The notes beneath the pieces were generated by a model. It did not search any database. It was given only the letters and a program-made list of their open reading frames with translations, and was not told where the DNA came from. A stretch of DNA of 64,000 bases, from assembly GCA_035307765.1 (NCBI GenBank), contig DATGHU010000006.1, forward strand, positions 62,001 to 126,000, in the 5' to 3' direction. Below, piece by piece: positions 1 through 64,000 of the stretch. Positions within the stretch are counted from its first letter, which is position 1; the number at the start of each line of letters is the position of its first letter. This DNA comes from a bacterium. Its GTDB lineage: Bacteria > Sysuimicrobiota > Sysuimicrobiia > Sysuimicrobiales > Segetimicrobiaceae. Position numbers and translations under genes: made by a program.

Positions 1-529
1 CAGTACGCCCATCGGGGGAGAGCGCGACGCCGTGCGGCTTGCCCACGGGGACCTGGGCGACAACCTTCAGGGTCGCGGTATCGATCACGTCCAGCTGGCC
101 AATGTCGAACATCGATACCAGCAGCGTCTTCGTATCGCGCGACAGGGCCATGCCCTGCGGCGACCTCCCGAGATCGAGCGTCCTGATCACCGTGTCCGTT
201 GCGGTGTCGATCACGCTGAGCTCGGTCGCATCCTCGCCCGAGACGTAGACCCGCCGCCCGTTGGGGGTGACGATGACCGCCTCGGGTCCGGCTGGGACTT
301 TGATCGTCCGAAGGACGCGTCCCGTGGCCGTATCGAGCACGGCGACTGAGCTGCTGCCGTACAGCCCGATGTATGCCTTTGGTGCGGTGGCGGCCACCGC
401 CGAGGGGGACGGGCCGGACATGCCCCCCCAGATGAGGCCCCCGACCACCAGCGCGGCCATCAGGGCCGACGCGCCGCCCGCGCGTACACGTAGAAGCCCC
501 GTACGGAATGGGCTTACCCCGTTTCTCAT
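1..529 (-). CDS. YVTN/YncE-family beta-propeller repeat protein (3' part outside window)
   Basis: Reading the minus strand from ATG at 529 gives about 176 codons with no stop before the window edge. A strong ribosome site (GGGAGGAGG) lies just upstream. An N-terminal hydrophobic segment (about residues 20-45) looks like a signal or anchor. It is followed by repeats of the type 'VIDTATDTVIRTLDLG', 'PNGRRVYVSG' and 'VALSPDGRT', which are blades of YVTN/YncE-like beta-propellers. Such proteins are usually secreted and often bind ligands or metals, but the exact role is unknown. The gene is truncated by the window, not by mutation. A decayed copy of one part of it lies at 35359-35500. Confidence 0.8.
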   Translation of the reverse strand, partial: MRNGVSPFRTGLLRVRAGGASALMAALVVGGLIWGGMSGPSPSAVAATAPKAYIGLYGSSSVAVLDTATGRVLRTIKVPAGPEAVIVTPNGRRVYVSGEDATELSVIDTATDTVIRTLDLGRSPQGMALSRDTKTLLVSMFDIGQLDVIDTATLKVVAQVPVGKPHGVALSPDGRT

Positions 530-609
530 ATACCATCCTCCTCCCGCATCCGAGCCCGAGGCGCGCCGCCCTCCAGCATCCGCAGTCGGCCGGCGCGCCT
601 CATGGGCTC

Positions 610-837
610 TTACTGACCGAAATTGTCAAGCCGCTGTTGATCGTACGGCCCGAAGGTGGGCGAGGTCTGCCCCGGGCCCGCCACGGTGCCGAGGCCGGCG
701 GGCTCGAACTGCGCGGCCATCTGTGGGGCCTGCCAGGCGTTCGAATCGGAGTGGTTATCGTCAGCTGTGGCGGCAAACGCGCTGCCGGGCAGTGCGGCGG
801 ACGCCCCCAGGACGAGCATGACGAGCATCTTCTTCAT
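610..837 (-). CDS. small secreted protein of unknown function
   Basis: 75 codons. I chose the ATG at 837 because it begins a clear signal peptide (MKKMLVMLVL, then an Ala-rich h-region, with likely cleavage after 'GSAFA') and has a GAGTGAGAG ribosome site upstream. A longer reading from 885 would place a charged tail in front of the signal. The mature part (about 53 residues) is polar, rich in Gln, Pro and Gly, and matches no family I recognise. It lies on the same strand as the beta-propeller gene, with about 80 bases between them, so the two may be co-expressed surface or periplasmic proteins. Confidence 0.55.
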   Translation of the reverse strand: MKKMLVMLVLGASAALPGSAFAATADDNHSDSNAWQAPQMAAQFEPAGLGTVAGPGQTSPTFGPYDQQRLDNFGQ

Positions 838-1054
838 CGCTCTCACTCCCTTTGCTCGATTTGATCGCTCCGTGCGATCGTTCACTGGCTAATACACCTG
901 GTGAGACAGCGCGGATTGCACCGGAGGGAAAATTGCCGTCACAAGTTCGTAAAGCGAGCTCGGAAAGGATCTGATCATCCCAACAGGGGGAAGGCGCGAG
1001 GCGGTGATCGGCCGGACTCCCGGCAAAAGGTGAAGGCCCGGGCTGCCCTCCCTG

Positions 1055-2242
1055 CTAACCGATGATGTGCATCTGGTATCCGCCGCGGAAGGGTCGGTTC
1101 TCCTCAAAGCGCGTGATGCTGAAGGCCTGGAGATCGAGGTGCGTACACCCTCCCGTGGTCACGTACTCGGCGATCGCTTCGCCGGTGGCCGGGGCGAGCT
1201 TGAACGAGTTTCCACTGCCCCCCACGATCTGGAGGTACCCATCCACGCCGGGGACGGGGCCGAAAAGGAGATGAAAGTCTGGGCTGTTGCCATCCGGGCC
1301 CGACCAGGAGCGGACCCTGGACATCCGCTCCCCCCACGGGCATCGGCGGATCAAGTTATCGTGGATCTCCGCTTCGAACATCATCGTCGGGCGAGACGGA
1401 TAATCGTCCGGATCGATGGCGTCCCCCTCCAGCACCGTGTTCTCGGATAGGCCGCCCCCGGCCAGCATCAAGCCTGCGGCGTCGGGGCGACAGTAGGTCA
1501 TAGTACACAGGTCAAGCCAGGTGGGGCTGTTCTGGCCCCAGTGCGGGTAGTGCGGATGAAAGGCCACCATCTGCAGGTACCCAGGGCTCACCGGCAGTTC
1601 CACCCCCAGCATCGCGGCGATCCGAGGGGCCCACGCCCCCGCGCAGTTGACGATCAAGGGCGTGCGGATCGAGCCCTGGTCCGTGACCACCCGTCGGCCC
1701 CCCGGACCGTTGGCGGCGATGGCGGTCACCGTCGTCTGCGTGCAGACCTGCGCGCCGACCTCCTGGGCCTTCCTGGCGAAGGCGACGGCGGTGGAGTAGG
1801 GATCGGCGTAGCCGGCCTGAGCCTCGTAGGCAGCGAGGGCGAGCCCGTCCGGCTCGAATTCCGGGATGAAGCGAGAGATCGCCTCCGGCTGGATGATCTC
1901 CGTCTCGACCCCGATGCGCTGCTGCATCCGTACGAACCGAGTCATCCCCTCGGCATCGGCCTTCGATACCGCGACGATCAAGCCATTGCGAACGTAATCC
2001 ACGGGATGGCCGAGTTCGTCCTCCAGGCGGGGCCAGAGCTGCGCCGCCCGGTGCGCCAGCCGGACCATCGGCTCAGTCGAGTAATGGGAGCGAATGATGC
2101 CTCCCGAGGCGCCCGAGGATCCTGACCCGATCGCCCCCTTCTCGACCAGGACGACCTGCCTGCCGGCCCTGGCGAGGTGGTAGGCGACGCTTGCGCCGTG
2201 GACGCCTCCGCCGATGACCACGACCTCCGCTTCGTTGTTCAT
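1055..2242 (-). CDS. FAD-dependent oxidoreductase, sarcosine oxidase beta/DAO family
   Basis: 395 residues, the normal length for sarcosine oxidase beta or glycine oxidase-like enzymes, which oxidise secondary or N-methyl amino acids with FAD. The dinucleotide-binding motif 'VVVIGGGVHGASVAYHLARAG' lies at the extreme N-terminus, followed by 'GSGSSGASGGIIRSHYS', typical of the DAO fold. The C-terminus has 'GSGNSFKLAPATGE', the conserved flavin-contacting segment. I chose ATG at 2242 because GGAGGG lies 6 bases upstream; a longer reading to 2332 has no family support. No partner subunits (alpha, gamma, delta) are nearby, so the substrate is unclear. Confidence 0.85.
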   Translation of the reverse strand: MNNEAEVVVIGGGVHGASVAYHLARAGRQVVLVEKGAIGSGSSGASGGIIRSHYSTEPMVRLAHRAAQLWPRLEDELGHPVDYVRNGLIVAVSKADAEGMTRFVRMQQRIGVETEIIQPEAISRFIPEFEPDGLALAAYEAQAGYADPYSTAVAFARKAQEVGAQVCTQTTVTAIAANGPGGRRVVTDQGSIRTPLIVNCAGAWAPRIAAMLGVELPVSPGYLQMVAFHPHYPHWGQNSPTWLDLCTMTYCRPDAAGLMLAGGGLSENTVLEGDAIDPDDYPSRPTMMFEAEIHDNLIRRCPWGERMSRVRSWSGPDGNSPDFHLLFGPVPGVDGYLQIVGGSGNSFKLAPATGEAIAEYVTTGGCTHLDLQAFSITRFEENRPFRGGYQMHIIG

Positions 2243-2478
2243 GGGTGCCCTCCGCTGTCGTTTGGGGGCAAGTCTACGCGATGGCGCCGGGCGAAACCAT
2301 CCGGCGCGAAGAGTATTCGCGGAGCGCGGCAACGGCCCGGGCTGTGGGGATCCGCGGCAGGGCAGCGGCCTGCAACTGCCGGCGGGGGACCGCCTCTCCT
2401 CTATCCGCCTGATTCGAGGATCCTATCCGCGCCCGATCCATCTTGAGGTCCCAGGGTTAGACTTAAGCTTAAGATGGC

Positions 2479-3885
2479 GTGGGTGCGGATCTGCGGGCAT
2501 GGTGGTCTCGCCGGAGGGGACAACCGGCAGGGTCGGGCCCCCGGCGTCCGCAACGTCTCCCCAGCCTCCAGGCCAGGATCACGCTCGGCGTGGCCCTCGC
2601 GACCACGATCATGCTCGCCGCGTTCGGGTACATGGTGAGCTGGGCGATTCGCGAAAGCACCGCCACCGTGCTTCGCATCGCCAGCAGGTTGCCGAGATCG
2701 TGGCCGTGAGAATTGCGGAGGGGCTCTCGGGAGATCGGCGGGATCTCGAGGACCTAAGCTGGGAGCTCTCCAGGACGCCGCCCGCCCGACGGATGATGGT
2801 TCTCGGGGAGGCCGGCGAGGCACGGCGATTTTCAGGACTCGCGCTCCTCACCCCTAGCGGGGCGGTCGCCTGGTCGAGGCCATCGTCGTTCGCGAGCAGC
2901 GTTTTCGCATTTCCTCTTCCTCTGCATGCGGGTCCGAGGACCAACCGCGTCTTTTGCCTCCTCTCGCTGCTCTCCCCGGCGCACATCTGATGGCATTCGT
3001 GCTGTTCGTCCCGGGGATGGACCACTGGCTTGTGGGGGCGGTGAACTTCGCGCAGGGGGAGTTCCTCAACACTCTACGCGGGAGCGGCGGCGTGCCGCTG
3101 GACTTCGAGGTGGTCGATGACCGGGGTATGGTGCTGATTTCCTCGGATCCGACCGCACTCGGCCGGCTCACCGAGCATATGCCGGTCGTTGCCTCCCTCA
3201 TCGTGCAGAGTCACGCCGGCATCGTGCCGCACAATGTCGTCTCGCATCCCCACTACGTGGCGTACACGCCGCTGCCGGGCTACCCGGGATGGGGCGTGAA
3301 CGTCGAACAGCCGAGAGATGTTGTACTCACGCTGCCGCATGAGCTCCAGCGCCGGATGCTGTTGTTCGGGTTCGTGATCGTCACCGGGATGTCGCTGCTG
3401 GCCTTCTTGGACGTGCGGAGCGTCATCCAGCCACTCACGCGCCTCCGCGATGCGGCGGAGCGGATCGCCGACGGCAACCTCGACCACCCAGTGCGCGTGA
3501 CCGCAAAGATGAAGTCGGCACACTCGCCCGGACCTTTGAGACGATGCGGACCGCCCTCAAGGCGTCGCGGGAGGAAATCGCGACGTGGAACCGTCAGCTG
3601 GAGGACCGCGTCGCCGACCGGACCCGAGAGATCTCGGCGATGGCCGCGGAGAATGCCGGCCTGTTTGCCCTGGCCAGGCGGGCGGAGCGCAATCTGGCGT
3701 CCACGGTCGATCTGCTGAGCGACGGGCTGCTCACCCTCAGTCTGGATCGGCATGTTCTGTCCCTGAACCCCGCGGCCGAGCGTCTGCTCGGGTGGACCAG
3801 CGAGGAAGCGCGGGGGGTCATGTGTACCGAGTTCCTGACCTGCTCCGATTGTCCGAGCGGCCACCCCGACGCGCCGTGCCCAAGA
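2479..3885 (+). pseudogene. broken membrane sensor (TM - extracellular - HAMP - coiled coil - PAS)
   Basis: The recognisable pieces sit in three successive reading frames. A first transmembrane helix ('ITLGVALATTIMLAAFGYMV') is at about 2575-2640. A helical segment follows in another frame at about 2690-2870. The end of an extracellular sensor domain, a second membrane helix and a HAMP-like 'RLRDAAERIADGNLDHPV' are at 2990-3510. A coiled coil ('EEIATWNRQLEDRVADRTRE') plus a PAS domain start ('DLLSDGLLTLSLDRHVLSLN') are at 3544-3880. At least three frame changes are needed, and no kinase or output domain follows. I read this as a decayed chemoreceptor or histidine kinase gene. The PAS piece ends abruptly at the junction with a cytochrome oxidase fragment. 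Confidence 0.75.
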
Positions 3886-4121
3886 CCATCTATGCCAAGG
3901 CGGGTGTCCCGGTTCGGCTCAAGATCACCTCCGAGGACGTCGTGCACGGGTTCGCCATCGACGGTCTCCCCGTGAAGATTACCGAGCTCATTCCGGGGAA
4001 GACCGAGTACGTCACATTTACGCCGGCGACACCGGGGACCTATTACTACCACTGCACCACATACTGTGGTCTGTCCCACGCGATGATGTTTGGGCAGATC
4101 ATCGTGACCGCTCGGCGGTAG
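3879..4121 (+). pseudogene. C-terminal CuA-domain fragment of cytochrome c oxidase subunit II
   Basis: About 80 codons that read as the end of a cupredoxin CuA domain. 'DVVHGFAI' supplies the first copper histidine. The loop 'HCTTYCGLSHAMM' has the C-x3-C-x3-H-x2-M spacing of CuA sites. The Glu normally seen between the two cysteines is Thr here, but only its backbone carbonyl is used as a ligand. No start codon, transmembrane hairpin or first half of subunit II precedes it. It is joined directly, in a different frame, to the PAS remnant of the upstream sensor pseudogene. It is most likely a deletion relic; an assembly join cannot be excluded from one window. Confidence 0.7.
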
Positions 4122-4183
4122 GGGAGTGGCGCGGGTCCGTTGGAAAAGGCGCCCGCATCACATCCAGGAGGAGGCGCAAAGCC

Positions 4184-4351
4184 ATGGACGGATGCTCCGC
4201 GTGTGACAAGTGCGGCCTGAAGTCGGTCCATTACGAACTCGAGCGACGTGGGATCGTGCTGCGGTTTTGCGATACGTGCTACTGGGGAGAGGTGGGCGCG
4301 AACGAGCGTCCGGCGGATAGAGAGATGGAGGAAAGCGCGGCGGCGAGGTAG
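4184..4351 (+). CDS. small four-to-six-cysteine (zinc-ribbon-like) protein
   Basis: 55 codons from an ATG with an excellent ribosome site (AGGAGGAGG, 9 bases upstream). The protein begins 'MDGCSACDKCGLKSVHYELE' and contains a second knuckle 'FCDTCYWG'. Two CxxC pairs about 20 residues apart fit a single treble-clef or zinc-ribbon fold. The acidic tail has no predicted structure. It lies just downstream of the cytochrome oxidase fragment and converges with the hemerythrin gene. The function is unknown; a metal-binding or redox-linked role would suit the neighbours but is inference. Confidence 0.6.
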   Translation: MDGCSACDKCGLKSVHYELERRGIVLRFCDTCYWGEVGANERPADREMEESAAAR

Positions 4352-4422
4352 GATTGCCCCGGATTTTGCCCTGACTCGAGATTGCTGTGGGGAAGTTGGT
4401 CGACAGACGCGGAGGTGATCAC

Positions 4423-4515
4423 GTGGCACAGGAGCACGGGATGATACGGGATCTGGCAAGAGGTTTGCGGTGGAAGCTGGCGGTGGGGCGAATCCGGGCA
4501 GCAAGCGTAAGTTGA
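4423..4515 (+). CDS. candidate 30-residue cationic microprotein
   Basis: A GTG start at 4423 follows the sequence GGAGGTGATC with a 7-base spacing from GGAGG. This is a near-complete match to the anti-Shine-Dalgarno end of 16S rRNA. The 30-residue product is basic ('MIRDLARGLRWKLAVGRIRA') and could form an amphipathic helix. No homologue is known to me. The ribosome site is the main evidence. The ORF ends 12 bases before the convergent hemerythrin gene ends. Confidence 0.35.
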   Translation: MAQEHGMIRDLARGLRWKLAVGRIRAASVS

Positions 4516-4526
4516 TGTTTCCAGGC

Positions 4527-5027
4527 TCAGCGGGTGAACCCGCTGGCTGTGATCGCCTCGGCGAGTCGGTCCACCTTCCCCCAAGCCTCCTCGGTCAGGA
4601 TCTCCTCGGCCATCGGGAAGACGACTTCCTCTTCCTTGCGAAAGTGGTCTTCGCACGTGCCCTCTAGGTCCCGCGCCGCCTGGGCGGCTTTTGGCAGATT
4701 CGCTGCGGCGCCCGTCGACGCGGCTCCCAGGGCGTGCTCGAGGTCGTGTAGGTGGCGGCGGACTTCGTCGTGCTCTTCTTTGAACGGGGTGAGGGCGATC
4801 CCGCCTCGTTCGAGCAGCTCAGGTTCGAGCACGCTGAACACGGCGTCGTCCTCGAGCGAGGCATGAAGGTCCAACTCCTGCTTGAGGGTGGCGAGACCGC
4901 GGCGAATCACGGCCGCCCCTTCAGCCGACGCCGGCGTCTTACTGGCGAGCGCGGCAGCGATCGCGTGAATCCGGGCCAGCAGGCCGGGATGCTCCGCCAC
5001 GAGTCGCTGCGTCAGCCGCTCCGTCAC
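4527..5027 (-). CDS. hemerythrin HHE-domain protein
   Basis: 166 residues predicted to form a four-helix bundle. Candidate di-iron ligands are His in 'AEHPGLLARI', His and Glu in 'LDLHASLEDD', His in 'KEEHDEVRRHLHDLEH', and His and Glu in 'CEDHFRKEEEVVFPMAEE'. Such cytoplasmic proteins bind O2 or NO, or act in iron-sulfur repair. Start at ATG 5027, 33 bases from the divergent PAS-LuxR gene if that gene begins at 5061. A shared promoter and oxygen/NO-responsive control are plausible. An oxygen-binding protein would make sense next to an oxygen-sensitive reductase cluster, but no direct link is shown. Confidence 0.85.
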   Translation of the reverse strand: MTERLTQRLVAEHPGLLARIHAIAAALASKTPASAEGAAVIRRGLATLKQELDLHASLEDDAVFSVLEPELLERGGIALTPFKEEHDEVRRHLHDLEHALGAASTGAAANLPKAAQAARDLEGTCEDHFRKEEEVVFPMAEEILTEEAWGKVDRLAEAITASGFTR

Positions 5028-5060
5028 GGCAGTCCCTCCGGGTCCAGGGCAGATACAATC

Positions 5061-5861
5061 ATGATACGATCCGAGAACGAATCAGGCAATCGGCCGTTCG
5101 CATCGTTTTTCTCCGACAAACGCACCGGGGGAGGATTCCACACCCGGCATCCCGAACGCCCGCCCATCGTGGGGCGATCGTCTCCGGGAGAGAGAGAGGG
5201 CAGCGGGCAGCACCGGGTCGCCGCGACAGCGATGGTCCCCGACCTCCTCGACCTGTTCACCCGCACTGCCGACGGCGTCATGGCCGTGGATCCGGCTTGC
5301 CGGGTGATTCTCTGGAATCGCGCCGCCGAATCGATTCTCGGGTATACGGCGACCGAGGTGCTGGGTCGAGCCTGTCACGAGGTGATGCAGGGGCGCGATG
5401 AACCCGGGAACCTGTTCTGTCACCCCCACTGCTCCGTGTTGACGATGGCGCGTCACGACGAGGCCGCGCAGGCCTACGACATCGCCACGCGGGGCAAGGA
5501 CGGCGCGGAGCGGTGGTTAAATGTGAGCACGGTACTGGTCCCGACGCGGGGCGGCAACATCGTGGTCCACCTGTTCCGGGACGTGACGGGGGCGCGGAGG
5601 GCGTTTCGCGCCGTGCCGGCCGGGGCGGAGCCCCCGCCGCCTGCCGCCTCGACTCCCGACCCTACGGCCGGGCACCTCACAGGGCGCGAGCAGGAGGTCC
5701 TGCGGCTGATGGCCCGTGGCGAGGGGACCCAGACCATCGCCCGCCGGCTGTTCATCAGCACCGCGACCGTGCGCAATCATACGCAGAATATCCTCACGAA
5801 GCTCGGCGTGCACAGCCGCCTCGAGGCCGTCGCTCTGGCCTTTCGCCGTCACCTCATCTAG
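5061..5861 (+). CDS. PAS domain - LuxR-type HTH transcriptional regulator
   Basis: Two domains are visible. A PAS domain begins at 'DLLDLFTRTADGVMAVDPAC' and includes 'WNRAAESILGYTATEVLGR' and a Cys-rich loop ('CHEVMQGRD...LFCHPHCSV'). A C-terminal GerE/LuxR helix-turn-helix reads 'LTGREQEVLRLMARGE' to 'NHTQNILTKLGV'. There is no receiver domain, so signal input is probably through the PAS pocket or its cysteines (heme, FAD or a cysteine switch). The start is uncertain: ATG 5061 gives a 57-residue unstructured lead, while ATG 5232 begins right at the PAS domain. It is divergent from the hemerythrin gene, a likely target. Confidence 0.75.
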   Translation: MIRSENESGNRPFASFFSDKRTGGGFHTRHPERPPIVGRSSPGEREGSGQHRVAATAMVPDLLDLFTRTADGVMAVDPACRVILWNRAAESILGYTATEVLGRACHEVMQGRDEPGNLFCHPHCSVLTMARHDEAAQAYDIATRGKDGAERWLNVSTVLVPTRGGNIVVHLFRDVTGARRAFRAVPAGAEPPPPAASTPDPTAGHLTGREQEVLRLMARGEGTQTIARRLFISTATVRNHTQNILTKLGVHSRLEAVALAFRRHLI

Positions 5862-6016
5862 CCTCCCCCCGGCTGGGCCGGAACCTCTGCGCCCGGGCAG
5901 TTGCGGGTAGTCCATCTGCGCTAAGTAAATAAGCCAGCCGCATCATTTCCTTCGCCGCTTTGCCGGGGTACGGTATGGGCAAGGTTTTCAAGCGAGCGCT
6001 CGACCGGGAGCCCCCT

Positions 6017-6625
6017 ATGGAATATGACGCGCGGCGCGAGGCGATCCTGAAGACGGCGGCGGCGTTGTTCGCGTCGCGGGGGTTCGAACGGACGTCGATC
6101 CGGGACGTCGCCCGGGCTGCCGGGATGAGCGTGGCAGGACTGTACTATTACGTGCGGAGCAAGGAAGAGCTGCTCTACCGCATCTGCGACCGCCGGTTCT
6201 CCATGCTGCTCGACTCACTGGACCAGGAGCTTGCGCACACCCTCGATCCCGGAGAGCGCATCCACGTGCTGATCCGCAACCACCTCGACCACTTCCTCCG
6301 AGACATGAACGAGATCAAGGTGATCACCCGTGAACTGGGATCCCTGCGGGGGCCCCACGCGGTCAAGATCGCCGCGCTGCGCCGCCGATACTACGCGGTC
6401 TGCCGCGACGTCCTGGCGGGGTTCGGGGCGAGCGGCGTGCCGGCGCGACTCGCGGCGATGAGCCTGTTCGGCATGGTCAACTGGGTGCAGATGTGGTACC
6501 GCCCCGAGGTCGACGGCGGGGTCGACCGCCTGGCCGATGGCATGACTCGGATCTTCCTCCACGGCTACGGGACGTCACAGGCGGGGGAGCGCCAATGGAC
6601 GGGAACGACGGCCGCGTCACGCTGA
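6017..6625 (+). CDS. TetR/AcrR-family transcriptional regulator
   Basis: 203 residues, normal for TetR. The N-terminal helix-turn-helix is 'FERTSIRDVARAAGMSVAGL' followed by 'YYYVRSKEELLYRI'. The C-terminal part is all-helical, as in ligand-binding domains. ATG 6017 is preceded by GGGAG at 8 bases; ATG 5975 or TTG 5960 would add 14-19 residues. Its last 31 bases overlap the dienoyl-CoA hydratase gene, so it is the first gene of the aromatic-ring operon. By analogy with other CoA-thioester regulators it probably senses an acyl-CoA or aromatic-CoA intermediate and represses its own operon (inference). Confidence 0.85.
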   Translation: MEYDARREAILKTAAALFASRGFERTSIRDVARAAGMSVAGLYYYVRSKEELLYRICDRRFSMLLDSLDQELAHTLDPGERIHVLIRNHLDHFLRDMNEIKVITRELGSLRGPHAVKIAALRRRYYAVCRDVLAGFGASGVPARLAAMSLFGMVNWVQMWYRPEVDGGVDRLADGMTRIFLHGYGTSQAGERQWTGTTAASR

Positions 6626-7371
6626 CCCGGCACGGGCGCGCGGCCCGGCTCGTCCTCGACCGGCCGCCGCTCAACATCCTCACGCTGGGAATGCTTCACG
6701 AGCTCGCCGCCGCGTGCGAGGTGCTTGCGGGCGACCCGGAGGTCACCGTCGTCACGCTGGCCTCGGCCGGCCCGCGGGCGTTCTGCGTCGGAGTCGACGT
6801 CGCGGCGCACGCGCCGGACCGCGCGGCGCCGATGCTGGCGGCGTTTCAGACGATGGCCGAGCGGATGCTGGCCCTCGATCAGGTCGTGATCGCTGCCGTG
6901 CAGGGGCCGGCGCTCGGTGGCGGCTGGGAGCTCGCGCTGCTCTGCGACCTGGTCGTGGCCGCCGAGGGTGCGACGTTTGGGGTCCCGGAGGTGAAGCTCG
7001 CCGCGCTTCCGCCGCTGGCCGCGGCCGCGCTGCCCCGGCTCGTCGGCACAGCCCGGGCGCTGGACCTCGTGCTAACGGGCCGGCCCGTCTCCGCGGAAGA
7101 GGCGCTGCGGTGGGGGCTCGTGGCGCGGGTCGTCCCCGCGGTCGACCTGGGCCGGGCCACCGATGAGCTGGCCGCCGCCCTGCTCGCCCACAGCGGGGTG
7201 GCCGTCCGGCTCGCGAAGCGCGCGGTTGCGGCCCCCGGGCGGGACGCCGTGGCCCGGGCGTTGCGGGAGGCCACGGCACTGTATCGGACCGAACTGCTCC
7301 CGACCACGGACGCGGCCGAGGGCATCGCCGCGTTTATGGCAAAGCGTCCGCCGGCCTGGAAGCACGCCTAG
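6595..7371 (+). CDS. dch: cyclohexa-1,5-dienecarbonyl-CoA hydratase-like enoyl-CoA hydratase
   Basis: 258 residues of the crotonase superfamily. The oxyanion-hole segments are 'AFCVGVDVAAHAPD' and 'VQGPALGGGWELALLCDLVV'. The run 'VGVDVAAHAPDRAAPML' and 'GVPEVKLAALPPLAAAALPR' resemble the dienoyl-CoA hydratases of the benzoyl-CoA pathway more than generic enoyl-CoA hydratases. The reaction would hydrate cyclohexa-1,5-diene-1-carboxyl-CoA to 6-hydroxycyclohex-1-ene-1-carboxyl-CoA. ATG 6595 has GGGGGAG upstream and overlaps the end of tetR. The reductase genes follow 11 bases later, which supports the assignment. Confidence 0.8.
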   Translation: MDGNDGRVTLTRHGRAARLVLDRPPLNILTLGMLHELAAACEVLAGDPEVTVVTLASAGPRAFCVGVDVAAHAPDRAAPMLAAFQTMAERMLALDQVVIAAVQGPALGGGWELALLCDLVVAAEGATFGVPEVKLAALPPLAAAALPRLVGTARALDLVLTGRPVSAEEALRWGLVARVVPAVDLGRATDELAAALLAHSGVAVRLAKRAVAAPGRDAVARALREATALYRTELLPTTDAAEGIAAFMAKRPPAWKHA

Positions 7372-7382
7372 GGAGGGAGAGG

Positions 7383-8552
7383 ATGGCACCGGCACAGGAA
7401 CTGGCGGCGCTCCTCGATGAGTGCCGGGTGCTGGTCGAGGACCCAGAATTCCCCGCCGTCCGGCGGTGGCAGGAAGCTCACCCCGGCGGCAAGGTGCTGG
7501 GCCATTTCCAGGTGTACTTCCCGGAGGAGATCGCCCACGCCGCCGGCATGCTGCCGGTCAAGATCCTAGGCGCCGGCAGCGGCGTGCAGATTCGCAAAGC
7601 CGACGCGCGCATCGCCGCGTTCGTATGCTCGATCATCCGCAGTTCGCTCGAGCTCGCACTTACCGGCCGCCTCGACTTCCTCTCGATGTTTGTGATCCCG
7701 CCGATCTGCGATGCCGCCCGGAACGCGTGCGGCGTCTGGGTGCGCAACCTGCCATCCCTCACCACCCAGGTGCTCTACCTCCCGCAAAACGCGACCTCGC
7801 CCGCCGCCGCCGCGTACGCTCGGGACGAGTACCACCGCATCGCCACAATCATCGAGGGGCTAACGGGGGAGGCGATCACGGACGACCGCCTGCGCGCCAG
7901 CATCGCCCTCTACAACGAGAACCGACGCCTGCTGCGCGAGGTCTATCGGGTGAAGCGGGACACTCCCTGGCTCCTCTCGGGGGTGGAAGCATACACGTTG
8001 ACCCGGGCCGGGGGCGTGATGCCGCGCGAGGACCACAACGCGCTGCTGCACCGCGCCCTCGAGCTCGTGCCGCACCGCCAGGCGAAGCGCCAGGACAAGA
8101 TCCGGGTGGTCTTCGAAGGTGGGTACTGCGAGCAGCCGCCTGTGGACATGCTCACCGTCATCCAGGACGCCTGCTACATCGTGGACGATGACCTCCTGAT
8201 CGGGCTGCGCTGGCACCTCGACGATGTGCCGGCGGGCGAGGACCCCCTCGCCGACCTGGCCCGGGCGTACCTGGAAGGGTCGAGCTACAGCCCGGTGCAG
8301 CACGACCCCCGGAAACCCAAGTCGCAGATGCTGGTGCGCCGCATTCGGGAGGCCCGCGCCGATGCGGCGATCGTCGCCGCGCCAAAGATGTGCGAGCCCG
8401 GCCTCGAGGAGCAGGTCAACCACATTCGCGCGCTGGAGGAGGCGGGGATCCCGCACCTCGTGATGGAGTTCGAGGAGAAGATGACCGTCTTCGAGCAGAT
8501 GCGGATGGAAGTCGAGACGTTCGCCGAGTCGTTGCTCTTCGACTTCGCCTGA
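7383..8552 (+). CDS. bcrC: benzoyl-CoA reductase, BcrC/BzdN-like catalytic subunit
   Basis: 389 residues of the HgdB/BcrB-BcrC dehydratase-like family. Candidate cluster-binding cysteines include 'AFVCSIIRSSLELALTG', 'ICDAARNACGVW' and 'PKMCEPGLEEQ', at family positions. The segment 'PEEIAHAAGMLPVKILGAG' is a hallmark of these subunits. Together with the next gene it forms the ring-reducing module of ATP-dependent (class I) benzoyl-CoA reductase, which uses low-potential electrons to reduce benzoyl-CoA to the 1,5-diene. ATG 7383 has GGGAGGGAG upstream. The enzyme is oxygen-sensitive and cytoplasmic. A 2-hydroxyacyl-CoA dehydratase is the alternative, but the adjacent Dch-like and ring-opening enzymes argue for benzoyl-CoA. 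Confidence 0.82.
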   Translation: MAPAQELAALLDECRVLVEDPEFPAVRRWQEAHPGGKVLGHFQVYFPEEIAHAAGMLPVKILGAGSGVQIRKADARIAAFVCSIIRSSLELALTGRLDFLSMFVIPPICDAARNACGVWVRNLPSLTTQVLYLPQNATSPAAAAYARDEYHRIATIIEGLTGEAITDDRLRASIALYNENRRLLREVYRVKRDTPWLLSGVEAYTLTRAGGVMPREDHNALLHRALELVPHRQAKRQDKIRVVFEGGYCEQPPVDMLTVIQDACYIVDDDLLIGLRWHLDDVPAGEDPLADLARAYLEGSSYSPVQHDPRKPKSQMLVRRIREARADAAIVAAPKMCEPGLEEQVNHIRALEEAGIPHLVMEFEEKMTVFEQMRMEVETFAESLLFDFA

Positions 8553-8564
8553 GGGAGGACGCCG

Positions 8565-9902
8565 ATGGCCGTTCGCGGCTCCACGGAACGAGGACCGGCG
8601 ACCGATCACCCGGCCGGCGCGTCCGGCCAGGGCGGGGCCATCCGCCGCGAGGGGCGGCGGCTGATGGATCTGTGGTGGCAGGAGATGACGGCCGCGGACG
8701 AGACCGGGCGCCCGGCGGCGTACGTCTTCGTGATGGGCTCGCTCTGCGAGCTCCTCCGGGTTTTCGACGTGGTGCTCAACGCGCCGGAGATCACCTCGCT
8801 GCAGACCGCGATTCGCGGACACTCGCTGACATACATCCAGGCCGCGGAGGACTACGGCTACTCGCCGGACATCTGCGGCTACGTGAAGGCCGACGTCGGA
8901 CTGCAACTGAAGGGGCGGACGCACCCCCATGGGAAAGTCCCGCCGCCTGGCCTCGCCGTCGCCACGAACATGTGCAATACCTATATCAAGTGGGCCGAGA
9001 TCTGGGAGCAGCTGTACCACTGCCCGGTCTTCGTGCTCGACCTGCCCGCCTGGCGGGGTACCGGCGCCGACCTCCGCCGGGACGGCGAGGCGTTCCAGAA
9101 CGATCGCCGCTACGTCGAGCGGCAGCTGGGGGACCTCATCGCCCTCTGCGAGCGGGTGACGGGCAAAGCCTTCGACATCGACAGGCTACGCGAGGCGATG
9201 GCGGAGGTGAACCGCCTCGCCGCGTGCTACCAGGAGGTGGTCGCGCTCAACCGCACCCGCCCCGCGCCGTTCAGCGCCATCCGCGAGGGCATCGTGTTCC
9301 AGGGGATTTCCAACCTCTATCGCGGCTCCCCGGAGGGGCCTCGCTTCTTCGAGGCCGCCCGGGAAGAACTCGAGGAGCGCGTGCGCCGAGGGCAAGGGAC
9401 GGTGCCGGCGGAGAAGTTCCGGCTGATGCTCGGCGGGACGACCTGCTACGCGGCCTTCAAGCGGTTCGCGGAGCTGTTTGAGGAGTGGGGCGGGACCTTC
9501 GTGCACAGCACGTACATGGTCTTCGCCGGCGGAGGGTTCCCCCCGGGGTTTGGCTACGACCTCGCCCACCCGATCGAGAGCCTGGCCGAGGAGCTCCTGC
9601 TCTCCGCCTGGCGGGGCTTCAGCACGCCGATGTTCTACGCGCAGGACTGGCTGGCCGAAACCGCGCAGGAGTGGTCGGTCGACGGCATCTGCTTCCACGG
9701 CGTGAAATCCTGCCGCACCACGTCCACGGGCCTCCCGGATGTGCGGGAATGGCTGCGGACGCACAACGACATCCCGGGTCTGTTCATCCAGTCCGATCTG
9801 GTGGACCCGCGGCTCTGGTCGGATGCACAGCTGAAGAACCGCGTCGACGCGTTCATTGAGTCGCTCGCCGGCCGCAAGGCCGCGGCGGGGGCGGGGAGGT
9901 GA
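8565..9902 (+). CDS. bcrB: benzoyl-CoA reductase, BcrB/BzdO-like catalytic subunit
   Basis: 445 residues, close to the usual size of the larger catalytic subunit. Family features include '[17 protein letters not shown]', '[14 protein letters not shown]', '[19 protein letters not shown]', '[16 protein letters not shown]' and '[12 protein letters not shown]', giving the cysteines expected to hold a [4Fe-4S] cluster and contact substrate. ATG 8565 has GGGAGGACG upstream, 12 bases after the previous stop. The stop TGA is 5 bases before the next gene's ATG, so translation is probably coupled. No oddities seen. Confidence 0.82.
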
Positions 9903-9907
9903 GGGGG

Positions 9908-10717
9908 ATGTTCGGCGGCGGCGTCGACGTCGGGTCGACTCAGACGAAGGCCGTGATCCTGGACGGCGAGCGGCGGGTGCGGGGGCGCGGGCTGGTCGAT
10001 ACCGGCGCCCGCCTCACCGACGCGGCGATCGCCGCGTTCCACCAGGCGCTCCAGGCCGCGAATGTCCTAGAGGCGGACGTGGGCTGCGTCATCGGGACGG
10101 GCTACGGCCGGTTCCGGGTCGAGTTCGGACACGCGCAGGTCACCGAGATCTCCTGCCACGCCCGTGGGGCGGTGTACCTCTTTCCGCAAACGCGCAGCGT
10201 GCTCGACATCGGCGGCCAAGACACCAAGGCGATCAGCGTGGCCGGCACGGGGCAGGTGCTGGACTTCTGCATGAACGATAAGTGCTCGGCGGGGACGGGG
10301 CGGTTCTTGGGCGCCGCGTCGCAGGCGCTCGAGATCCCGCTGGGGGACCTTGGGCCGCTCGCGCTCACCGCCAAGCACCCCGTCACGATGACGACGACCT
10401 GCACGGTCTTTGCCGAGTCGGAGATCCTGGGCTGGCTGGCCCGGGGCCGAAAGACCGAGGACGTGCTGATGGGCGTGCACGTGGCGATCGCCTCCCGCAG
10501 CCTGTCGCTGCTGCGCCGGGTCGGCGTGGAGCCCGAGATCACGTTCACCGGGGGCGTGGCCCGCAACACCGCGATGGTCAAGCTCATCGAGGAGCTGACC
10601 GGCGCCCCGGTCAACGTCAGCGAGGAATCCCATTACTGCGGCGCGGTCGGCGCCGCGCTGCACGCGCTCGACCGCGTCGCCGCACAGGCCGGCGTCGCCG
10701 CAGGGGGGGGGCTGTGA
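9908..10717 (+). CDS. benzoyl-CoA reductase ATPase (activator) subunit 1
   Basis: 269 residues of the BcrA/BcrD/BadF/HgdC ATPase family (actin/hexokinase fold). Nucleotide motifs are '[16 protein letters not shown]' and '[14 protein letters not shown]'. The two cysteines that would share a [4Fe-4S] cluster across the dimer are in '[13 protein letters not shown]' and '[12 protein letters not shown]'. It hydrolyses ATP to drive electron transfer into the catalytic subunits. I prefer ATG 9908 (GGAGG upstream) to GTG 9899; the difference is three residues. The stop overlaps the next GTG start. Its small size matches the Azoarcus (Bzd) subtype, where both ATPase subunits are about 30 kDa, so I give no Thauera-style A or D letter. 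Confidence 0.82.
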
Positions 10718-11523
10718 GCCTGACCCTCGGCCTCGACCTTGGCTCCACCCACACGAAGGCCGTGATCGCCGATTCCGCGGGACGGATCCTCGGGCGGGTC
10801 ACCTTCCACAGCGGGTATAACTTCGCGAAGGCGGCGGCGCGGGCGCTGCACGACGTCCTGGAGACGGCCCGGATCCCGCAGGCGGAGATCGGCTACATCG
10901 CCGCGACCGGGTACGGCCGGTACATGGCCCCGTTCCGCGATCTGTCGATCACCGAGCTGACGTGTCACGCGCGCGCGCTGTCCTGGCTGTTCCCCGGGGT
11001 CCGCACACTGCTGGACATCGGCGGGCAGACCGTGAAGGCGATCCGCCTGGACGCCCGCGGCCGCGTCAAGGCGTTCCGGCTCAACGACAAATGTGCCGCG
11101 GGCAGCGGCGCGTTCCTGGAAAAGACGATGCGCTACCTGGGCTACGCGGCGGCCGACATCCCCACCTTGTCCGCAGCCGCGACCGACCCCGCGACGATCT
11201 CGAGCGTCTGCGCGGTGTTCGCCGAGTCGGAGGTGATCAACCACCTGACCGCCGGCCGCAGCGCCGAGGACGTGTGCGCGGGCGCCGTGGTCGCGTTGGC
11301 GGAGCGGGCGGGCCAGGTGTTCAAGCGCGTGAAGCCGGAACCCGAGTACGGGCTGAGCGGCGGCCTCACCCGGGTACCGCTGATGCGCTGGGCCCTGGAG
11401 ACTTCTCTGAAGTGCGAGTTTCATGTGGCGCCGGATGACCTGGGAGTTTACGCGGGCGCCCTGGGCGCGGCGCTGCTGGCCCACGAGCGACTTTGCAAAC
11501 TGGCCCGACAACAAACGGCCTGA
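10714..11523 (+). CDS. benzoyl-CoA reductase ATPase (activator) subunit 2
   Basis: 269 residues, paralogous to the preceding gene and of the same length. Motifs: '[16 protein letters not shown]', '[15 protein letters not shown]', '[20 protein letters not shown]' and '[16 protein letters not shown]'. The second nucleotide motif carries Thr where subunit 1 has Asp (GGQT versus GGQD), a difference worth noting for an asymmetric heterodimer. The GTG start at 10714 overlaps the previous TGA by three bases, which indicates translational coupling and equal stoichiometry. The assignment as the partner ATPase rests on gene order, length and motifs. Confidence 0.82.
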
Positions 11524-11561
11524 AGCGGGAAGGACAACTGCCCCATGAGGGAGGGAGCGTC

Positions 11562-12545
11562 ATGAGCGTGATCCAGGAGACGGTCGGCACCCCGGTTCAG
11601 CCGCGGGCGCCGGAGAGCTTTCAATTCCAGGACATCCTCTACGAGAAGCAGGGCTGGGTGGCCCGCGTGACGGTCAATCGACCGCACGTCTACAACGCCT
11701 ATCGCACCCAGACCCTGGTCGAGCTACGGGAGGCGTTTCGCGACGCATCGTACGACGACGGCGTGGCGGTGCTCGTGCTCACCGGCGCCGGCGAGAAGGC
11801 ATTCTGCACGGGCGGCGACGTGACCGAGTACGCGACGCAGTACACCCAGCGGCCCCGCGACTACTGGAAGTACATGAGCGTGTTCGTGGAATGCCACGAC
11901 CTGCTGCGGAACCTCGGCAAGCCGACGATCGCCCGGCTCAATGGGATCGTCGCCGGCGGCGGCAACGAGTTCAACATGGCCTGCGATCTCGCGGTGGCGG
12001 TCGAAGGGATCACGATCCGCCAGGTGGGCACGCGGGTGGGCAGCGTGGCCGCGGGCGGGGCGACCCAGTGGTTGCCGATCATGATCGGCGATCGGCGGGC
12101 GCGCGAGATGCTGCTGACGTGCGATCCGATCGATGCCCGGCAGGCGCTGGAGTGGGGACTCGTCAATCGCGTGGTCCCCCGCGAGCAACTCGACACGGCC
12201 GTCGACGAGCTCTGCCAGAAGCTGATCGACAAGTTCCCAGAGTGCACGCGGTATACGCTCCAGCAGGCGAACTTCTGGAAGGATTTCGCCTGGTCGATGA
12301 CCGTCGGCCACGCCCGCGACTGGCTGAGCCTGCACTTTGCCACCCGCGAGCCGTGGGAGGGGATGTCGGCGTTCGTCGACAAGCGACCGCCCAGCTATCG
12401 GGACGTGCGCGAGGACGCGCGCGACGGCGGGCCAGCCGAGTTCATCTGGGGGCCGCCGGCCCGGACGTGCCCTTCGTGTGGCGCCCGGGGGCTTCCGGCC
12501 AACATGGCCTACTGCGGCCGCTGCGGGCAGCGGCTGTCGCCGTAA
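11562..12545 (+). CDS. ring-opening hydrolase of the benzoyl-CoA pathway (Oah/BadI-like) with C-terminal zinc ribbon
   Basis: 327 residues. Residues about 20-285 form a crotonase domain: 'RVTVNRPHVYNAYRTQTLVE', oxyanion segments 'AFCTGGDVTEYATQY' and 'LNGIVAGGGNEFNMACDLAV', then 'RVGSVAAGGATQWLPIMIGD'. Related enzymes (BamA/Oah on 6-oxocyclohexenecarboxyl-CoA, BadI on 2-oxocyclohexanecarboxyl-CoA) add water and cleave the ring. The first segment resembles BadI, the overall position Oah; I cannot decide between them. Unusually, the last 30 residues carry CPSC and CGRC knuckles about 16 residues apart, a zinc-ribbon not expected in this family. ATG 11562 has GGGAG upstream. Confidence 0.72.
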   Translation: MSVIQETVGTPVQPRAPESFQFQDILYEKQGWVARVTVNRPHVYNAYRTQTLVELREAFRDASYDDGVAVLVLTGAGEKAFCTGGDVTEYATQYTQRPRDYWKYMSVFVECHDLLRNLGKPTIARLNGIVAGGGNEFNMACDLAVAVEGITIRQVGTRVGSVAAGGATQWLPIMIGDRRAREMLLTCDPIDARQALEWGLVNRVVPREQLDTAVDELCQKLIDKFPECTRYTLQQANFWKDFAWSMTVGHARDWLSLHFATREPWEGMSAFVDKRPPSYRDVREDARDGGPAEFIWGPPARTCPSCGARGLPANMAYCGRCGQRLSP

Positions 12546-12558
12546 GGGGGGTGCGAAC

Positions 12559-13314
12559 GTGACGCGTCATGACCAGGTAGCCGTCGTCACCGGCGGCGCG
12601 AGCGGGATCGGGAAGGCGGTGTGCCTCGCCCTCGCGGGGGAGGGTGCCCGGGTGGCGGTTGCGGATCGGGACGGGGAGGGTGCGGAGGCCGTGGCGGGCG
12701 CTGTGACCGCCGCGGGAGGAGATGGCCTCCCGGTGCGGATGGACGTGACCAGCCGGGCAAGTGTCGACGAGGGGCTGCGACAGGTGCTGGCCCACTGGGA
12801 GCGGATCGATGTCCTGGCGAACGTCGCGGGATGGGACCGCATCGTCCCGTTCGCCGATACGACGGAGGAGTTCTGGGACCGGGTGATCGCGATCAACTTT
12901 CGGGGCGTCCTGGCCACGTCGCACGCGGTTCTCCCCCACATGGTTGAGCAGCGCCGCGGGCTCATCGTGAACGTGAGCTCCGAGGCCGGCCGGGCGGGGT
13001 CATCCGGCGAGGCGGTGTACTCCGGCGCAAAAGGCGCTGTGATCGCGTTCAGCAAGGCGCTCGCCCGGGAGGTGGCGCGCCACGGCATCCGGGTGAACGT
13101 CGTTGCGCCCGGCCTGACGGACACCCCGCTCCTTCAGGGGCTGATCGCGGATGGCAACGAGAAGCTCGTCTCGGCGATCATCAAAGCGACCCCCTTGGCA
13201 CGCCTGGCCAGAGCTGAGGAGGTGGCTGACGCTGTGCTCTTCCTTGCGTCCGAACGGGCGTCCTTCATCACGGGCCAGACGTTGAGCGTCGGTGGAGGGC
13301 TCACCATGGTCTGA
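12559..13314 (+). CDS. short-chain dehydrogenase, BadH-like 2-hydroxycyclohexanecarboxyl-CoA dehydrogenase
   Basis: 251 residues, classical SDR: cofactor motif 'VVTGGASGIGKAV', 'NVAGWDRIVPF', catalytic Ser and Tyr-x3-Lys in 'SSEAGRAGSSGEAVYSGAKG'. The phrases 'NVAGWD..VPF' and 'FWDRVIAINFRG' are characteristic of BadH-type alicyclic acyl-CoA dehydrogenases. It would oxidise the ring hydroxyl to the ketone that the neighbouring hydrolase opens. In Thauera and Azoarcus clusters this step is done by a zinc-dependent alcohol dehydrogenase (Had), absent here. The GTG start at 12559 follows AAGGGGGG by several bases, 13 bases after the hydrolase stop. Confidence 0.8.
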   Translation: MTRHDQVAVVTGGASGIGKAVCLALAGEGARVAVADRDGEGAEAVAGAVTAAGGDGLPVRMDVTSRASVDEGLRQVLAHWERIDVLANVAGWDRIVPFADTTEEFWDRVIAINFRGVLATSHAVLPHMVEQRRGLIVNVSSEAGRAGSSGEAVYSGAKGAVIAFSKALAREVARHGIRVNVVAPGLTDTPLLQGLIADGNEKLVSAIIKATPLARLARAEEVADAVLFLASERASFITGQTLSVGGGLTMV

Positions 13315-13452
13315 GGGCGCGAGAGGCCGCTGGTTGTCGAGGAGCCCGGCCGGACCGCCCGCGAGGGGCAGCGGCACGATGGCCTCCTCCACGACCGGTA
13401 ACCCCGGGCGCGTGGATGGCGCGACCGGGCCCTCACCCGGTAGTGCCTGGGT

Positions 13453-14412
13453 ATGTCTGCATCCGATCTGATCATTCATCAAGTCACGTTGCCGGTGCCG
13501 TTTCCCCTCAAGACGGCCAACGTGTACCTTGTCGGTACCGGAGCGGGGACGATTCTCATCGACACCGCCTTCTACAGCCCCGACGCCTGGGCGGCGTTGC
13601 GGGGGGAGGTGGCCGTCTTTACCGCTGTCCATGGCCAGCTCGGCGCGATCGTGCTGACCCACCATCATCCGGACCACATCGGGATGGCCGGCCGCTTGCA
13701 GGAGCATTACGGGGTCCCTGTGCTGGCGTCTCCCGGGGAGGCCGAGCTGGTCGGGCGGGTCTGGGGCCCGGATGCGGATGGGGGTGGTACGGAATTCTAT
13801 AAGGCGCACGGGATGCCCGCGGCCGCCCTCCGCAGTATCACGCGGGAACTCGACGATCTGCTCGCGGCCCTGGCGCCGCTGCCGCTTGTCGACTGGATTC
13901 CCACCAACTGCCTGCTGGCGCTGGCCGGGGCCGAGTTCGTTCCCGTGCTCACCCCGGGACACTCGCCCGCCCACCTCTGCCTCTTCCATCCCCCCTCGGC
14001 CACCCTGTTCGTCGGTGACCACCTCCTGCCGCGGATCACCCCGAACATCGGCTGGTACCCGTACTCCGGCCCCGATCCGCTTCGCGATTTTCTCAGTGCG
14101 CTGGACGCGATCGAGCACTTGCCCGTTCGAGAGGCCTACCCGGGGCACGGGGCGCCGATCCTCGATATCCGGGCACGGATCGCTGGTCTGCGCGCCCATC
14201 ACGCTGAGCGCTTGAGGGCCGTGCGCGCGCTTCTCGACGGAACCGCCCTTACCGGATACCAGGTCGCCGAGGGGCTCTTCGGCGCCGGGCTGCCTCCCCA
14301 GCAGGCCCGCCTGGCGGTGGTGGAGATGCTCGCTCACCTCGAACACCTGCGGCAGCGGGGCGATGTGGCGATCACATGGCGGCATGCCAGAGCGGCCTAC
14401 CGTGCGCGGTGA
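13453..14412 (+). CDS. MBL-fold metallo-hydrolase
   Basis: 319 residues. The metal-binding signature is 'LTHHHPDHIGMAGRL' (HxHxDH), followed by 'VLTPGHSPAHLCLF' and 'FVGDHLL', with a last histidine in 'AYPGHGAP'. A C-terminal winged-helix-like region (about residues 240-310) is typical of the LACTB2/glyoxalase II-like subgroup. Members hydrolyse thioesters, lactones or nucleic acid, and a CoA-thioesterase role would suit the last position in this CoA pathway (inference). It starts 138 bases after the SDR gene at ATG 13453 with a weak ribosome site, so it may belong to the operon or have its own promoter. Confidence 0.8.
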   Translation: MSASDLIIHQVTLPVPFPLKTANVYLVGTGAGTILIDTAFYSPDAWAALRGEVAVFTAVHGQLGAIVLTHHHPDHIGMAGRLQEHYGVPVLASPGEAELVGRVWGPDADGGGTEFYKAHGMPAAALRSITRELDDLLAALAPLPLVDWIPTNCLLALAGAEFVPVLTPGHSPAHLCLFHPPSATLFVGDHLLPRITPNIGWYPYSGPDPLRDFLSALDAIEHLPVREAYPGHGAPILDIRARIAGLRAHHAERLRAVRALLDGTALTGYQVAEGLFGAGLPPQQARLAVVEMLAHLEHLRQRGDVAITWRHARAAYRAR

Positions 14413-14610
14413 CAGCGAGCGCCTCCTCCTCGGCGCCGCGGGGGGAAACTCGTCACTCCTCCGTCATCATACCCGCGTGTCCTCACGGGGCGAAGATGGG
14501 GCTCGACCCTGCCTCGATCGGTTCAGTGAGGGGCGGACAAACGCGCCCGCTCCGCTCACGAAGATATCGGTATCACCTACCGCTTCCCAAGGCTTAGCCG
14601 GGACGGTGCG

Positions 14611-15624
14611 CTACTGTGTTTCGAACGCCTGCATCACCTCAGTCGCGAACACCTCCATGTCTGCCAAGAGCTCGTCCATCTTGTCAACAACAAACACAAT
14701 GCCGAGGTGCGATGCACCGATTGCTTGGAAGCTCTTGATCTGCTCCACAATCTCAGGTGGGGTGCCGAGTAGATTGCTCGCTCGATAGTTCGCCAATACA
14801 TCCTCGTCCGTGCGACGACTCTCTACCGCTGTTCTTCGGAGATGCTGGGAACTCAATGCCCGTTTCTCTGCGTCCCGTTGGCTGGTGCCAAATGTCAACC
14901 ACGTCTGAACGTGCAGACTGAGCAGGCTTGCATCCCGACCACTGGCCTCCGCAGTTTCTCTCACTTCAGCCCATGCGCGGCGTGTTTGTTCCGGCGAAAG
15001 CCCGGCAACGATCAACCCATCGCCGAGACGTCCGACGCGCTGCAGGCCAACGGGCGTATTCGCAGCGATATAGATGGGAAATGGGCTCTGCGCCGGTTGG
15101 GGGGCTAATTCGACCCCTGTGAAATGCACGTAGCGTCCTTTGAAGCTTGCCGGGTTGGCGTTGAAAAGGAGACGAAGACCCTGAATGCCCTCTTCGACCC
15201 ACGTCCCCCGATGCGCGCCTTTGAGCCCGGGGTGGACAGCCTCAAATTCTTCCCGGTTCGAGCCCAGGCCCACGCCGAGCATCACGCGTCCACCGCTCAA
15301 CGTATCCAGCGTCGCTACCTGCTTGGCCAGGAGCACGGCTTCGCGCTGGGGAAGAACGATTGTACTTAACATAAACCGCAGCCTATCGGTGATGTTCACG
15401 AGGCTCGCATAGGTGACGAGGGGTTCGTAGTAGTTCGGTGTACTAGCCTGCGTCAGTCGGATGCCTTGGCGGGTCGTCAAGTGATCATTGGACCAAATCG
15501 AGTAGTAGCCGAGGTGCTCCGCACGGCGTGCGAACGCGGCGAGTTCTCGGACGCGCACAAATCCAACCGGATACGCCGTTCCTTCCCGGCAGCCGGGAAA
15601 TCCCGCGCCGAAACGCATCGTCAT
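14611..15624 (-). CDS. LLM-class flavin-dependent (possibly F420) oxidoreductase
   Basis: 337 residues with the bacterial-luciferase-like TIM barrel. Visible features are 'AEHLGYYSIWSNDHL', 'PLVTYASLVNITDRLRFMLS', 'LDTLSGGRVMLGVGLGSNRE' and 'PFPIYIAANTPVGLQRVGRL'. The family transfers hydride using F420 or FMN, in cofactor metabolism, degradation or monooxygenation. The substrate cannot be told from sequence. Start ATG 15624 with GAGAGGTGG upstream. It is transcribed alone, convergent with the MBL gene and divergent from the first DUF3830 operon. Confidence 0.82.
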   Translation of the reverse strand: MTMRFGAGFPGCREGTAYPVGFVRVRELAAFARRAEHLGYYSIWSNDHLTTRQGIRLTQASTPNYYEPLVTYASLVNITDRLRFMLSTIVLPQREAVLLAKQVATLDTLSGGRVMLGVGLGSNREEFEAVHPGLKGAHRGTWVEEGIQGLRLLFNANPASFKGRYVHFTGVELAPQPAQSPFPIYIAANTPVGLQRVGRLGDGLIVAGLSPEQTRRAWAEVRETAEASGRDASLLSLHVQTWLTFGTSQRDAEKRALSSQHLRRTAVESRRTDEDVLANYRASNLLGTPPEIVEQIKSFQAIGASHLGIVFVVDKMDELLADMEVFATEVMQAFETQ

Positions 15625-16155
15625 CCGCCACCTCTCACGTAATCACCGCGTCGGGCTCTCCGGGTTTTCTTCACCGGGACGCTCACGGTCCTCCTACTGC
15701 TGTCCCCACGGCTTAGCCCGTGCTTTCGGCTGAGCCGACAAGGAGCGGTCTCGCCCGGCGGCATGGGATCACTTGGGGGCGTGCTTTTGCGCGGCCACAG
15801 GGTTGAGGAGGGAGCTGGATCACCCTCAACGAACACGAAAATGCCGGTGGACTGAAGGTTGCGTTATATTTCTTCCGCTCCCAAGGATCACCTCGACGGT
15901 CGGCGCGTCGGATTCGTTGCCGGGGCGAACCAAGTGTGGCGAGGTGCGAATGACGTATTGCCTGTTTGCAGCTGGCAGGCTGAGGCGTGTCCCGCGTCAG
16001 GCCTCGGTGGGCTCCGCGATGCCGAATCGCAAGGTCGATTCGAACCGCCCCCACCCCGGCCCGTTCGTGGGTCTGAGTTCGGGCAGCACGTCGAATATTG
16101 GTGGGCGTAGGGCTGATCCGGCCGGTTTCTGGAGGCCAACAGTGGAGGGCGACCA
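15625..16155 (+). other. 531-base intergenic region with an inverted repeat, no gene seen
   Basis: No reading frame here has a credible start, ribosome site or family similarity. The region separates the LLM oxidoreductase (minus) from the DUF3830 operon (plus) and should hold both promoters. It contains GGATCAC three times (15766, 15817 and 15885). It also contains a perfect 7-base inverted repeat, GTTGAGG at 15802-15808 and CCTCAAC at 15824-15830, with 15 bases between, which could be a regulator site. The last bases (GGAGGGCGACCA) are the ribosome site of the next gene. Confidence 0.45.
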
Positions 16156-16578
16156 ATGAAGAGAATCGGTGTGGAGTTGGACGGCGTCACCGTGACCGCC
16201 GTCCTTTTTGAAGACAAAGCCCCCGTGACCGTTGCGAAATTCTGGGAATGTCTGCCGTACGAGGACCGGGTCACACACGGGAAGTGGTCCGGAGATATGT
16301 TCCACACCAATACCGACTTCGCGTTCGAACTCGACGTCTCGAAGTGGGCGTTTGGCATGGAGAACCCCGTCGGGTACCAGGCGCCTGGGGATATTGTCTT
16401 CCTGCCGGTGGCCAAAGAGATTGCCATTGCCTATGGCGGCGCGCGGTTCTCGTGGGTGACCGGGCCGATGATGGTCTCCGCGATCGGCCGCATCGAGGGC
16501 GATCTGACAGAATTCGCCAAGAAGGCCGACCGATTGCAGTGGGAAGGGGCGAAGCGCATCGTTCTGCGACGGCTGTAG
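16156..16578 (+). CDS. DUF3830-family (cyclophilin-like fold) protein
   Basis: 140 residues. I recognise the pattern shared by all copies in this window: an acidic residue before 'APxT' near residue 21 ('EDKAPVT'), 'KWSGDMF' near residue 43, 'PGDIVFLP' near 76, 'IAIAYGGARF' near 88, and a C-terminal 'WEGAKRIVLRR'. DUF3830 is, to my knowledge, a bacterial/archaeal family of unknown function with a cyclophilin-like beta-barrel. No signal peptide, so cytoplasmic. It is the first gene of an operon with a second copy, a cyclodeaminase homologue and a Dpp-type importer, suggesting a role in handling the imported compound (inference). Ribosome site GGAGGG. Confidence 0.75.
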   Translation: MKRIGVELDGVTVTAVLFEDKAPVTVAKFWECLPYEDRVTHGKWSGDMFHTNTDFAFELDVSKWAFGMENPVGYQAPGDIVFLPVAKEIAIAYGGARFSWVTGPMMVSAIGRIEGDLTEFAKKADRLQWEGAKRIVLRRL

Positions 16579-16612
16579 GGGACGGCGTTGGATCAAGAAG
16601 TGGGAGGCGAAC

Positions 16613-17014
16613 ATGAAGCGAGTCGTCGTGGAGTTTGACGGAAAGGCTTTTGATGCCGTGTTGTTCGATGATCAAGCGCCGATCATCTGCAACAACATCT
16701 GGAATGCCCTTCCGTTGGAGGGTCCGGCCACGAATACCAAATGGAGCGGCGATATGCTGCGCCTCTGGGTGCAGATTCCGGAGCCGCCGGAGCGCGAGAA
16801 TATGTCGCAGTTGCAAAACCCAGGGGACATCATCTTCCTGCACAAGTGGAACGGGCTCCGCTTCGTGTACGGTCAGGCACGGATGCAGGGGCCAAACGGG
16901 GCGCATCCGACTCCGCTGGTGGGCCGCATGCTCGGCGGGGTCGAGGAGCTGGCCGCTCTGGGCAGCCGCGTTGAGTGGGAAGGCGCCGCGCGGATCCGGG
17001 TTCGGCGGGCCTGA
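16613..17014 (+). CDS. DUF3830-family protein, second copy
   Basis: 133 residues. It shares 'DDQAPIICNNIWNALPLEG', 'TKWSGDMLRLW', 'NPGDIIFLHKWNGLRFVYGQ' and 'WEGAARIRVRRA' with the family pattern but is clearly diverged from the preceding copy. The two are paralogues, perhaps forming a heterodimer. ATG 16613 has GGGAGGCGA upstream, 34 bases after the previous stop. The cyclodeaminase-like gene follows 25 bases later. Confidence 0.75.
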   Translation: MKRVVVEFDGKAFDAVLFDDQAPIICNNIWNALPLEGPATNTKWSGDMLRLWVQIPEPPERENMSQLQNPGDIIFLHKWNGLRFVYGQARMQGPNGAHPTPLVGRMLGGVEELAALGSRVEWEGAARIRVRRA

Positions 17015-17039
17015 GGGGCGAACCGGGCGCGAGCCGGAT

Positions 17040-18089
17040 ATGGCCTCGTGGGCGGCCACCGTCAAGGAGGGGCTCGCGCAGGTCCAGAGCCGCGGCGGCC
17101 AGCTGATCGGCCCGGGCGACGCCCGGCGCCGCATCGCGTTGGGCGAGGCCGTGGAGATCGTCCGGGACGGTCTGCTCTGGGAGGCGTCGGGGAGAATCGT
17201 GATTCCGCCGGCCCGCCGCGCTGTCTTGCGGGTGCCGCTGCCGGACGGCGAGGCTGGGGTGACGTCGATCTCGAAGTGCTGCGTCATTTCGGAGTTGGAC
17301 GTCGTCGGCTATCGCTTCCTTGGTTCGATCCTCGGCGACGACCCGGTGCGCTATTTGCATATCGCCAGCCTGTCGCGCCGCACGCTCTTGGCCACGATCG
17401 ATGAGCACCTGACATACCTTCTCCGCATCGCGGCGCTGGCGGTCGTGGCCGCGGCGCACACCGTGGCCGCCCCGAGGCCGACGGTCGGCGTCGTCGGCGC
17501 GGGGCGACTGGCGCGGGCCGTGGTTGAGGCGTTGATCGAAGCCGGGCGGGCCGGGGAGGTCGTCGTGACGTCGAGGCATCCCGCATCTCGTGAGCAGCTC
17601 GTGCGAGCGCTCGCCACCGCCGGATTCGCGCGCGCGCACGCCGTGGATAGCGTGCGTGAGGTGGCCGGCCGAGCCGACTTTCTCGTGACCGCGACAAACG
17701 CCATGGCTCCCGTGCTGTCGCCGGAGTGGATCAAGCCCGGGGCGACGGTCTATGGATTGGGCGCGGGGGAGGAGCTGCCGCCCGCTCTGTTCATGCGCGC
17801 GGAGCGCGGGAGCGTGCGGCTCGTCGTGTCGAACTGGGCGGAGTGCGCCGAGCGCTCCGACTTCCGCGGTCTGATCGCAGACGGCCGGGTCAGCAAAGCG
17901 GATGTCGACGCGGAGCTGTGGGAGATCGTCGGGGGGAGGGTGCCCGCCCGGCTGCGGGCGGATGACACCGTGTGCCTGCGGGCCCCCGGAAGTGTCGGAT
18001 TGGACGTTCTGCTGGGGGCGTGGATCTGTGCGCGGCACGCATCGGAGACACGAGCCGCTGTCGACCGAGGAGGGGTGGGGAATGCGTGA
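17040..18089 (+). CDS. ornithine cyclodeaminase / mu-crystallin family protein
   Basis: 349 residues. The Rossmann motif 'VGVVGAGRLARAVVEALIEA' at about residue 157 and 'EVVVTSRHPASREQLV' define an NAD(P)-binding domain. 'FLVTATNAMAPVLSPEWIKPG' and 'VYGLGAGEELPP' follow, as in OCD/mu-crystallin enzymes. Members include ornithine cyclodeaminase, alanine dehydrogenase, ketimine reductase and opine-type enzymes, so the substrate is an amino or imino acid that cannot be named. ATG 17040 has only a weak ribosome site. The stop overlaps the start of the binding-protein gene by 8 bases, which ties the enzyme to the importer. Confidence 0.75.
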   Translation: MASWAATVKEGLAQVQSRGGQLIGPGDARRRIALGEAVEIVRDGLLWEASGRIVIPPARRAVLRVPLPDGEAGVTSISKCCVISELDVVGYRFLGSILGDDPVRYLHIASLSRRTLLATIDEHLTYLLRIAALAVVAAAHTVAAPRPTVGVVGAGRLARAVVEALIEAGRAGEVVVTSRHPASREQLVRALATAGFARAHAVDSVREVAGRADFLVTATNAMAPVLSPEWIKPGATVYGLGAGEELPPALFMRAERGSVRLVVSNWAECAERSDFRGLIADGRVSKADVDAELWEIVGGRVPARLRADDTVCLRAPGSVGLDVLLGAWICARHASETRAAVDRGGVGNA

Positions 18090-19635
18090 GGGACCGGGCC
18101 GAGCGCGGCACACCTTGACTCGCCGCGGCTTCCTGGCCGCCGCCGCGGGGATCGTGAGTGCGGCGAGGCTGTTGGCGCCCCGGGGGGCCTCGGCGCAGGC
18201 GAAGGGGACGCTCCGCATCGCCCGGGGCGCCAACGCCAGGAGCCTGGACCCGCACATCAACGCCCGACTGTACGACCGCGTCGTGCTGTACACGTTGTAC
18301 GAACCGCTGATCGACGCGGACAGTCAGGGGAATTTCTTCCCGGTACTGGCCCGGTCGTGGGAGATCGGATCGACGGGACGCGTCGTGACGTTCCACCTGC
18401 GGCCCGGGGTGGTCTTCCACGACGGGACGCCGTTTACGGCGGAGGTGGTGAAGTACAACATCGAGCGGATTCTGGACCCGGCAACCGGCTCGGAGCACCG
18501 CGTGCGATTCGAAGGAATCATCCAAGGCGTTCGGGCGGTGGATTCCACCACCGCCCAGCTCTACCTGACGCGACCGTACCCACCGCTGTTTTCGGAGCTG
18601 ATGGACCGGCCGGGACTGATGGTCTCGCCGGCGGCGGTGAAGAAGTACGGGAAGGACTTTGCCCGGAACCCGGTCGGGACGGGGCCCTTCAAGTTCGTGG
18701 AGTGGATCCAGGGGAATCGGGTGGTGGTGCAGCGGTACCCCCAATATTGGAACGCGCAGGCGATCCGGTCGGAGAGTATGATCTTCCTGGAGTTTCCGGA
18801 ACCCGCGGTGGCGGACGCGCAGCTGCGCGGGGGGCAGGTCGATGTCGTGACGCTCGAGGGGTTGCCGGCGGAGGATATCTTGGCGTTCCAGAAGGACACC
18901 GCCTACCGGGTGATCCCGAGCCCGGCGTATGCGTGGGCGGCGATTGAGATGAAGGTGGACGTGCCCCCGTTCGACAACCGGGACCTGCGGCAGGCGATCA
19001 TGTACGCGATCGATCGGGAGCAGATCGTCAAAGTGATCTACCACGGACTGGGGAAGGCGACCGGCAAGTTCTTTCACGAGGGGTGGTGGGCGGACCCGAG
19101 TTACAACGGGCCGAAGTACAGACCGGAGATGGCCCGACAAAAGCTGAAGGCCTCGGGCTATCTGGACAAGCCGACCCCGCTCCTGCTGTATGTCCTGAAT
19201 TCCACCGTGCCGCTCGGGGAGATGATCCAGGCGCAGATGCAGGCGATCGGCCTGGAGATCAATATCCGCCTCGTCAGCGAGCGCGACCAGTATCCGATGG
19301 TCCTCCGGGGGGAAATCCCCTTCTCCGTCCCATCAACCTGGACCCCACGCCCCGATCCCCACGGCCTCGCGTACATCTTGTGGGACTCCAAGGGCTACGC
19401 GGACAGTTCCCACTATTCGAACCCACAGGTCGATAAGCTGCTGGAGGATGCGTCGGCCACGTACGACAGGAAGGTGCGGACGAAGCTGTACCGGCAGGCC
19501 GAGCGGCTGATCGTCGACGATGCCTCGTACGTCTTCTACTATGCCAGCCCGGACTACGCGATCACAAGGCGGGACGTCCAGGGGTTCCGCTACGGCTTCG
19601 ACCTGATCCCGCGCGTCGCCGGGGCCTGGGTGTAA
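18082..19635 (+). CDS. Dpp/Opp-type ABC transporter substrate-binding protein
   Basis: 517 residues, SBP_bac_5 family. An N-terminal Tat-like signal ('LTRRGFLAAAAGIVSAARLL') precedes a cut near 'GASAQA'. Family hallmarks include 'LRIARGANARSLDPHI', 'FHLRPGVVFHDGTPFTAEVV', 'NPVGTGPFKFVEW' and 'LRQAIMYAIDREQIV'. Despite the peptide-binding name, this family also binds oligosaccharides, opines, nickel and other solutes. ATG 18082 has GAGGAGGGGTGGGG upstream. It is followed by a stable hairpin and two permease genes. No ATPase genes follow. Confidence 0.88.
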   Translation: MREGPGRARHTLTRRGFLAAAAGIVSAARLLAPRGASAQAKGTLRIARGANARSLDPHINARLYDRVVLYTLYEPLIDADSQGNFFPVLARSWEIGSTGRVVTFHLRPGVVFHDGTPFTAEVVKYNIERILDPATGSEHRVRFEGIIQGVRAVDSTTAQLYLTRPYPPLFSELMDRPGLMVSPAAVKKYGKDFARNPVGTGPFKFVEWIQGNRVVVQRYPQYWNAQAIRSESMIFLEFPEPAVADAQLRGGQVDVVTLEGLPAEDILAFQKDTAYRVIPSPAYAWAAIEMKVDVPPFDNRDLRQAIMYAIDREQIVKVIYHGLGKATGKFFHEGWWADPSYNGPKYRPEMARQKLKASGYLDKPTPLLLYVLNSTVPLGEMIQAQMQAIGLEINIRLVSERDQYPMVLRGEIPFSVPSTWTPRPDPHGLAYILWDSKGYADSSHYSNPQVDKLLEDASATYDRKVRTKLYRQAERLIVDDASYVFYYASPDYAITRRDVQGFRYGFDLIPRVAGAWV

Positions 19636-19644
19636 GCGGTCGGC

Positions 19645-19663
19645 CGACCGGCCACGCCGGTCG
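19645..19663 (+). other. stable intergenic hairpin between binding-protein and permease genes
   Basis: A perfect 8-base stem, CGACCGGC / GCCGGTCG, closed by a CAC loop lies 10 bases after the binding-protein stop and 15 before the permease ATG. It has no T-run, so it is not a classical terminator. In binding-protein operons such hairpins commonly protect the upstream mRNA segment from 3' exonucleases or cause partial termination, giving more binding protein than permease. That role here is inference. Confidence 0.6.
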
Positions 19664-19677
19664 TCGGAGACGCCCCG

Positions 19678-20625
19678 ATGTGGCGCTACGTGCTGCGGAG
19701 AGTCATCATCTTGATCCCGACCGCGCTGGTGGTGACGCTCGGCATCTTCGTCCTGATGCGGACCGCGGTGGGGGGGGATCCGACGCTCTATCTGATGGGG
19801 CACGAGGCGACGCTTCAGCAGGCCGCGCAAGCGCGGGCGCGATTGGGTCTCGATCGACCGATCATCGTCCAGTACCTGGATTGGCTGCGCCGCTTGGGCT
19901 CGCTTGATCTCGGCCGGTCGTTCGAGTACCCGATGGACGTACGATCGGCGCTGGCGGGCCGGCTGCCGGCGACGCTGGAACTCACGCTGCTGGCGACGCT
20001 CCTGGCTCTGCTGACCGCGATCCCAGCCGGGGTCTTCACCGCGGTCGCCGGGTCCAGCCCGCTCGGGCGTGTGGCGACGGCGGCCACTATGGCCGGCATC
20101 TGCGTCCCGAACTTCTGGCTCGGGATGCTGCTCATCTACCTCTTCGGCGTAGAACTGGGTTGGCTGGCGAACAGCGCCTACGTTCCGTTCACCGAGAACT
20201 GGAGACAAAATATCGCGTCGATGCTGCTCCCGGCGGTCAGCCTGGCCGCGTACTACTCGGCGTCGTGGACCCGCTATCTCAGCTCGGCGCTTCTCGATGT
20301 CCTGCACAGCGATTACATCCGAGTGGCCCGCGCCAAGGGACTGATGGACCGGACCATCCTGTACAAGCACGCGCTGCGCAACGCGATCATCCCGCTGGTG
20401 ACGGTCGTTGGTCAGAGCGTCCCGTATATGCTGGCGGGTGCGGTCATCGTGGAGGTGGTGTTCAGCCTCCCCGGGATTGGGCGGCTGTTCAGCGATGGAA
20501 TCCAGTCGCGCGATTACCCGGTGGTCCAGGGGACCGTGCTGCTCGTGACGATCGCCGTCGTGTTGAGCAGCCTGGTCGTCGACCTCGCGTACGGCGTGCT
20601 CGATCCCCGCATCAAGTACGACTGA
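19678..20625 (+). CDS. Dpp/Opp-type ABC transporter permease (DppB-like)
   Basis: 315 residues, BPD_transp_1 family, with about six membrane helices beginning 'VIILIPTALVVTLGIFVLM'. The cytoplasmic EAA loop 'VARAKGLMDRTILYKHALRN' is the docking site for the ATPase. 'LSLPGIGRLFSDGI'-type and 'LDPRIKYD' endings are typical of DppB. ATG 19678, GGAGACG upstream, second transporter gene of the operon. It would form the membrane channel with the next gene product. Confidence 0.88.
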   Translation: MWRYVLRRVIILIPTALVVTLGIFVLMRTAVGGDPTLYLMGHEATLQQAAQARARLGLDRPIIVQYLDWLRRLGSLDLGRSFEYPMDVRSALAGRLPATLELTLLATLLALLTAIPAGVFTAVAGSSPLGRVATAATMAGICVPNFWLGMLLIYLFGVELGWLANSAYVPFTENWRQNIASMLLPAVSLAAYYSASWTRYLSSALLDVLHSDYIRVARAKGLMDRTILYKHALRNAIIPLVTVVGQSVPYMLAGAVIVEVVFSLPGIGRLFSDGIQSRDYPVVQGTVLLVTIAVVLSSLVVDLAYGVLDPRIKYD

Positions 20626-20635
20626 CCGCTTCCGG

Positions 20636-21568
20636 ATGGCGATGGTGCTGCAGCGGCTTGCGCGACAACTCACCACTCCGAGCGGCGAGATTTTGGGGGT
20701 AGCGGTCTTCCTCCTGGTCGCTGCGGCGGCCTTCCCACGGCTGCTGAGCCCGTACGATCCGATCCAGATCCAGGGAACCCTCAGCATGCGGGCGCCCACC
20801 TGGGGTCACACCCTGGGCACCGATCTGCTCGGCAAAGATGTGCTGAGCCAGATCATCTACGGCACGCGGACGACCCTGCTGATCGGCGCGAGCGCTGTCT
20901 TGCTGAGCCTCGTTGCCGGGACCTTGATCGGGCTCGTCTCGGGATTCTGGGGCGGGAGCATGCTCGATGAGACCCTGATGCGGCTGATCGACGCGCTGTA
21001 CATCTTCCCCGATCTCATTCTTGCACTGACGATCGTGGCGATCCTCGGCCCCGGGCGGATCGAGAGCGTGATCATTGCGCTCGCGATCGGGCACGTCGCG
21101 GCCTATGCGCGGCTCGTCAGGAGCCGAGTGCTCGCGCTGCGGGGAGCCGAATTCGTGGCCGCGGCCCGCAGCCTCGGTGCCTCGGCCAACCGGATTCTCG
21201 TCCGGCACATTTTGCCTCAAACCACCGACGTGCTCGTGGTGCGGTCGGTGATCGCGCTCTCGTCGGTCGTCCTCGGGGAGGCGGCACTCAGCTTCCTCGG
21301 TCTGGGTGTGCAGCCCCCGACGCCGAGCTGGGGTCGGATGCTGCGCGATGGTTTCCAATACCTCGCCACGGCGCCGTGGGTCGCCTTCTCCCCAGGATTC
21401 GCGATCTTTCTGACGGTGTTCCTCTTCAATCATGTCGGAGAGATGATCCGGGATGTGTTGGATCCGCACGCGTTGATGGCTCGGACGCCCTCCGCCGCCG
21501 CGCGGAGACCCCCGAATCCCACACGACCGATGGGGGACGCCACGCCGGTTCCCACGTCGAAGGAGTGA
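20636..21568 (+). CDS. Dpp/Opp-type ABC transporter permease (DppC-like)
   Basis: 310 residues. The N-terminal 'LLSPYDPIQIQGTLSMRAPT' and 'LGTDLLGKDVLSQIIYGTRT' are the periplasmic DppC signature. The EAA loop 'AARSLGASANRILVRHILPQ' and 'LGEAALSFLGLGVQPPTPSW' follow. It starts 10 bases after the DppB stop. The C-terminal 30 residues after 'DVLDPHALM' are a low-complexity extension rich in Pro, Arg and Ala, longer than usual. No dppD or dppF follows. Confidence 0.87.
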   Translation: MAMVLQRLARQLTTPSGEILGVAVFLLVAAAAFPRLLSPYDPIQIQGTLSMRAPTWGHTLGTDLLGKDVLSQIIYGTRTTLLIGASAVLLSLVAGTLIGLVSGFWGGSMLDETLMRLIDALYIFPDLILALTIVAILGPGRIESVIIALAIGHVAAYARLVRSRVLALRGAEFVAAARSLGASANRILVRHILPQTTDVLVVRSVIALSSVVLGEAALSFLGLGVQPPTPSWGRMLRDGFQYLATAPWVAFSPGFAIFLTVFLFNHVGEMIRDVLDPHALMARTPSAAARRPPNPTRPMGDATPVPTSKE

Positions 21569-22044
21569 GCAATCCTTGTCTGTCGTGACCATCGCGGGCA
21601 CGGGTGGAACCTTGGGCCTCCGGCGGTGCGTCGGGATCGCCGCGACACCCTTTCGGCGGGTTGCCGGCCGCCGCGTCCGCTCGTCGGACCTGCCCCTCCG
21701 TCGTGCCGCCGGCCCGCGCGGACCGCACGCGCCGGAGCGTGTTCGGGATGCTCCGCATGAAGGCGTCGCACCCGCTCCCTGCGGGCGGATGTTCGGGCCA
21801 CTGGCGATGCAGCAAGCGCACACCGCGGCCCGGGCAGATCCCTTTCGCGGGCGACCCGCGTGCCCTGACCTCGATCAGAGGACTCCGGCTCCAGGCCGCC
21901 GCGCCGGCACTTTGCACGCCGGGAAAACGCGGGAGCTGCTCAAGGCGCCAAGCCGGGCCCCGCGGGCCCCTCCCGGGAGAGCGGGAACCGCCGTAGCAGA
22001 GCACCAATCAGGAGCACTTCTAGAACAATTGAGGAGGCGGAACA
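21569..22044 (+). other. 476-base GC-rich intergenic region, no gene recognised
   Basis: Open frames exist on both strands but none has a family-like sequence. The long plus-strand frame runs on into the next gene, as expected by chance at this base composition. A GGGCCC-CGC-GGGCCC self-complementary stretch lies at 21955-21969. The end of the region (AATTGAGGAGGCGGAACA) is the ribosome site of the next gene. A promoter for the following DUF3830 pair should lie here but I cannot place it. Confidence 0.4.
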
Positions 22045-22932
22045 GTGACGCGGATCGAGATCGTGCTCGGCGACCAAGTGTTTCACGCTACGCTCTTTGC
22101 GGACACCGCGCCAAAAACCACTGCGGCGGTGCTGCGAGCCATGCCCTTCGAGGGCCGGGCCGTGCACGCCCAGCTCAGCGGGGAGATGTTCCGGATGTTC
22201 GAGCATGCTCCCATCGCCGTCGACGAAACGGAGAATCGCGAGTCGTTTCAGCATCCAGGTGAGATTGTCTACTACCCGCCGATCAAGGAAATCGCGATCG
22301 CGTACGGCGGAGCACGGTTCCGGGGCACGGCGGGGTTCCTGTACTTGACCCCGCTCGGGATGATCGACGCGGAGGAGATCCCCCAACTCGCGAAGGTGGC
22401 CGATCGGCTGCAGTGGGACGGCGCGAAGCGGATTCAGTTTCGCCGGGCGGAAGGCAAGGAGGCATCCGCCGGCGCCTCCCGCGCACAGCCGGGTGGGGGA
22501 ATCAAGCGTCAGATCGAGCTGGACCTGGACGGGGTGAGCGCGGTGGCGCACCTCCTCGATGAGACCGCACCCCAAACGACGCGCGCGCTCTGGGATGCGC
22601 TCACGCTCACCGGCTCGGTCACGAACACCAAATGGAGCGGCCAGATGCTGCGCTTCTGGGGAAAAGAGGGAGCCCTCGGCGAGACACCGATCCGGTTGAC
22701 GGCGCCGGAGAACGGTCAGGTGCTGCACTGGCCGGGGTATGTGTACTATCACCCGCAATATCGGGGGATCCGCGTGTGCTACGGACAGGCGCAACAGAGC
22801 GGGCCGACCAGTGTGTCCACCCTCACCCCGGTCGCCAAGATCACCGGCGACTGGTCGGCGTTCTTGGACAAAGCCAAAGCGATCATGTTCGAGGGAGCGA
22901 AGACCATGACGATTCGCCGCAAGGAGACCTAG
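22045..22932 (+). CDS. tandem DUF3830 protein (two cyclophilin-like domains fused)
   Basis: 295 residues, twice the usual family length. Domain 1 (about residues 1-133) has 'ADTAPKTTAAVLRAMPFEG', 'LSGEMFRMF', 'PGEIVYYPPIKEIAIAYGGA' and 'WDGAKRIQFRRA'. After a Gly/Ala/Ser linker, domain 2 (about 155-293) has 'DETAPQTTRALWDALTLTG', 'TKWSGQMLRFWG', 'WPGYVYYHPQYRGIRVCYGQ' and 'FEGAKTMTIRR'. Domain 1 resembles the 16156 product and domain 2 the 16613 product, so this looks like a fusion of the same pair. GTG start 22045 with GAGGAGGCGG upstream. Confidence 0.78.
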   Translation: MTRIEIVLGDQVFHATLFADTAPKTTAAVLRAMPFEGRAVHAQLSGEMFRMFEHAPIAVDETENRESFQHPGEIVYYPPIKEIAIAYGGARFRGTAGFLYLTPLGMIDAEEIPQLAKVADRLQWDGAKRIQFRRAEGKEASAGASRAQPGGGIKRQIELDLDGVSAVAHLLDETAPQTTRALWDALTLTGSVTNTKWSGQMLRFWGKEGALGETPIRLTAPENGQVLHWPGYVYYHPQYRGIRVCYGQAQQSGPTSVSTLTPVAKITGDWSAFLDKAKAIMFEGAKTMTIRRKET

Positions 22933-22935
22933 GCC

Positions 22936-23346
22936 GTGGAGCTGCAAATCGTGTTGGCCGGCGTGACCGGACGTGTCGAACTGCTCGACGCCAAGGCACC
23001 GCGCACCGTGAAGGCGCTGTGGGCGGCGCTGCCGATTATCGATCGGGCGGTTCAGGTGAAATGGTCGGGCGACGCGTGGCGGACCGAGGGTGATTACGAC
23101 ATCGGTGTTCACGACGTCGAGAACGAGGGGCACGTGCTGGCAGCCGGCGACGTGATCTACTACCCGCGAATGAAAAAGATCGGGCTGGCGTACGGCCGGG
23201 CGGAATGGCGCCACCCGGATTTGTCGATTGCGCTCCATGTCTCTGTGATCGGCAAGGTGACGGCGAACCTGGACGAACTTTCCGCAGCGGGCCAACGGGT
23301 TTGGATGGAGGGGGCTCAGCCGCTGCGGCTGAGCCGGGCGGAGTAG
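22936..23346 (+). CDS. DUF3830-family protein
   Basis: 136 residues with 'LDAKAPRTVKALWAALPIID', 'VKWSGDAWRTEG', 'AAGDVIYYPRMKKIGLAYGR' and 'MEGAQPLRLSRAE'. GTG start 22936 lies three bases after the tandem DUF3830 gene, with AAGGAG upstream, so the two are translationally linked. A perfect hairpin overlaps the last codons. The next genes are convergent, so this two-gene unit has no importer on its own strand; the nearest is the convergent set at 23908-27476. Confidence 0.75.
   Translation: MELQIVLAGVTGRVELLDAKAPRTVKALWAALPIIDRAVQVKWSGDAWRTEGDYDIGVHDVENEGHVLAAGDVIYYPRMKKIGLAYGRAEWRHPDLSIALHVSVIGKVTANLDELSAAGQRVWMEGAQPLRLSRAE
23313..23335 (+). terminator. perfect 10-base-pair hairpin at the 3' end of the DUF3830 unit
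   Basis: GGCTCAGCCG at 23313-23322 and CGGCTGAGCC at 23326-23335 are exact reverse complements with a CTG loop. The hairpin sits inside the last 11 codons of the gene. No T-run follows, so intrinsic termination is uncertain. It may instead protect the transcript end or act with Rho. Confidence 0.4.
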
Positions 23347-23907
23347 GCTCTTTGACGTCGGCGCCGCTGAGGGGGGCCAGCGATGACAACGTCGGTCAGG
23401 CGCCGCGGTCCGGACCGTACACACGGGAGTACGGCGTTGACGACAACTACAGCGGGTCGGCGGCGAAGGCCGCACAGGGCTGCAAGCCCAGGCGGCGGCT
23501 CTTCCGTCTCTGGCGCGGAGGGGGCATGCTCGACCCCTCGGACCGCGGGAGTACGGTTCTGAGCCGCAACCGAACGGCCAAGGGCTGTCCGAGTGGACCC
23601 AACCGGTCGCCACCACTTTGGCTCGTGGCCATCCGCATCCGGTTTGCCTCGGGCGGCCGAAAGGCTTCCCTACAAACCGGTAGGGGAAGCGCGCCCAAAG
23701 GCTCCCGCAATTCGGGCTTCCACCACGGACGGACTCCAGCGGGGGACGAACTGGCTGTCCTCCGGGGCGTCGACACCGCGACGAGGCGTGTCACCGCTGC
23801 GGATCCGCTTCATCGTTGCCGCCCCGTCAAGCTCTGTTGGGGGGCGTCTACACTCAGGGGGTGTGGAGGTTCATGATATAGTTCGCCCCCGCAGCCGCGC
23901 GTCACGC
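23347..23907. other. 561-base convergent intergenic region with a stem-loop
   Basis: This stretch lies between two convergent operons and contains no frame I can support. GCTTCCCTAC (23664-23673) pairs with GTAGGGGAAGC (23680-23690) across a 6-base loop with one bulged G. The structure would form on either strand and is a candidate bidirectional transcription end. The rest shows no repeats or family similarity. Confidence 0.4.
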
Positions 23908-24825
23908 TCACAGCGAAGGATCGAGGAGGTCCCGAATCCCGTCCCCGAGCAGGTTGAGGCCCAACACCGTGAGCATGATCGCCATGCCCGGCGTGATGGC
24001 CGTCCACGGAGCCTGATCTAGGAACGGATAGCCGTAACGCAGCATCGACCCCCACGATGCAGTCGGCGGTTGGACGCCGAGCCCAAGAAACGACAATGAT
24101 GCTTCGGTGAGAATGGCAAAACTGACGGTCAGCGTGCCCTGGACGACGACAAGCCCAAGCAGATTCGGCAATAGATGGCGTCGCAGAATGCGCGCCGGCG
24201 GCGCGCCGACGGCCCGTGCCGCATGGATGAACTCCATTTCGCGGAGTGCGAGGACTTGGCCGCGCACCAGCCGCGCGAACCGTGGCATCGCGACCAACGC
24301 GATTGCGAGTGTGGCGTTCGTCACGCTGGGGCCGAGCACCCCGACGATCGCGATCGCCAGGACCATCGTCGGAATGGAGAACAGTAGGTCCATCAGACGC
24401 ATCAGCGCGCCGTCGAGCCACCCGCCCCAGAAACCACTCGCCATACCCGCGGGCACGCCCACGACCGCCGCGGTCAGCGTGGCAACGACGCCGATCCCAA
24501 TGGAAATCCGCCCCCCCGCAAACACCCGGCTCAGGATGTCGCGGCCGAGGTCGTCGGTGCCGAGCCACCAGGTGCGCGATGGGGGGATCAGCAGCGCCGA
24601 CACGTGCACGGCGTTGGGCGGCGTTGGGTCAACGGTCGGACCGACCACTGCGACGAGCAGCATGCCGAGGGAGAGTAATCCGCCCACACAAGCAAGCCGG
24701 TGCCGGGTCACAAAGCGGGCGCCGGTGACGAAGATCCCGCCCGAGGTGGGTATTCGAGTGCCCTGAGCGACGTATGTAGCGACCACGGCGTTACCCGTAC
24801 CGGATACGAGGGTCGGCCCACGCAT
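23908..24825 (-). CDS. Dpp/Opp-type ABC transporter permease (DppC-like)
   Basis: 305 residues. Signatures: 'WWLGTDDLGRDILSRVFAGG', EAA loop 'AARAVGAPPARILRRHLLPN', 'LTEASLSFLGLGVQPPTASW' and 'DGIRDLLDPSL'. The first 40 residues are a longer than usual lead; an internal start at about residue 33 is possible. The gene overlaps the end of the DppB gene by 35 bases if the ATG at 24825 is used. It is the last gene of the isochorismatase-binding protein-permease operon and has no following ATPase gene. Confidence 0.85.
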   Translation of the reverse strand: MRGPTLVSGTGNAVVATYVAQGTRIPTSGGIFVTGARFVTRHRLACVGGLLSLGMLLVAVVGPTVDPTPPNAVHVSALLIPPSRTWWLGTDDLGRDILSRVFAGGRISIGIGVVATLTAAVVGVPAGMASGFWGGWLDGALMRLMDLLFSIPTMVLAIAIVGVLGPSVTNATLAIALVAMPRFARLVRGQVLALREMEFIHAARAVGAPPARILRRHLLPNLLGLVVVQGTLTVSFAILTEASLSFLGLGVQPPTASWGSMLRYGYPFLDQAPWTAITPGMAIMLTVLGLNLLGDGIRDLLDPSL

Positions 24826-25738
24826 AGAGCACGTCGGCCAATAGGTTCGCGGCGATCAGCGCGAGCGCCATGAAGAGCGTGACCGCCTGGAGCACAGGGA
24901 AGTCCCGGTCCAGGACCGAGTCCACCGCGAGACGCCCGATGCCCGGCAGGGCGAAGATCGTTTCGGTCACGACGGCCCCGCCGAGGAGGCGGCCGGTTTC
25001 GAGCGCCACCACGGTGATGATCGGGATGAGCGCGCTCCGCAGGACGTGACGAGCCACCACCCGTGATTCCTGGATGCCCTTCGCCCGTGCGGTCTTGATG
25101 TAATCCGCCTTGATCACGTCCAGCACGCTCATGCGCGCGATACGCATGACCACCGAAACGTACGACATCCCGAGGGTGATGACGGGGAGGATCATCAGGC
25201 GGAGGTTGGGGCCCAGCCCCCGCCAGGGCGGCGCGTACCCCGACGGCGGCAACCAATGCAGCCGCACGGCGAACAGGAGGATGAGCAACACGCCGAGCCA
25301 AAACGCCGGCATGGCGAGCCCCAGGGCGCCGATGCCGGAGATCAAGGCATCCAGCCCGGTGTTCCGGCGAAGCGCGGCGATGACGCCCAGCGGGACTGCG
25401 ATGCTCAGGGCGCCGGCGATCGCAAACACCGTGAGCTCGATCGTCACCGGCAGCCGCGCCGTGATCTCAGAGGCCACGCGAGATTTCGACCGGTAGGAGT
25501 ACCCCAGGTCGCCGTGAAGCGCCCGGCGCAGCCACCATCCGTACTGCACATACAGCGGTCGGTCAAGCCCGAGTTGGTGGCGGAGCGCGGCCGCGACCTG
25601 CGGGCTCGCGAGGTCGTCGCTGAGCATCGTCGTGACCGGGTCGCCGGGCGCGAGATGCAGCATTGAGAAGACGCCGATACTGAGGAACAGGAGCACCGGC
25701 AGGGTCGCGAGCATCCGGTGGAACAGGAACCGCATCAT
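24791..25738 (-). CDS. Dpp/Opp-type ABC transporter permease (DppB-like)
   Basis: 315 residues, beginning 'MMRFLFHRMLATLPVLLFLS' and containing 'LHLAPGDPVTTMLSDD', 'LPSGYAPPWRGLGPNLRLMI'-type periplasmic loops and the EAA loop 'TARAKGIQESRVVARHVLRS'. It ends 'AWADPRIRYG' as usual for DppB. It lies 154 bases after the binding-protein stop. That gap contains CTCGCCG/CGGCGAG inverted repeats at 25812-25818 and 25833-25839, which may separate binding-protein from permease expression. Confidence 0.87.
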   Translation of the reverse strand: MMRFLFHRMLATLPVLLFLSIGVFSMLHLAPGDPVTTMLSDDLASPQVAAALRHQLGLDRPLYVQYGWWLRRALHGDLGYSYRSKSRVASEITARLPVTIELTVFAIAGALSIAVPLGVIAALRRNTGLDALISGIGALGLAMPAFWLGVLLILLFAVRLHWLPPSGYAPPWRGLGPNLRLMILPVITLGMSYVSVVMRIARMSVLDVIKADYIKTARAKGIQESRVVARHVLRSALIPIITVVALETGRLLGGAVVTETIFALPGIGRLAVDSVLDRDFPVLQAVTLFMALALIAANLLADVLYAWADPRIRYG

Positions 25739-25892
25739 CGCCGCGGCCTCATGGGATGGCCGGAAAGTGCGGTGCCGTCATGGAACAGGCCGGTAATCGG
25801 CAGGGCGCGTACTCGCCGGTTGGCACAGACTTCGGCGAGGGTCGCCATGATAGGCGCCGCAGAGGAAGTCCTAATCTTTCTTTGGCGGAGCC

Positions 25893-27476
25893 CTATTGCT
25901 GCAACCACACGGCTTTGAACCGCATCATGGTATCCGGGATCGCCGGGAGACCTTGGACCTGCTTCTGCATTCCAATCATGAGGTTCTCAAAGACCTGGAA
26001 CACCCAGGGGGCGTCTTCGACAACCTGGCGCTGAATCTGCCGGTAGAACCGGATTCGCTCAGGACCGTTTGGGATCACCCGCGTCTTCTCGAAGAGGGCG
26101 TCCACCATCGGGTTGCTGTAGGACACGGAATTCACGTTCCCCTTCGTGCTGAAGTGATTGTACATCGTGCCGTCGATGTCCGGTCGGGGGGTCCATGATC
26201 CGATCACGGCCTGGTAGCGTTTTCCGGTAATGCGGTCCTGCAGGGTCGTCGGATCGTATGCCTGGATGTTGGCCGTGATCCCGGCCTCCGCGAGCTGTGC
26301 CCGGATCAACTGGGCGAGTCGGGCTTGTTCCGGCGACGTGGAGATCTCAAGCGTGAAGGAGAAGCCTTTTGGCTGCCCACCCTCAACGAGTTTCGCCTTG
26401 GCCTTGTTGATATCGGTCAGATAGCCATACGCGCTGACCGCCGGATCGAAATACTGGCGGTACACAGGCGAGATCGGGCCGTACGCCGGTCGGGCCTGAC
26501 CAAAATAGATCGCGGTGACGATCTGGTCGCGGTTCACGGCGTACGAGACTGCCTGTCGAAGCGCTTTGCTGCTGAACGGCGGCATCGCGTTGTTCAGCCG
26601 AATCATCGGCCAGCGCGCTCCGGACAGCAGGATCGTATGGAACCGCGGATCATTGCGCACGGCCCGCTGCTCGCGGGCCGGCACGGTGTCGATGACATCG
26701 AGGCTGCCGGCGCGCAGGTTGGCCATCTTGACAGTTTCGTCGGGGGTCGGGTGGTAGATGATCTCATCCAGGTACGGGAGGCCGCGTTCCCAGTAGTTGT
26801 CGAACCGCTTCAGCGTGATGTGATCGTTCTTCACCCACTCCACGAACCCAAACGGCCCGGTGCCGACCGGGTGCAGGCCGTATTGGTCTCCCCACTTTCG
26901 GACCGCGGTCGGTGAGGACATGAACCCGGGCCCCTCGGTGAACCAGGAAAGCAGGGGGGTGAACGGCGCACTGAGGTCAAGCTCTAAGGTCGCCGGGTCG
27001 ACGACACGGGTCTCCTTGATTGGCGCGAGAATCGTGCGAAAGGCCGACCCGGTCTCGGGGTTCAACATCCGGTCGATGTTGAACTTCACCGCACTCGCAT
27101 CAAAACTCGTTCCGTCCTGGAATCGGACGCCGGTTTGGAGGTGGAACGTCACACGCAGCCCGTCCGGCGAGATGCTCCAACTCTTGACGAGTTCGGGCTT
27201 GATGGTGAAGGAGGAGTCAAGCGCAAAGAGGGGGTTAAAGATCGAGTAGAAGATCTGCCGTTCGTTGACGTTTGTGTAATGTGCCGGATCCAGCGTGCCC
27301 CAGTCGCCGCTAATCCCCACGCGCAAGGTACCGCCGCGTGTCGGTGACTGCGCGGAGGCTCGTCGGATACCCCAGTCGGGGAACAACATCCCCCCCGCGG
27401 CCACCGCCGCCACCAGCATTCCGGTGATCAGACGGACCGCCATTGTGCACAATCGCGACCACGGCCGGTTGGACAC
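25893..27476 (-). CDS. Dpp/Opp-type ABC transporter substrate-binding protein
   Basis: 527 residues, SBP_bac_5 family. A long hydrophobic signal ('MAVRLITGMLVAAVAAGGML') ends near 'RRASAQS'; there is no Tat twin-arginine in the usual place, so Sec export is likely. Hallmarks: 'LRVGISGDWGTLDPAHYTNV', 'FHLQTGVRFQDGTSFDASAV', 'HPVGTGPFGFVEW' and 'LRQAVSYAVNRDQIVTAIYF'. GTG 27476 has GGAGGGGG upstream; ATG 27443 is an alternative just before the signal. It is preceded by the isochorismatase-like gene (70-base gap). Confidence 0.87.
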   Translation of the reverse strand: MSNRPWSRLCTMAVRLITGMLVAAVAAGGMLFPDWGIRRASAQSPTRGGTLRVGISGDWGTLDPAHYTNVNERQIFYSIFNPLFALDSSFTIKPELVKSWSISPDGLRVTFHLQTGVRFQDGTSFDASAVKFNIDRMLNPETGSAFRTILAPIKETRVVDPATLELDLSAPFTPLLSWFTEGPGFMSSPTAVRKWGDQYGLHPVGTGPFGFVEWVKNDHITLKRFDNYWERGLPYLDEIIYHPTPDETVKMANLRAGSLDVIDTVPAREQRAVRNDPRFHTILLSGARWPMIRLNNAMPPFSSKALRQAVSYAVNRDQIVTAIYFGQARPAYGPISPVYRQYFDPAVSAYGYLTDINKAKAKLVEGGQPKGFSFTLEISTSPEQARLAQLIRAQLAEAGITANIQAYDPTTLQDRITGKRYQAVIGSWTPRPDIDGTMYNHFSTKGNVNSVSYSNPMVDALFEKTRVIPNGPERIRFYRQIQRQVVEDAPWVFQVFENLMIGMQKQVQGLPAIPDTMMRFKAVWLQQ

Positions 27477-27546
27477 GTGTCACCCCCTCCACCATTCGCC
27501 ACCCTGATTCGATACGGTTGTGCGGGAATGCTCCTGCGTCGTTCGG

Positions 27547-28206
27547 TTAGTCATGCGGTACGCGGACGCGCTGCAGCCACTTCTCGACGTGTCCGAGTGG
27601 GCGGACCAGCGAGTACTTCTGGGCCATATCGAATAGGTTGATGCGGTGCGGCGTTGGGGCGCGATCGAAGACGCACTCTTCCACGACGATGGTGCGAAAG
27701 TGGTAGTCATGGGCATCGACGACGGATGCCCGGACACAGCCGCTCGTCGTACATCCTGTCACCAGGAGGGTGTCGACGCGGAGCCCCATGAGATAGGCGG
27801 CGAGAGGCGTTCCAAAGAACGCGCTGGCCGCCGCTTTTCGATAGACCGCGTCGTGGCGTCGTGGGGCAAGCTCCCGGACGATATCGGTTCCCCGGCGGGC
27901 TTCGTGGCGGGTCGCACCCGCGGTTCGAGGGAACCCGTGTGTGTACACGATCGGCACGCCGCGCGCCCTGGCGATCCGCAGCAACCGGGCGATCTTCGGG
28001 ATGCTTCGCCATGCGATCTCGCCACAGCTGTTCCGGAACTTGGCGATAGACGACAGGATCGGCTCCGGTTTGTCTCCCGTGAAGTTGTATTCCATGTCGA
28101 CCACGAGCACCGCCGGCCGCCGGCCTTCCTTCGGCAAGCGGCCGTAACCGGCGCGGCGGTACACTTCGAGTTCATCTGCACCGATGAGTCCATTCCAGGC
28201 GTTCAT
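27547..28206 (-). CDS. isochorismatase-fold cysteine hydrolase (N-carbamoylsarcosine amidase-like)
   Basis: 219 residues. The catalytic triad is visible: Asp37 in 'AVLVVDMEYNF', Lys124 in 'AVYRKAAASAFFGT', and Cys157 in 'VTGCTTSGCVRASVVDAHDY'. The last phrase is that of N-carbamoylsarcosine amidohydrolase, maleamate amidase and related amide hydrolases rather than true isochorismatase. It is the first well-supported gene of the importer operon, so it probably hydrolyses an amide or ureido group on the imported compound (inference). Its ATG overlaps the stop of a small upstream ORF (ATGA). Confidence 0.82.
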   Translation of the reverse strand: MNAWNGLIGADELEVYRRAGYGRLPKEGRRPAVLVVDMEYNFTGDKPEPILSSIAKFRNSCGEIAWRSIPKIARLLRIARARGVPIVYTHGFPRTAGATRHEARRGTDIVRELAPRRHDAVYRKAAASAFFGTPLAAYLMGLRVDTLLVTGCTTSGCVRASVVDAHDYHFRTIVVEECVFDRAPTPHRINLFDMAQKYSLVRPLGHVEKWLQRVRVPHD

Positions 28207-28454
28207 CGTGTGGCGCGATCCATGCGGGGCATTTGATGGCGCTGCCTTGGCGCTAGTGTCGCCTGCATCATGTCCTCGCCGGCCGACCGCTCTACCTCGT
28301 CGGGGCTGCGGCGGCGGACGAGGGCCCGGCGGTCCCGCGCCGAATCACCCGCCCACTTCGCGGATCGTACGATGGGCGAGTTCGCTGAGGGGTTTTTGTC
28401 TGCGATTGTGCGTCGGATTGAGTCGAGATTCGCCAGCGCGTGGGTTTTTGCCAT
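28203..28454 (-). CDS. small ORF coupled to the cysteine hydrolase, unknown
   Basis: 83 codons. Its ATG at 28454 has a good ribosome site (GGAGGGCACC) and its TGA overlaps the hydrolase ATG as ATGA. The first 30 residues ('MAKTHALANLDSIRRTIADK') look plausible, but the second half is Arg/Ala-rich and could be read in another frame, where '...PLSELAHRTIREVGG' then stops. It may be a real small protein, or a frameshifted remnant of one. No family recognised. Confidence 0.3.
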   Translation of the reverse strand: MAKTHALANLDSIRRTIADKNPSANSPIVRSAKWAGDSARDRRALVRRRSPDEVERSAGEDMMQATLAPRQRHQMPRMDRATR

Positions 28455-28530
28455 GGTGCCCTCCGCGTGATTTCATTAGCCGCAACCTGAAGCAGGACGT
28501 GAGTCGCGCCGATCGTATTCGGGCACCCGT

Positions 28531-28560
28531 CCAAAGGTCGTACACCGGTAGCACCTTTGG
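28531..28560. promoter_or_regulatory. inverted repeat, candidate operator or hairpin
   Basis: CCAAAGGT (28531-28538) and ACCTTTGG (28553-28560) are exact reverse complements separated by 14 bases. The spacer holds ACCGGTA, which recurs at 28751-28777. It lies 76 bases upstream of the small minus-strand ORF start. Confidence 0.4.
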
Positions 28561-28750
28561 CATACCATAGCTTTTTCGCGCATGGTCAAATCACCTGCGG
28601 AACCTCAACATGGGACGTTTTTCGGACGTGCCTGCGACTGCCGAGACCAGTCGCTTGCCAGAGCAGGACGAACGACTGCCATCGAGAACGTATGCACCAA
28701 ATAACACGTACGCATCTTCCTTATATGAGGACACATGACGGGGCGGCAAG

Positions 28751-28777
28751 GTACCGGTAGCGGGAGTGCACCGGTAC
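28751..28777. promoter_or_regulatory. inverted repeat upstream of DUF3830, candidate operator
   Basis: GTACCGGT (28751-28758) and ACCGGTAC (28770-28777) are exact reverse complements with an 11-base spacer, so the centres are 19 bases apart, about two helical turns. It lies 79 bases before the DUF3830 ATG. It fits a dimeric repressor or activator site; the regulator is unknown. Confidence 0.45.
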
Positions 28778-28855
28778 GGCATGGCGATCGGCAGCCACTT
28801 CGTTGGAGGTTGCGCCGAGTGGGATATCCGCTGACGATCGTCGAGGCGGGAGCGG

Positions 28856-29275
28856 ATGTATAAGATCATGATCGACCTAGGTGGCACAAAGGCGGGCGCG
28901 GAACTCTGGGACGAAAAGGCCCCGAAGACGATCGCGGCGTTGCTGCGGCATTTTCCCATGGCCGACCGGACCATTCACGTGCGGTGGTCCGGGGCCGCGT
29001 GGCGGACTGAAAAGAATTATCCACTCGAGATCGGGAAGGTCGAGAACCCCGCTACCTGGTTGGATCCCGGAGACATCATTTACTATGACGATCCACGATA
29101 CCAGCTTTACAAGCTGGCGTTCGCCTACGGCAAGAGCCAGTGGCGGGACGACAAGGGCGAGCTCCACGTTGCACGGATCGGCAAGGTGATCGATAGCCTC
29201 GACGCCTTCGTCAAGGCGAGCGACGAGGTGTTGTTTTGGGGGCCGAAGGCGGTGACGATCCGTCTTGCGCCGTGA
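28856..29275 (+). CDS. DUF3830-family protein
   Basis: 139 residues. Pattern elements: 'WDEKAPKTIAALLRHFPMAD', 'VRWSGAAWRTEKNYPLEIG', 'DPGDIIYYDDPRYQLYKLAF' and 'FWGPKAVTIRLAP'. It is closest to the 22936 product ('VKWSGDAWRTEG'). ATG 28856 with GGCGGGAG upstream. It is the first gene of an operon continuing with a binding protein, two permeases and a TcuAB-like pair. This is the clearest case in the window of DUF3830 leading an importer operon that also carries catabolic enzymes. Confidence 0.75.
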   Translation: MYKIMIDLGGTKAGAELWDEKAPKTIAALLRHFPMADRTIHVRWSGAAWRTEKNYPLEIGKVENPATWLDPGDIIYYDDPRYQLYKLAFAYGKSQWRDDKGELHVARIGKVIDSLDAFVKASDEVLFWGPKAVTIRLAP

Positions 29276-29392
29276 TCATCCCTCGGGGGGTGTGAGTCGC
29301 TGCTGATGGTTAGTCCATAGGCAGGGAATGGGGGGCGTGGATGTGGCCAGTCCCGTCGGCCCGCGGAACGATGAGCATAGGGAGGGGGAGCC

Positions 29393-31009
29393 ATGCGCGA
29401 CAGGAATCGGCAGGTGGATTCCTTGAATCGAACGGCATCCTTCCCACGCCGGCGTCGCATCACTCGCCGGGACCTTCTGCGGATGAGCGCTGGGGCCGGG
29501 CTTGGCCTGGCGCTGGCGCGCGATGCGGCGACGCGCGCTACGGCCTTCGCGGCACCCCCCCCACAGCCAGGAGGGATCTTGCGTGTGGGAGCGGTGGCCG
29601 ATACGCACACCCTGGACCCACACTTTTCCGTGGATTGGTCGGAGCGGCCCGTGATGTACGCGATCTACAACACGCTCGTCTCCGCGACGCCGACGTTCGA
29701 AATCGCCCCCGAATTAGGTCGATCCTGGAAGATCTCCGCGGATGGGCTGACGATCACGGTCTCATTGCAGCCGAATGTCAAATTTCACGACGGGACCGTC
29801 TGCGACGCCGAAGCCGTGAAGTGGAACATCGACTTCATCCTGGACAAGGCGAACAACTCCCCCCAATTCAAACAACTCGACCCGTTTCTCTCCGGCGTCG
29901 AGGCCAGCGGGCCGACGACGGTGGTGTTTCGCCTGAAGAAACCCTACGCGGGATTCCTCGCCGCCTTTACCGAACGCCCCGGCTTCATCGTCTCCCCCGC
30001 GGCGTATCAAAAGTACGGTAAGGATTTTGGCCGCAATCCGGTCGGGACGGGGATGTTTCAATTCGTGGAGTGGCTCCCGGATGACCACGTGTCGGTCAAG
30101 CGGTTTGACGGGTATTGGGGTAGGTCCAAGGCGTCCCTCGATGGCATCACCTACAGGGTCGTCCCCGATCCCGCGGTTCGCGACACGATGGTCCGCACAG
30201 GCGAGCTCGACATCACCAGCGAGCCGGATCCCAAGGACATCGCGGTGCTTCAGAAGAGCCCTGGGGTGAAGGTTGTGAGCGAGAATCCGTCGGGTCATTG
30301 GTGGGGGGTCCAGTGGCGGGTCGACCGTCCCCCCTTCAATAACAAGGCACTCCGGCAGGCGATTGCGTACGGGATCGACCGCGGTGAATTCGTGAAAGTG
30401 ATGCTCGGGGGGCGGGGCAGCATCGCCAACGGGCCCACCCCGTCGATTGTGTGGTGGTACAGCCGGACCGCGAAGGGGTTCTCCTACGATCCCGATCGTG
30501 CCAAGCAGTTGCTGGCGGAAGCGGGGTATCAGAATGGTTTCTCGGCCCAATTCTCAACCGACAATACGCCGGTGGGACTCCAGTTCGCCCAGTTGCTGCA
30601 GGCCCAGCTCAAGCGGATCAACGTGACCCTGACGATCAACCCGGTCGACCCGTCAAATCTGTACCAGGAGGTCCTGCAGCAGAAGGTCAACTGGACACGG
30701 ACGGACTGGACGCTCCGGGCGGATCCAGACGGGCTGCTGCGGATTTTGTTCTACACCGGCAACTACGCGAATTCGACGGGGTACTCGAATCCAACCGTCG
30801 ATAAGCTGCTCGACCAAGGCAACTCCACATACGACCGCAACGCGCGGAAGAGTATCTACGCGCAGATCGAACAACAGGTGATCGACGACGCGCCGTACGT
30901 GTGGGTCTTTTATCCGTCCGAGGATGCGCCGATGCGGACAACGGTTCAAGAATACGCGTGGATCCCGGATTCGGTGCCGCGGTACCGCAGCCTTTGGCTG
31001 GCAAAGTGA
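29393..31009 (+). CDS. Dpp/Opp-type ABC transporter substrate-binding protein
   Basis: 538 residues, SBP_bac_5 family, with a Tat-type signal ('ITRRDLLRMSAGAGLGLALA') and cleavage near 'ATAFAAPP'. Hallmarks: 'LRVGAVADTHTLDPHFSVDW', 'VSLQPNVKFHDGTVCDAEAV', 'NPVGTGMFQFVEWLPDDHVS' and 'LRQAIAYGIDRGEFVKVMLG'. ATG 29393 has AGGGAGGGGGAG upstream. Seven bases after its stop the DppB gene begins. With TcuAB downstream, the ligand may be a tricarboxylate or related organic acid rather than a peptide (inference). Confidence 0.87.
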   Translation: MRDRNRQVDSLNRTASFPRRRRITRRDLLRMSAGAGLGLALARDAATRATAFAAPPPQPGGILRVGAVADTHTLDPHFSVDWSERPVMYAIYNTLVSATPTFEIAPELGRSWKISADGLTITVSLQPNVKFHDGTVCDAEAVKWNIDFILDKANNSPQFKQLDPFLSGVEASGPTTVVFRLKKPYAGFLAAFTERPGFIVSPAAYQKYGKDFGRNPVGTGMFQFVEWLPDDHVSVKRFDGYWGRSKASLDGITYRVVPDPAVRDTMVRTGELDITSEPDPKDIAVLQKSPGVKVVSENPSGHWWGVQWRVDRPPFNNKALRQAIAYGIDRGEFVKVMLGGRGSIANGPTPSIVWWYSRTAKGFSYDPDRAKQLLAEAGYQNGFSAQFSTDNTPVGLQFAQLLQAQLKRINVTLTINPVDPSNLYQEVLQQKVNWTRTDWTLRADPDGLLRILFYTGNYANSTGYSNPTVDKLLDQGNSTYDRNARKSIYAQIEQQVIDDAPYVWVFYPSEDAPMRTTVQEYAWIPDSVPRYRSLWLAK

Positions 31010-31015
31010 CCGTGC

Positions 31016-31960
31016 GTGTGGCGCTACATCGTCGCCCGGGTCGCCGCGGTCGTCCCGATGATCGTGCTGGTGACGATGGCGGTCTTCTGGCTCCTTCACG
31101 GGCTGCTCGGGGATCCGACGCTGCTGATCCTCGGGCGCGACGCGGATCCCCAAACCGCGCAGAGGCTCAGGCATGAGCTAGGATTGGACCGTCCCCTGGA
31201 TGTGCAGTACCTGGACTGGGTGAGCCACGCGTTTCGGGGCGACCTGGGCCGGTCGTTGCGCACCCACGAACCGGTCGCGCAGGCGATGCGGGAACGGGCC
31301 CTGCCGACCGCGGAATTGACGATCCTGTCAATGGGGTTGGCGGCGGCGGGCGCCTTGGTCCTCGGCAGCGTGGCCGCGGTGTGGTACGGGTCGCTGGCGG
31401 ACTTCGGAGTTTCAAGCTTCTGCGTCGTTGGGGTGACCTTACCGAACTTCCTGCTGGGGATTACGCTCATCTTGGTGTTTGCCCTCACGCTGCGGTGGCT
31501 CCCCAGCGGCGGATTCGTCTCCCCGCTCAATAACCTGGGTGCCAACCTGCGGGTGATGATTCTGCCGGTTCTGACCCTCAGCGTGGCGTATGTTGGCATC
31601 CTGGCCTTGGTGCTCAAGTCAAGCCTGCGCGCCACCCTCGGGGCGCCCTACGTGCAAACGGCCCGGGCCAAGGGCATCGCAGAGCGCCGTGTGCTCGTTC
31701 GGCACGCGGTGCGAAATTCGCTGATCCCGCTGCTCAGCGTGTTGGGCATTGAATTTGGTCGGTTGTTCGGCGGGGCGGTCGTGACCGAAACGGTCTTCGC
31801 GCTGCCCGGGGTGGGCCGGCTTCTGGTGGACTCGATCCTCGGGCGCGATTTCCCAGTCGTGCAGGCCGTGGTGGCATCCATGACATGTGGCGTGTTGTTC
31901 GTCAATCTGCTCGTCGATCTGTCGTACGCGTGGCTCGACCCCCGCGTGTCGTATGATTAG
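31016..31960 (+). CDS. Dpp/Opp-type ABC transporter permease (DppB-like)
   Basis: 314 residues beginning 'MWRYIVARVAAVVPMIVLVT' from a GTG at 31016. EAA loop: 'TARAKGIAERRVLVRHAVRN'. C-terminus 'YAWLDPRVSYD'. About six membrane helices. The gene overlaps the next one by 8 bases, so the two permeases are translationally coupled. Confidence 0.87.
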   Translation: MWRYIVARVAAVVPMIVLVTMAVFWLLHGLLGDPTLLILGRDADPQTAQRLRHELGLDRPLDVQYLDWVSHAFRGDLGRSLRTHEPVAQAMRERALPTAELTILSMGLAAAGALVLGSVAAVWYGSLADFGVSSFCVVGVTLPNFLLGITLILVFALTLRWLPSGGFVSPLNNLGANLRVMILPVLTLSVAYVGILALVLKSSLRATLGAPYVQTARAKGIAERRVLVRHAVRNSLIPLLSVLGIEFGRLFGGAVVTETVFALPGVGRLLVDSILGRDFPVVQAVVASMTCGVLFVNLLVDLSYAWLDPRVSYD

Positions 31961-32837
31961 CCCCCACATCGCCCGAGGTGGTGTCGGGCGTTCGAAAGTT
32001 GCTGGGGCACCGTCGGGGAGGTGGCGGCGCTTCGTTCGCAACCGCGCCCTGGCCGTGGGCGGCGGTCTGAGCGCCGTGGTCATCGCGGTGGCGCTCGCGG
32101 CGCCGGTTCTCGCGCCGTACGATCCGCTGACGATTCACGCTAACCACACCCTGGAGGGGCCGACGCGGATGTTCCTCCTTGGCACCGATGACCTCGGCCG
32201 CGACAACCTGAGCCAGGACATCTATGGTGCGCGGCTCTCCCTGATCGTCGGCTTGGGATCCGTCGCCCTGGGGACCATCGGGGGGGTTCCGTGGGGGTTG
32301 GCGGGCGGGTTTCTCGGTGGCCGTGTCGGATATGTGTTGATGCGGTTGGCGGATCTGGTCCTTGTCTTTCCCTCGCTGGTGCTGGCGTTGGTGATTCGGG
32401 CGCTGCTTGGGGCCGGTCTCACCAATGTGATCATCGCCCTCGGCGTGACGATCATGCCGGCGCTGGCCCGCGTGGTTCGCGGGGAAGTGCTGGCACTCCG
32501 CGAGCGTGATTTCGTCACCGCTGCCGTCTCGGTGGGCGCCCGAAACTCGCGCATTCTGGCCCGGCACATTATTCCGAACGTGCTCGACCTGATCGTCGTA
32601 CTCGGAGCGATCTACACGGGCGGGGCGATCCTCACCGAGGCGAGCCTGTCCTTCCTGGGCTTCGGCACGCCCCCGCCGGCGCCGGGTTGGGGCCGGATCC
32701 TGCAAGAGGGGTATTCGTACCTCGCGATTACCCCGTGGCCGTCCCTCACCGCGGGGGTCGCGATATTTCTGGCCGTGCTGGGCTTCTATCTGGTTGGGGA
32801 GGGGGCGCGGCGCATCGTGCAGCGTGATCGCGCCTGA
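31953..32837 (+). CDS. Dpp/Opp-type ABC transporter permease (DppC-like)
   Basis: 294 residues from ATG 31953, which overlaps the DppB stop and removes a spurious 22-residue lead. DppC features: 'LAPYDPLTIHANHTLEGPTR', 'LGTDDLGRDNLSQDIYGARL', EAA loop 'AVSVGARNSRILARHIIPN' and 'LTEASLSFLGFGTPPPAPGW'. The flavoprotein TcuA-like gene begins 5 bases after its stop. Confidence 0.86.
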   Translation: MISPHIARGGVGRSKVAGAPSGRWRRFVRNRALAVGGGLSAVVIAVALAAPVLAPYDPLTIHANHTLEGPTRMFLLGTDDLGRDNLSQDIYGARLSLIVGLGSVALGTIGGVPWGLAGGFLGGRVGYVLMRLADLVLVFPSLVLALVIRALLGAGLTNVIIALGVTIMPALARVVRGEVLALRERDFVTAAVSVGARNSRILARHIIPNVLDLIVVLGAIYTGGAILTEASLSFLGFGTPPPAPGWGRILQEGYSYLAITPWPSLTAGVAIFLAVLGFYLVGEGARRIVQRDRA

Positions 32838-32842
32838 GTGCG

Positions 32843-34231
32843 TTGGAGGAGTATCACGTCATCGTGGTCGGTGGGGGGCACGCGGCGCTCAGCGCAGCGC
32901 TGTCGGCGCGCCGTGCCGGGCGGCGCGTCCTGGTGCTGGAGCGGGCTCCTCAACACATGCGCGGCGGCAACAGTCGGCACACCCGCAACGTCCGCTGCGC
33001 CCACGACCGGGCCGATCCGTACCTCACCGGGGAGTACGGAGAGGATGAATTTCTCGAAGACCTGCGCAAGGTTGGCGGGGGTCAGGTGAACGTGGACCTG
33101 GCGCGTTTTGCCATTTCCGAGTCCAGAACCCTTCCCCCCTGGATGACGGAGCACGGAGCGACGTGGCAGCGGGCGCTGAGCGGGACGCTGTCGCTGGGAC
33201 GGACGAACCGGTTCTTTCTCGGGGGCGGGAAGGCGCTCCTGAACGCGTACTATGACACTTGCCGGCGCCTCGGCGTAGAGGTGCGGTACGAAGCGGGTGT
33301 CGAGGACATCGTGGTGGAGGGGCGCCGGGCCGAGGCGGTCGTCCTCCGGCGCGGCGGGTCGCGCGAGCTCGTGCGAGGGAAGGCCGTGGTGGTCGCCGCC
33401 GGCGGGTTTGAGGCCAACCTCGGCTGGCTCAAGCGGTATTGGGGGGCGGCGGCGGACAATTTCGTCGTCCGCGGCACCCCCTACAACGACGGCACGGTGC
33501 TCGCGGCGCTGCTGGAGAAGGGCGCCGCGCAGGTGGGGGATCCCAAGGGGTTTCACGCGATCGCTGTCGACGCTCGAGCACCCAAGTACGATGGGGGCAT
33601 CGCCACGCGTCTGGATTCGATCCCGTTTGGCATCGTCGTCAACCAAGCCGGGGCGCGGTTTTCCGACGAGGGCGAGGACCTATGGCCCAAGCGCTATGCG
33701 AGCTGGGGGGCGCGGGTCGCCGCCCAGCCCGGCCAAATTGCCTACAGCATCTTCGACGCGAAGGCGATCGGCTGCTTCCTCCCGCCGCTGTACAAACCGT
33801 TTCAGGCCGATTCCATCGCGGCGCTCGCCGCGCTGCTGCAGATCGATCCGGGCGCGCTCGTGAGCACGGTCGACGCGTACAACCGTGCGACCGCCGGGAA
33901 CACGGCGTTTCGCGCGGACGCGCTGGATGGGTTGTGCACGCGCGGCCTGGGGCTCCCGAAGAGCAACTGGGCGCGCCCGATCGATCGGCCGCCGTTTTGC
34001 GCATCGCCCCTGCGTCCGGGGGTGACCTTTACGTACATGGGCGTGGGCGTCGACGAGACGGCGCGCCTGGTCGACCGCCACGGCCGACCATTTGCCAACC
34101 TCTACGCGGCGGGGGAAATCATGTCGGGGAACATTTTGGCAAGCGGGTACCTGGCCGGGTTCGGAATGACGATTGGCGGCGTCTTCGGGCGCCTCGCCGG
34201 CCGGGAGGCGGCGACGCATGCCGCTCACTGA
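32843..34231 (+). CDS. tcuA: FAD-dependent tricarballylate dehydrogenase-like protein (TcuA family)
   Basis: 462 residues. The N-terminal 'YHVIVVGGGHAALSAALSAR' binds FAD. 'MRGGNSRHTRNVRCAHD' and the C-terminal 'YMGVGVDETARLVDRHGRPF' and 'NLYAAGEIMSGNILASGYLA' are the TcuA/fumarate-reductase flavoprotein pattern. TcuA oxidises tricarballylate to cis-aconitate in Salmonella. The TTG start at 32843 is the only one that keeps the FAD motif; it follows the permease stop by 5 bases. Followed by its usual partner TcuB. The substrate here may be tricarballylate or another polycarboxylate. Confidence 0.82.
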   Translation: MEEYHVIVVGGGHAALSAALSARRAGRRVLVLERAPQHMRGGNSRHTRNVRCAHDRADPYLTGEYGEDEFLEDLRKVGGGQVNVDLARFAISESRTLPPWMTEHGATWQRALSGTLSLGRTNRFFLGGGKALLNAYYDTCRRLGVEVRYEAGVEDIVVEGRRAEAVVLRRGGSRELVRGKAVVVAAGGFEANLGWLKRYWGAAADNFVVRGTPYNDGTVLAALLEKGAAQVGDPKGFHAIAVDARAPKYDGGIATRLDSIPFGIVVNQAGARFSDEGEDLWPKRYASWGARVAAQPGQIAYSIFDAKAIGCFLPPLYKPFQADSIAALAALLQIDPGALVSTVDAYNRATAGNTAFRADALDGLCTRGLGLPKSNWARPIDRPPFCASPLRPGVTFTYMGVGVDETARLVDRHGRPFANLYAAGEIMSGNILASGYLAGFGMTIGGVFGRLAGREAATHAAH

Positions 34232-35315
34232 TCTGTTTCAAGAGGCGGAGCGCCAGCTGGTCGTCTGCAACGCGTGCCGGTATTGTGAGGGGTACTGTGC
34301 GGTTTTTCCGGCGATGGAACTCCGGCAGGCCTTCAAGGACGGCGACATCACCTATTTGGCCAACCTGTGCCACGATTGCCGCGCGTGCTACTACGCGTGC
34401 ATGTACTCGCCGCCCCACGAGTTTGGCGTGAATATCCCGAAGGTGCTCTCGGAGGTGCGGCAGGCCAGCTACCGTCGGTACGGCTGGCCGCCGGCGTTCG
34501 CGCGCCTCGTTCAGAGCGTTCCCGCAACCGTGCTGGTGATCGCCGCGGCGGTGATCGTGGTGCTGGGGGCCGCGGTCCTGCTCGCCGGCCCGGGCCGGTT
34601 GCTGGGCGTGCACCTGGGGCCGGGGGCATTCTATCAGGTCGTCGCGTATTGGGCGATTCTGGTGCCGGGCATCGCCGCGCTCTGCTACTGGCTCGGCGTT
34701 TGGACGGCCGGGGGCGTGTGGTTTTGGCGTGAGATCAGAGGGGGAGCCCCCGAGAGGCTGACGGTCGCCGCGGTGGGCGGAGCGGTGTGGGACGCGCTCA
34801 CCCTGCGCTGGCTCCGTGGCGGCGGACCCGGTTGTCCGTACCCCGGAGAGCGTGCGTCGCGTGGGCGTGGGGTTCTGCACGCGTTTGTCTTCTACGGATT
34901 CCTCGCCGCGATCGCTTCGACGACCCTCGCTGCGATCTACCAGGATGTGTTCGATTTGATGCCCCCATATCCGCTGACGAGCGCTCCGGTCGTGTTCGGT
35001 ACGCTTGGGGGTGTCGCGATCATCGTCGGCGCCGGCGGGATGCTCTTGGTGAAGGTGCGGAGCGACCGTGCTCCGGCCGCGGGCGCGGCACTCGGCATGG
35101 ACTACGTGTTCGTGATCACGCTGGGCCTCGCGTCACTGACGGGCATGCTCACGCTGGCGCTCCGGGCCACCCCCGTGATGGGCTTGATACTCATGATCCA
35201 CCTCGGGATCGTCGCCGCGTTGTTCGTCACCGCGCCGTACGGGAAGTTCGTGCATCTCGTCTATCGGTTTCTCGCGCTAGTGCGCTACCGGCTCGAGCGC
35301 GAGTCAGAGCCATGA
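34218..35315 (+). CDS. tcuB: TcuB-like iron-sulfur/heme membrane electron-transfer protein
   Basis: 365 residues. Two ferredoxin-like cysteine clusters are at the N-terminus ('VCNACRYCEGYCAVFP' and 'NLCHDCRACYYACMYSPPHE'), followed by about six membrane helices from residue 95. Several histidines ('HAFVFYGFLA', 'LMIHLGIVAALF') could ligate heme b. TcuB reoxidises the FADH2 of TcuA by passing electrons to the quinone pool. ATG 34218 overlaps the tcuA end by 14 bases. Last gene of the operon. Confidence 0.83.
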   Translation: MPLTDLFQEAERQLVVCNACRYCEGYCAVFPAMELRQAFKDGDITYLANLCHDCRACYYACMYSPPHEFGVNIPKVLSEVRQASYRRYGWPPAFARLVQSVPATVLVIAAAVIVVLGAAVLLAGPGRLLGVHLGPGAFYQVVAYWAILVPGIAALCYWLGVWTAGGVWFWREIRGGAPERLTVAAVGGAVWDALTLRWLRGGGPGCPYPGERASRGRGVLHAFVFYGFLAAIASTTLAAIYQDVFDLMPPYPLTSAPVVFGTLGGVAIIVGAGGMLLVKVRSDRAPAAGAALGMDYVFVITLGLASLTGMLTLALRATPVMGLILMIHLGIVAALFVTAPYGKFVHLVYRFLALVRYRLERESEP

Positions 35316-35358
35316 TGGGCGTGGGCCACTTGGCGGGCCACAGAACTCCTACTGCCCC

Positions 35359-35500
35359 TCACTTCGTATCGCGCGACAGGGTTATTCCTGCGGCGACCTT
35401 CCGAGATCGGAGTGTCTTGATCGCCATTTCGCCATGTCGATCGCTCTTGGGCACATCCCCGTTCGAGACGTAGACCTTCCCCCCGTTCGGGCGACGATGA
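35359..35500 (-). pseudogene. decayed fragment of the YVTN beta-propeller gene
   Basis: The minus strand reads 'PNGGKVYVSNGDVPKSD' then 'KTLRSRKVAAGITLSRDTK' before a stop. The gene at 1-529 has 'PNGRRVYVSGEDATELSVID' then 'IRTLDLGRSPQGMALSRDTK' at the same places. The DNA is strongly alike over about 140 bases (for example CTTCGTATCGCGCGACAGGG in both) with small deletions that shift the frame. It is a partial, dead copy about 35 kb from its relative. No transposon ends are visible. Confidence 0.7.
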
Positions 35501-35603
35501 CAGCGCTGGCGACACGGGGGGACATTGGGCAGACAATCAAGCGGCGCACTCGGGAGGCGCAGGGTAGGAGCGCGAACCTCTTCGTCAGCTCCGCGTTCGT
35601 TCC

Positions 35604-36170
35604 TTAGCTTTCCGTGAGGGCGCGGCATAGCCGTTTGCGTGCCAGGGCCATTCGTTGCAAGGTCTCCGGCGACTTTGTATTCAGCTTTTGCAATGCGGCG
35701 TCTACGCGCGCCCACGTCAGACGATCTCGTGCGGCAGCGGCTGCGCGTTCCGCCACGTCCAACGATTCGGAATCACTCCAGTGCAAGATTGCCGCGATGC
35801 GGTCGGCTATGGCGTCTTCGAGATGCAGGACGCGGACATTGCCGACAGACGTGGGAATCTCGGCAAAATCATACACAGGTTCTTGGTCGATATACGGCCT
35901 ATCCGCGACGAAGTCCAACGAATAGTTCGCATCCGGGTGAACAAAAATGCGCCCATGCCCTTGAAAGCCAAGTTTGCCCAGGGCAACCCTGATCCTGTGA
36001 CGGTCCATACCTGATGTGACTGCAAAATCAACATCCATAGATGTATATACGTTGGGAACGTGCAACGTGATTGCGCTACCGCCGACGACGACAACCTCTA
36101 TGCCATATGCTCGCAGGTGCGTCGCCACGGCAGCAACCACCTCGACTAGCGGCATCCCGGAAAACCTCAT
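35604..36170 (-). CDS. nucleotidyltransferase-fold protein (DUF6036/AbiEii-like)
   Basis: 188 residues. The nucleotidyltransferase signature is visible as GGS at residues 30-32 ('VVVVGGSAITLHVPNVY') and DxD at 46-48 ('SMDVDFAVTSG'), followed by 'VHPDANYSLDFVADRP' and 'LHLEDAIADRIAAILHWSDS'. Proteins of this kind occur in toxin-antitoxin or abortive-infection pairs, usually with a small winged-helix protein encoded before them, as here. I chose ATG 36170 because it overlaps the upstream stop as ATGA; starts up to 36215 are possible. Whether it acts as toxin or neutraliser is unknown. Confidence 0.7.
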   Translation of the reverse strand: MRFSGMPLVEVVAAVATHLRAYGIEVVVVGGSAITLHVPNVYTSMDVDFAVTSGMDRHRIRVALGKLGFQGHGRIFVHPDANYSLDFVADRPYIDQEPVYDFAEIPTSVGNVRVLHLEDAIADRIAAILHWSDSESLDVAERAAAAARDRLTWARVDAALQKLNTKSPETLQRMALARKRLCRALTES

Positions 36171-36490
36171 AGAGGTTTGCCCATCGCGCGCGGCCGGCGG
36201 CGGATCTTTGACCAACGATTCGCGTAGATGGGCATCTCGCTCAAGCGCAACAGTAGCGCGTACAATTCATCTTTGGCAGGAAAGGTAGGGTTCAATTCCA
36301 CAATCCGTGTGTTGCCCATGCGAGTGCTGACGACGACCCCGGCCTTCTCAAGCGACGCCACTGCACGTTGGATTTCGATTACTCTTCGGTCAAGGACGCG
36401 GGCGATCTCAGAGGCATAGGTGCGTTGGAGGCGGCCTATCGTGACCAGGCAATCTGTCCGGTTTGCCGAACCAAAAAGCTTATCCTTCAT
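36167..36490 (-). CDS. winged helix-turn-helix protein paired with the nucleotidyltransferase
   Basis: 107 residues. 'ASEIARVLDRRVIEIQRAVA', 'SLEKAGVVVSTRMGNTRIVE' is a winged helix-turn-helix of the ArsR/MarR-like type, and 'LNPTFPAKDELYALLLRLSE' is a C-terminal helix. Such proteins precede nucleotidyltransferase genes in type IV-like pairs and probably autoregulate. A -10-like TATAGT ends 7 bases before the ATG and no ribosome site is seen, so the mRNA may be leaderless. The gene is noticeably less GC-rich than its neighbours, which suggests transfer. Confidence 0.65.
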   Translation of the reverse strand: MKDKLFGSANRTDCLVTIGRLQRTYASEIARVLDRRVIEIQRAVASLEKAGVVVSTRMGNTRIVELNPTFPAKDELYALLLRLSEMPIYANRWSKIRRRPRAMGKPL

Positions 36491-36497
36491 AGTTCAC

Positions 36498-36539
36498 ACT
36501 ATAACATAAATGTACTAATCTTACTACAGGTTTGTACTA
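36498..36539 (-). promoter_or_regulatory. promoter and repeat region of the winged-helix/nucleotidyltransferase pair
   Basis: On the minus strand TATAGT (36503-36498) is a -10-like element directly before the ATG at 36490. Three TAGTA repeats lie upstream (TAGTAC at 36539-36534, TAGTAA at 36526-36521, TAGTAC at 36517-36512). AT-rich in a GC-rich region. The repeats could be autoregulatory sites. Confidence 0.45.
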
Positions 36540-37045
36540 GATCGAGACATCTGATACAGAATTGTAGCAATGCCGCAACACTTCATGGCCCGTGCGATGG
36601 CTCCCACCGGCAAATCCCGGGCCGAACTTTGGAATGTTTCTCGTGGATACGCCGTACATTCTCGCTCGGAAGGTGGCCGTCTTTGGCGGTGCGCAGATGA
36701 CGTTGGCAGATCGGCGCAGTGCTGGTTGTGGGGCTCGCGGTCGGGGTGGCGCCGTGCCGATCAACTGGATATCATGCCTCCGGTCTACCCGGCGCGGCGG
36801 CCGCTTGTGGCCAGCGAAATCCGCTCACGAGGGACCTGGCGGAATCCCCGGGCGTTCGCCGCAACATACGCGGTGGACCTTTCTTTGGGGCACCATGATG
36901 GGCACGCTCGCCACAGTCAGGCGAAGCGACAAGAATGAGAATGAGAGTTGGGGCGCAACGTCCACTGAGATTGCCGGAGGAATCTTCTTCTGACCTATGG
37001 TACATTTGATACTATCCTAGTTGTGGCCTTGAGTCGGAGGTTCAG
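36540..37045 (+). other. about 500-base intergenic region, no gene recognised
   Basis: Several open frames cross this stretch but none has family-like sequence or a ribosome site at its start. The last 60 bases are AT-richer and hold the promoter of the aminotransferase gene annotated separately. It may contain remnants brought in with the winged-helix/nucleotidyltransferase pair, but I cannot show that. Confidence 0.35.
36988..37015 (+). promoter_or_regulatory. sigma-70-like promoter for the 37046 aminotransferase
   Basis: TTCTGA (36988-36993) and TACTAT (37010-37015) are 16 bases apart in an AT-rich stretch. Transcription would start near 37022 and give a short leader that contains GGAGG 6 bases before the TTG start. 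Confidence 0.4.
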
Positions 37046-38227
37046 TTGACGATAACCGGAGCGGGCAGCGTCATTTCGCTCATCTCAAAACGGGCGACGG
37101 CCAGTCAGTCTGGCGGTCGTGAGCGTTTGCTCGGCAAAGCGCAGGGCCGACGGGGATTGATCTCGCTGGGACGAGGCGACCCCGACCTGCCGACCCCGAG
37201 CCACATCATCGAAGCGGCGAAGCGGGCGCTCGACGAAGGCGCGACCCACTACACTTCTTGGCAGGGGCGGGATGATCTTCGGGAAGCCATCGCTGCGAAG
37301 TGCCGGCGTGACTACTCCGCCGATGTTTCCGCAGAGCAGGTGATCGTGACCGCCGGGGGCCAGGAAGCTGTCTACGTCACTTTCCAGGCCCTGCTCAACG
37401 ACGGGGATGAGGTCCTGCTCGCGGATCCGCACTACAACTCTTACTCGCGCGCGGTGCGCTTGGCCGGTGGTGTGCCGGTCATGGTGCCATGCGATGAGGC
37501 GCACGTCTTTGCGCTCGACCCGTCGGCCGTCGAAGCACGCATCACGCCGAGAACGAAGATCCTTACGGTGATCAGCCCGAACAATCCCACGGGCGCGGTG
37601 ATCCCGGCTGAGACCATCCGCATTCTCGTCGACCTTGCGCTGCGGCACAATCTCATTGTCGTGGCCGACGATATCTATGAACATTACGTCTTTGGCACGA
37701 CTCCACACGTGAGTATCGCGTCGGCGACGGAACTTGCGGGTCGGACGATCATCATCAATGGGTTCAGCAAGACGTATGCGATGACGGGGTGGCGGCTCGG
37801 CTACCTGGTTCCACCTCGCGCGCTCGTCGACGCGATGCAGGTGATCAAGCACACGATGACGATCTGCGCGCCCGCCGTCTCGCAGGCGGCCGGCGTCGCC
37901 GCGCTCACCGGATCGCAGGACTGCGTTCGAGAGATGCGGGACACCTTCGCCGAGCGCCGGCAGGTACTCCTCGCAGGGTTCGAAAAGCTCGGACTTGGCG
38001 GTGCCTGGTCGCAGGGCGGTCATTTCCTGTTCCCCAACATCACCTCCACGGGGCTGAGCTCGCTTGACTTTTGCGAGCGGATCCTGGAAGAGGCAAACGT
38101 GCTGGTCTTTCCCGGGAGCTCGTTCGGGAACGGAGAAGGGTACGTCCGTGCTTCGTTTCTGCAGCCGATCGAGAAGATCCGTGCCGCGGTTGACCGGATC
38201 AGCCCGGTGGTGAAACGTTTACAGTAA
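37046..38227 (+). CDS. class I/II PLP-dependent aminotransferase
   Basis: 393 residues of the AspC/fold-type I family. Visible: 'ISLGRGDPDLPTPSHIIEAA', 'VTAGGQEAVYVTFQALLNDG', 'SPNNPTGAVIPAETI', the PLP-lysine segment 'NGFSKTYAMTGWRLGYLVPP' and a C-terminal 'GYVRASFLQPIEKIRAA'. The substrate could be aspartate, an aromatic amino acid or another. TTG start 37046 with GGAGG 6 bases upstream. It is monocistronic and convergent with the epimerase-like gene 27 bases downstream. A second, related aminotransferase lies at 39270. Confidence 0.87.
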   Translation: MTITGAGSVISLISKRATASQSGGRERLLGKAQGRRGLISLGRGDPDLPTPSHIIEAAKRALDEGATHYTSWQGRDDLREAIAAKCRRDYSADVSAEQVIVTAGGQEAVYVTFQALLNDGDEVLLADPHYNSYSRAVRLAGGVPVMVPCDEAHVFALDPSAVEARITPRTKILTVISPNNPTGAVIPAETIRILVDLALRHNLIVVADDIYEHYVFGTTPHVSIASATELAGRTIIINGFSKTYAMTGWRLGYLVPPRALVDAMQVIKHTMTICAPAVSQAAGVAALTGSQDCVREMRDTFAERRQVLLAGFEKLGLGGAWSQGGHFLFPNITSTGLSSLDFCERILEEANVLVFPGSSFGNGEGYVRASFLQPIEKIRAAVDRISPVVKRLQ

Positions 38228-38254
38228 GCGGCGGGCGAGGGCGGGCGTCCTGCG

Positions 38255-39232
38255 CTAGTTCCGGTTGAGCATCCGGGCCAACTCCCGGGCGCACTCGGCG
38301 ATCCCTTGCTCCAGGGAATATTGCGGCTCGTAGCCGATCTCCCGCCGCGCTCGGCTAATGTCCAGGGGCGGGTGATGGGGTCGGCCATCCTGGGAAAACG
38401 AGTCTCCGGGCCCGATCTCGATGCGGGCGGTGGGGAGGACGCGTCGAACAACCTCGGCGGCGGCGTTGAGCGAGATCGGATGCCCACCGCCGATGTTATA
38501 AACGCGGCCGCGCTGGGGCTCCGGGGCAAGCGCGGCGCAGATGACCCCGTGGGCGCAGTCCTTGATGTAGACGGGGTCGAAGACCTGGTCGCCTCCGCGT
38601 TCCACGATGCTCGGCACACCCTCCACGGCGTCGAGGATGAGCCGATTCAAGGTGTCGGGGGGTTTGGTCCCCCGCCGAATGGCCCGCTCCGCGCCATAGT
38701 AGCTGGCGAACCGCGTTGCGGCATAGTCCACCCCGAGGTGCTCCGCGTAGATCCGTCCCATGTACTCGCCGGCGAGCTTCATCACGGCGTACGGACGGTG
38801 CGGATCGGGAGGATGATCTTCGGCGATCGGTCGCCATTCCGGGGGACCGTAGACCCCATACGCCCGTGGGTAAATGTTGTGGGTGCTGGCCATGACGACG
38901 CGATCGATGCCCGCGTGGCGGGCGACCTCGAGCACGTTCAACGTCCCGCCCAGATTGACCTGATACGATCCCCACGGATGCGAGTCGAACTGGTCCCCGA
39001 TCGCGGCCGCGAGGTGGATGACCCGCGTGATCTTTTCTCGCCCCGCCAGGGCCAGCATCGCCCCGAGGTCCTGGACATCGACTGGGAAGACGGAAACTCG
39101 CGCCGCGAGCTCCCGCAAGTTGCCCGAGTGCACGACGGCATCGATGCCCACGACGGCGATATGGCGGTCCAGGAGTCCGCGCACGACGTGAGCGCCGATG
39201 CGGCCACAGGCGCCGGTGATGAGGATTTTCAG
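38255..39232 (-). CDS. NAD-dependent epimerase/dehydratase (extended SDR), probable CTG start
   Basis: 325 residues when read from CTG at 39232. Only this start keeps the cofactor motif 'ITGACGRIGAHVVRGLL'. The next standard start (GTG 39184) lies inside that motif and would delete it. The frame upstream has no ATG, GTG or TTG back to the previous gene, and GGGAG lies 10 bases before the CTG. Active-site Tyr-x3-Lys is in 'HRPYAVMKLAGEYM' with 'MASTHNIYPR' before it. UDP-glucose epimerase-like, but substrate unknown. Last gene of a six-gene minus-strand operon. Confidence 0.78.
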   Translation of the reverse strand: MKILITGACGRIGAHVVRGLLDRHIAVVGIDAVVHSGNLRELAARVSVFPVDVQDLGAMLALAGREKITRVIHLAAAIGDQFDSHPWGSYQVNLGGTLNVLEVARHAGIDRVVMASTHNIYPRAYGVYGPPEWRPIAEDHPPDPHRPYAVMKLAGEYMGRIYAEHLGVDYAATRFASYYGAERAIRRGTKPPDTLNRLILDAVEGVPSIVERGGDQVFDPVYIKDCAHGVICAALAPEPQRGRVYNIGGGHPISLNAAAEVVRRVLPTARIEIGPGDSFSQDGRPHHPPLDISRARREIGYEPQYSLEQGIAECARELARMLNRN

Positions 39233-39269
39233 CGGCGGCTTCTCCCTGGGCGCGATGCGCGGGCCCGGT

Positions 39270-40478
39270 TCACACGCGGGGGGCGCTGCTCGGCAGCAAC
39301 GTGCGGATCACCGGTGCCAGCCGGGCCATGCCCTCCTTCAACTTGTCGAGGGGCACGACCAGGCCGTACCGCAGCCAGCCCTCGCCGTGCGGCCCGAACG
39401 CCGTCGCCGGCCACATCGCGACGCGGCCTTCCCGGAGGAAGATCTCGGCCACCTCGCTGGACGTCCGCCCGGTGCGGCGGATATCGACCATCCCCACGAA
39501 CGCCCCGGGCGTCGGCTGCTGCGGGAGCCCCGCGGCCGTCAGGGCCTGGATGAAGTACCCGCGGCGCTCACCATAGGTGCGATACACTTGGGCGTAGTAC
39601 GGCCGCGCGGCGTCCGAGAGCGCGGCCACGGCCCCCCACTGGTTCGGGGTGCCGGCGGCCATGGACATCGCATAGCGGACCTGTTCTAGGATGCCCGCCA
39701 ACCAGCCAGGCGCTGCGATCCAGCCGAGCCGCCAGCCGGTCATGCAGTAGGATTTGGAGAAGCCGCCTAGCGTAATCACTCGATCGGCGGCACCGGGCAG
39801 CGATGCCATACTGATATGCCGATGCCCGTCGTACACGTACCGCTCGAACAACTCATCGGGAATCATGAGGATGTTCCTTCGGTGCGCAAGGTCCAGGAGC
39901 GCCTGAAGCGTCTCGCGACGGTAGACCGCCGCCGAGGGGTTGCCGGGGTTGGCGAAGATGAAGCCTTTTGTCCGAGGAGTGATCCGCGCCTCCACCTCGG
40001 CGGGATCCGGCTCCCACAACGCGTCACCGGATGTGGGGACGAGCACCGGCACCCCCCGCGCCGCAAGGATGGACCCGACGTGGCCGCTGTAGTACGGGTC
40101 CGTCGTCAGGACCTCATCTCCCGGCTCGAGCAGCGTTTGAAACACGGCCGTCGCCGCTTCCGCACTGCCGTTTGTCACGATGAGCTGAGTCCGCGGATCC
40201 ACCGTGACGCGGTTTTCGGTCGCGAGCTTGCGGCCGAGGGCCTCGAGCAGTTCGGGGAGCCCTCGATAGACGTAGTGGGTCTTTCCCGTCCGCAGCGCTT
40301 CGACCGCCGCCTCGACCGCGGCCGGGGCCGCGGTGAGGTCTGGGTCGCCCGAGTTGAGGCTGATCAGGTCTTTGAGCTCGGAGGCGAGCTTCAAATAGCG
40401 GGGCCGGTCAAAGCCGCCCGAGTCTCGGGCCTTGAAGTCTTGCCGAAACGTGGGGACGAACCTCTGCGTGAAATCCAT
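39270..40478 (-). CDS. class I/II PLP-dependent aminotransferase
   Basis: 402 residues, fold-type I. 'LISLNSGDPDLTAAPAAVEA', 'VTNGSAEAATAVFQTLLEPG', 'NPGNPSAAVYRRETLQ' and the PLP lysine in 'LGGFSKSYCMTGWRLGWIAA'. ATG 40478 has GGAGGATGCG upstream; the longer lead to 40514 is unlikely. Related to the 37046 product but clearly diverged. It lies 77 bases after the PIG-L gene and 37 before the epimerase start, inside the HyuA/HyuB operon. Confidence 0.86.
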   Translation of the reverse strand: MDFTQRFVPTFRQDFKARDSGGFDRPRYLKLASELKDLISLNSGDPDLTAAPAAVEAAVEALRTGKTHYVYRGLPELLEALGRKLATENRVTVDPRTQLIVTNGSAEAATAVFQTLLEPGDEVLTTDPYYSGHVGSILAARGVPVLVPTSGDALWEPDPAEVEARITPRTKGFIFANPGNPSAAVYRRETLQALLDLAHRRNILMIPDELFERYVYDGHRHISMASLPGAADRVITLGGFSKSYCMTGWRLGWIAAPGWLAGILEQVRYAMSMAAGTPNQWGAVAALSDAARPYYAQVYRTYGERRGYFIQALTAAGLPQQPTPGAFVGMVDIRRTGRTSSEVAEIFLREGRVAMWPATAFGPHGEGWLRYGLVVPLDKLKEGMARLAPVIRTLLPSSAPRV

Positions 40479-40555
40479 CGCATCCTCCCTTGCGTGGTGA
40501 GAAACATGTGCCACCGCCTCGTGAGCTGCGGTGCCAACCCGGACCGGAGGTCCGC

Positions 40556-41290
40556 TTACGGAAAGATCCGGCCGGCCCAGGGCGAAAGCCGCTGGAACGC
40601 TTCCGCGAACCGGATCGCGGGGTTGCCGGCGACATACGCCGCCTGCGTCCCGCGTTGGACGGAGCGGGTTCGATAGCGCTCCACGTGATAGGGTTGGGCC
40701 TTGAACTCTGCGGTCGCCCGCATCTTTTGGTCCATGACGTCGGTGATGTCGATGAAGTGGTCGGGGACGAACCCGGTGGCCTCGGTGAGCGGCTGGGTCG
40801 GCTCGCAGGCGAAGATCTGGGTGGGGGGGAGAATCGGGAGGTCGGGCTCGACGCCGGCGAGGCCCGTATAATACGCAGCTTCCAGCGTCGCGGCATAGGC
40901 GCGAGTGTGATCGGGATTATAGGGCTCGACGGCCGGATGGGTGATGATCACCCGCGGCCTGAACGTCCGGATCTCTCTGACGAGCCGCATCAAACGGTCG
41001 TGGTCGAACATCATGGGCTGGTCGCGGTAGTCGTAGAACGTGATCTCGATCCCGAGGATTTCCGCGGCGCGTCTGGCCTCCTGCCGCCGCACCTCCGCGA
41101 CCTCTTCCTCGGTCGTTCGCCCCTGGCGCGCCTTCCAGAATTCGTTCGACTCCCCGCGAGCGCCGGGGCTGAGGATGACCACACGGACCGCGGCCCCAAT
41201 CGCGGCGTACCTCGCGAGCGTTCCCCCCGCCCGCACGCAAAAATCTGCGGCGTGCGCACTGACGCACAGGATTCGATCAGCCTCTGGCAT
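40556..41290 (-). CDS. PIG-L/LmbE-family deacetylase
   Basis: 244 residues. Zinc-binding first motif 'LCVSAHAADFCVRAGGTLAR' (AHxxD with 'GGTLA') and second motif 'IITHPAVEPYNPDHTRAYA'. The family removes acetyl groups from N-acetylglucosamine-type substrates (GlcNAc-PI, mycothiol, bacillithiol and antibiotic precursors). The usual first motif is AHPDD; here the middle two residues are Ala. ATG 41290 has AGGAGGAGC upstream and overlaps the HyuB end by 14 bases. A deacetylase among aminotransferases and epimerases points to an amino-sugar-like substrate (inference). Confidence 0.82.
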   Translation of the reverse strand: MPEADRILCVSAHAADFCVRAGGTLARYAAIGAAVRVVILSPGARGESNEFWKARQGRTTEEEVAEVRRQEARRAAEILGIEITFYDYRDQPMMFDHDRLMRLVREIRTFRPRVIITHPAVEPYNPDHTRAYAATLEAAYYTGLAGVEPDLPILPPTQIFACEPTQPLTEATGFVPDHFIDITDVMDQKMRATAEFKAQPYHVERYRTRSVQRGTQAAYVAGNPAIRFAEAFQRLSPWAGRIFP

Positions 41291-43028
41291 GCTTGCTCCT
41301 CCTGTTCGAGCCGCCCGGACGCCGGCGGCGAGCAGTTGTCGCCGGCCGTGGCGTCCGCCCGGCACCTCCGGGTCGGCTCCAGTTGTACGAGCGAGCGGCA
41401 TGCTCGGGTGTGATCCGCTCCTCCCGTAGGTCTTGCTCGACCAGCGCCGGGTCGCGCTTGTCCACAGGCCCGTACGCGGCGCCGCCGCCCGAGCGGACGG
41501 TGAGGATGTCGCCGGCTTGCAGCGTCGTCTGCACCTTCGAGCCCAAGTGCATGACCGCTCCGGCTCGTTCCACAAAGCACCCGCCCGGCGTCCCGGCCTC
41601 CCCGCGGAAGAGTCCGGGCGCGGCGTGGCGGTGGCGGTCGGAGTGGAGGCCGAAGTTCACGCCGTCGCGCAGGATCCGGTACCGGCGCTCCATTCCCAGT
41701 CCCCCGCGGAACTGGCCCGGCCCTCCGGAGTCCTGCACGAGCCCATACCGGAGGATCTCCAAGAACGGGAACTCGATCTCGACGGACTCCACCGGCGTGT
41801 TCATGCCGTTTGTGAGGTGCATGATCATGCCGTCGACCCCGTCGTGGTCGTACACCGCGCCGATGCCGGCCCCGAGGACTTCCGAGAGCACCGTGAACCG
41901 GCCCTCCTGGCGGACGGCCATTGAGATGCCGGTCTGGCAGTCGAATCCGGGAGCGGCGACCTTTCGGGGGAGCACCGGGGCGAGCGCGTAGTTGACCGCG
42001 TCGAAGATCTTGTAGCACGTGCTGGTTCGCGCCCGCGTCGCGGCGGGTCGCGCCGGATTGACGAGCGTGCCGGGCGGCGCGACGATCTGGATCGGCCGGA
42101 ACGCCCCCGCGTTGACCAGAAGGTGCCCGGCCTGCAGAATCGACATCATCGTCGTCCGGCAGGTGGCGTAGGTGGACGCGAGGGGGCTATTGATGAACCC
42201 GCGGGCCTGGCGGTCCGTGCCCGTGAAGTCCAGCACCATGTCCGAGCCGTGAATTCTCACGGTGACGCGGATGGTGAACGGTCCCTGCGCACCCGACCCG
42301 TCGTCCTCCATGTAGGCGCTGCCGCTGTACTCGCCGTCGGGCAGCTCGGCGATGGCGGCGCGAATGACCCGTTCCGAGTAATCCTGGATTTCTCGCTGGA
42401 ACTCGAGGATCGCGCTTTTCCCGTACTTTTGACAGAGCTCGGCCACACGAACCTCGCCGGTTCGGCAGGCGGCGATTTGCGCGTTGAAGTCTGGGATGGT
42501 CTTCTGGGGGACGCGGATGTTGCCGCGGAGGAACTTACCGAACGGCGAGTCTTCCCAGTTCTCGTCCAGCGTGATCTTCATCGGTTGGAACACGATACCT
42601 TCCTGGAAGACCTCGGTCGCCTGAGCGTTGTTCGCCGCCGCTCCGCCGCCGAGGTCCAGGTGATGGACGTTGGCGCAGCTCAGCCCGATGACGTCCCCGT
42701 CGATGATAATCGGCGTGAACAACAGGATGTCGTTCACATGCTGCCCGCCGTCGAACGGATCGTTCGTCAGCACGGCCTCATCGGCGCGCAGGGCGCGGAA
42801 GTCGTAGTAGCGTCCGATCGCTTTGGCCGCGGGCTCCATCGCGTTGAGCAGCATCGGGATCCAGTTGGCCATCGCGACCGTATTGCCGTCCGCGTCGAGG
42901 AGCGCGGTGGCCATGTCCCGCACTTCGCGGACGATGGTGGAGTGGGCCGAGCGGTAGAGATTGACGCCCATCTCCTCGGCAATCGCGACGAACGCGTGCC
43001 CAATGATGGAGAGGGAAACGGGGTTCAT
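41277..43028 (-). CDS. hyuB: hydantoinase B/oxoprolinase family protein
   Basis: 583 residues. It begins 'MNPVSLSIIGHAFVAIAEEM' and 'STIVREVRDMATALLDADG', then 'NDPFDGGQHVNDILLFTPII', 'SCANVHHLDLGGGAAANNAQ' and 'FTGTDRQARGFINSPLASTY', all HyuB hallmarks. It works with HyuA in ATP-dependent opening of hydantoins or 5-oxoproline, or carboxylation of acetone-like ketones. ATG 43028 overlaps the HyuA stop as ATGA. A Pro/Arg-rich tail of about 30 residues follows the conserved core. Confidence 0.88.
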   Translation of the reverse strand: MNPVSLSIIGHAFVAIAEEMGVNLYRSAHSTIVREVRDMATALLDADGNTVAMANWIPMLLNAMEPAAKAIGRYYDFRALRADEAVLTNDPFDGGQHVNDILLFTPIIIDGDVIGLSCANVHHLDLGGGAAANNAQATEVFQEGIVFQPMKITLDENWEDSPFGKFLRGNIRVPQKTIPDFNAQIAACRTGEVRVAELCQKYGKSAILEFQREIQDYSERVIRAAIAELPDGEYSGSAYMEDDGSGAQGPFTIRVTVRIHGSDMVLDFTGTDRQARGFINSPLASTYATCRTTMMSILQAGHLLVNAGAFRPIQIVAPPGTLVNPARPAATRARTSTCYKIFDAVNYALAPVLPRKVAAPGFDCQTGISMAVRQEGRFTVLSEVLGAGIGAVYDHDGVDGMIMHLTNGMNTPVESVEIEFPFLEILRYGLVQDSGGPGQFRGGLGMERRYRILRDGVNFGLHSDRHRHAAPGLFRGEAGTPGGCFVERAGAVMHLGSKVQTTLQAGDILTVRSGGGAAYGPVDKRDPALVEQDLREERITPEHAARSYNWSRPGGAGRTPRPATTARRRRPGGSNRRSKHARG

Positions 43029-45058
43029 GCCTGCCGCCTCCGGAGAATGAGGTTGCCGGCGCCGTCGACCGTTCCGGCCCACCCATCCGGGATGAAGGTG
43101 GTGGCGGTCGCTTCTTCGATCACCGCCGGGCCTTCCACGGATGATCCTGTCATCAGGACGCCGCGGTCGTGGAAACTGCAGCGGCGCGACCCCCCGGCGA
43201 GATACACGTCGGCCGTCTCCACGCGTCCTCCTGCCTCCGGCGCGGGGGCATGGGCCAATCGTTGCAGCGACGAACGGTGCACGGCCGTCAGCCGGAAATT
43301 GACGATCTCCACGCCCTCGCGGCTCGACGCGTGGCCGTACCGGCGCCGGTGGAACTCATGGAACTTGGGCACGAGGCGATCGGCCGGGCTCCGCCCGCTG
43401 ACGAATTCCCCTACCGGCATCGTCAGCTCGTAGGCCTGTCCAACATACCGGATGTCCAGGAAGTGGTCGCACGCCACCGCCGGCCAGGCGATGCCGTAGC
43501 CCTCGAACTCGGTGCGCGCGCGCCCCTCCAGCGCGGCGAACATCTCGAGCAGGAGCGGCCGGGTCGCCTCGGCGGCGGGCAGGATCCGCGTGGTCGCGAA
43601 GTCCTGTTGCGTGCCGGCGATGAGCAGCCCCAGCGCCGACATCACGCCGGGGTTGCGGGGGACCAACACCTGATCGCAGCCCAGTTCCTCCGCTAGTTGC
43701 GCGCCGTGCAGCGGACCGCCGCCTCCGTAGGTGATGATGGTGTAGTCGCGCGGATCGTGCCCCCGTTCCACGGAGACGAGGCGCATCGCCTGCGCCATCG
43801 TGAAATTCACGAGTTGGCGCACGCCCTCCGCGGTTTGGAGCGCGGACATGCCCAGCCGGGCGCCTACGCGCTCGGCCGCCGTCCGCGCGGCGTCGAGGTC
43901 GAGCCGCAGCTTCCCGCCGAAAAACATGTGCGGCCGGATGAGGCCGAGGAGGGCGTTCGCGTCCGTCACCGTGAACTCGGTGCCGCCGCGCCCGTAGCAG
44001 GCGGGTCCCGGGTCCGCCCCGGCCGAGGCGGGCCCGACCTTCATGATCCCGCCCGCGTCGACCGAGGCGATCGAGCCTCCGCCCGCGCCGACGGTCGCAA
44101 TGTCGATCATGGGCAGGGCCAGCGGCAGTCCGCCGATCTTGTAGTCCGTGGTGATCTTGGGCTCTCCGTCGTTCACGAGGCAGACATCCGAACTCGTTCC
44201 GCCCATGTCGTAGGTGATGATGTTCCCGATTCCGGCATCCGATGCTACCGCTGTCGCCCCGATCACCCCCGCGGCCGGCCCGGACAGGATCATCTTCACC
44301 GCATGGCGACGGATGCCGTGCGCCGGGACCGTCCCCCCGTTGGCCTGGATGACGTTGAAGTGCCCGCTGAACCCCGAGGCTTCGAGCTGACGTTCAAGCT
44401 CTCCTAAGTAGCGGTCTACCGCGGGGCGCGTATAGGCGGACATGACGACGGTGGAGGTTCGCTCGTATTCGCGCAACTGCGGCAGGACGTCCGAGGACAG
44501 CGAGATGTGGACGTCCGGAAAGCGCGCGGCGATCGCCGCCTCGACACTGCGTTCGTGCGCCGGGTTGGCGTAGGCGTGGAGGAGGCAGACCGCGAGCGAC
44601 GTGACGCCGTGGCGGCGGATCAGCGCGTCGAGGGCGTCGAGGAGCCCGTCCATCCGCAGGGGCCGGCGCACCGAGCCGTCGGGCCCGACCTTCTCTTCGA
44701 CCTCCAGGATGCGGTCCCGAGACACCAGCGGCTCGGGTTGGCGGTAGAAGAGATCGAACAGCCGCTGTTTCGCCTGGCGCTGGATGCCGAGCACGTCGCG
44801 AAACCCCTGAGTCGTGACGAGGATCGTGGGCGCGCCCTTCCGTTCCAACACGACGTTCGTGGCGATCGTGGACCCATGCACGAGCACGGTGACGTCGGAC
44901 GTTGGGATCCCGGTTTCCTGAAGGGCCCGCAGAACCCCACTCTCGGGACGGGGCGGTGTGGAGAGCACTTTGCCAATCCGAACGACCCGGTCGCCCTCCG
45001 CCACGACCCAGTCCGTGAAGGTCCCTCCAACCTCCACGCCCACCCGTACCTCAGCCAT
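43025..45058 (-). CDS. hyuA: hydantoinase A/oxoprolinase family protein
   Basis: 677 residues. N-terminal actin-like ATP domain begins 'VRVGVEVGGTFTDWVVAEGD' with 'VLVHGSTIATNVVLERKGAP'. The central domain has 'ILSGPAAGVIGATAVASDAG', 'NIITYDMGGTSSDVCLVNDG', 'IDIATVGAGGGSIASVDAGG' and 'ASAGADPGPACYGRGGTEFT'. The C-terminal part is about 150 residues. Cytoplasmic ATPase partner of HyuB. ATG 45058 follows the dehydrogenase gene by 58 bases. Substrate unknown; hydantoin, oxoproline or N-methylhydantoin are options. Confidence 0.9.
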   Translation of the reverse strand: MAEVRVGVEVGGTFTDWVVAEGDRVVRIGKVLSTPPRPESGVLRALQETGIPTSDVTVLVHGSTIATNVVLERKGAPTILVTTQGFRDVLGIQRQAKQRLFDLFYRQPEPLVSRDRILEVEEKVGPDGSVRRPLRMDGLLDALDALIRRHGVTSLAVCLLHAYANPAHERSVEAAIAARFPDVHISLSSDVLPQLREYERTSTVVMSAYTRPAVDRYLGELERQLEASGFSGHFNVIQANGGTVPAHGIRRHAVKMILSGPAAGVIGATAVASDAGIGNIITYDMGGTSSDVCLVNDGEPKITTDYKIGGLPLALPMIDIATVGAGGGSIASVDAGGIMKVGPASAGADPGPACYGRGGTEFTVTDANALLGLIRPHMFFGGKLRLDLDAARTAAERVGARLGMSALQTAEGVRQLVNFTMAQAMRLVSVERGHDPRDYTIITYGGGGPLHGAQLAEELGCDQVLVPRNPGVMSALGLLIAGTQQDFATTRILPAAEATRPLLLEMFAALEGRARTEFEGYGIAWPAVACDHFLDIRYVGQAYELTMPVGEFVSGRSPADRLVPKFHEFHRRRYGHASSREGVEIVNFRLTAVHRSSLQRLAHAPAPEAGGRVETADVYLAGGSRRCSFHDRGVLMTGSSVEGPAVIEEATATTFIPDGWAGTVDGAGNLILRRRQA

Positions 45059-45116
45059 CGTTAGTCCTCCGGGACCAGGCGGCGCCAGCCGAGCGGGCGC
45101 ACCGCCGCGTCGGGCG

Positions 45117-46124
45117 CTACGTACTTTCTTCCTGACGCCGCTTGAGCACTTCCCTGTTCACGAGGAATTCGGGGACCGAGCCGTCGAGCGCCTGCGCGAC
45201 CTGTTCGGCGGCGTCCCGCTGCATCTGCTCAATCGATTCTTCCGAGTAGAACCCGATATGACCGGTCACCGTCACGTTCGGGAGCGTGAGCAGGGGATGA
45301 TTCGGCGGCAGCGGTTCCTGGGCGAACACATCGAGACCGGCTGCGCGCAGCCGTCCGGACTGCAGCGTCTCCAGGAGGGCCGTTTCGTCGAGCACCGCGC
45401 CACGGGACGTGTTGACCAGGATCGCGCCAGGCTTGAGGCGGGCGAACGCCTCCCGCCCCACCACGCCCCGGGTCTCCGACGTCAGGGGGAGGTGTACCGA
45501 CAGGAAATCCGCCGTGCTGAGGCACGTGTCAAAGTCGACTCGGCGCACGCCTTCCGCCCGGAAGACCTCCCCATCCACATACGGATCGTACGCGATCACC
45601 TCGAGTCCGATGCCGTGGCCTTTTCGCCCCGTCGCCCTGGCGATGTTTCCGAAGCCGAGGAGGCCCAGGGTCTTCCCCGCGATGCGGTGCAGCGGAACGA
45701 TGGGCTTAATGTGCCACGCGCCGCTTCGGACCGCCCGGTCCGCGGCCGTGATCTTCCGCGCGGCCGCCAAGAGGAGGGCGATCGCATGAGATGAGACTTC
45801 ATCGACGGCGTAGCGGGGCCCGTTCGTCACCCAGATTCCATGGATGGTCGCGGCAGACACATCCACGCGATCGACGCCCGTGCCGTAATGGGCGATGATC
45901 CGGCACCGTCCGAGCCGGGCGATGCGGGGTGCGTCCAGCCGGCCCCGCATATGCAGGACGGCGTCCGCGCGGACGGCCGCCTGCGCGAAGGCGTTCTCGT
46001 CATCGATATCCACCGCCTCGACGTGAATCCTGCGGGGCTCCAGGACCGCGCGCTCCACCGCGATATCGTAGGCTGGAAGCCCCGCGGATTCGGTGCGAAC
46101 ACAGTACCGACCCGGTCGACTCAT
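45117..46124 (-). CDS. D-isomer-specific 2-hydroxyacid dehydrogenase
   Basis: 335 residues. NAD motif 'TLGLLGFGNIARATGRKGHG' at about residue 147, catalytic-domain segments 'CRIIAHYGTGVDRVDVSAAT', 'LVNTSRGAVLDETALLETLQ' and 'AGLDVFAQEPLPPNHPLLTL', with the active histidine in 'VTVTGHIGFYSEES'. Members reduce glyoxylate, hydroxypyruvate or phosphohydroxypyruvate, or oxidise D-hydroxyacids. First gene of the minus-strand operon with HyuA, HyuB, PIG-L, aminotransferase and epimerase. Start ATG 46124 chosen just before the conserved domain; the ribosome site is poor. Confidence 0.85.
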   Translation of the reverse strand: MSRPGRYCVRTESAGLPAYDIAVERAVLEPRRIHVEAVDIDDENAFAQAAVRADAVLHMRGRLDAPRIARLGRCRIIAHYGTGVDRVDVSAATIHGIWVTNGPRYAVDEVSSHAIALLLAAARKITAADRAVRSGAWHIKPIVPLHRIAGKTLGLLGFGNIARATGRKGHGIGLEVIAYDPYVDGEVFRAEGVRRVDFDTCLSTADFLSVHLPLTSETRGVVGREAFARLKPGAILVNTSRGAVLDETALLETLQSGRLRAAGLDVFAQEPLPPNHPLLTLPNVTVTGHIGFYSEESIEQMQRDAAEQVAQALDGSVPEFLVNREVLKRRQEEST

Positions 46125-46200
46125 CTCCGGGAGGGGGCGTGTGCAGGGGATCGTTCGAGAACGGCCTCGAAGCAACGGGAGATTGTCACGGCGCACCTAT

Positions 46201-46219
46201 TCTGGAATCATATTTCAGA
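46201..46219. promoter_or_regulatory. 19-base dyad in the divergent promoter, candidate IclR-type operator
   Basis: TCTGGAATCATATTTCAGA pairs at 7 of 9 positions around its centre and contains TGGAA...TTTCA, reminiscent of IclR-family sites. It lies in the 200-base region between two divergent operons (starts at 46124 and 46325), in an AT-rich patch. An IclR gene is present at 50466-51233. The match is suggestive only. Confidence 0.4.
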
Positions 46220-46324
46220 TTTCCGGCATTTCGACGGCGCGCGAAGGAACCCTCCTCCGAATTTGGAGGAAGCGGGGCGGGGCACCCCAAAGTTCTTGTC
46301 AGCAGCCCCGATAGGAGGGAGCGT

Positions 46325-47506
46325 ATGAGCAAACGGATCGTGGCGTTCACGCCGTTCGTGACGCAGGAGATGAAGGACGCGGCCTCACGGGTCATCGATT
46401 CGGGCCACTACATCCGGACGTCGCCGACGGAGGCGTCGGAGGGCAAGGCGCTCGAGGAAGAATTCAGCGCGTACCTGGCCGCGGGGGACGGACGCCGACC
46501 GCACGTCGCCAACCTCGCCAACGGCTCCGCGGCGATGCACCTCGCCTGGGTCGCGCATGACCTCCAGCGCGGAGACGAGGTGCTCATTCCCGGCAACACG
46601 TTCGTCAGCGTCGCCCACTGCGTCTCGCTCGTGGGGGCGACGCCGGTCCCCGTCGATGTGGAGCCCGATACGTACAACATCGATCCGCGTGCGGCCGCCG
46701 CGGCGATCACGCCAAGGACGCGGGCGATCATGCCCGTGCACACGGCGGGCCACCCGGCCGACCTTGATCCGCTCCTCGCGCTTGCGCGCACGCACGGCCT
46801 GCTGCTCGTCGAAGACGCGTGCCAAGCCATCGGCGCGCGTTACAAGGGGCGGAGCGTGGGCACGGTGGGGGATCTGGGGTGTTACAGCTTCGTGCAAAAC
46901 AAGGCGATGACGTGCGGCGGCGAGGGCGGCGCGGTCGGCTCCTTCGACGGGCCGCGCGTCCGGCGGATCTTCAACCTCGCCAACCACGCGCGCGGCGACG
47001 CCTACCATCGGGGGCACGGCGAGGCCGAGACGACCGTCCACGACGGAATCGGGTTCAACTACCGGCAGTCGGAGGTCCTGTCGGCCATCGCGCGCGTCCA
47101 ACTGCGGCTGCTGCCGGGCTGGATCGCGCTCCGGCGCCGGTGGGCGGCGCTGTACCGCGCGCTGCTCGGGGCGACCGGTCTCCCGGTGGCGCTGCCGGCG
47201 GAGCGATCCTACGCGGAACACTCGTATGTGCGATTCGAAGTCTGCGTCCCCGAGCGGAGCGCGCTCCGACAGTACCTGGGGGAGCAGGGGATCAAGACCT
47301 CGGTGCACTACCCGACGCCGATCCATCTGGACGACCCCTACCGCGAGCAGCTGCGGATCGCGGCGGGTGCGCTTCCGGTCACGGAACGGCTGGCACGCGA
47401 GGTGCTGACCCTGCCGCTGTATCCGCAGATGACCGAGGACGACGTCGCGTACGTGGTGGACCACCTGAGGGCCTTCTACCGGCAGCGCATCTCTGCCCGA
47501 GCATGA
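46325..47506 (+). CDS. DegT/DnrJ/EryC1/StrS-family aminotransferase
   Basis: 393 residues. 'HVANLANGSAAMHLAWVAHD', 'GDEVLIPGNTFVSVAHCVSL', 'AIMPVHTAGHPADLDPLLAL', 'LLLVEDACQAIGARYKGRSV', and the PLP lysine in 'YSFVQNKAMTCGGEGGAV'. The family normally aminates keto-sugars using glutamate or glutamine. ATG 46325 with AGGAGGGAG upstream. Its stop overlaps the next gene start (ATGA), so it is coupled to two epimerase-like proteins. No glycosyltransferase or nucleotidyltransferase for sugars lies nearby. Confidence 0.88.
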   Translation: MSKRIVAFTPFVTQEMKDAASRVIDSGHYIRTSPTEASEGKALEEEFSAYLAAGDGRRPHVANLANGSAAMHLAWVAHDLQRGDEVLIPGNTFVSVAHCVSLVGATPVPVDVEPDTYNIDPRAAAAAITPRTRAIMPVHTAGHPADLDPLLALARTHGLLLVEDACQAIGARYKGRSVGTVGDLGCYSFVQNKAMTCGGEGGAVGSFDGPRVRRIFNLANHARGDAYHRGHGEAETTVHDGIGFNYRQSEVLSAIARVQLRLLPGWIALRRRWAALYRALLGATGLPVALPAERSYAEHSYVRFEVCVPERSALRQYLGEQGIKTSVHYPTPIHLDDPYREQLRIAAGALPVTERLAREVLTLPLYPQMTEDDVAYVVDHLRAFYRQRISARA

Positions 47507-48495
47507 AGACGCTCGTGACTGGCGGCGCAGGCGTGGTGGGCTCGTACGTCGTCCGGGAGTTGATCGGCCGGGGCGAGCGACCCGTCGTCGTCGATGCCGC
47601 ACCGGGGCACCGGCTGCTCCGCGAATGCGGCGAGCACGTGGATTTTCAGCAGGCCGACATCACAGACCTCGATACCCTGAGGGCCCTCTGCGCGCGCCAC
47701 CGAGTGAGGACGATCCTGCACCTCGCCGCCCTCACCGGGGCCGCGTCCAACGACGAGCCGATGGTCATGTTCCGGACAAACATGCTGGGGACGATGCAGG
47801 TCTTGGAAGCCGCCCGGCTGTGCGGGGTGCGCCGGGTCGTGATGGCGAGTACCCGCACGGTCTACCCCGACTTTGACGGCACGCCGTACGGCCACCCCCG
47901 CTATGACCCGGTCCCCGAGGACCACTGGTTGGCCCCCACCCGTCCCTATGAAGTGTGGAAGCATGCCGCGGAGCGGATGGGAGAATTTTACCGCGAGCAA
48001 TTCGGGGTCGAGTTCGCGGCCTTCCGGTTCGCGATCTACTTCGCGGCGGAGCGCACGCTGACCCCGGCGACGCGGGCGATGGGCATGCTGCACGCGATGA
48101 TCGGCAACGCGGTGCGCGGCGTCCCCACCGTGTTTCCGGCGGGCGCGGATCGCGCGATGGACTGCATCTACGTGCGCGATCTTGCTCATGCCTTCGTGCT
48201 GGCGGGCACGGCACCGGCGCTGCCCCACGCCGCCTACAACATCGGCCGGGGCGAGGCGGTAACCCCCGCGCAGTTCGCGGCGGCGGTCGCCGCCGCCGTT
48301 CCCGGGGCACGGATCGAGGTGGGGCCGGGGGTCGATTTCGCCCCCGGTCACTACTGCGTACTCGACATCGGCCGCGCCCGGCGGGATTTCGGCTACGATC
48401 CGGAATGGCCGCTCGAAACCGCCGTCGCCGACTGCGTCCGAAGGGCGCGGGCGCTCTTGGCCGAGCCGGCGGAGCGCCCCGAAGATCTGCCATGA
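47503..48495 (+). CDS. NAD-dependent epimerase/dehydratase (extended SDR)
   Basis: 330 residues. 'MKTLVTGGAGVVGSYVVREL' is the cofactor motif; 'VVMASTRTVYPDFDGTPYGH' and 'TRPYEVWKHAAERMGEFY' carry the active Ser/Thr and Tyr-x3-Lys. The C-terminal 'AYNIGRGEAVTPAQFAAAVA' is typical of sugar-nucleotide or free-sugar dehydrogenases and epimerases. ATG 47503 overlaps the aminotransferase stop. Its own stop overlaps the next, related gene. Confidence 0.86.
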   Translation: MKTLVTGGAGVVGSYVVRELIGRGERPVVVDAAPGHRLLRECGEHVDFQQADITDLDTLRALCARHRVRTILHLAALTGAASNDEPMVMFRTNMLGTMQVLEAARLCGVRRVVMASTRTVYPDFDGTPYGHPRYDPVPEDHWLAPTRPYEVWKHAAERMGEFYREQFGVEFAAFRFAIYFAAERTLTPATRAMGMLHAMIGNAVRGVPTVFPAGADRAMDCIYVRDLAHAFVLAGTAPALPHAAYNIGRGEAVTPAQFAAAVAAAVPGARIEVGPGVDFAPGHYCVLDIGRARRDFGYDPEWPLETAVADCVRRARALLAEPAERPEDLP

Positions 48496-49457
48496 AAGTG
48501 CTCGTGACCGGTGCGGCGGGCGTGGTCGGTTCTCACGTCGTCCGCCAGTTGTTGTCGGAACGCGGTGTGGGGGTCGTCGCGGCCGACCTGCTGCCGACGC
48601 CCGGGCCTATGCTCGCGGCGGTCGAGGGGTACGAGTATCGTCGACTCGATGTCACGGATCTCGCTCAAGTCCTCGAGACGTTCACGAACGTGCGGCCGGA
48701 GCGGGTCGTGCACCTCGCGGCCGTGGTCGGGGACTGGTACAATCGCTACCCGCGGGCGAACCACGAGGTGAACCTCGGTGGAACGCTCAACATGTTCGAG
48801 GCCTGCCGTCTCTCCGCGGTGCCGCGCATCGTATTTGCGTCCACCTGGTCGATGTACCCCGACTTTCGCGGCACGCCGCACGGCCACCCCCGCTACGAGC
48901 CGGTGCCGGAGTCGACGTCTCCGATGCCGGTCAGGCCGTATGAAATCGTCAAGTACGCCTGCGAGCGGCTCGCGGCATGGTACGGACAACTCTACGACCT
49001 TGAGTTCGCAGCCCTCCGGTTCGGCGGATACTACGCCGCCGAGCGGCGGTTCCAGATCGAACCGCGCGGCGGGGGGGCGTTGAGCGACATGGTGGCCGCG
49101 GCCGCGGCGGGTCGGGCGTTCCGGCTCGAGGCCGGCGGGGATCAGGGCTTCGACGCGGTCCACGTCAAGGACTGTGCGCATGGGTGCGTTCGCGCCGTCC
49201 TTGCCCGGGAGACGCCGTCCCGGGTGTACAATATCGGGACCGGGGAGGTCACGACTCTGGACGAGGCGGCGTCCGTGCTGCGGCGGTTGGTGCCGGGGTG
49301 CGATCTCGCGGTCGGTCCCGGCCTCCTCGGGATAAAGCACTACTGCCGCCTCGATATCAGCCGGGCGAGAGCGGAACTCGGATACGCGCCCCGCTTTTCG
49401 CTGGAGGAGGGTCTCCGCGACTGCCTCGCCGATCTTCGGCGTGCGGCGGCCGGGTAA
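48492..49457 (+). CDS. NAD-dependent epimerase/dehydratase (extended SDR), paralogue
   Basis: 321 residues. 'MKVLVTGAAGVVGSHVVRQL', 'IVFASTWSMYPDFRGTPHGH', 'VRPYEIVKYACERLAAWYGQ' and 'VYNIGTGEVTTLDEAASVLR'. It is clearly related to the preceding gene and to the 38255 product; the shared 'GTP.GHPRY.PVPE' strip suggests a common subfamily. ATG 48492 overlaps the previous stop (ATGA). Last gene of a three-gene operon, convergent with the asparaginase-like gene after 24 bases. Confidence 0.86.
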   Translation: MKVLVTGAAGVVGSHVVRQLLSERGVGVVAADLLPTPGPMLAAVEGYEYRRLDVTDLAQVLETFTNVRPERVVHLAAVVGDWYNRYPRANHEVNLGGTLNMFEACRLSAVPRIVFASTWSMYPDFRGTPHGHPRYEPVPESTSPMPVRPYEIVKYACERLAAWYGQLYDLEFAALRFGGYYAAERRFQIEPRGGGALSDMVAAAAAGRAFRLEAGGDQGFDAVHVKDCAHGCVRAVLARETPSRVYNIGTGEVTTLDEAASVLRRLVPGCDLAVGPGLLGIKHYCRLDISRARAELGYAPRFSLEEGLRDCLADLRRAAAG

Positions 49458-49481
49458 GGAAGAGTTTACTCGGGCGCGGGG

Positions 49482-50462
49482 TTACTGCCACTCCGCGTGG
49501 AATCGCTCGCGGATCTGCCCCACGTCCAAGCCGGCGCTCAACAGAATCGCGAGCTTTACCCTGGCTTTCAATCCGGACGTCCCGGCGAACACCATCCCGA
49601 GGCTGAGGAGATGCGCTTCCGCACCCTCGTGCCGGTAGGTATTCCGATGCAGCCGTCCCGTGTGGTAGGGGTTGGCGATCACGACCACCGTCCCGCGGCG
49701 CCGGGCGTCCATGAGTACGTCCACCTGACTCGGGGTCAGCCGGCCCGATTCGACGACGAGCCCCTCGACCCCGGCCTCCACCGCCGCGCGGAGGAACAGA
49801 TCGCTGGAATCGGCGACGAAAGGGATCCGCTCGACGCGCGCCGACATCTCCGCGGGCATGACGGAGGGCAGGCGCCGGTAGGGGCGGCGGGCGTAGAAGA
49901 CGTAGTCCTCGTCCACCGTGCCGAGCGGGCCAAATTCGGGGGACCGGAAAGCGGCGGTGCTGGCCGAGTGGCACTTCGTGGCATCGCTGGCGGCGTGCAC
50001 CACGCCGTTCATCACGACGAGCACGCCCAGTCCCTGTGACCGCGGGCACGCCGCCACCTGAATGGCGTTCAGAAGGTTCATCGGGCCGTCGTCGCTCGGC
50101 AGCGTCGGGTTGCGCATCGCCCCCGTGACGACCACGGGCCGATCCTCCCCCAGCGCGACGTCCAGGAAATACGCCGTCTGTTCCAAGGTTCCCGTCCCGT
50201 GCGTCACCACGACCCCCGCGACGTCGGCGGCGCCCAACGCCTGTTTGGCGCGCTGGGCGAGGGCCAGCATGTCGTTGAACTGCATCAGGCTGCTTGGGAT
50301 CTCGAGAAGCGGTTCTACGGTGAGATAGGCCGCGGCGGCGGCGTCCGGGATCCGGGCCAGCAGATCACCCGGGGTCAATCCGGGGGCAACCGTTCCCGAG
50401 GCGTCCGGCCTGCCCGCGATCGTGCCGCCGGTCGTGATCAGGTGAACATGCGGCAGCGGCAT
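49482..50462 (-). CDS. asparaginase/glutaminase-family amidohydrolase with altered active site
   Basis: 326 residues. The nucleophile loop 'LITTGGTIAGRPD' has the expected Thr14, and 'ASDATKCHSASTAAFRSPEF' holds the conserved Lys and surrounding residues. The second active-site block normally reads HGTDT; here it is HGTGT ('VVVTHGTGTLEQTAYFLD'), so the Asp at position 91 is Gly. That Asp binds the substrate amino group in true asparaginases, which suggests another substrate. Start ATG 50462, three bases after the IclR stop, so the two genes form a regulator-enzyme operon. Confidence 0.8.
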   Translation of the reverse strand: MPLPHVHLITTGGTIAGRPDASGTVAPGLTPGDLLARIPDAAAAAYLTVEPLLEIPSSLMQFNDMLALAQRAKQALGAADVAGVVVTHGTGTLEQTAYFLDVALGEDRPVVVTGAMRNPTLPSDDGPMNLLNAIQVAACPRSQGLGVLVVMNGVVHAASDATKCHSASTAAFRSPEFGPLGTVDEDYVFYARRPYRRLPSVMPAEMSARVERIPFVADSSDLFLRAAVEAGVEGLVVESGRLTPSQVDVLMDARRRGTVVVIANPYHTGRLHRNTYRHEGAEAHLLSLGMVFAGTSGLKARVKLAILLSAGLDVGQIRERFHAEWQ

Positions 50463-50465
50463 GCG

Positions 50466-51233
50466 TCACGCGATGCAGCCGAGGCGTCCCGAGAGTTCGT
50501 AGGCCGCGTCCTGGAGAAGCCCCGCCAGACGCTCGACCGCTTCGGCCTGGACTTGGAAGATCGAGCCCGACACGCTGAGCGCGCCCTCGACCGCGCCGGA
50601 CTCGCCGCGCACCGGCACGGCGACGCACCGAGTACCTTGAATGAACTCTTCCTCGTCCACGGCGTAGCCTCGGGCGCGGGTCCGTTCCAGTTCCCGCACC
50701 AGCACGGCCGGGTCCGTGATCGTCCGCGGCGTGCACCCGGCGAGCCCGCGCCGTTGCACGATCTCCTCCACCGCGGCGTCGGGCAGGAAGGCCAACATCG
50801 CTTTGCCGAGCGCCGTCGCGTGCGCGGGCGCGCGCCGACCCACCGGTGTGTACATGCGGGCGCTCTTCGGCCCGTCGACCCGTCCGACGTACATGGCCTC
50901 CCCGGCGTCGAGAATGGCGAGGTTCGCGTTGCACCCCGTGGCGTTGGCGAGCCGTTCGAGTAGAGAGATGGCCTGTTTGCGGATTTCGAGTTGGTTCAGC
51001 GCGGCGCCGGCCAAGATAATGCCTTGAAGCCCAACGCCGTACTTCTCGGTGCGAGGGTTCTGGACGGCGTAGCCTTCGCCGACGAGCGTGGAAAGGATTC
51101 GGTAGATCGTGCTCTGGCTCGTTTTCAGCCGCTTGCTCAGTTCGATGACGCCCACCTCACCGTGGGCTTCGGCGAGGATGTTGAGGATGTCGATTGCGCG
51201 TTTGACCGTTTTGACCGCGTCGGACTTCGGCAT
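50466..51233 (-). CDS. IclR-family transcriptional regulator
   Basis: 255 residues. N-terminal winged helix: 'VKRAIDILNILAEAHGEVGV' and 'LKTSQSTIYRILSTLVGEGY'. C-terminal effector domain: 'PVGRRAPAHATALGKAMLAF', 'RARGYAVDEEEFIQGTRCVA' and 'PVRGESGAVEGALSVSG'. ATG 51233 has GGAGG 6 bases upstream; the long lead to 51575 is not credible. It faces the divergent DegT array and is followed by the asparaginase-like gene, so it likely controls both. IclR proteins bind small organic acids. Confidence 0.87.
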   Translation of the reverse strand: MPKSDAVKTVKRAIDILNILAEAHGEVGVIELSKRLKTSQSTIYRILSTLVGEGYAVQNPRTEKYGVGLQGIILAGAALNQLEIRKQAISLLERLANATGCNANLAILDAGEAMYVGRVDGPKSARMYTPVGRRAPAHATALGKAMLAFLPDAAVEEIVQRRGLAGCTPRTITDPAVLVRELERTRARGYAVDEEEFIQGTRCVAVPVRGESGAVEGALSVSGSIFQVQAEAVERLAGLLQDAAYELSGRLGCIA

Positions 51234-51543
51234 CGCCGCCTCCATGACGTTGCGCTCGCCTGCCGGTCGTCGGTTCCGGCGGGGAGACGGGGCGGTGGCC
51301 GCCTCGGCCCCATCGGCCTCGCTCAGAAAGAAGGGATCTCGGCCTGATGAAAGATCGTGCAAATCCTCAAAAGAAACTGCAATAGACTTCTGATACGATA
51401 GCAGAAGGCGACTTTCCTGGGAAGGGTGTGCCGTTTCGGTGGAGAAGATGGAAGAGTTCGGGAGTAACCCGCCGTAGCGCTCGGGCCCATAAAGGCCGGA
51501 GTGTTGAGATGACGTCGCCGTATTCCCAACGAGGAGGCTCACG
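51234..51543 (+). other. 310-base divergent promoter region between iclR and the DegT array
   Basis: No gene. AT-richer than neighbours at 51345-51410. It contains the dyad at 51388-51408 annotated below and ends with the ribosome site CGAGGAGG for the first DegT gene. Both the regulator and the array should be transcribed from here. Confidence 0.5.
51388..51408. promoter_or_regulatory. 21-base dyad, candidate IclR operator
   Basis: CTTCTG (51388-51393) and CAGAAG (51403-51408) are perfect 6-base arms around ATACGATAG; in all 8 of 10 pairs match. It sits in the iclR-DegT divergent promoter, the usual place for an autoregulated IclR site. TCTG...CAGA also frames the 46201 dyad, though with a different spacer. 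Confidence 0.5.
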
Positions 51544-52713
51544 ATGTCGACGAAGAGTCCTGTGCGCCAGATCACCTATAAGCCGGTGATGACGGATGAG
51601 ATGATCGCCGCCGCCGTGCGCGTCCTCAAGGGGGGGAAGTACATCCGCAGCTTCCCGCTCGAGGACTCGGAAGGGAAGCGCTTCGAGGACGAGTTCTGCG
51701 CCTACGTCGGGGCGCGGCACGGGATCAACGTCGCAAGCGGCACGGCGGCGCTCCACCTCGGCCTGCTGGCCGTGGGGGTGGGGCCCGGCGATGAGGTCAT
51801 CACCGTCCCCAACACGTTCTCGTCGGTTGCAGATGTGATCATCCTCTGCGGCGCCCGCCCCGTGCTCGTCGATGTGGAGGCGGATACCTACAACATGAAC
51901 GTCAACCTCGTCGAGGCGGCGATCACCAACCGGACGAAGGCCATCATGCCCGTGCACATGAACGGTCAGGCGGTCGATATGGACCCGTTGATGCGGATCG
52001 CGAAACGGCACGGGCTCAGGGTGGTCGAGGACGTGTGCCACGCCGCCGGAGGGAAGTACAGGGACACGTTCCTCGGCACGATCGGGGATGCGGGCGCCTT
52101 CTCCTTCGTCCAAAACAAGTGCATCTCGGTGGGGGGAGAAGGCGGACTGCTGGCGACGAACGACCCACAGATCTCGGAAACGGCGATGATGCTCGCGAAC
52201 CACGGCCGGGGGCGGCGGTGGTTCGAAGGGCACAAGGCCCGCACGGTGTATCGTGCCCAGCAGATCGAGATGGTGGGGTTCAACTACCGGCAAAACGAAC
52301 TGCTCTCCGCGATCGGGCGGATCCAGCTCCGCTATCTCGACGAGTGGAACGAGCGGCGCCGCCAGAACGCCGATCGCTATCGCCGGCGGCTGGCCGAGTT
52401 TCCGAACGACCTCGTCGTGCCGCAGCCAAAGCCCTTTGCCATCCACAGCATGCTCCGGTTCGTCGCCCAGACCCCGCAGCGGGACGCGCTCAAGGCCCAT
52501 TTGGAGGCCCGGGGCGTCCACGTCATGGTGGAATACGGGACCCCGATCCATCTCGATCACGCCTATCAGGCGTACTGCGGGGCCCCCGAGGGCACGTTCC
52601 CCGTGACCGAGCGGCTCGCCCAGACGATCCTGACGCTGCCCTGCTACCAGACCCTGGACGCGGGCGACATCGATTACGTGGTGGATGCCATTCGGGATTT
52701 CTACAACGCGTAG
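51544..52713 (+). CDS. DegT/DnrJ/EryC1/StrS-family aminotransferase
   Basis: 389 residues. 'HGINVASGTAALHLGLLAVG', 'DEVITVPNTFSSVADVIILC', 'IMPVHMNGQAVDMDPLMRIA', 'LRVVEDVCHAAGGKYRDTFL', PLP lysine in 'FSFVQNKCISVGGEGGLL', and 'IEMVGFNYRQNELLSAIGRI'. ATG 51544 with GAGGAGG upstream. It is the first of three DegT genes in a row (51544, 52795, 53940) that differ strongly in sequence, so they are not recent tandem copies. Confidence 0.88.
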   Translation: MSTKSPVRQITYKPVMTDEMIAAAVRVLKGGKYIRSFPLEDSEGKRFEDEFCAYVGARHGINVASGTAALHLGLLAVGVGPGDEVITVPNTFSSVADVIILCGARPVLVDVEADTYNMNVNLVEAAITNRTKAIMPVHMNGQAVDMDPLMRIAKRHGLRVVEDVCHAAGGKYRDTFLGTIGDAGAFSFVQNKCISVGGEGGLLATNDPQISETAMMLANHGRGRRWFEGHKARTVYRAQQIEMVGFNYRQNELLSAIGRIQLRYLDEWNERRRQNADRYRRRLAEFPNDLVVPQPKPFAIHSMLRFVAQTPQRDALKAHLEARGVHVMVEYGTPIHLDHAYQAYCGAPEGTFPVTERLAQTILTLPCYQTLDAGDIDYVVDAIRDFYNA

Positions 52714-52794
52714 CACCCTCCAGCGGGCGCGCGCCATGACGGCGGGTGCGCCGATCGTCCCCATCGTCGCCCCCGTGGACGCGGTGTAGGGGCG

Positions 52795-53940
52795 GTGCAG
52801 ATTCCGTACCGATTTGCGTATCCGATTACTCCCCAGATGCGCCAGGCTGTCGAGGAGGTTCTGGAGGGCCGGATCCACTACTTCGGCCCGCACACGCGCC
52901 GGCTCGAGGCGAAACTTGCCGAGGTCTGTGGGACGCCCCACGCGCTGTCGGTGGGATCGGGGAGCGGCGCGCTGCTGTTGGCGCTCCACGGCTGCGGCGT
53001 CGGCCCCGGCGATGAGGTGATCATGCCGGCCAACGTCTACGCGGCGGTGCCCGAGGCCGTCCTGCTCGTCGGCGCGACGCCCGTGCTCGCCGACATCGAT
53101 GCGGCGACGTGGAACCTCAGCGCGGAGCAGGCCGCGCAGGCGATGACCCCGCGGACCCGGGCGCTGGTCGTGCAGCACACGTACGGGCAGCCCGTGGATA
53201 TGGATCCCCTGCTGGCCCTGGCCTCGGCCCGTGGGATCCGGGTGATCGAGGACGGCGCGCACGCGCTGGGCGCCGTGTATCGCGGCCGGCGGGTGGGGGC
53301 GCTCGGAGACGTGTCCGTCTTTGCGTTCAGCAACAAGGGGATCTCGGCCTGCGGCGTCGGCGGGGCGGTCACGACGCGGGAGGCGGGAATCGCCGACGAC
53401 ATGGGCCTGCGCCGGTATCACGGCCGGAAGGGGACGTACGAGTCGCTCGCGCTGGGGTACAACCTCAGGCTGACGGAAATGGTGGCCGCGGTGGCATCGT
53501 GCCAGCTCGATTGCCTCGCGGGGTGGAACGAGCGGCGGAGGCGCAACGCCGAAGCCTATCGCCGCCGCCTCGCCGAGGCGGGCGTGCCGGTTCGAACGCA
53601 GACCGAGCTGCCGGACACCCGCCACGTTTATCTGCACTTTGTCGTCCGCACCCCGGACCGCGACGCGCTGCGAGCGCACCTCGCCGATCGCGGCGTGGAA
53701 ACCGGCGTCCACTACTGGCCGCCCAGTTACCTGCACGCGGCGTTTCGCGCCCGACTGCCGTACCGGCCGGGTGCGTTCCCGATCGCCGAGGCCCAGGCCG
53801 CGGAGTGCCTGTCGCTCCCGTGCAATCCGACCGTCGACGAACGGGCGGTCGAGTACGTGGTGGAGCAGATTTCGGATTTTTATCGTGCGCGAGGTGATGC
53901 AGGGGTGGGCAGGCCACGCGCCGGCCGCGAGGTGCAGTGA
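52795..53940 (+). CDS. DegT/DnrJ/EryC1/StrS-family aminotransferase
   Basis: 381 residues. 'HALSVGSGSGALLLALHGCG', 'DEVIMPANVYAAVPEAVLLV', 'VVQHTYGQPVDMDPLLALAS', 'IRVIEDGAHALGAVYRGRRV', with the PLP lysine in 'VFAFSNKGISACGVGGAV'. GTG start 52795 with only a weak ribosome site, 81 bases after the previous DegT. A Gly/Arg-rich tail of about 15 residues follows the core. The stop TGA shares a base with the next ATG. Confidence 0.86.
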   Translation: MQIPYRFAYPITPQMRQAVEEVLEGRIHYFGPHTRRLEAKLAEVCGTPHALSVGSGSGALLLALHGCGVGPGDEVIMPANVYAAVPEAVLLVGATPVLADIDAATWNLSAEQAAQAMTPRTRALVVQHTYGQPVDMDPLLALASARGIRVIEDGAHALGAVYRGRRVGALGDVSVFAFSNKGISACGVGGAVTTREAGIADDMGLRRYHGRKGTYESLALGYNLRLTEMVAAVASCQLDCLAGWNERRRRNAEAYRRRLAEAGVPVRTQTELPDTRHVYLHFVVRTPDRDALRAHLADRGVETGVHYWPPSYLHAAFRARLPYRPGAFPIAEAQAAECLSLPCNPTVDERAVEYVVEQISDFYRARGDAGVGRPRAGREVQ

Positions 53941-55085
53941 TGCGGATCCCGTACCGATCGATGCACCTCACCGATGAGATGCGACAGAAGGCCGTCGAGG
54001 TCCTCGAATCGGGCAGGTCGTACGGGGGAGAGGACACGCAGCGGTTTGAGGTGGAGCTCGCCCAGCGTTGCGGCCGTCGCTACGGGGTCGCCGCGAACTC
54101 GGGCACCTCGATCTTGCTCATGGCGCTCGATGCCCTCTCCGTCAAGCCGGGCGACGAGGTGATCATGGCCGCGAACGCCTACGTCGGCGTGCTGGCGCCG
54201 GTGGTCAAGATCGGCGCCGTCCCGGTGTTCGTGGAGGCCGATCACGAAACGCGGAATATCTCCGCCGCCGCCGCGGCGGCGGCGATCACCCCCCGCACGC
54301 GGGTGATGGTGCCGGTGCACATGTACGGCTTCCCCTGCGATATGGATGCGATCAGCGCCGCGGCGAGCGCGCGCGGGGTGACGGTGCTGGAAGACGCGGC
54401 GCATGCGCTCGGGGCGACGTACCGCGGCCGCCCGGTTGGCAGCTTCGGCGCGCTCGCCTTCATGAGCTTTTCCGGCAAGATGATCACGGTCTTCGGCCCG
54501 GGCGGCGTGGGGGTGACGGACGATCGACAGTTGGCCGAGGACGTCTCCAGCCTGCGCGACCAGGGGCGGAACCGCAAAGAGGAGGTGAGTTTCATCCGCC
54601 GGACCGATGCGTCCTGGTACGAGCAGCGGCGCATCGGGTACAACATGCACCTCACGGAGGTCTGCGCCGCACTCGGACGCGTCCAACTACGGATGCTCGA
54701 CGAGTTCCTCGCCCACCGGCGCCGGGCGGCGGCCCACTACGCCGCACGCTTCCGGGATGCGGATCTCCCGCTCGACCTGCCGCCGGAGCGTCCGTGGGCG
54801 AGCCCGTCGTATCTCCATTTCGTGGTGCTGACCCGGCAGCGGGACGCGTTGTGGAAGTTCTTGCGGAGCCGCGACATCGAGGCAAGCATTCATTACCCGG
54901 CCCCTCTGCATCTCCTCGCGCCGGTCCGCGAGCGCTTCGGCACGTCGAGAGGGCAGTTCCCGATCGCCGAGCGGCTGTGCGCCGAGAACCTCTCCCTTCC
55001 CGTGGGCCTCCACATGACGCCCGCGATGCTGGAACGCGTGGCGGACTCGGTCGTTGCGTTCTTCCGCGAGCGGCCTTCCGCGTGA
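53940..55085 (+). CDS. DegT/DnrJ/EryC1/StrS-family aminotransferase
   Basis: 381 residues. 'YGVAANSGTSILLMALDALS', 'DEVIMAANAYVGVLAPVVKI', 'VPVHMYGFPCDMDAISAAAS', 'VTVLEDAAHALGATYRGRPV', PLP lysine in 'FMSFSGKMITVFGPGGVG'. ATG 53940 overlaps the previous stop by one base, so translation is coupled. Convergent with the binding-protein gene 12 bases downstream. Third of the array. Confidence 0.87.
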   Translation: MRIPYRSMHLTDEMRQKAVEVLESGRSYGGEDTQRFEVELAQRCGRRYGVAANSGTSILLMALDALSVKPGDEVIMAANAYVGVLAPVVKIGAVPVFVEADHETRNISAAAAAAAITPRTRVMVPVHMYGFPCDMDAISAAASARGVTVLEDAAHALGATYRGRPVGSFGALAFMSFSGKMITVFGPGGVGVTDDRQLAEDVSSLRDQGRNRKEEVSFIRRTDASWYEQRRIGYNMHLTEVCAALGRVQLRMLDEFLAHRRRAAAHYAARFRDADLPLDLPPERPWASPSYLHFVVLTRQRDALWKFLRSRDIEASIHYPAPLHLLAPVRERFGTSRGQFPIAERLCAENLSLPVGLHMTPAMLERVADSVVAFFRERPSA

Positions 55086-55097
55086 CCGGCCGCGATC

Positions 55098-56735
55098 CTA
55101 CCCCTTGCCCACCGCGTAGTAGTCGACCTCCCAGGAACTGGCAAACGTGACGCCCCGCACGTTCGACCGGAACGCGTACGGGACCACCGGCTGAAACATC
55201 GGTGCCCACGGCCCGATCTGGGCGATCGTCCGGTTGAGCTTCAGATAAAGCGCCGCGCGTTTGGCGTCGTTGACCTCGCGCTCGGCCTCGCGTCCAAGGT
55301 CGGCCAGCTGTCGCGTCTCCGGTGTAGCGTCCGCCGGCCAGCCCGCGCGCACCGCGACGGTCCGCCCGGGGACGAACCCCAGGTAGTAGCTCACGTCGGG
55401 GAAGACCGCCGCCCACGCCCAGATGCCGAGCTGGTTCTTGCCGTCGCGGTACTGCTGAAGGGCGAGGGCGGTCGGCAGGCCGTTGAGCGAGATGCGGATG
55501 CCGACGGCAGCGAGGTCCTGCTGCACCTTCTCGGCGATGACGCTGTTTTGCACGCCGTAAAAGACGAGGTCGCTCGAGTACGTCAGCACACCGCTCAGCG
55601 GGCCCAGGTTGGCTTCTTTCAGCAGCTCCCGGGCGCGGGCGCGGTCCGTCGGTACCGCCTCGGAAGAGGGGAGGGCCCCCGGGAAGTTCGTGGGTATCGT
55701 GCCGGCGAGCCGGATGGCTCCCGGCCCGGCAAGCGCGAGCAGCCCCTGGTAGTCCAGCGCGTAGCGCACGGCCTGTTGCACTTTCGGGTTGCTGAACGGC
55801 CCCCCGATCTGGGGGTTGTTGTTCATCATGACGTACAGGAGGTTTGAGGCCAGACTCGTCTTCACCGTGACGCCGGGAGCATGCGCGAGGGTGCGGATTT
55901 GGTCCGGGCCGATGGCGAGGGCGATGTCCAGGTCGCCCCTGCGCAGCTCGAGATCCTGCGTCGCCGGCTCCTTGATGTTTCGAATGATGACCCGGCCGAG
56001 TGGCGGGGCTCCGCGCCAGTGGTTGGGGTTCCTCGTCAGCACGATATCCTGATTCGGCGTGTAGCTCGTCAGGATGAACGATCCGCTTCCCGCCGATTGG
56101 CTGTTGAGAAAGGATTCGGCCTTGTCGGTTTCCTTTGCGTCGGGCCCCGCCTCGCCCCCGTGCTCCATCACCAGCCTGCTGTCCACGACGCTGCACACCG
56201 GGCTGGAGAGAATCGCCAGGATCCCGGGACGGGGATCGCGGAGGCGGATCACCGTCGTCAAGGGATCCCGCGCCTGAATCTCCTCGACACCGTCCAGGAA
56301 GAACGCCGCGTTGCCCTTGATGTTCATGAGCCGGTCAAGCGACCACTTCACATCGGCCGAGGTGAGCGAATTCCCGCTCGCGAAGCGGACCCCCGGCCGG
56401 AGCCTAAATGTGTAGGCCCGGCCATCGTCAGAGATTGTCCACCCGGTGGCCAGCGACGGGCGGGGGGTCTTGAGGTCTTCACCCTGGAACGTGACCAATT
56501 GATCGTAGGTCACGTGGGCGATGTTGTTGGTGCCTTCCTCGAGTTCCCGCCCAGGGTCGAGCGTTTTGATATCGAAGTTCGAGCCGACGATGAGACTGGA
56601 TGGCGACGATGCCGCGGCACGTACCCGGCTCGGATGTATCCACGCGCCGATCCCCGCGACCCCGGTTGCGGCCGCCGCCATCCGAAGGAGGTCCCGCCGC
56701 CGAACCCGGCCCGCACCATCACCCTGCGATTGCAT
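55098..56735 (-). CDS. Dpp/Opp-type substrate-binding protein, orphan copy
   Basis: 545 residues, SBP_bac_5 family, Tat-type signal ('RVRRRDLLRMAAAATGVAGI'). Hallmarks: 'GSNFDIKTLDPGRELEEGTN', 'FRLRPGVRFASGNSLTSADV', 'GSGSFILTSYTPNQDIVLTR' and 'NPKVQQAVRYALDYQGLLAL'. It has exactly the same length as the product of 61738-63375 and is alike along its whole length. No permease genes follow it; only a permease fragment on the other strand lies nearby (57893-58141). It may deliver ligand to the permease at 59763-61672. ATG 56735 has GGAGG 11 bases upstream. Confidence 0.86.
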   Translation of the reverse strand: MQSQGDGAGRVRRRDLLRMAAAATGVAGIGAWIHPSRVRAAASSPSSLIVGSNFDIKTLDPGRELEEGTNNIAHVTYDQLVTFQGEDLKTPRPSLATGWTISDDGRAYTFRLRPGVRFASGNSLTSADVKWSLDRLMNIKGNAAFFLDGVEEIQARDPLTTVIRLRDPRPGILAILSSPVCSVVDSRLVMEHGGEAGPDAKETDKAESFLNSQSAGSGSFILTSYTPNQDIVLTRNPNHWRGAPPLGRVIIRNIKEPATQDLELRRGDLDIALAIGPDQIRTLAHAPGVTVKTSLASNLLYVMMNNNPQIGGPFSNPKVQQAVRYALDYQGLLALAGPGAIRLAGTIPTNFPGALPSSEAVPTDRARARELLKEANLGPLSGVLTYSSDLVFYGVQNSVIAEKVQQDLAAVGIRISLNGLPTALALQQYRDGKNQLGIWAWAAVFPDVSYYLGFVPGRTVAVRAGWPADATPETRQLADLGREAEREVNDAKRAALYLKLNRTIAQIGPWAPMFQPVVPYAFRSNVRGVTFASSWEVDYYAVGKG

Positions 56736-56817
56736 GACCGTTGCCACCTCCACACGCACGAGATTTTCACCAAATTCTTCCACAGACGCCGAATCCCTGC
56801 GGCGATGGGCACGATCG

Positions 56818-56858
56818 TTCCGTTTTATGGGGAAGGATTGCGCGGACTTGAAACGGAA
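56818..56858. promoter_or_regulatory. perfect inverted repeat in a divergent promoter
   Basis: TTCCGTTT (56818-56825) and AAACGGAA (56851-56858) are exact reverse complements. Their centres are 33 bases apart, about three helical turns, in the region between the binding-protein start (56735) and the SDR start (56897). This fits a regulator that binds as a dimer of dimers; the regulator is unknown. Confidence 0.45.
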
Positions 56859-56896
56859 TACCGATCCGCTGGCATGGGTCGCCCGGCTGGTATGAG

Positions 56897-57715
56897 GTGA
56901 CGTCGATTCCACAGGATCGCCCGGTGCACTTACCCACGCTCAACCTGTTCTCGCTCGAAGGGCGCGTCGCCATCGTCACCGGCGGCAACCGGAACATCGG
57001 GTTGGGATTGAGTCGGGGCTTGGCCGGCGCCGGCGCAAGCGTCCTCATCGCGAACCGCGGCGCGGAAAGCGGGGAAGCGGCCGCCGCGCTCCTGCGGAAT
57101 GAGGGCTGGGATGTGGAGGCGATTCCGACCGATGTGAGCGACCGGGACGCGTGCCAGCGCATGGCGGATTTTGCGGTTACCCGCTGGGGCCGAATCGATG
57201 TCCTCGTGAATAACGGTGCGGTGCGCGTCGACAAGACGGCCGCTGAGCACACGGCCGACGATTTCGACTGGATCATGGGCATCAACGTGCGGGGAGTCCT
57301 GCACGCCTGTCAGGCTGTCTACCCCGTGATGCGCGCCCAGGGTAAGGGGCGCATCGTGAACATCGGTTCCATCTCCGCCCGCAAGGGCGTGGTGAAGCGG
57401 ACCTCCTACAGCGCATCCAAAGGCGCGGTCATCGCGCTGACCCGAGGCCTGGCGGTGGAATGGGCGGCCGAGGGCATCACGGTGAACGCGCTCTCTCCGG
57501 GATCGGTCGCACCGCCGGACCGACCGCCCGACCCCTCGTCGCCCCGGTTTCGGATCACGACGGATCTCATCCCGCTCGGTCGCATTTCCGGCCCAGAAGA
57601 TCTTGTTGGATTGTGCGTCTTTTTGGCCTCGGACGCGTCGTCCTATGTGACCGGGCAAGACTTTCTCATCGACGGCGGGTGGACGTTGACGATGCGCCCG
57701 ATGTCGGCGCCGTAA
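56897..57715 (+). CDS. short-chain dehydrogenase/reductase
   Basis: 272 residues, classical SDR. 'VAIVTGGNRNIGLGLSRGLA' binds NAD(P); 'VLVNNGAVRVDKTAAEHTAD' and the catalytic Ser, Tyr and Lys in 'GSISARKGVVKRTSYSASKG' are intact; C-terminus 'YVTGQDFLIDGGWTLT'. It resembles gluconate 5-dehydrogenase or 3-oxoacyl reductases; the substrate is not evident. GTG 56897 or GTG 56924 could be the start; neither has a good ribosome site. Divergent from the orphan binding protein. Confidence 0.83.
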   Translation: MTSIPQDRPVHLPTLNLFSLEGRVAIVTGGNRNIGLGLSRGLAGAGASVLIANRGAESGEAAAALLRNEGWDVEAIPTDVSDRDACQRMADFAVTRWGRIDVLVNNGAVRVDKTAAEHTADDFDWIMGINVRGVLHACQAVYPVMRAQGKGRIVNIGSISARKGVVKRTSYSASKGAVIALTRGLAVEWAAEGITVNALSPGSVAPPDRPPDPSSPRFRITTDLIPLGRISGPEDLVGLCVFLASDASSYVTGQDFLIDGGWTLTMRPMSAP

Positions 57716-57716
57716 C

Positions 57717-57926
57717 GTGAACTCGGACCTCGACGCTCTTTTTCGCTCTCGGGTGTCCGGCGTCCAAGCGCAGACGATCACGGCGAAGATTGCCGAATTC
57801 TACCGCTCGCCTGGCTCCTCACGGAAGCCGACCCAGCTGCCGCCGGGTGTGGTCGGACTGGGGTTCGATGAGATGGCGCGCCTCGTTGGGGCGATGCGCA
57901 GGCGACGCGCGACCTTGGGGCGATAA
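57717..57926 (+). pseudogene. truncated ORF of unknown origin before the permease remnant
   Basis: A GTG at 57717, one base after the SDR stop, opens 69 codons. About 60 residues ('ALFRSRVSGVQAQTITAKIA', 'LPPGVVGLGFDEMARLVGAM') look like real protein, then the frame runs into the permease fragment in the wrong frame and stops. I read it as the surviving start of a gene whose remainder was lost in the same deletion. Family not identified. Confidence 0.4.
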
Positions 57927-58141
57927 TCCTTACGACCGCGGCGTTGAGTTTTATCGGGTTCGGCGCGCAGCCGGGATCTCCGGACTGGGGACGGATGGTC
58001 GCGGATGGCCGTGGGTACATGCGGAACTACTGGCGGGTCGTGGTCTTTCCCGGGCTGGCGATTTTGTTGTCGGTTGCTGCGTTCAACCTTGCCGGCGATG
58101 CTGCACGAGACGCCTTCGATCCGCGGCTGCGCGGGGGGTGA
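57893..58141 (+). pseudogene. C-terminal fragment of a DppC-like permease
   Basis: In one frame, without a start codon at its beginning, the sequence reads 'ATRDLGAIILTTAALSFIGF', 'GAQPGSPDWGRMVADGRGYM' and 'LAGDAARDAFDPRLRGG', the last quarter of a DppC permease (after the EAA loop). The first three quarters are missing and the DppB gene is absent. Together with the orphan binding-protein gene at 55098 it points to a once complete importer operon that was broken and rearranged. Confidence 0.75.
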
Positions 58142-58188
58142 CGCGCCATGCCGGAAGCAATCACCCGATAGAGGGGGGAGGGGAGACA

Positions 58189-58590
58189 TTGAGCGAACCG
58201 CGATCCCGGCACCAGATCGTTCAACCGAACGGCGTGTACAGAACTCCGAGCTACGTCCCGGCGGTCCGCGCGGGGAACACGCTGTACCTCGCGGGCCAGG
58301 TGGGCCGCGACGAAACGGGCAACCCCGTCGGCCCCAATGATGCGGTGGCACAAGCCAAACAGATCTACAAGAACATCGGCCGAATCCTCGCCGCCGCGGG
58401 AGCCGACTGGACCGACGTCGTCAAAGTCACCACGTACCTCGTCGACCGTGCGGACTCGGCGGGCGTGAGCGCCGTGCGTTTCGAGCATTTCGGCGACTAC
58501 CGCCCGCCGCACACGGGGCTTATCGTGGCCGGCCTCGGCAGCCCCGAGCTCCGTGTCGAGGTGGACGTGATCGCGGTCCTGGAACACTAA
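58189..58590 (+). CDS. RidA/YjgF-family protein
   Basis: 133 residues. 'YVPAVRAGNTLYLAGQVGRD', 'AKQIYKNIGRILAAAGADWT', 'VVKVTTYLVDRADSAGVSAV' and the C-terminal 'ELRVEVDVIAVLEH' with the conserved Arg and Glu of active RidA proteins. RidA deaminates reactive enamines/imines released by PLP enzymes. That role suits its place directly before a DegT aminotransferase. TTG start 58189 with GGGGGGAGGGGAG upstream. The next gene begins 9 bases after its stop. Confidence 0.83.
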   Translation: MSEPRSRHQIVQPNGVYRTPSYVPAVRAGNTLYLAGQVGRDETGNPVGPNDAVAQAKQIYKNIGRILAAAGADWTDVVKVTTYLVDRADSAGVSAVRFEHFGDYRPPHTGLIVAGLGSPELRVEVDVIAVLEH

Positions 58591-58599
58591 CCGGGCTCG

Positions 58600-59751
58600 A
58601 TGCGAATCCCCAACCTCGACGAAACCTGGCAGCACCGACAACTCCTCCCGACGCTCGAGGGCATCGTGCGGCGAGTCCTGATCGATGAGGACTTTGCCGT
58701 GACGCAGGCGGCGGGACTGGAGCAGGATGTCAGCGCGTTCTTGGGAGGCGGTCATGCCGTCGCGGTGCAGTCCGGAACCGCCGCGCTCTTCCTGACGCTG
58801 CTCGCGCTCGGGGTGGGGTCGGGGGACGAAGTCATCACGGCGCCCAACTCGGATCTGGCCACCACGGCGTCCATTAGCCATACCGGCGCCCGATTTGTCT
58901 TCTGCGACGTCGAGCCGGACACGATGAACCTCGACCCCGCGCTGGTCGAGAACCGGATCAGTCCCCGAACGAAAGCGATTCTCCCCGTGCACCTGTACGG
59001 CCATCCCGCGGAGATGGGGCCGGTCGTGGAGATCGCGCGACGTCACCGCCTCCTCGTTATCGAGGATGCCTGCCTCTCCATCGGTGCGTCGTACCATGGG
59101 CAGGCGACCGGCCTCATCGGGAAGGCGGGTTGCTTCAGCTTTGGGATCCGAAAGGTCATCAGCGGGGCGGGCACCGGAGGCATGGTCGTCACCCACGACC
59201 CGGAGTTGGCCCGGCGTATTCGGCTCTTGCGAGCGGTGGGGCAATACCCGGCGATGAACGAGATGACGCCGAGTGCGCGCGAGGAGGTGCACGGTCAGCA
59301 GAACCTGGTGGAAGGGTACTATCTCCAACTCAACAACATGCAGGCCGCGATCATTCGGGAGAAGCTCCACCACCTGCGCGAGTGGCAGGCCCGGCGGCAA
59401 GACCTCGCCGACCGCTACGCCCGCCACTTCGCCGGGACCCGAGTGACGGCGCCCGTGGTGCGGCCCGGCTGCACGCACGCCTGGCGGGATTATGTCGTGC
59501 AGCTGCCGCACCGCGCTGAGGTACGCCGCGCCCTGCGCGAAGCCGGGATCGCCACCGCGCTCCGCTATGTTCCTCCCGTGTACCTGCAGCCCGTCTACCG
59601 GCACCTCGGTTTGGGTCCGGGGAGCTTCCCGGTCGCCGAGCGCTTGGCTGACCGGGTGTTGGGCCTACCGATGTACCCGGGGTTGCACACGGATCAGGTC
59701 GACGAGGTGGCCTCGGCGGTGCTGGCGGCGCTGCGTACGGTGAATGACTGA
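58600..59751 (+). CDS. DegT/DnrJ/EryC1/StrS-family aminotransferase
   Basis: 383 residues. 'AVAVQSGTAALFLTLLALGV', 'DEVITAPNSDLATTASISHT', 'ILPVHLYGHPAEMGPVVEIA', 'LLVIEDACLSIGASYHGQAT', PLP lysine in 'CFSFGIRKVISGAGTGGM'. ATG 58600, in an operon behind RidA. Convergent with the permease gene 11 bases downstream. More distant from the other DegT proteins here. Confidence 0.87.
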   Translation: MRIPNLDETWQHRQLLPTLEGIVRRVLIDEDFAVTQAAGLEQDVSAFLGGGHAVAVQSGTAALFLTLLALGVGSGDEVITAPNSDLATTASISHTGARFVFCDVEPDTMNLDPALVENRISPRTKAILPVHLYGHPAEMGPVVEIARRHRLLVIEDACLSIGASYHGQATGLIGKAGCFSFGIRKVISGAGTGGMVVTHDPELARRIRLLRAVGQYPAMNEMTPSAREEVHGQQNLVEGYYLQLNNMQAAIIREKLHHLREWQARRQDLADRYARHFAGTRVTAPVVRPGCTHAWRDYVVQLPHRAEVRRALREAGIATALRYVPPVYLQPVYRHLGLGPGSFPVAERLADRVLGLPMYPGLHTDQVDEVASAVLAALRTVND

Positions 59752-59762
59752 GCTCCCGGCAG

Positions 59763-60650
59763 CTATCGGTTCCGGAACCTTGGATCGAGGAAGTCGCGCA
59801 GGCGGTCGCCGACGATGTTGATCGGTAGCACGAAGGTAAAGATCGCCAGCCCCGGGAAGGTGCTGATCCACCACTGATCGAGGTAGTTCCTGCCCGCCGC
59901 CACCATCGAGCCCCACTCGGGGATTTCGGGCGGCGGGCCGAGCCCGAGGAAGCTGAGCGTCGCGAACGTGAGGATGGCCCGGCCGATGTCCAGGGTGCTG
60001 AGGATGACGATCGGAGAGATCGTTCCCGGCAGCAGGTGGCGAACCAAGACCCGGATCCGTGAGGCGCCGAGCGCGTGCGCGGCCTGCACGTACTCCCGCT
60101 CTCGCAGCGCGAGCACGAGCCCGCGCATGTAACGCGCATAGGTGGGCCACCAGGCGATCATGATGGCGATGATGGCGTTTCGGATGCCCGCGCCGAGGGC
60201 CGCGGTGATCACCATCGCCAGGATCACCGTAGGAAAGGCGAGCATCAGGTCCGTGACCCGCATGATTGTCTCGTCGACCGCGCCGCCCAGGAATCCGGCG
60301 GTGCTGCCGATGACCACGCCGAGCAGCATCGCCAGCACGACGGCGGCGATGCCCACGGGAATCGAGAGGCGCGCACCGTAACACACGCGGGTGAGGATGT
60401 CCCGCCCCAACTGGTCCGTGCCAAGCCAATGGGCAGGCGAGGGCGGAGAGAGCCGCGCGGCGATGTCCTGCGCCAGCGGCAGGGACGGTGCGAGGTGCGG
60501 CGCGCTCACGGCGACCAGCACCCACGCCGCGATCAGGGCGAGACCGCAGACGGCGACCGGAGACCGCGTGAACCCGCGCGGCAGCACCCGTGGGAAGCGG
60601 GGCGTCCTGCCGCGGAGGGGGGAGGAAACCCCTCCAACCGTGGCGCCCAT
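59763..60650 (-). CDS. Dpp/Opp-type ABC transporter permease (DppC-like)
   Basis: 295 residues from ATG 60650. 'HWLGTDQLGRDILTRVCYGA', EAA loop 'AAHALGASRIRVLVRHLLPG', 'LTFATLSFLGLGPPPEIPEW' and 'DRLRDFLDPRFRNR'. Three bases after the DppB stop. Last gene of the binding protein-DppB-DppC operon; no ATPase gene. Confidence 0.87.
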   Translation of the reverse strand: MGATVGGVSSPLRGRTPRFPRVLPRGFTRSPVAVCGLALIAAWVLVAVSAPHLAPSLPLAQDIAARLSPPSPAHWLGTDQLGRDILTRVCYGARLSIPVGIAAVVLAMLLGVVIGSTAGFLGGAVDETIMRVTDLMLAFPTVILAMVITAALGAGIRNAIIAIMIAWWPTYARYMRGLVLALREREYVQAAHALGASRIRVLVRHLLPGTISPIVILSTLDIGRAILTFATLSFLGLGPPPEIPEWGSMVAAGRNYLDQWWISTFPGLAIFTFVLPINIVGDRLRDFLDPRFRNR

Positions 60651-60652
60651 GC

Positions 60653-61672
60653 CTATCCGACCCGGACCCGCGGATCGAAGAGCGCGTACGCGATGTCGAC
60701 GAGCAGGTTGACGAAGATGTAGACCGTCGCGACCGTAATCCCGACGCCCATAATGGCCGGGAAGTCGAGCGAGGTCGCGCTGCTGAATGCGTAGAGACCG
60801 AGCCCGGGCCAGGCGAACACCGTCTCGGTAACGACGGCGCCGGACAGGAGATCGCCGAAGCTCAACCCGATGATCGTGACGACCGGGATGAGCCCGTTCC
60901 GGGCGGCGTGCCGGAAGATGACGTGCCACCTCCGCAGGCCTTTGGCCCGTGCGGTTCTGATGAAGTCCTCGTCCAACGTCTCCAGCATGCTCCCGCGCAT
61001 CACGCGCGTGATCCTGCTCAATCCGTACAGCGACAGCACGATGGCCGGCAAGACGAGATGGCCCGACCAATCCCCGATGACGTCGAAGCGGCGCGCGACG
61101 AGCGCGTCCACGAGCAGGAATCCGGTCATGAACCGGGGCGGCACGATCGACGCGGTAAGGCGGCCGGGCGAAGGGGCGATCCCAAGTTGCGCGTAGAACA
61201 CGAGCATCGCCATCAACCCGAGCCAAAAGACCGGCAGCGAGACCCCCGCCATGGATACGACGCGCGCAACCTCGTCGATGGCCTTCGCGCGGTTGACCGC
61301 CGACACAATGCCGAGGGGGACTCCGACGGCGATCCCCACCGCCATCGCCGGGATGGCCAGCTCGATCGTGGCGGGGAGGTGTTGGCGGAGATCGAGCAGC
61401 ACGGGTTGCTTGGTGGAGATCGACGTCCCCATGTCGCCGTGGGTCAGGTTCCAGAGGTAGATGAGGTACTGTTGGTATAACGGTTTGTCGAGGCCCCAGC
61501 GGTGCCGAAACGCGGCGACCACGGCGGGATCCGCGGCGGCCTGCTCGCCGACGTTGGCCGTGACCGGGTCCGCCGGCACCGCATGCGAGAGCACGAAACT
61601 GACCACCGTGATCCCCGCAAGCATGGGGATCAGGAGCAGGACGCGCCTGAGGATATAGGTCTGGAGATGCAC
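60653..61672 (-). CDS. Dpp/Opp-type ABC transporter permease (DppB-like)
   Basis: 339 residues, slightly longer than usual because of a periplasmic insertion after 'LGIAPSPGRLTASIVPPRFM'. 'YILRRVLLLIPMLAGITVVS' starts the first helix; EAA loop 'TARAKGLRRWHVIFRHAARN'; end 'YALFDPRVRVG'. ATG 61672, 65 bases after the binding-protein stop. Confidence 0.87.
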   Translation of the reverse strand: MHLQTYILRRVLLLIPMLAGITVVSFVLSHAVPADPVTANVGEQAAADPAVVAAFRHRWGLDKPLYQQYLIYLWNLTHGDMGTSISTKQPVLLDLRQHLPATIELAIPAMAVGIAVGVPLGIVSAVNRAKAIDEVARVVSMAGVSLPVFWLGLMAMLVFYAQLGIAPSPGRLTASIVPPRFMTGFLLVDALVARRFDVIGDWSGHLVLPAIVLSLYGLSRITRVMRGSMLETLDEDFIRTARAKGLRRWHVIFRHAARNGLIPVVTIIGLSFGDLLSGAVVTETVFAWPGLGLYAFSSATSLDFPAIMGVGITVATVYIFVNLLVDIAYALFDPRVRVG

Positions 61673-61737
61673 GGTCAGCCCGGGACGGAGCGGCCATCAG
61701 GCGGCCAGCGCGTCCGTCCTCGTGGGCGTATCGTCGG

Positions 61738-63375
61738 CTACCCCTTCTTCACGGTTGTGTAGTCAATGAACCAGGTACTGGCCAGCACGACGCCGCGGAG
61801 GGTCGACCGAAAGGCGTAGGGGGCCACCGGCTGGAACATTGGTGCGAATGGGCCGATCTCCGCAATCTTCCGGTTGACCTGCTGGTACAAGGAGACCCGC
61901 TTGGCGTTGTCGATCTCGGTCTCCGCCTTTGTCGCCAGGTCCGCCAACGCCTGCGTGTCAGGACTGGCGTCGGCCGGCCAGCCGGCACGCTTGCCCACCG
62001 TCCGGCCGGGGACGAAGACCAGGTAGTCGCTGACGTCGGGGTAATCGGCCGCCCAGGCCCAGATACCCAGCTGATCTTTCGCATCGCGGTACTTCTGGAG
62101 CGCGATGCTGCTCGGCAGACCATCGAGGGTGATCTGGATGCCTACTTTCGCCAGATCGGCCTGGACTTTTTCCGCGACGATGCCGAACTGGACCCCATAA
62201 AACACGTTGCCGGTCGAGAATGACAGCTGCCCCTTTAGGTCGCCAGGGTTCGCATCCTTTAGGAGCTGCTTCGCCCGGTCCAGGTCGGTCTTCACGGCCT
62301 CGCTCGATGGGAGCGCGCCCGGGAGGGTGGTGGGGATCACGCCGGCCAGCCGGACGGAGCCCGGGCCGGCCAGGGCGAGAATCCCGTTGTAGTCGAGCGC
62401 ATAACGGACGGCCTGCTGGACCTTCGGATTGCTGAACGGCCCCCCCACTTGCGGATTATTGTTCATAATGACATACAGCAGGTTGAGCGCCGGCGCGGTC
62501 TTGACGGTGACGCCGGGGGTTTGCCGGAGCGACCGCGCTTCGTCGGGACCGATGCCCCAGGCGATTTCGAGATCGCCTCGCTTGAGCATGAGTTCCTCGG
62601 TCGCCGGCTCCTTGATGTTGCGCACGACCACCCGGGAAATCGATGGGGCGCCGCGCCAATGGGTCGGGTTCTTGACCAGGACGATCTCCTGGTCCCGCGT
62701 TTGGCTCTCCAAAATGTACGGACCGGATCCCGCCGAGTGATCGTTGAGGTAGGCTTCCGCCTTATCCTTCTCCTTCGCATCCGGGCTGGCATCCCCACCA
62801 TTCTGCGTCACGACTTTGCTGTCGAGGACGCCAAGCACCGGACTGGAGAGAATGGGGAGGATCGCCGGGTGGGGGGCGTCGAGCTGAATCACCACAGAGT
62901 AGGGATCGGGCGCGAGCACGTCCTGGACCCCGTTGAGCAAGAACGCCCCGTTGCCCTTGATGTATCGAACGCGGTCGAATGACCACTTGACGTCCGCGCT
63001 GGTCAGCGGATTCCCGGTGGCGAACCGGACGTTCCTGCGCAGCGTAAAGGTTAATGTCTTTCCGTCGGGCGAGACCTTCCAGCCGGTCGCCAGCGATGGC
63101 TTGGGTGTCGTGAGGTCCGCACCGTCGAAGGTGACGAGGGAGTCGTAGGTGGCGTGGCCGATGTGACTGCTTCCGTTCTCCAGCTGGCGACCGGGGTCAA
63201 GGGTTTTGATATCGAAGCTGAAGCCGGTCACGAGAGTGTCGCTTGGGGCCGCGCTGGCCAAGGAGATCCCCAGCGTGCCGCGGGTCAGCCAATAGCCCGC
63301 CCCTCCTCCAACCATCCTCATGAGATCCCTACGAGTCACGCGAGTTCTCCCCGAGTTTCTTGCGTCCTCCGTCAT
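61738..63375 (-). CDS. Dpp/Opp-type ABC transporter substrate-binding protein
   Basis: 545 residues, SBP_bac_5 family, Tat-type signal ('RVTRRDLMRMVGGGAGYWLT'). 'TGFSFDIKTLDPGRQLENGS', 'FTLRRNVRFATGNPLTSADV', 'GSGPYILESQTRDQEIVLVK' and 'NPKVQQAVRYALDYNGILAL'. It is a full-length paralogue of the 55098 product with no length difference. ATG 63375 with a GGAGGGGG ribosome site on the minus strand. First gene of a complete importer (minus ATPases). Confidence 0.88.
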   Translation of the reverse strand: MTEDARNSGRTRVTRRDLMRMVGGGAGYWLTRGTLGISLASAAPSDTLVTGFSFDIKTLDPGRQLENGSSHIGHATYDSLVTFDGADLTTPKPSLATGWKVSPDGKTLTFTLRRNVRFATGNPLTSADVKWSFDRVRYIKGNGAFLLNGVQDVLAPDPYSVVIQLDAPHPAILPILSSPVLGVLDSKVVTQNGGDASPDAKEKDKAEAYLNDHSAGSGPYILESQTRDQEIVLVKNPTHWRGAPSISRVVVRNIKEPATEELMLKRGDLEIAWGIGPDEARSLRQTPGVTVKTAPALNLLYVIMNNNPQVGGPFSNPKVQQAVRYALDYNGILALAGPGSVRLAGVIPTTLPGALPSSEAVKTDLDRAKQLLKDANPGDLKGQLSFSTGNVFYGVQFGIVAEKVQADLAKVGIQITLDGLPSSIALQKYRDAKDQLGIWAWAADYPDVSDYLVFVPGRTVGKRAGWPADASPDTQALADLATKAETEIDNAKRVSLYQQVNRKIAEIGPFAPMFQPVAPYAFRSTLRGVVLASTWFIDYTTVKKG

Positions 63376-63761
63376 GTCGCGCCCCCTCCTACGTCAGCTG
63401 CGTGCGTAAGCCTGTTTGTGGCTGCGCGCGGTCGTATCGCCCGTCGGGCGCCGTGCGAAAGGTTTCCGGGCGCCTGCGTGCCAAGGAAAGTCTTGATACT
63501 ATACTGGCGGATGCAAAAAAACTCCTCCTCCGGGTGAAGAGCCGAATGGTATTCTGAGAAACGACCACACCTACGCAAAAAGCGACAGGATTGTTCGTTA
63601 TGCCGTCGAAACCAGCCCAGAATCTGCTCGACGCCTTAGGGTCGATGTGTCGCCGCTTCTCACAACACGCGTGTTGCATGCGTCCGGCATACATCAAAAC
63701 GTTTCCGAAGAGCACGTCGCTGTTGGAAACATTAGCGTGATGACATTCAATGGAGGCAAAT
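63376..63761 (+). other. 386-base divergent intergenic region with palindromes
   Basis: No gene seen. It separates the importer operon (minus) from a DegT gene (plus). Features: CAACACGCGTGTTG at 63663-63676 is a perfect 14-base palindrome. GTTTCC (63701-63706) and GGAAAC (63725-63730) form an inverted repeat. On the minus strand, TATAGTATC near 63505-63495 could be a -10 for the importer operon. The end (TGGAGGCAAAT) is the DegT ribosome site. Confidence 0.45.
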
Positions 63762-64000
63762 GTGAGGGCACCGATTGGCTCGGTCCGGTATCGAACCGTC
63801 TGGACTCCCTTCGACGAGGAGATGCGGGAGGCCATGCTCCGGCCGACCCCCGGGCCAATCTACTATGATGGACCCGAGGTCGAGGCGTTCGAGCGTGAAG
63901 CGGCCTCATACCTTGGTGTTGCGCATGCGCTCGGGGTTGGGTCCGGAACGGCGGCGCTGTACCTGGCGATGCTCGCCCTTGGCCTCGGCCCAGGCCATGA
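63762..64000 (+). CDS. DegT/DnrJ/EryC1/StrS-family aminotransferase (5' part only)
   Basis: From GTG 63762 (GGAGG 6 bases upstream) the frame stays open to the window edge, giving about 79 residues. 'YYDGPEVEAFEREAASYLGV' and 'HALGVGSGTAALYLAMLALG' are the N-terminal PLP-phosphate region of DegT proteins. The PLP lysine lies beyond the window. It is the sixth DegT gene in 18 kb. Confidence 0.8.
   Translation, partial: MRAPIGSVRYRTVWTPFDEEMREAMLRPTPGPIYYDGPEVEAFEREAASYLGVAHALGVGSGTAALYLAMLALGLGPGH

Follow-up and report, generated by a model that had tools for sequence, protein, structure and literature searches.

In this phylum (Sysuimicrobiota), DUF3830 domains have expanded to 2-13 copies that form fixed, position-specific sets, with one pair fused into a single gene. 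The window, which is the whole 64,000-nucleotide stretch of DNA analysed here, encodes six such domains (PF12903) in five genes that head or face three importer operons. This arrangement, given in the preliminary description, holds up in the Pfam profile search and in the gene neighbourhood. Named by their start coordinates, the genes score 61.3 (16156), 52.0 (16613), 80.9 (22045, in two stretches), 61.5 (22936) and 51.0 bits (28856) against a gathering score of 26 bits, and a genome-wide search finds exactly six DUF3830 domains, all in these five genes on one contig. For the related family PF04126 (Cyclophil_like, gathering score 27 bits), 22045 (40.0 bits) and 22936 (35.8 bits) lie above the cut-off, and 16156 (23.9), 16613 (20.3) and 28856 (24.6) below it. 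No other Pfam domain is found in these genes, four of which encode a single DUF3830 domain (133-140 aa) and one, 22045, a tandem of two, and no NCBIfam model matches the three proteins tested.

All six domains share L17, A22-P23, S45-G46, E69-N70, G78, Y93-G94 and G131 (16156 numbering). The motifs APxT, WSG, PGD and AYG reported before are real, but not all of them are strict. The T of APxT is absent in 16613, the W of WSG in the N-terminal domain of 22045, and both halves of 22045 deviate from the G-D of the PGD motif, with G-E or G-Y instead. Strictly conserved polar residues are few across the aligned domains. The E-N motif supplies an invariant Glu, present in 87/87 of them despite approximately 30% identity; this strictest residue had been overlooked in the preliminary description.

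The first locus starts with DUF3830 A (16156..16578, +, 140 aa, His-type at position 41) and B (16613..17014, +, 133 aa, Asn-type at position 41). They are followed by a member of the ornithine cyclodeaminase/mu-crystallin (OCD) family (17040..18089, +, PF02423 72.9 bits), which is imine reductase-like and matches no equivalog over cut-off. The importer consists of an SBP_bac_5 substrate-binding protein (18082..19635, +, open frame from 17902, PF00496 E=2.7e-81), whose start at 18082 is set by the codon model only, a DppB-type permease (19678..20625, +, BPD_transp_1 E=1.5e-39) and a DppC-type permease (20636..21568, +, E=5.7e-27). Then come the fused gene C-D (22045..22932, +, 295 aa, a His-type followed by an Asn-type domain) and DUF3830 E (22936..23346, +, 136 aa, Gln-type). 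The successive gaps are 34, 25, -8, 42, 10, 476 and 3 bp.

Facing this locus is an operon on the reverse strand, with an isochorismatase-family amidohydrolase (27547..28206, -, PF00857 E=1.4e-28), a second SBP_bac_5 protein (25893..27476, -, E=1.7e-90) and DppB-type (24791..25738, -, E=2.6e-37) and DppC-type (23908..24825, -, E=9.4e-32) permeases. The amidohydrolase is only remotely related to BiuH and RutB, with model matches far below cut-off. The third locus comprises DUF3830 F (28856..29275, +, 139 aa, His-type), a third SBP_bac_5 protein (29585..31009, +, open frame from 29393, E=6.8e-90), DppB-type (31016..31960, +, E=6.8e-34) and DppC-type (32055..32837, +, open frame from 31887, E=5.8e-23) permeases, a TcuA-family FAD-dependent tricarballylate dehydrogenase (32843..34231, +, NF006130 632 bits vs cut-off 369) and a TcuB-family 4Fe-4S protein (34218..35315, +, TIGR02484 353 bits vs cut-off 246.6). 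Both Tcu proteins exceed NCBIfam equivalog cut-offs for tricarballylate utilisation, their predicted role. A further gene encodes an LLM-class (luciferase-like) oxidoreductase of the TIGR03619 family (14611..15624, -, 196 bits vs cut-off 166.9); its orthologue at locus L061 sits within the DUF3830 operon, 45 bp 5' of the fused gene.

The copies are related in a regular manner. A and the N-terminal domain of 22045 form one clade (94/76), B is the sister of the C-terminal domain of 22045 (99/93), and E is the sister of F (100/96). The A/B pair and the two halves of 22045 therefore share one ancestral pair, of which one descendant is fused. Five relatives carry an orthologous fusion with 72-78% identity, and the triplet positions are conserved as clades across six genomes and one from another family. 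Since adjacent copies are conserved complementary partners, this pattern suggests that they act as hetero-oligomers and not only as independent enzymes for single substrates. The AF2 model of the fused protein (pLDDT 76.8, pTM 0.54) is too weak for its domain packing to be read.

All three importers are of Dpp/Opp-type, with one SBP_bac_5 protein and two BPD_transp_1 permeases each. No ABC ATPase match, and so no dedicated DppD/DppF gene for any of them, is found in the whole 64 kb, a point absent from the preliminary description; oligo_HPY ATPases are encoded on other contigs of this genome. The proposed link between DUF3830 and such importers stands for this phylum, where a Dpp-type permease lies beside 16/22 DUF3830 loci vs 1/17 controls (p=2.5e-5) and SBP_bac_5 beside 15/22 vs 3/17 (p=0.002). 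The survey of related loci is biased by its query, a tight alphaproteobacterial/betaproteobacterial alignment, and a random draw of Pseudomonadota was made to offset this bias. Within 5 kb of DUF3830, this draw yields a permease in 1/28 and SBP_bac_5 in 0/28 cases. Dpp-type importers near DUF3830 recur in haloarchaea and in some alphaproteobacteria, but the link is mostly lineage-local.

The wider association of DUF3830 is with allantoin/ureide and cyclic-amide catabolism, the importer varying with the substrate. Among Pseudomonadota, DUF3830 occurs in 27/142 genomes with the allantoinase PuuE vs 1/256 without (p=2.8e-12), so that 27 of the 28 DUF3830-bearing genomes are PuuE-positive; the co-occurrence is weaker at genome sizes of 3.5-5.5 Mb (p=0.07). 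DUF3830 directly adjoins puuE in ten of the Pseudomonadota genomes and lies directly upstream of it in many Bradyrhizobium species. At loci L135 and L152, DUF3830, PuuE and allantoate amidohydrolase form operons in genomes lacking AllA and allantoicase. Haloarchaea contain clusters of amidohydrolase, M20 hydrolase, DUF3830 and 2-hydroxyacid dehydrogenase, one of which adjoins urease, and a DUF3830 pair in Paracoccus adjoins AllE and an M20 hydrolase. Further contexts include hydantoinase/DHDPS and pipecolate-oxidase-like genes as well as an operon with FAD amine oxidase and aldo/keto reductase; the FAD-oxidase link was added post hoc. In this phylum, the tightest neighbours are luciferase-like oxidoreductase genes (13/22 loci vs 0/17 controls, within ~30 bp in 11); TcuA/TcuB, SDR, MBL and enoyl-CoA hydratase genes are not enriched beside DUF3830 in relatives. 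Urate degradation was discarded as the pathway of the window. This genome has a single UraD gene, on a different contig, and those genomes of the phylum that are richest in DUF3830 have none; their substrate is therefore not urate-derived allantoin.

From these neighbourhoods and the invariant Glu we tentatively propose, as a possible scheme, that DUF3830 acts in the cytosol as an enzyme which uses acid-base catalysis on C-N bonds of hemiaminal or imine carbons in ureide-type catabolism. The importer would bring in a ureide, cyclic amide or imino acid, and partner enzymes (cyclic amidohydrolases/allantoinases, FAD amine oxidases or luciferase-like oxidoreductases) would open the ring or oxidize the C-N carbon. 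At the resulting carbon, a carbinolamide (N-C-OH) or an imine, DUF3830 would then form or cleave the C-N bond, its Glu serving as acid/base, and the released carbonyl acid would pass to an aldo/keto reductase, 2-hydroxyacid dehydrogenase, DHDPS-type lyase or OCD-type reductase. The pairs and triples of this phylum, including the fused pair, would most likely be hetero-oligomers that serve several importer operons. The fold agrees with such chemistry, as Pictet-Spenglerases are carbinolamine/iminium enzymes. We count against it the lack of UraD in the DUF3830-richest genomes, the unconserved McbB residues, the AllA distribution, the post hoc addition of the FAD-oxidase link and the weaker PuuE association at limited genome size.

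A non-catalytic role for DUF3830 appears unlikely, be it as a binding protein, as a carrier or as an accessory subunit that works with the cyclic amidohydrolase or luciferase-like oxidoreductase encoded nearby. Small size, tandem and fused copies, the scarcity of strictly conserved polar residues and the near-invariant luciferase-like neighbour of the triplet loci would fit it, but the Glu is retained in every aligned domain and the partner enzyme families change between lineages. We consider it improbable that DUF3830 stands in for ureidoglycolate lyase without being its orthologue (or acts on ureidoglycine), and so would complete allantoin breakdown by converting ureidoglycolate to glyoxylate and urea. 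The L135 and L152 operons, the haloarchaeal clusters and the Paracoccus pair are what this function would predict, but replacement of AllA by DUF3830 is not supported in PuuE-positive Pseudomonadota, where AllA is present in 18/27 genomes with DUF3830 vs 83/115 without (p=0.64) and in 5/10 with DUF3830 adjoining puuE (p=0.16), and the hydantoinase/DHDPS, pipecolate-oxidase-like and window contexts do not fit. A role in racemising or tautomerising hydantoin-like rings is equally improbable; here the single invariant Glu would take the acidic C5 proton and so enable a stereospecific ring opener. DUF3830 genes do lie directly beside allantoinases and hydantoinases, but a member of the Asp/Glu (hydantoin) racemase family is often encoded in the same cluster, a redundancy on this reading, and the window copies have no neighbouring amidohydrolase-type ring opener. 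Six independent single-substrate enzymes without hetero-oligomers, one per importer, a reading close to that of the preliminary description, are just as poorly placed: at least one copy lies near each importer operon and the copies are just 32-44% identical to A, but the common ancestry of the separate and fused pairs and the conserved triplet clades argue against it. Tuning of copies to different substrates, as proposed before, is an incomplete account. The earlier interpretation as a whole is partly supported.

Although DUF3830 has a curated Pfam entry and a solved structure, our literature search returned no papers on DUF3830, on 3KOP or on cyclophilin-like proteins with hydantoin, and the purine-degradation literature examined does not mention a DUF3830 protein; this agrees with the earlier statement that the family has no assigned function. 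Its neighbours across microbes, in the breakdown of allantoin and ring-shaped nitrogen compounds, make the function testable. The near-confinement to PuuE-positive Pseudomonadota and the position upstream of puuE in Bradyrhizobium give a short list of assayable substrates in culturable organisms. If DUF3830 is catalytic, purine/ureide nitrogen recycling would gain a further enzyme, and a fold associated elsewhere with prolyl isomerases and alkaloid synthases would gain an enzyme lineage. A more specific version, which we regard as rather doubtful, would make DUF3830 a new enzyme class of single-domain cyclophilin-like relatives of Pictet-Spenglerases whose targets are ureido/imine carbons in the catabolism of allantoin, hydantoin and related compounds; in this phylum they would have become obligate heteromers, encoded as conserved pairs, triples and a fusion, that are coupled both to several ABC importers and to luciferase-like oxidoreductases.

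The AF2 model of 16156 (pLDDT 90.0, pTM 0.86) is a cyclophilin-like barrel, as described before. Foldseek ranks 3KOP first, then TM1367, then the Pictet-Spenglerases McbB and KslB. 3KOP, a DUF3830 protein from Arthrobacter sp. FB24, belongs to the same family (profile E=8e-21, TM-score 0.83) and has the E-N...GD motif in common with the window proteins; it is a single uncharacterised domain, whereas the window holds six divergent copies in importer operons. Likeness to CypA is at fold level only (TM ~0.6), and no cyclophilin peptidyl-prolyl isomerase domain is matched by Pfam at E<=0.001. AllA (PF04115) is likewise found in allantoin pathway loci; this nickel-dependent lyase (PMC3793230) is also a small barrel, but its fold is that of a cupin and none of the five window genes matches PF04115. 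TM1367, to which its paper assigns no function, and AF2241 represent PF04126 in the same superfamily, with the same E-N-x7-GD-x2-(Y/F) strip. For the Pictet-Spenglerases/cucumopine synthases, the cyclophilin-like domain matches with Foldseek probability 1.00 and TM-scores mostly of 0.66-0.78, and the profile match is weak (E=0.001-0.004; McbB E=0.0011). The catalytic residues of McbB are not conserved in the DUF3830-McbB profile alignment, and their transfer to DUF3830 was dropped for this reason. Pictet-Spenglerases are about twice as long, carry a C-terminal helical bundle that is absent from the window proteins and are biosynthetic, whereas DUF3830 proteins are built on one cyclophilin-like domain and have catabolic neighbours.

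Each of the five genes at 16156 (copy A), 16613 (B), 22045 (C and D, fused), 22936 (E) and 28856 (F) exceeds the Pfam PF12903 gathering score, 22045 with two stretches, which confirms the DUF3830 assignment made in the preliminary description. Searching the genome in all six frames yields six DUF3830 domains and no more, every one of them in these genes. The window copies are 32–44% identical to A and conserve, in the numbering of 16156, A22-P23, S45-G46, E69-N70, G78, Y93-G94 and G131. An alignment of 87 domains, drawn from the window's phylum and from pseudomonadotal and haloarchaeal plasmids, has a single invariant polar residue, the E-N motif's Glu. At position 41, A, C and F carry His, B and D carry Asn, and E carries Gln.

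Operon 1 (forward strand) encodes A, B, an ornithine cyclodeaminase (OCD)/mu-crystallin protein, the substrate-binding protein SBP_bac_5, DppB and DppC, followed 476 bp further on by fused C-D and then E. Operon 2 (reverse strand) encodes an isochorismatase-family hydrolase, SBP_bac_5, DppB and DppC, and operon 3 (forward strand) F, SBP_bac_5, DppB, DppC, TcuA and TcuB. A luciferase-like (LLM-class) oxidoreductase gene (14611-15624, reverse strand) lies upstream of operon 1; its orthologue in the related locus L061 sits within the same operon, directly ahead of the fused DUF3830 gene. Four SBP_bac_5 genes are present across 16156-35315 and 61738-63315. Since the window holds no ABC ATPase gene and the oligo_HPY ATPases of this genome are on other contigs, the importers probably share ATPases encoded there.

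Elsewhere in the window, 7383-12545 is a 2-hydroxyacyl-CoA dehydratase-type cluster that encodes two subunits of the HGD-D (2-hydroxyglutaryl-CoA dehydratase) family together with a BcrAD/BadFG ATPase and an enoyl-CoA hydratase of BadI-like type. The ATP-dependent cyclic-amide hydrolase family hydantoinase/oxoprolinase shares the window with the DUF3830 genes through a subunit A (PF01968, 43025-45058), and the adjacent 583-aa gene (41277-43028) is possibly subunit B. Genes of 46325-55085, including two DegT/DnrJ/EryC1-type aminotransferases (at 46325 and 51562), possibly serve amino-sugar biosynthesis.

DUF3830 occurs in 10 of 43 genomes of the window's phylum with 2–13 matches apiece, and in 28 of 398 Pseudomonadota genomes, always as a single copy. 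In a tree with few columns, long branches and some unsure forks, 16613 is sister to the C-domain of 22045 (99/93), 16156 clusters with its N-domain (94/76), and 22936 and 28856 are sisters (100/96). From the first two groupings it follows that the separate and the fused pair derive from a single ancestral pair; that former partners became fused points to an interaction between them. Loci of a second type hold three DUF3830 genes in tandem; they occur in seven genomes, of which one belongs to another family, and the genes at each array position form a clade of their own. These conserved arrays are L048-L055; in L048-L051, L053 and L054 the adjoining gene encodes an LLM-class oxidoreductase similar to the mer/F420 families, and Tau/Ssu-type importers are close by. 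Tandem copies are also found outside the phylum, for example as a pair on a Paracoccus pantotrophus plasmid (L083, 8462-9381) that encodes ureidoglycine aminohydrolase and a Dpp importer close by.

Within the phylum, we compared 22 DUF3830 loci with 17 control stretches from five of those genomes. Dpp-type permeases accompany 16/22 loci and 1/17 controls (p=2.5e-5), SBP_bac_5 15/22 and 3/17 (p=0.002) and LLM 13/22 and 0/17 (p=6e-5); the loci share kinship, so these p values overstate the evidence, the genomes are mostly in fragments and control sets are small. LLM and DUF3830 frames overlap or lie at most 26 bp apart in 11 loci. Genes in unannotated loci were called by a simple codon-model script, with predicted start codons. 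The proposed importer link thus holds in the window's phylum but not in a phylum-wide Pseudomonadota draw of 28 loci, where SBP_bac_5 is found within 5 kb in 0/28 and a Dpp permease in 1/28.

In Pseudomonadota the link is rather to ureide genes. The allantoinase PuuE adjoins DUF3830 in 10/28; a ureide enzyme lies at most 4 kb away in 13/28, and within 5 kb in 13/28 versus 1/20 controls (p=0.0016). About 30 of 80 alphaproteobacterial loci carry a PuuE-like gene directly downstream, and in loci L104 and L135 PuuE, UraD-HIUase and allantoate amidohydrolase score over curated cut-offs. A Paracoccus pair adjoins ureidoglycine aminohydrolase, and in Halalkalicoccus DUF3830 lies within a xanthine dehydrogenase/uricase/UraD/UraH cluster. 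Plasmid neighbours include dihydropyrimidinase, an allantoinase-like amidohydrolase, cyanuric acid hydrolase AtzD, Asp/Glu racemase and acetamidase/formamidase; haloarchaeal ones are an amidohydrolase, an M20 hydrolase and a D-2-hydroxyacid dehydrogenase. An FAD-oxidase, a category defined post hoc from these loci, is near in 8/28 versus 1/20 controls (p=0.04). Five more loci share a layout of GntR, DUF3830, TIGR04076, aldo/keto reductase, Liv-type importer and a pipecolate-oxidase-like gene. In L236, L237, L239 and L240 (about 9.4–11.8 kb), TIGR04076 and then the reductase directly follow DUF3830. TIGR04076, a family without known function, appears to be another uncharacterised member of the same pathway.

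These settings have their types of upstream and downstream enzyme in common, and our best reading is that DUF3830 handles a C-N step between them. The upstream enzyme would leave a carbon bonded to N and O, or an imine, by ureide ring opening, FAD amine oxidation or LLM oxidation. DUF3830 would then carry out the intermediate step with the invariant Glu as acid/base, and the downstream enzyme would accept the carbonyl compound (2-hydroxyacid dehydrogenase, aldo/keto reductase, DHDPS-type lyase) or reduce the imine (OCD). Alternatively, DUF3830 may be a racemase, an accessory subunit or a carrier.

Among 398 Pseudomonadota genomes, DUF3830 is present in 27/142 PuuE-positive and 1/256 PuuE-negative genomes (p=2.8e-12); for listed sizes of at least 3.5 Mb the counts are 27/130 and 1/51 (p=6e-4), and for 3.5–5.5 Mb 9/89 and 1/50 (p=0.07), all ignoring phylogeny. 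The sharpest hypothesis, replacement of the ureidoglycolate lyase AllA by DUF3830, predicts that AllA is rarer where DUF3830 occurs, but AllA is found in 18/27 PuuE-positive genomes with DUF3830 versus 83/115 without (p=0.64), and in 5/10 with DUF3830 adjacent to PuuE (p=0.16). Since several Bradyrhizobium genomes bearing the locus lack both AllA and allantoicase, this role is possible in some lineages. The DUF3830-richest genomes of the window's phylum have no UraD, so their copies act on other substrates.

The C-N role agrees with the carbinolamine/iminium chemistry of the structural relatives. The AlphaFold2 model of 16156 (pLDDT 90.0, pTM 0.86) supports the cyclophilin-like fold attributed to DUF3830 at the outset: its first Foldseek match is 3KOP, itself a DUF3830 protein without assigned function, then TM1367, then McbB and KslB. 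A profile built from 28 sequences matches 3KOP (E=8e-21), AF2241 (1.5e-12), TM1367 (4e-7), McbB (0.0011) and KslB (0.0036). McbB and KslB are bacterial Pictet-Spenglerases. DUF3830 lacks their helical bundle and, in the profile alignment, the McbB residues that we take to be catalytic; it seems to be related to the Pictet-Spenglerase barrel but consists of a single domain.
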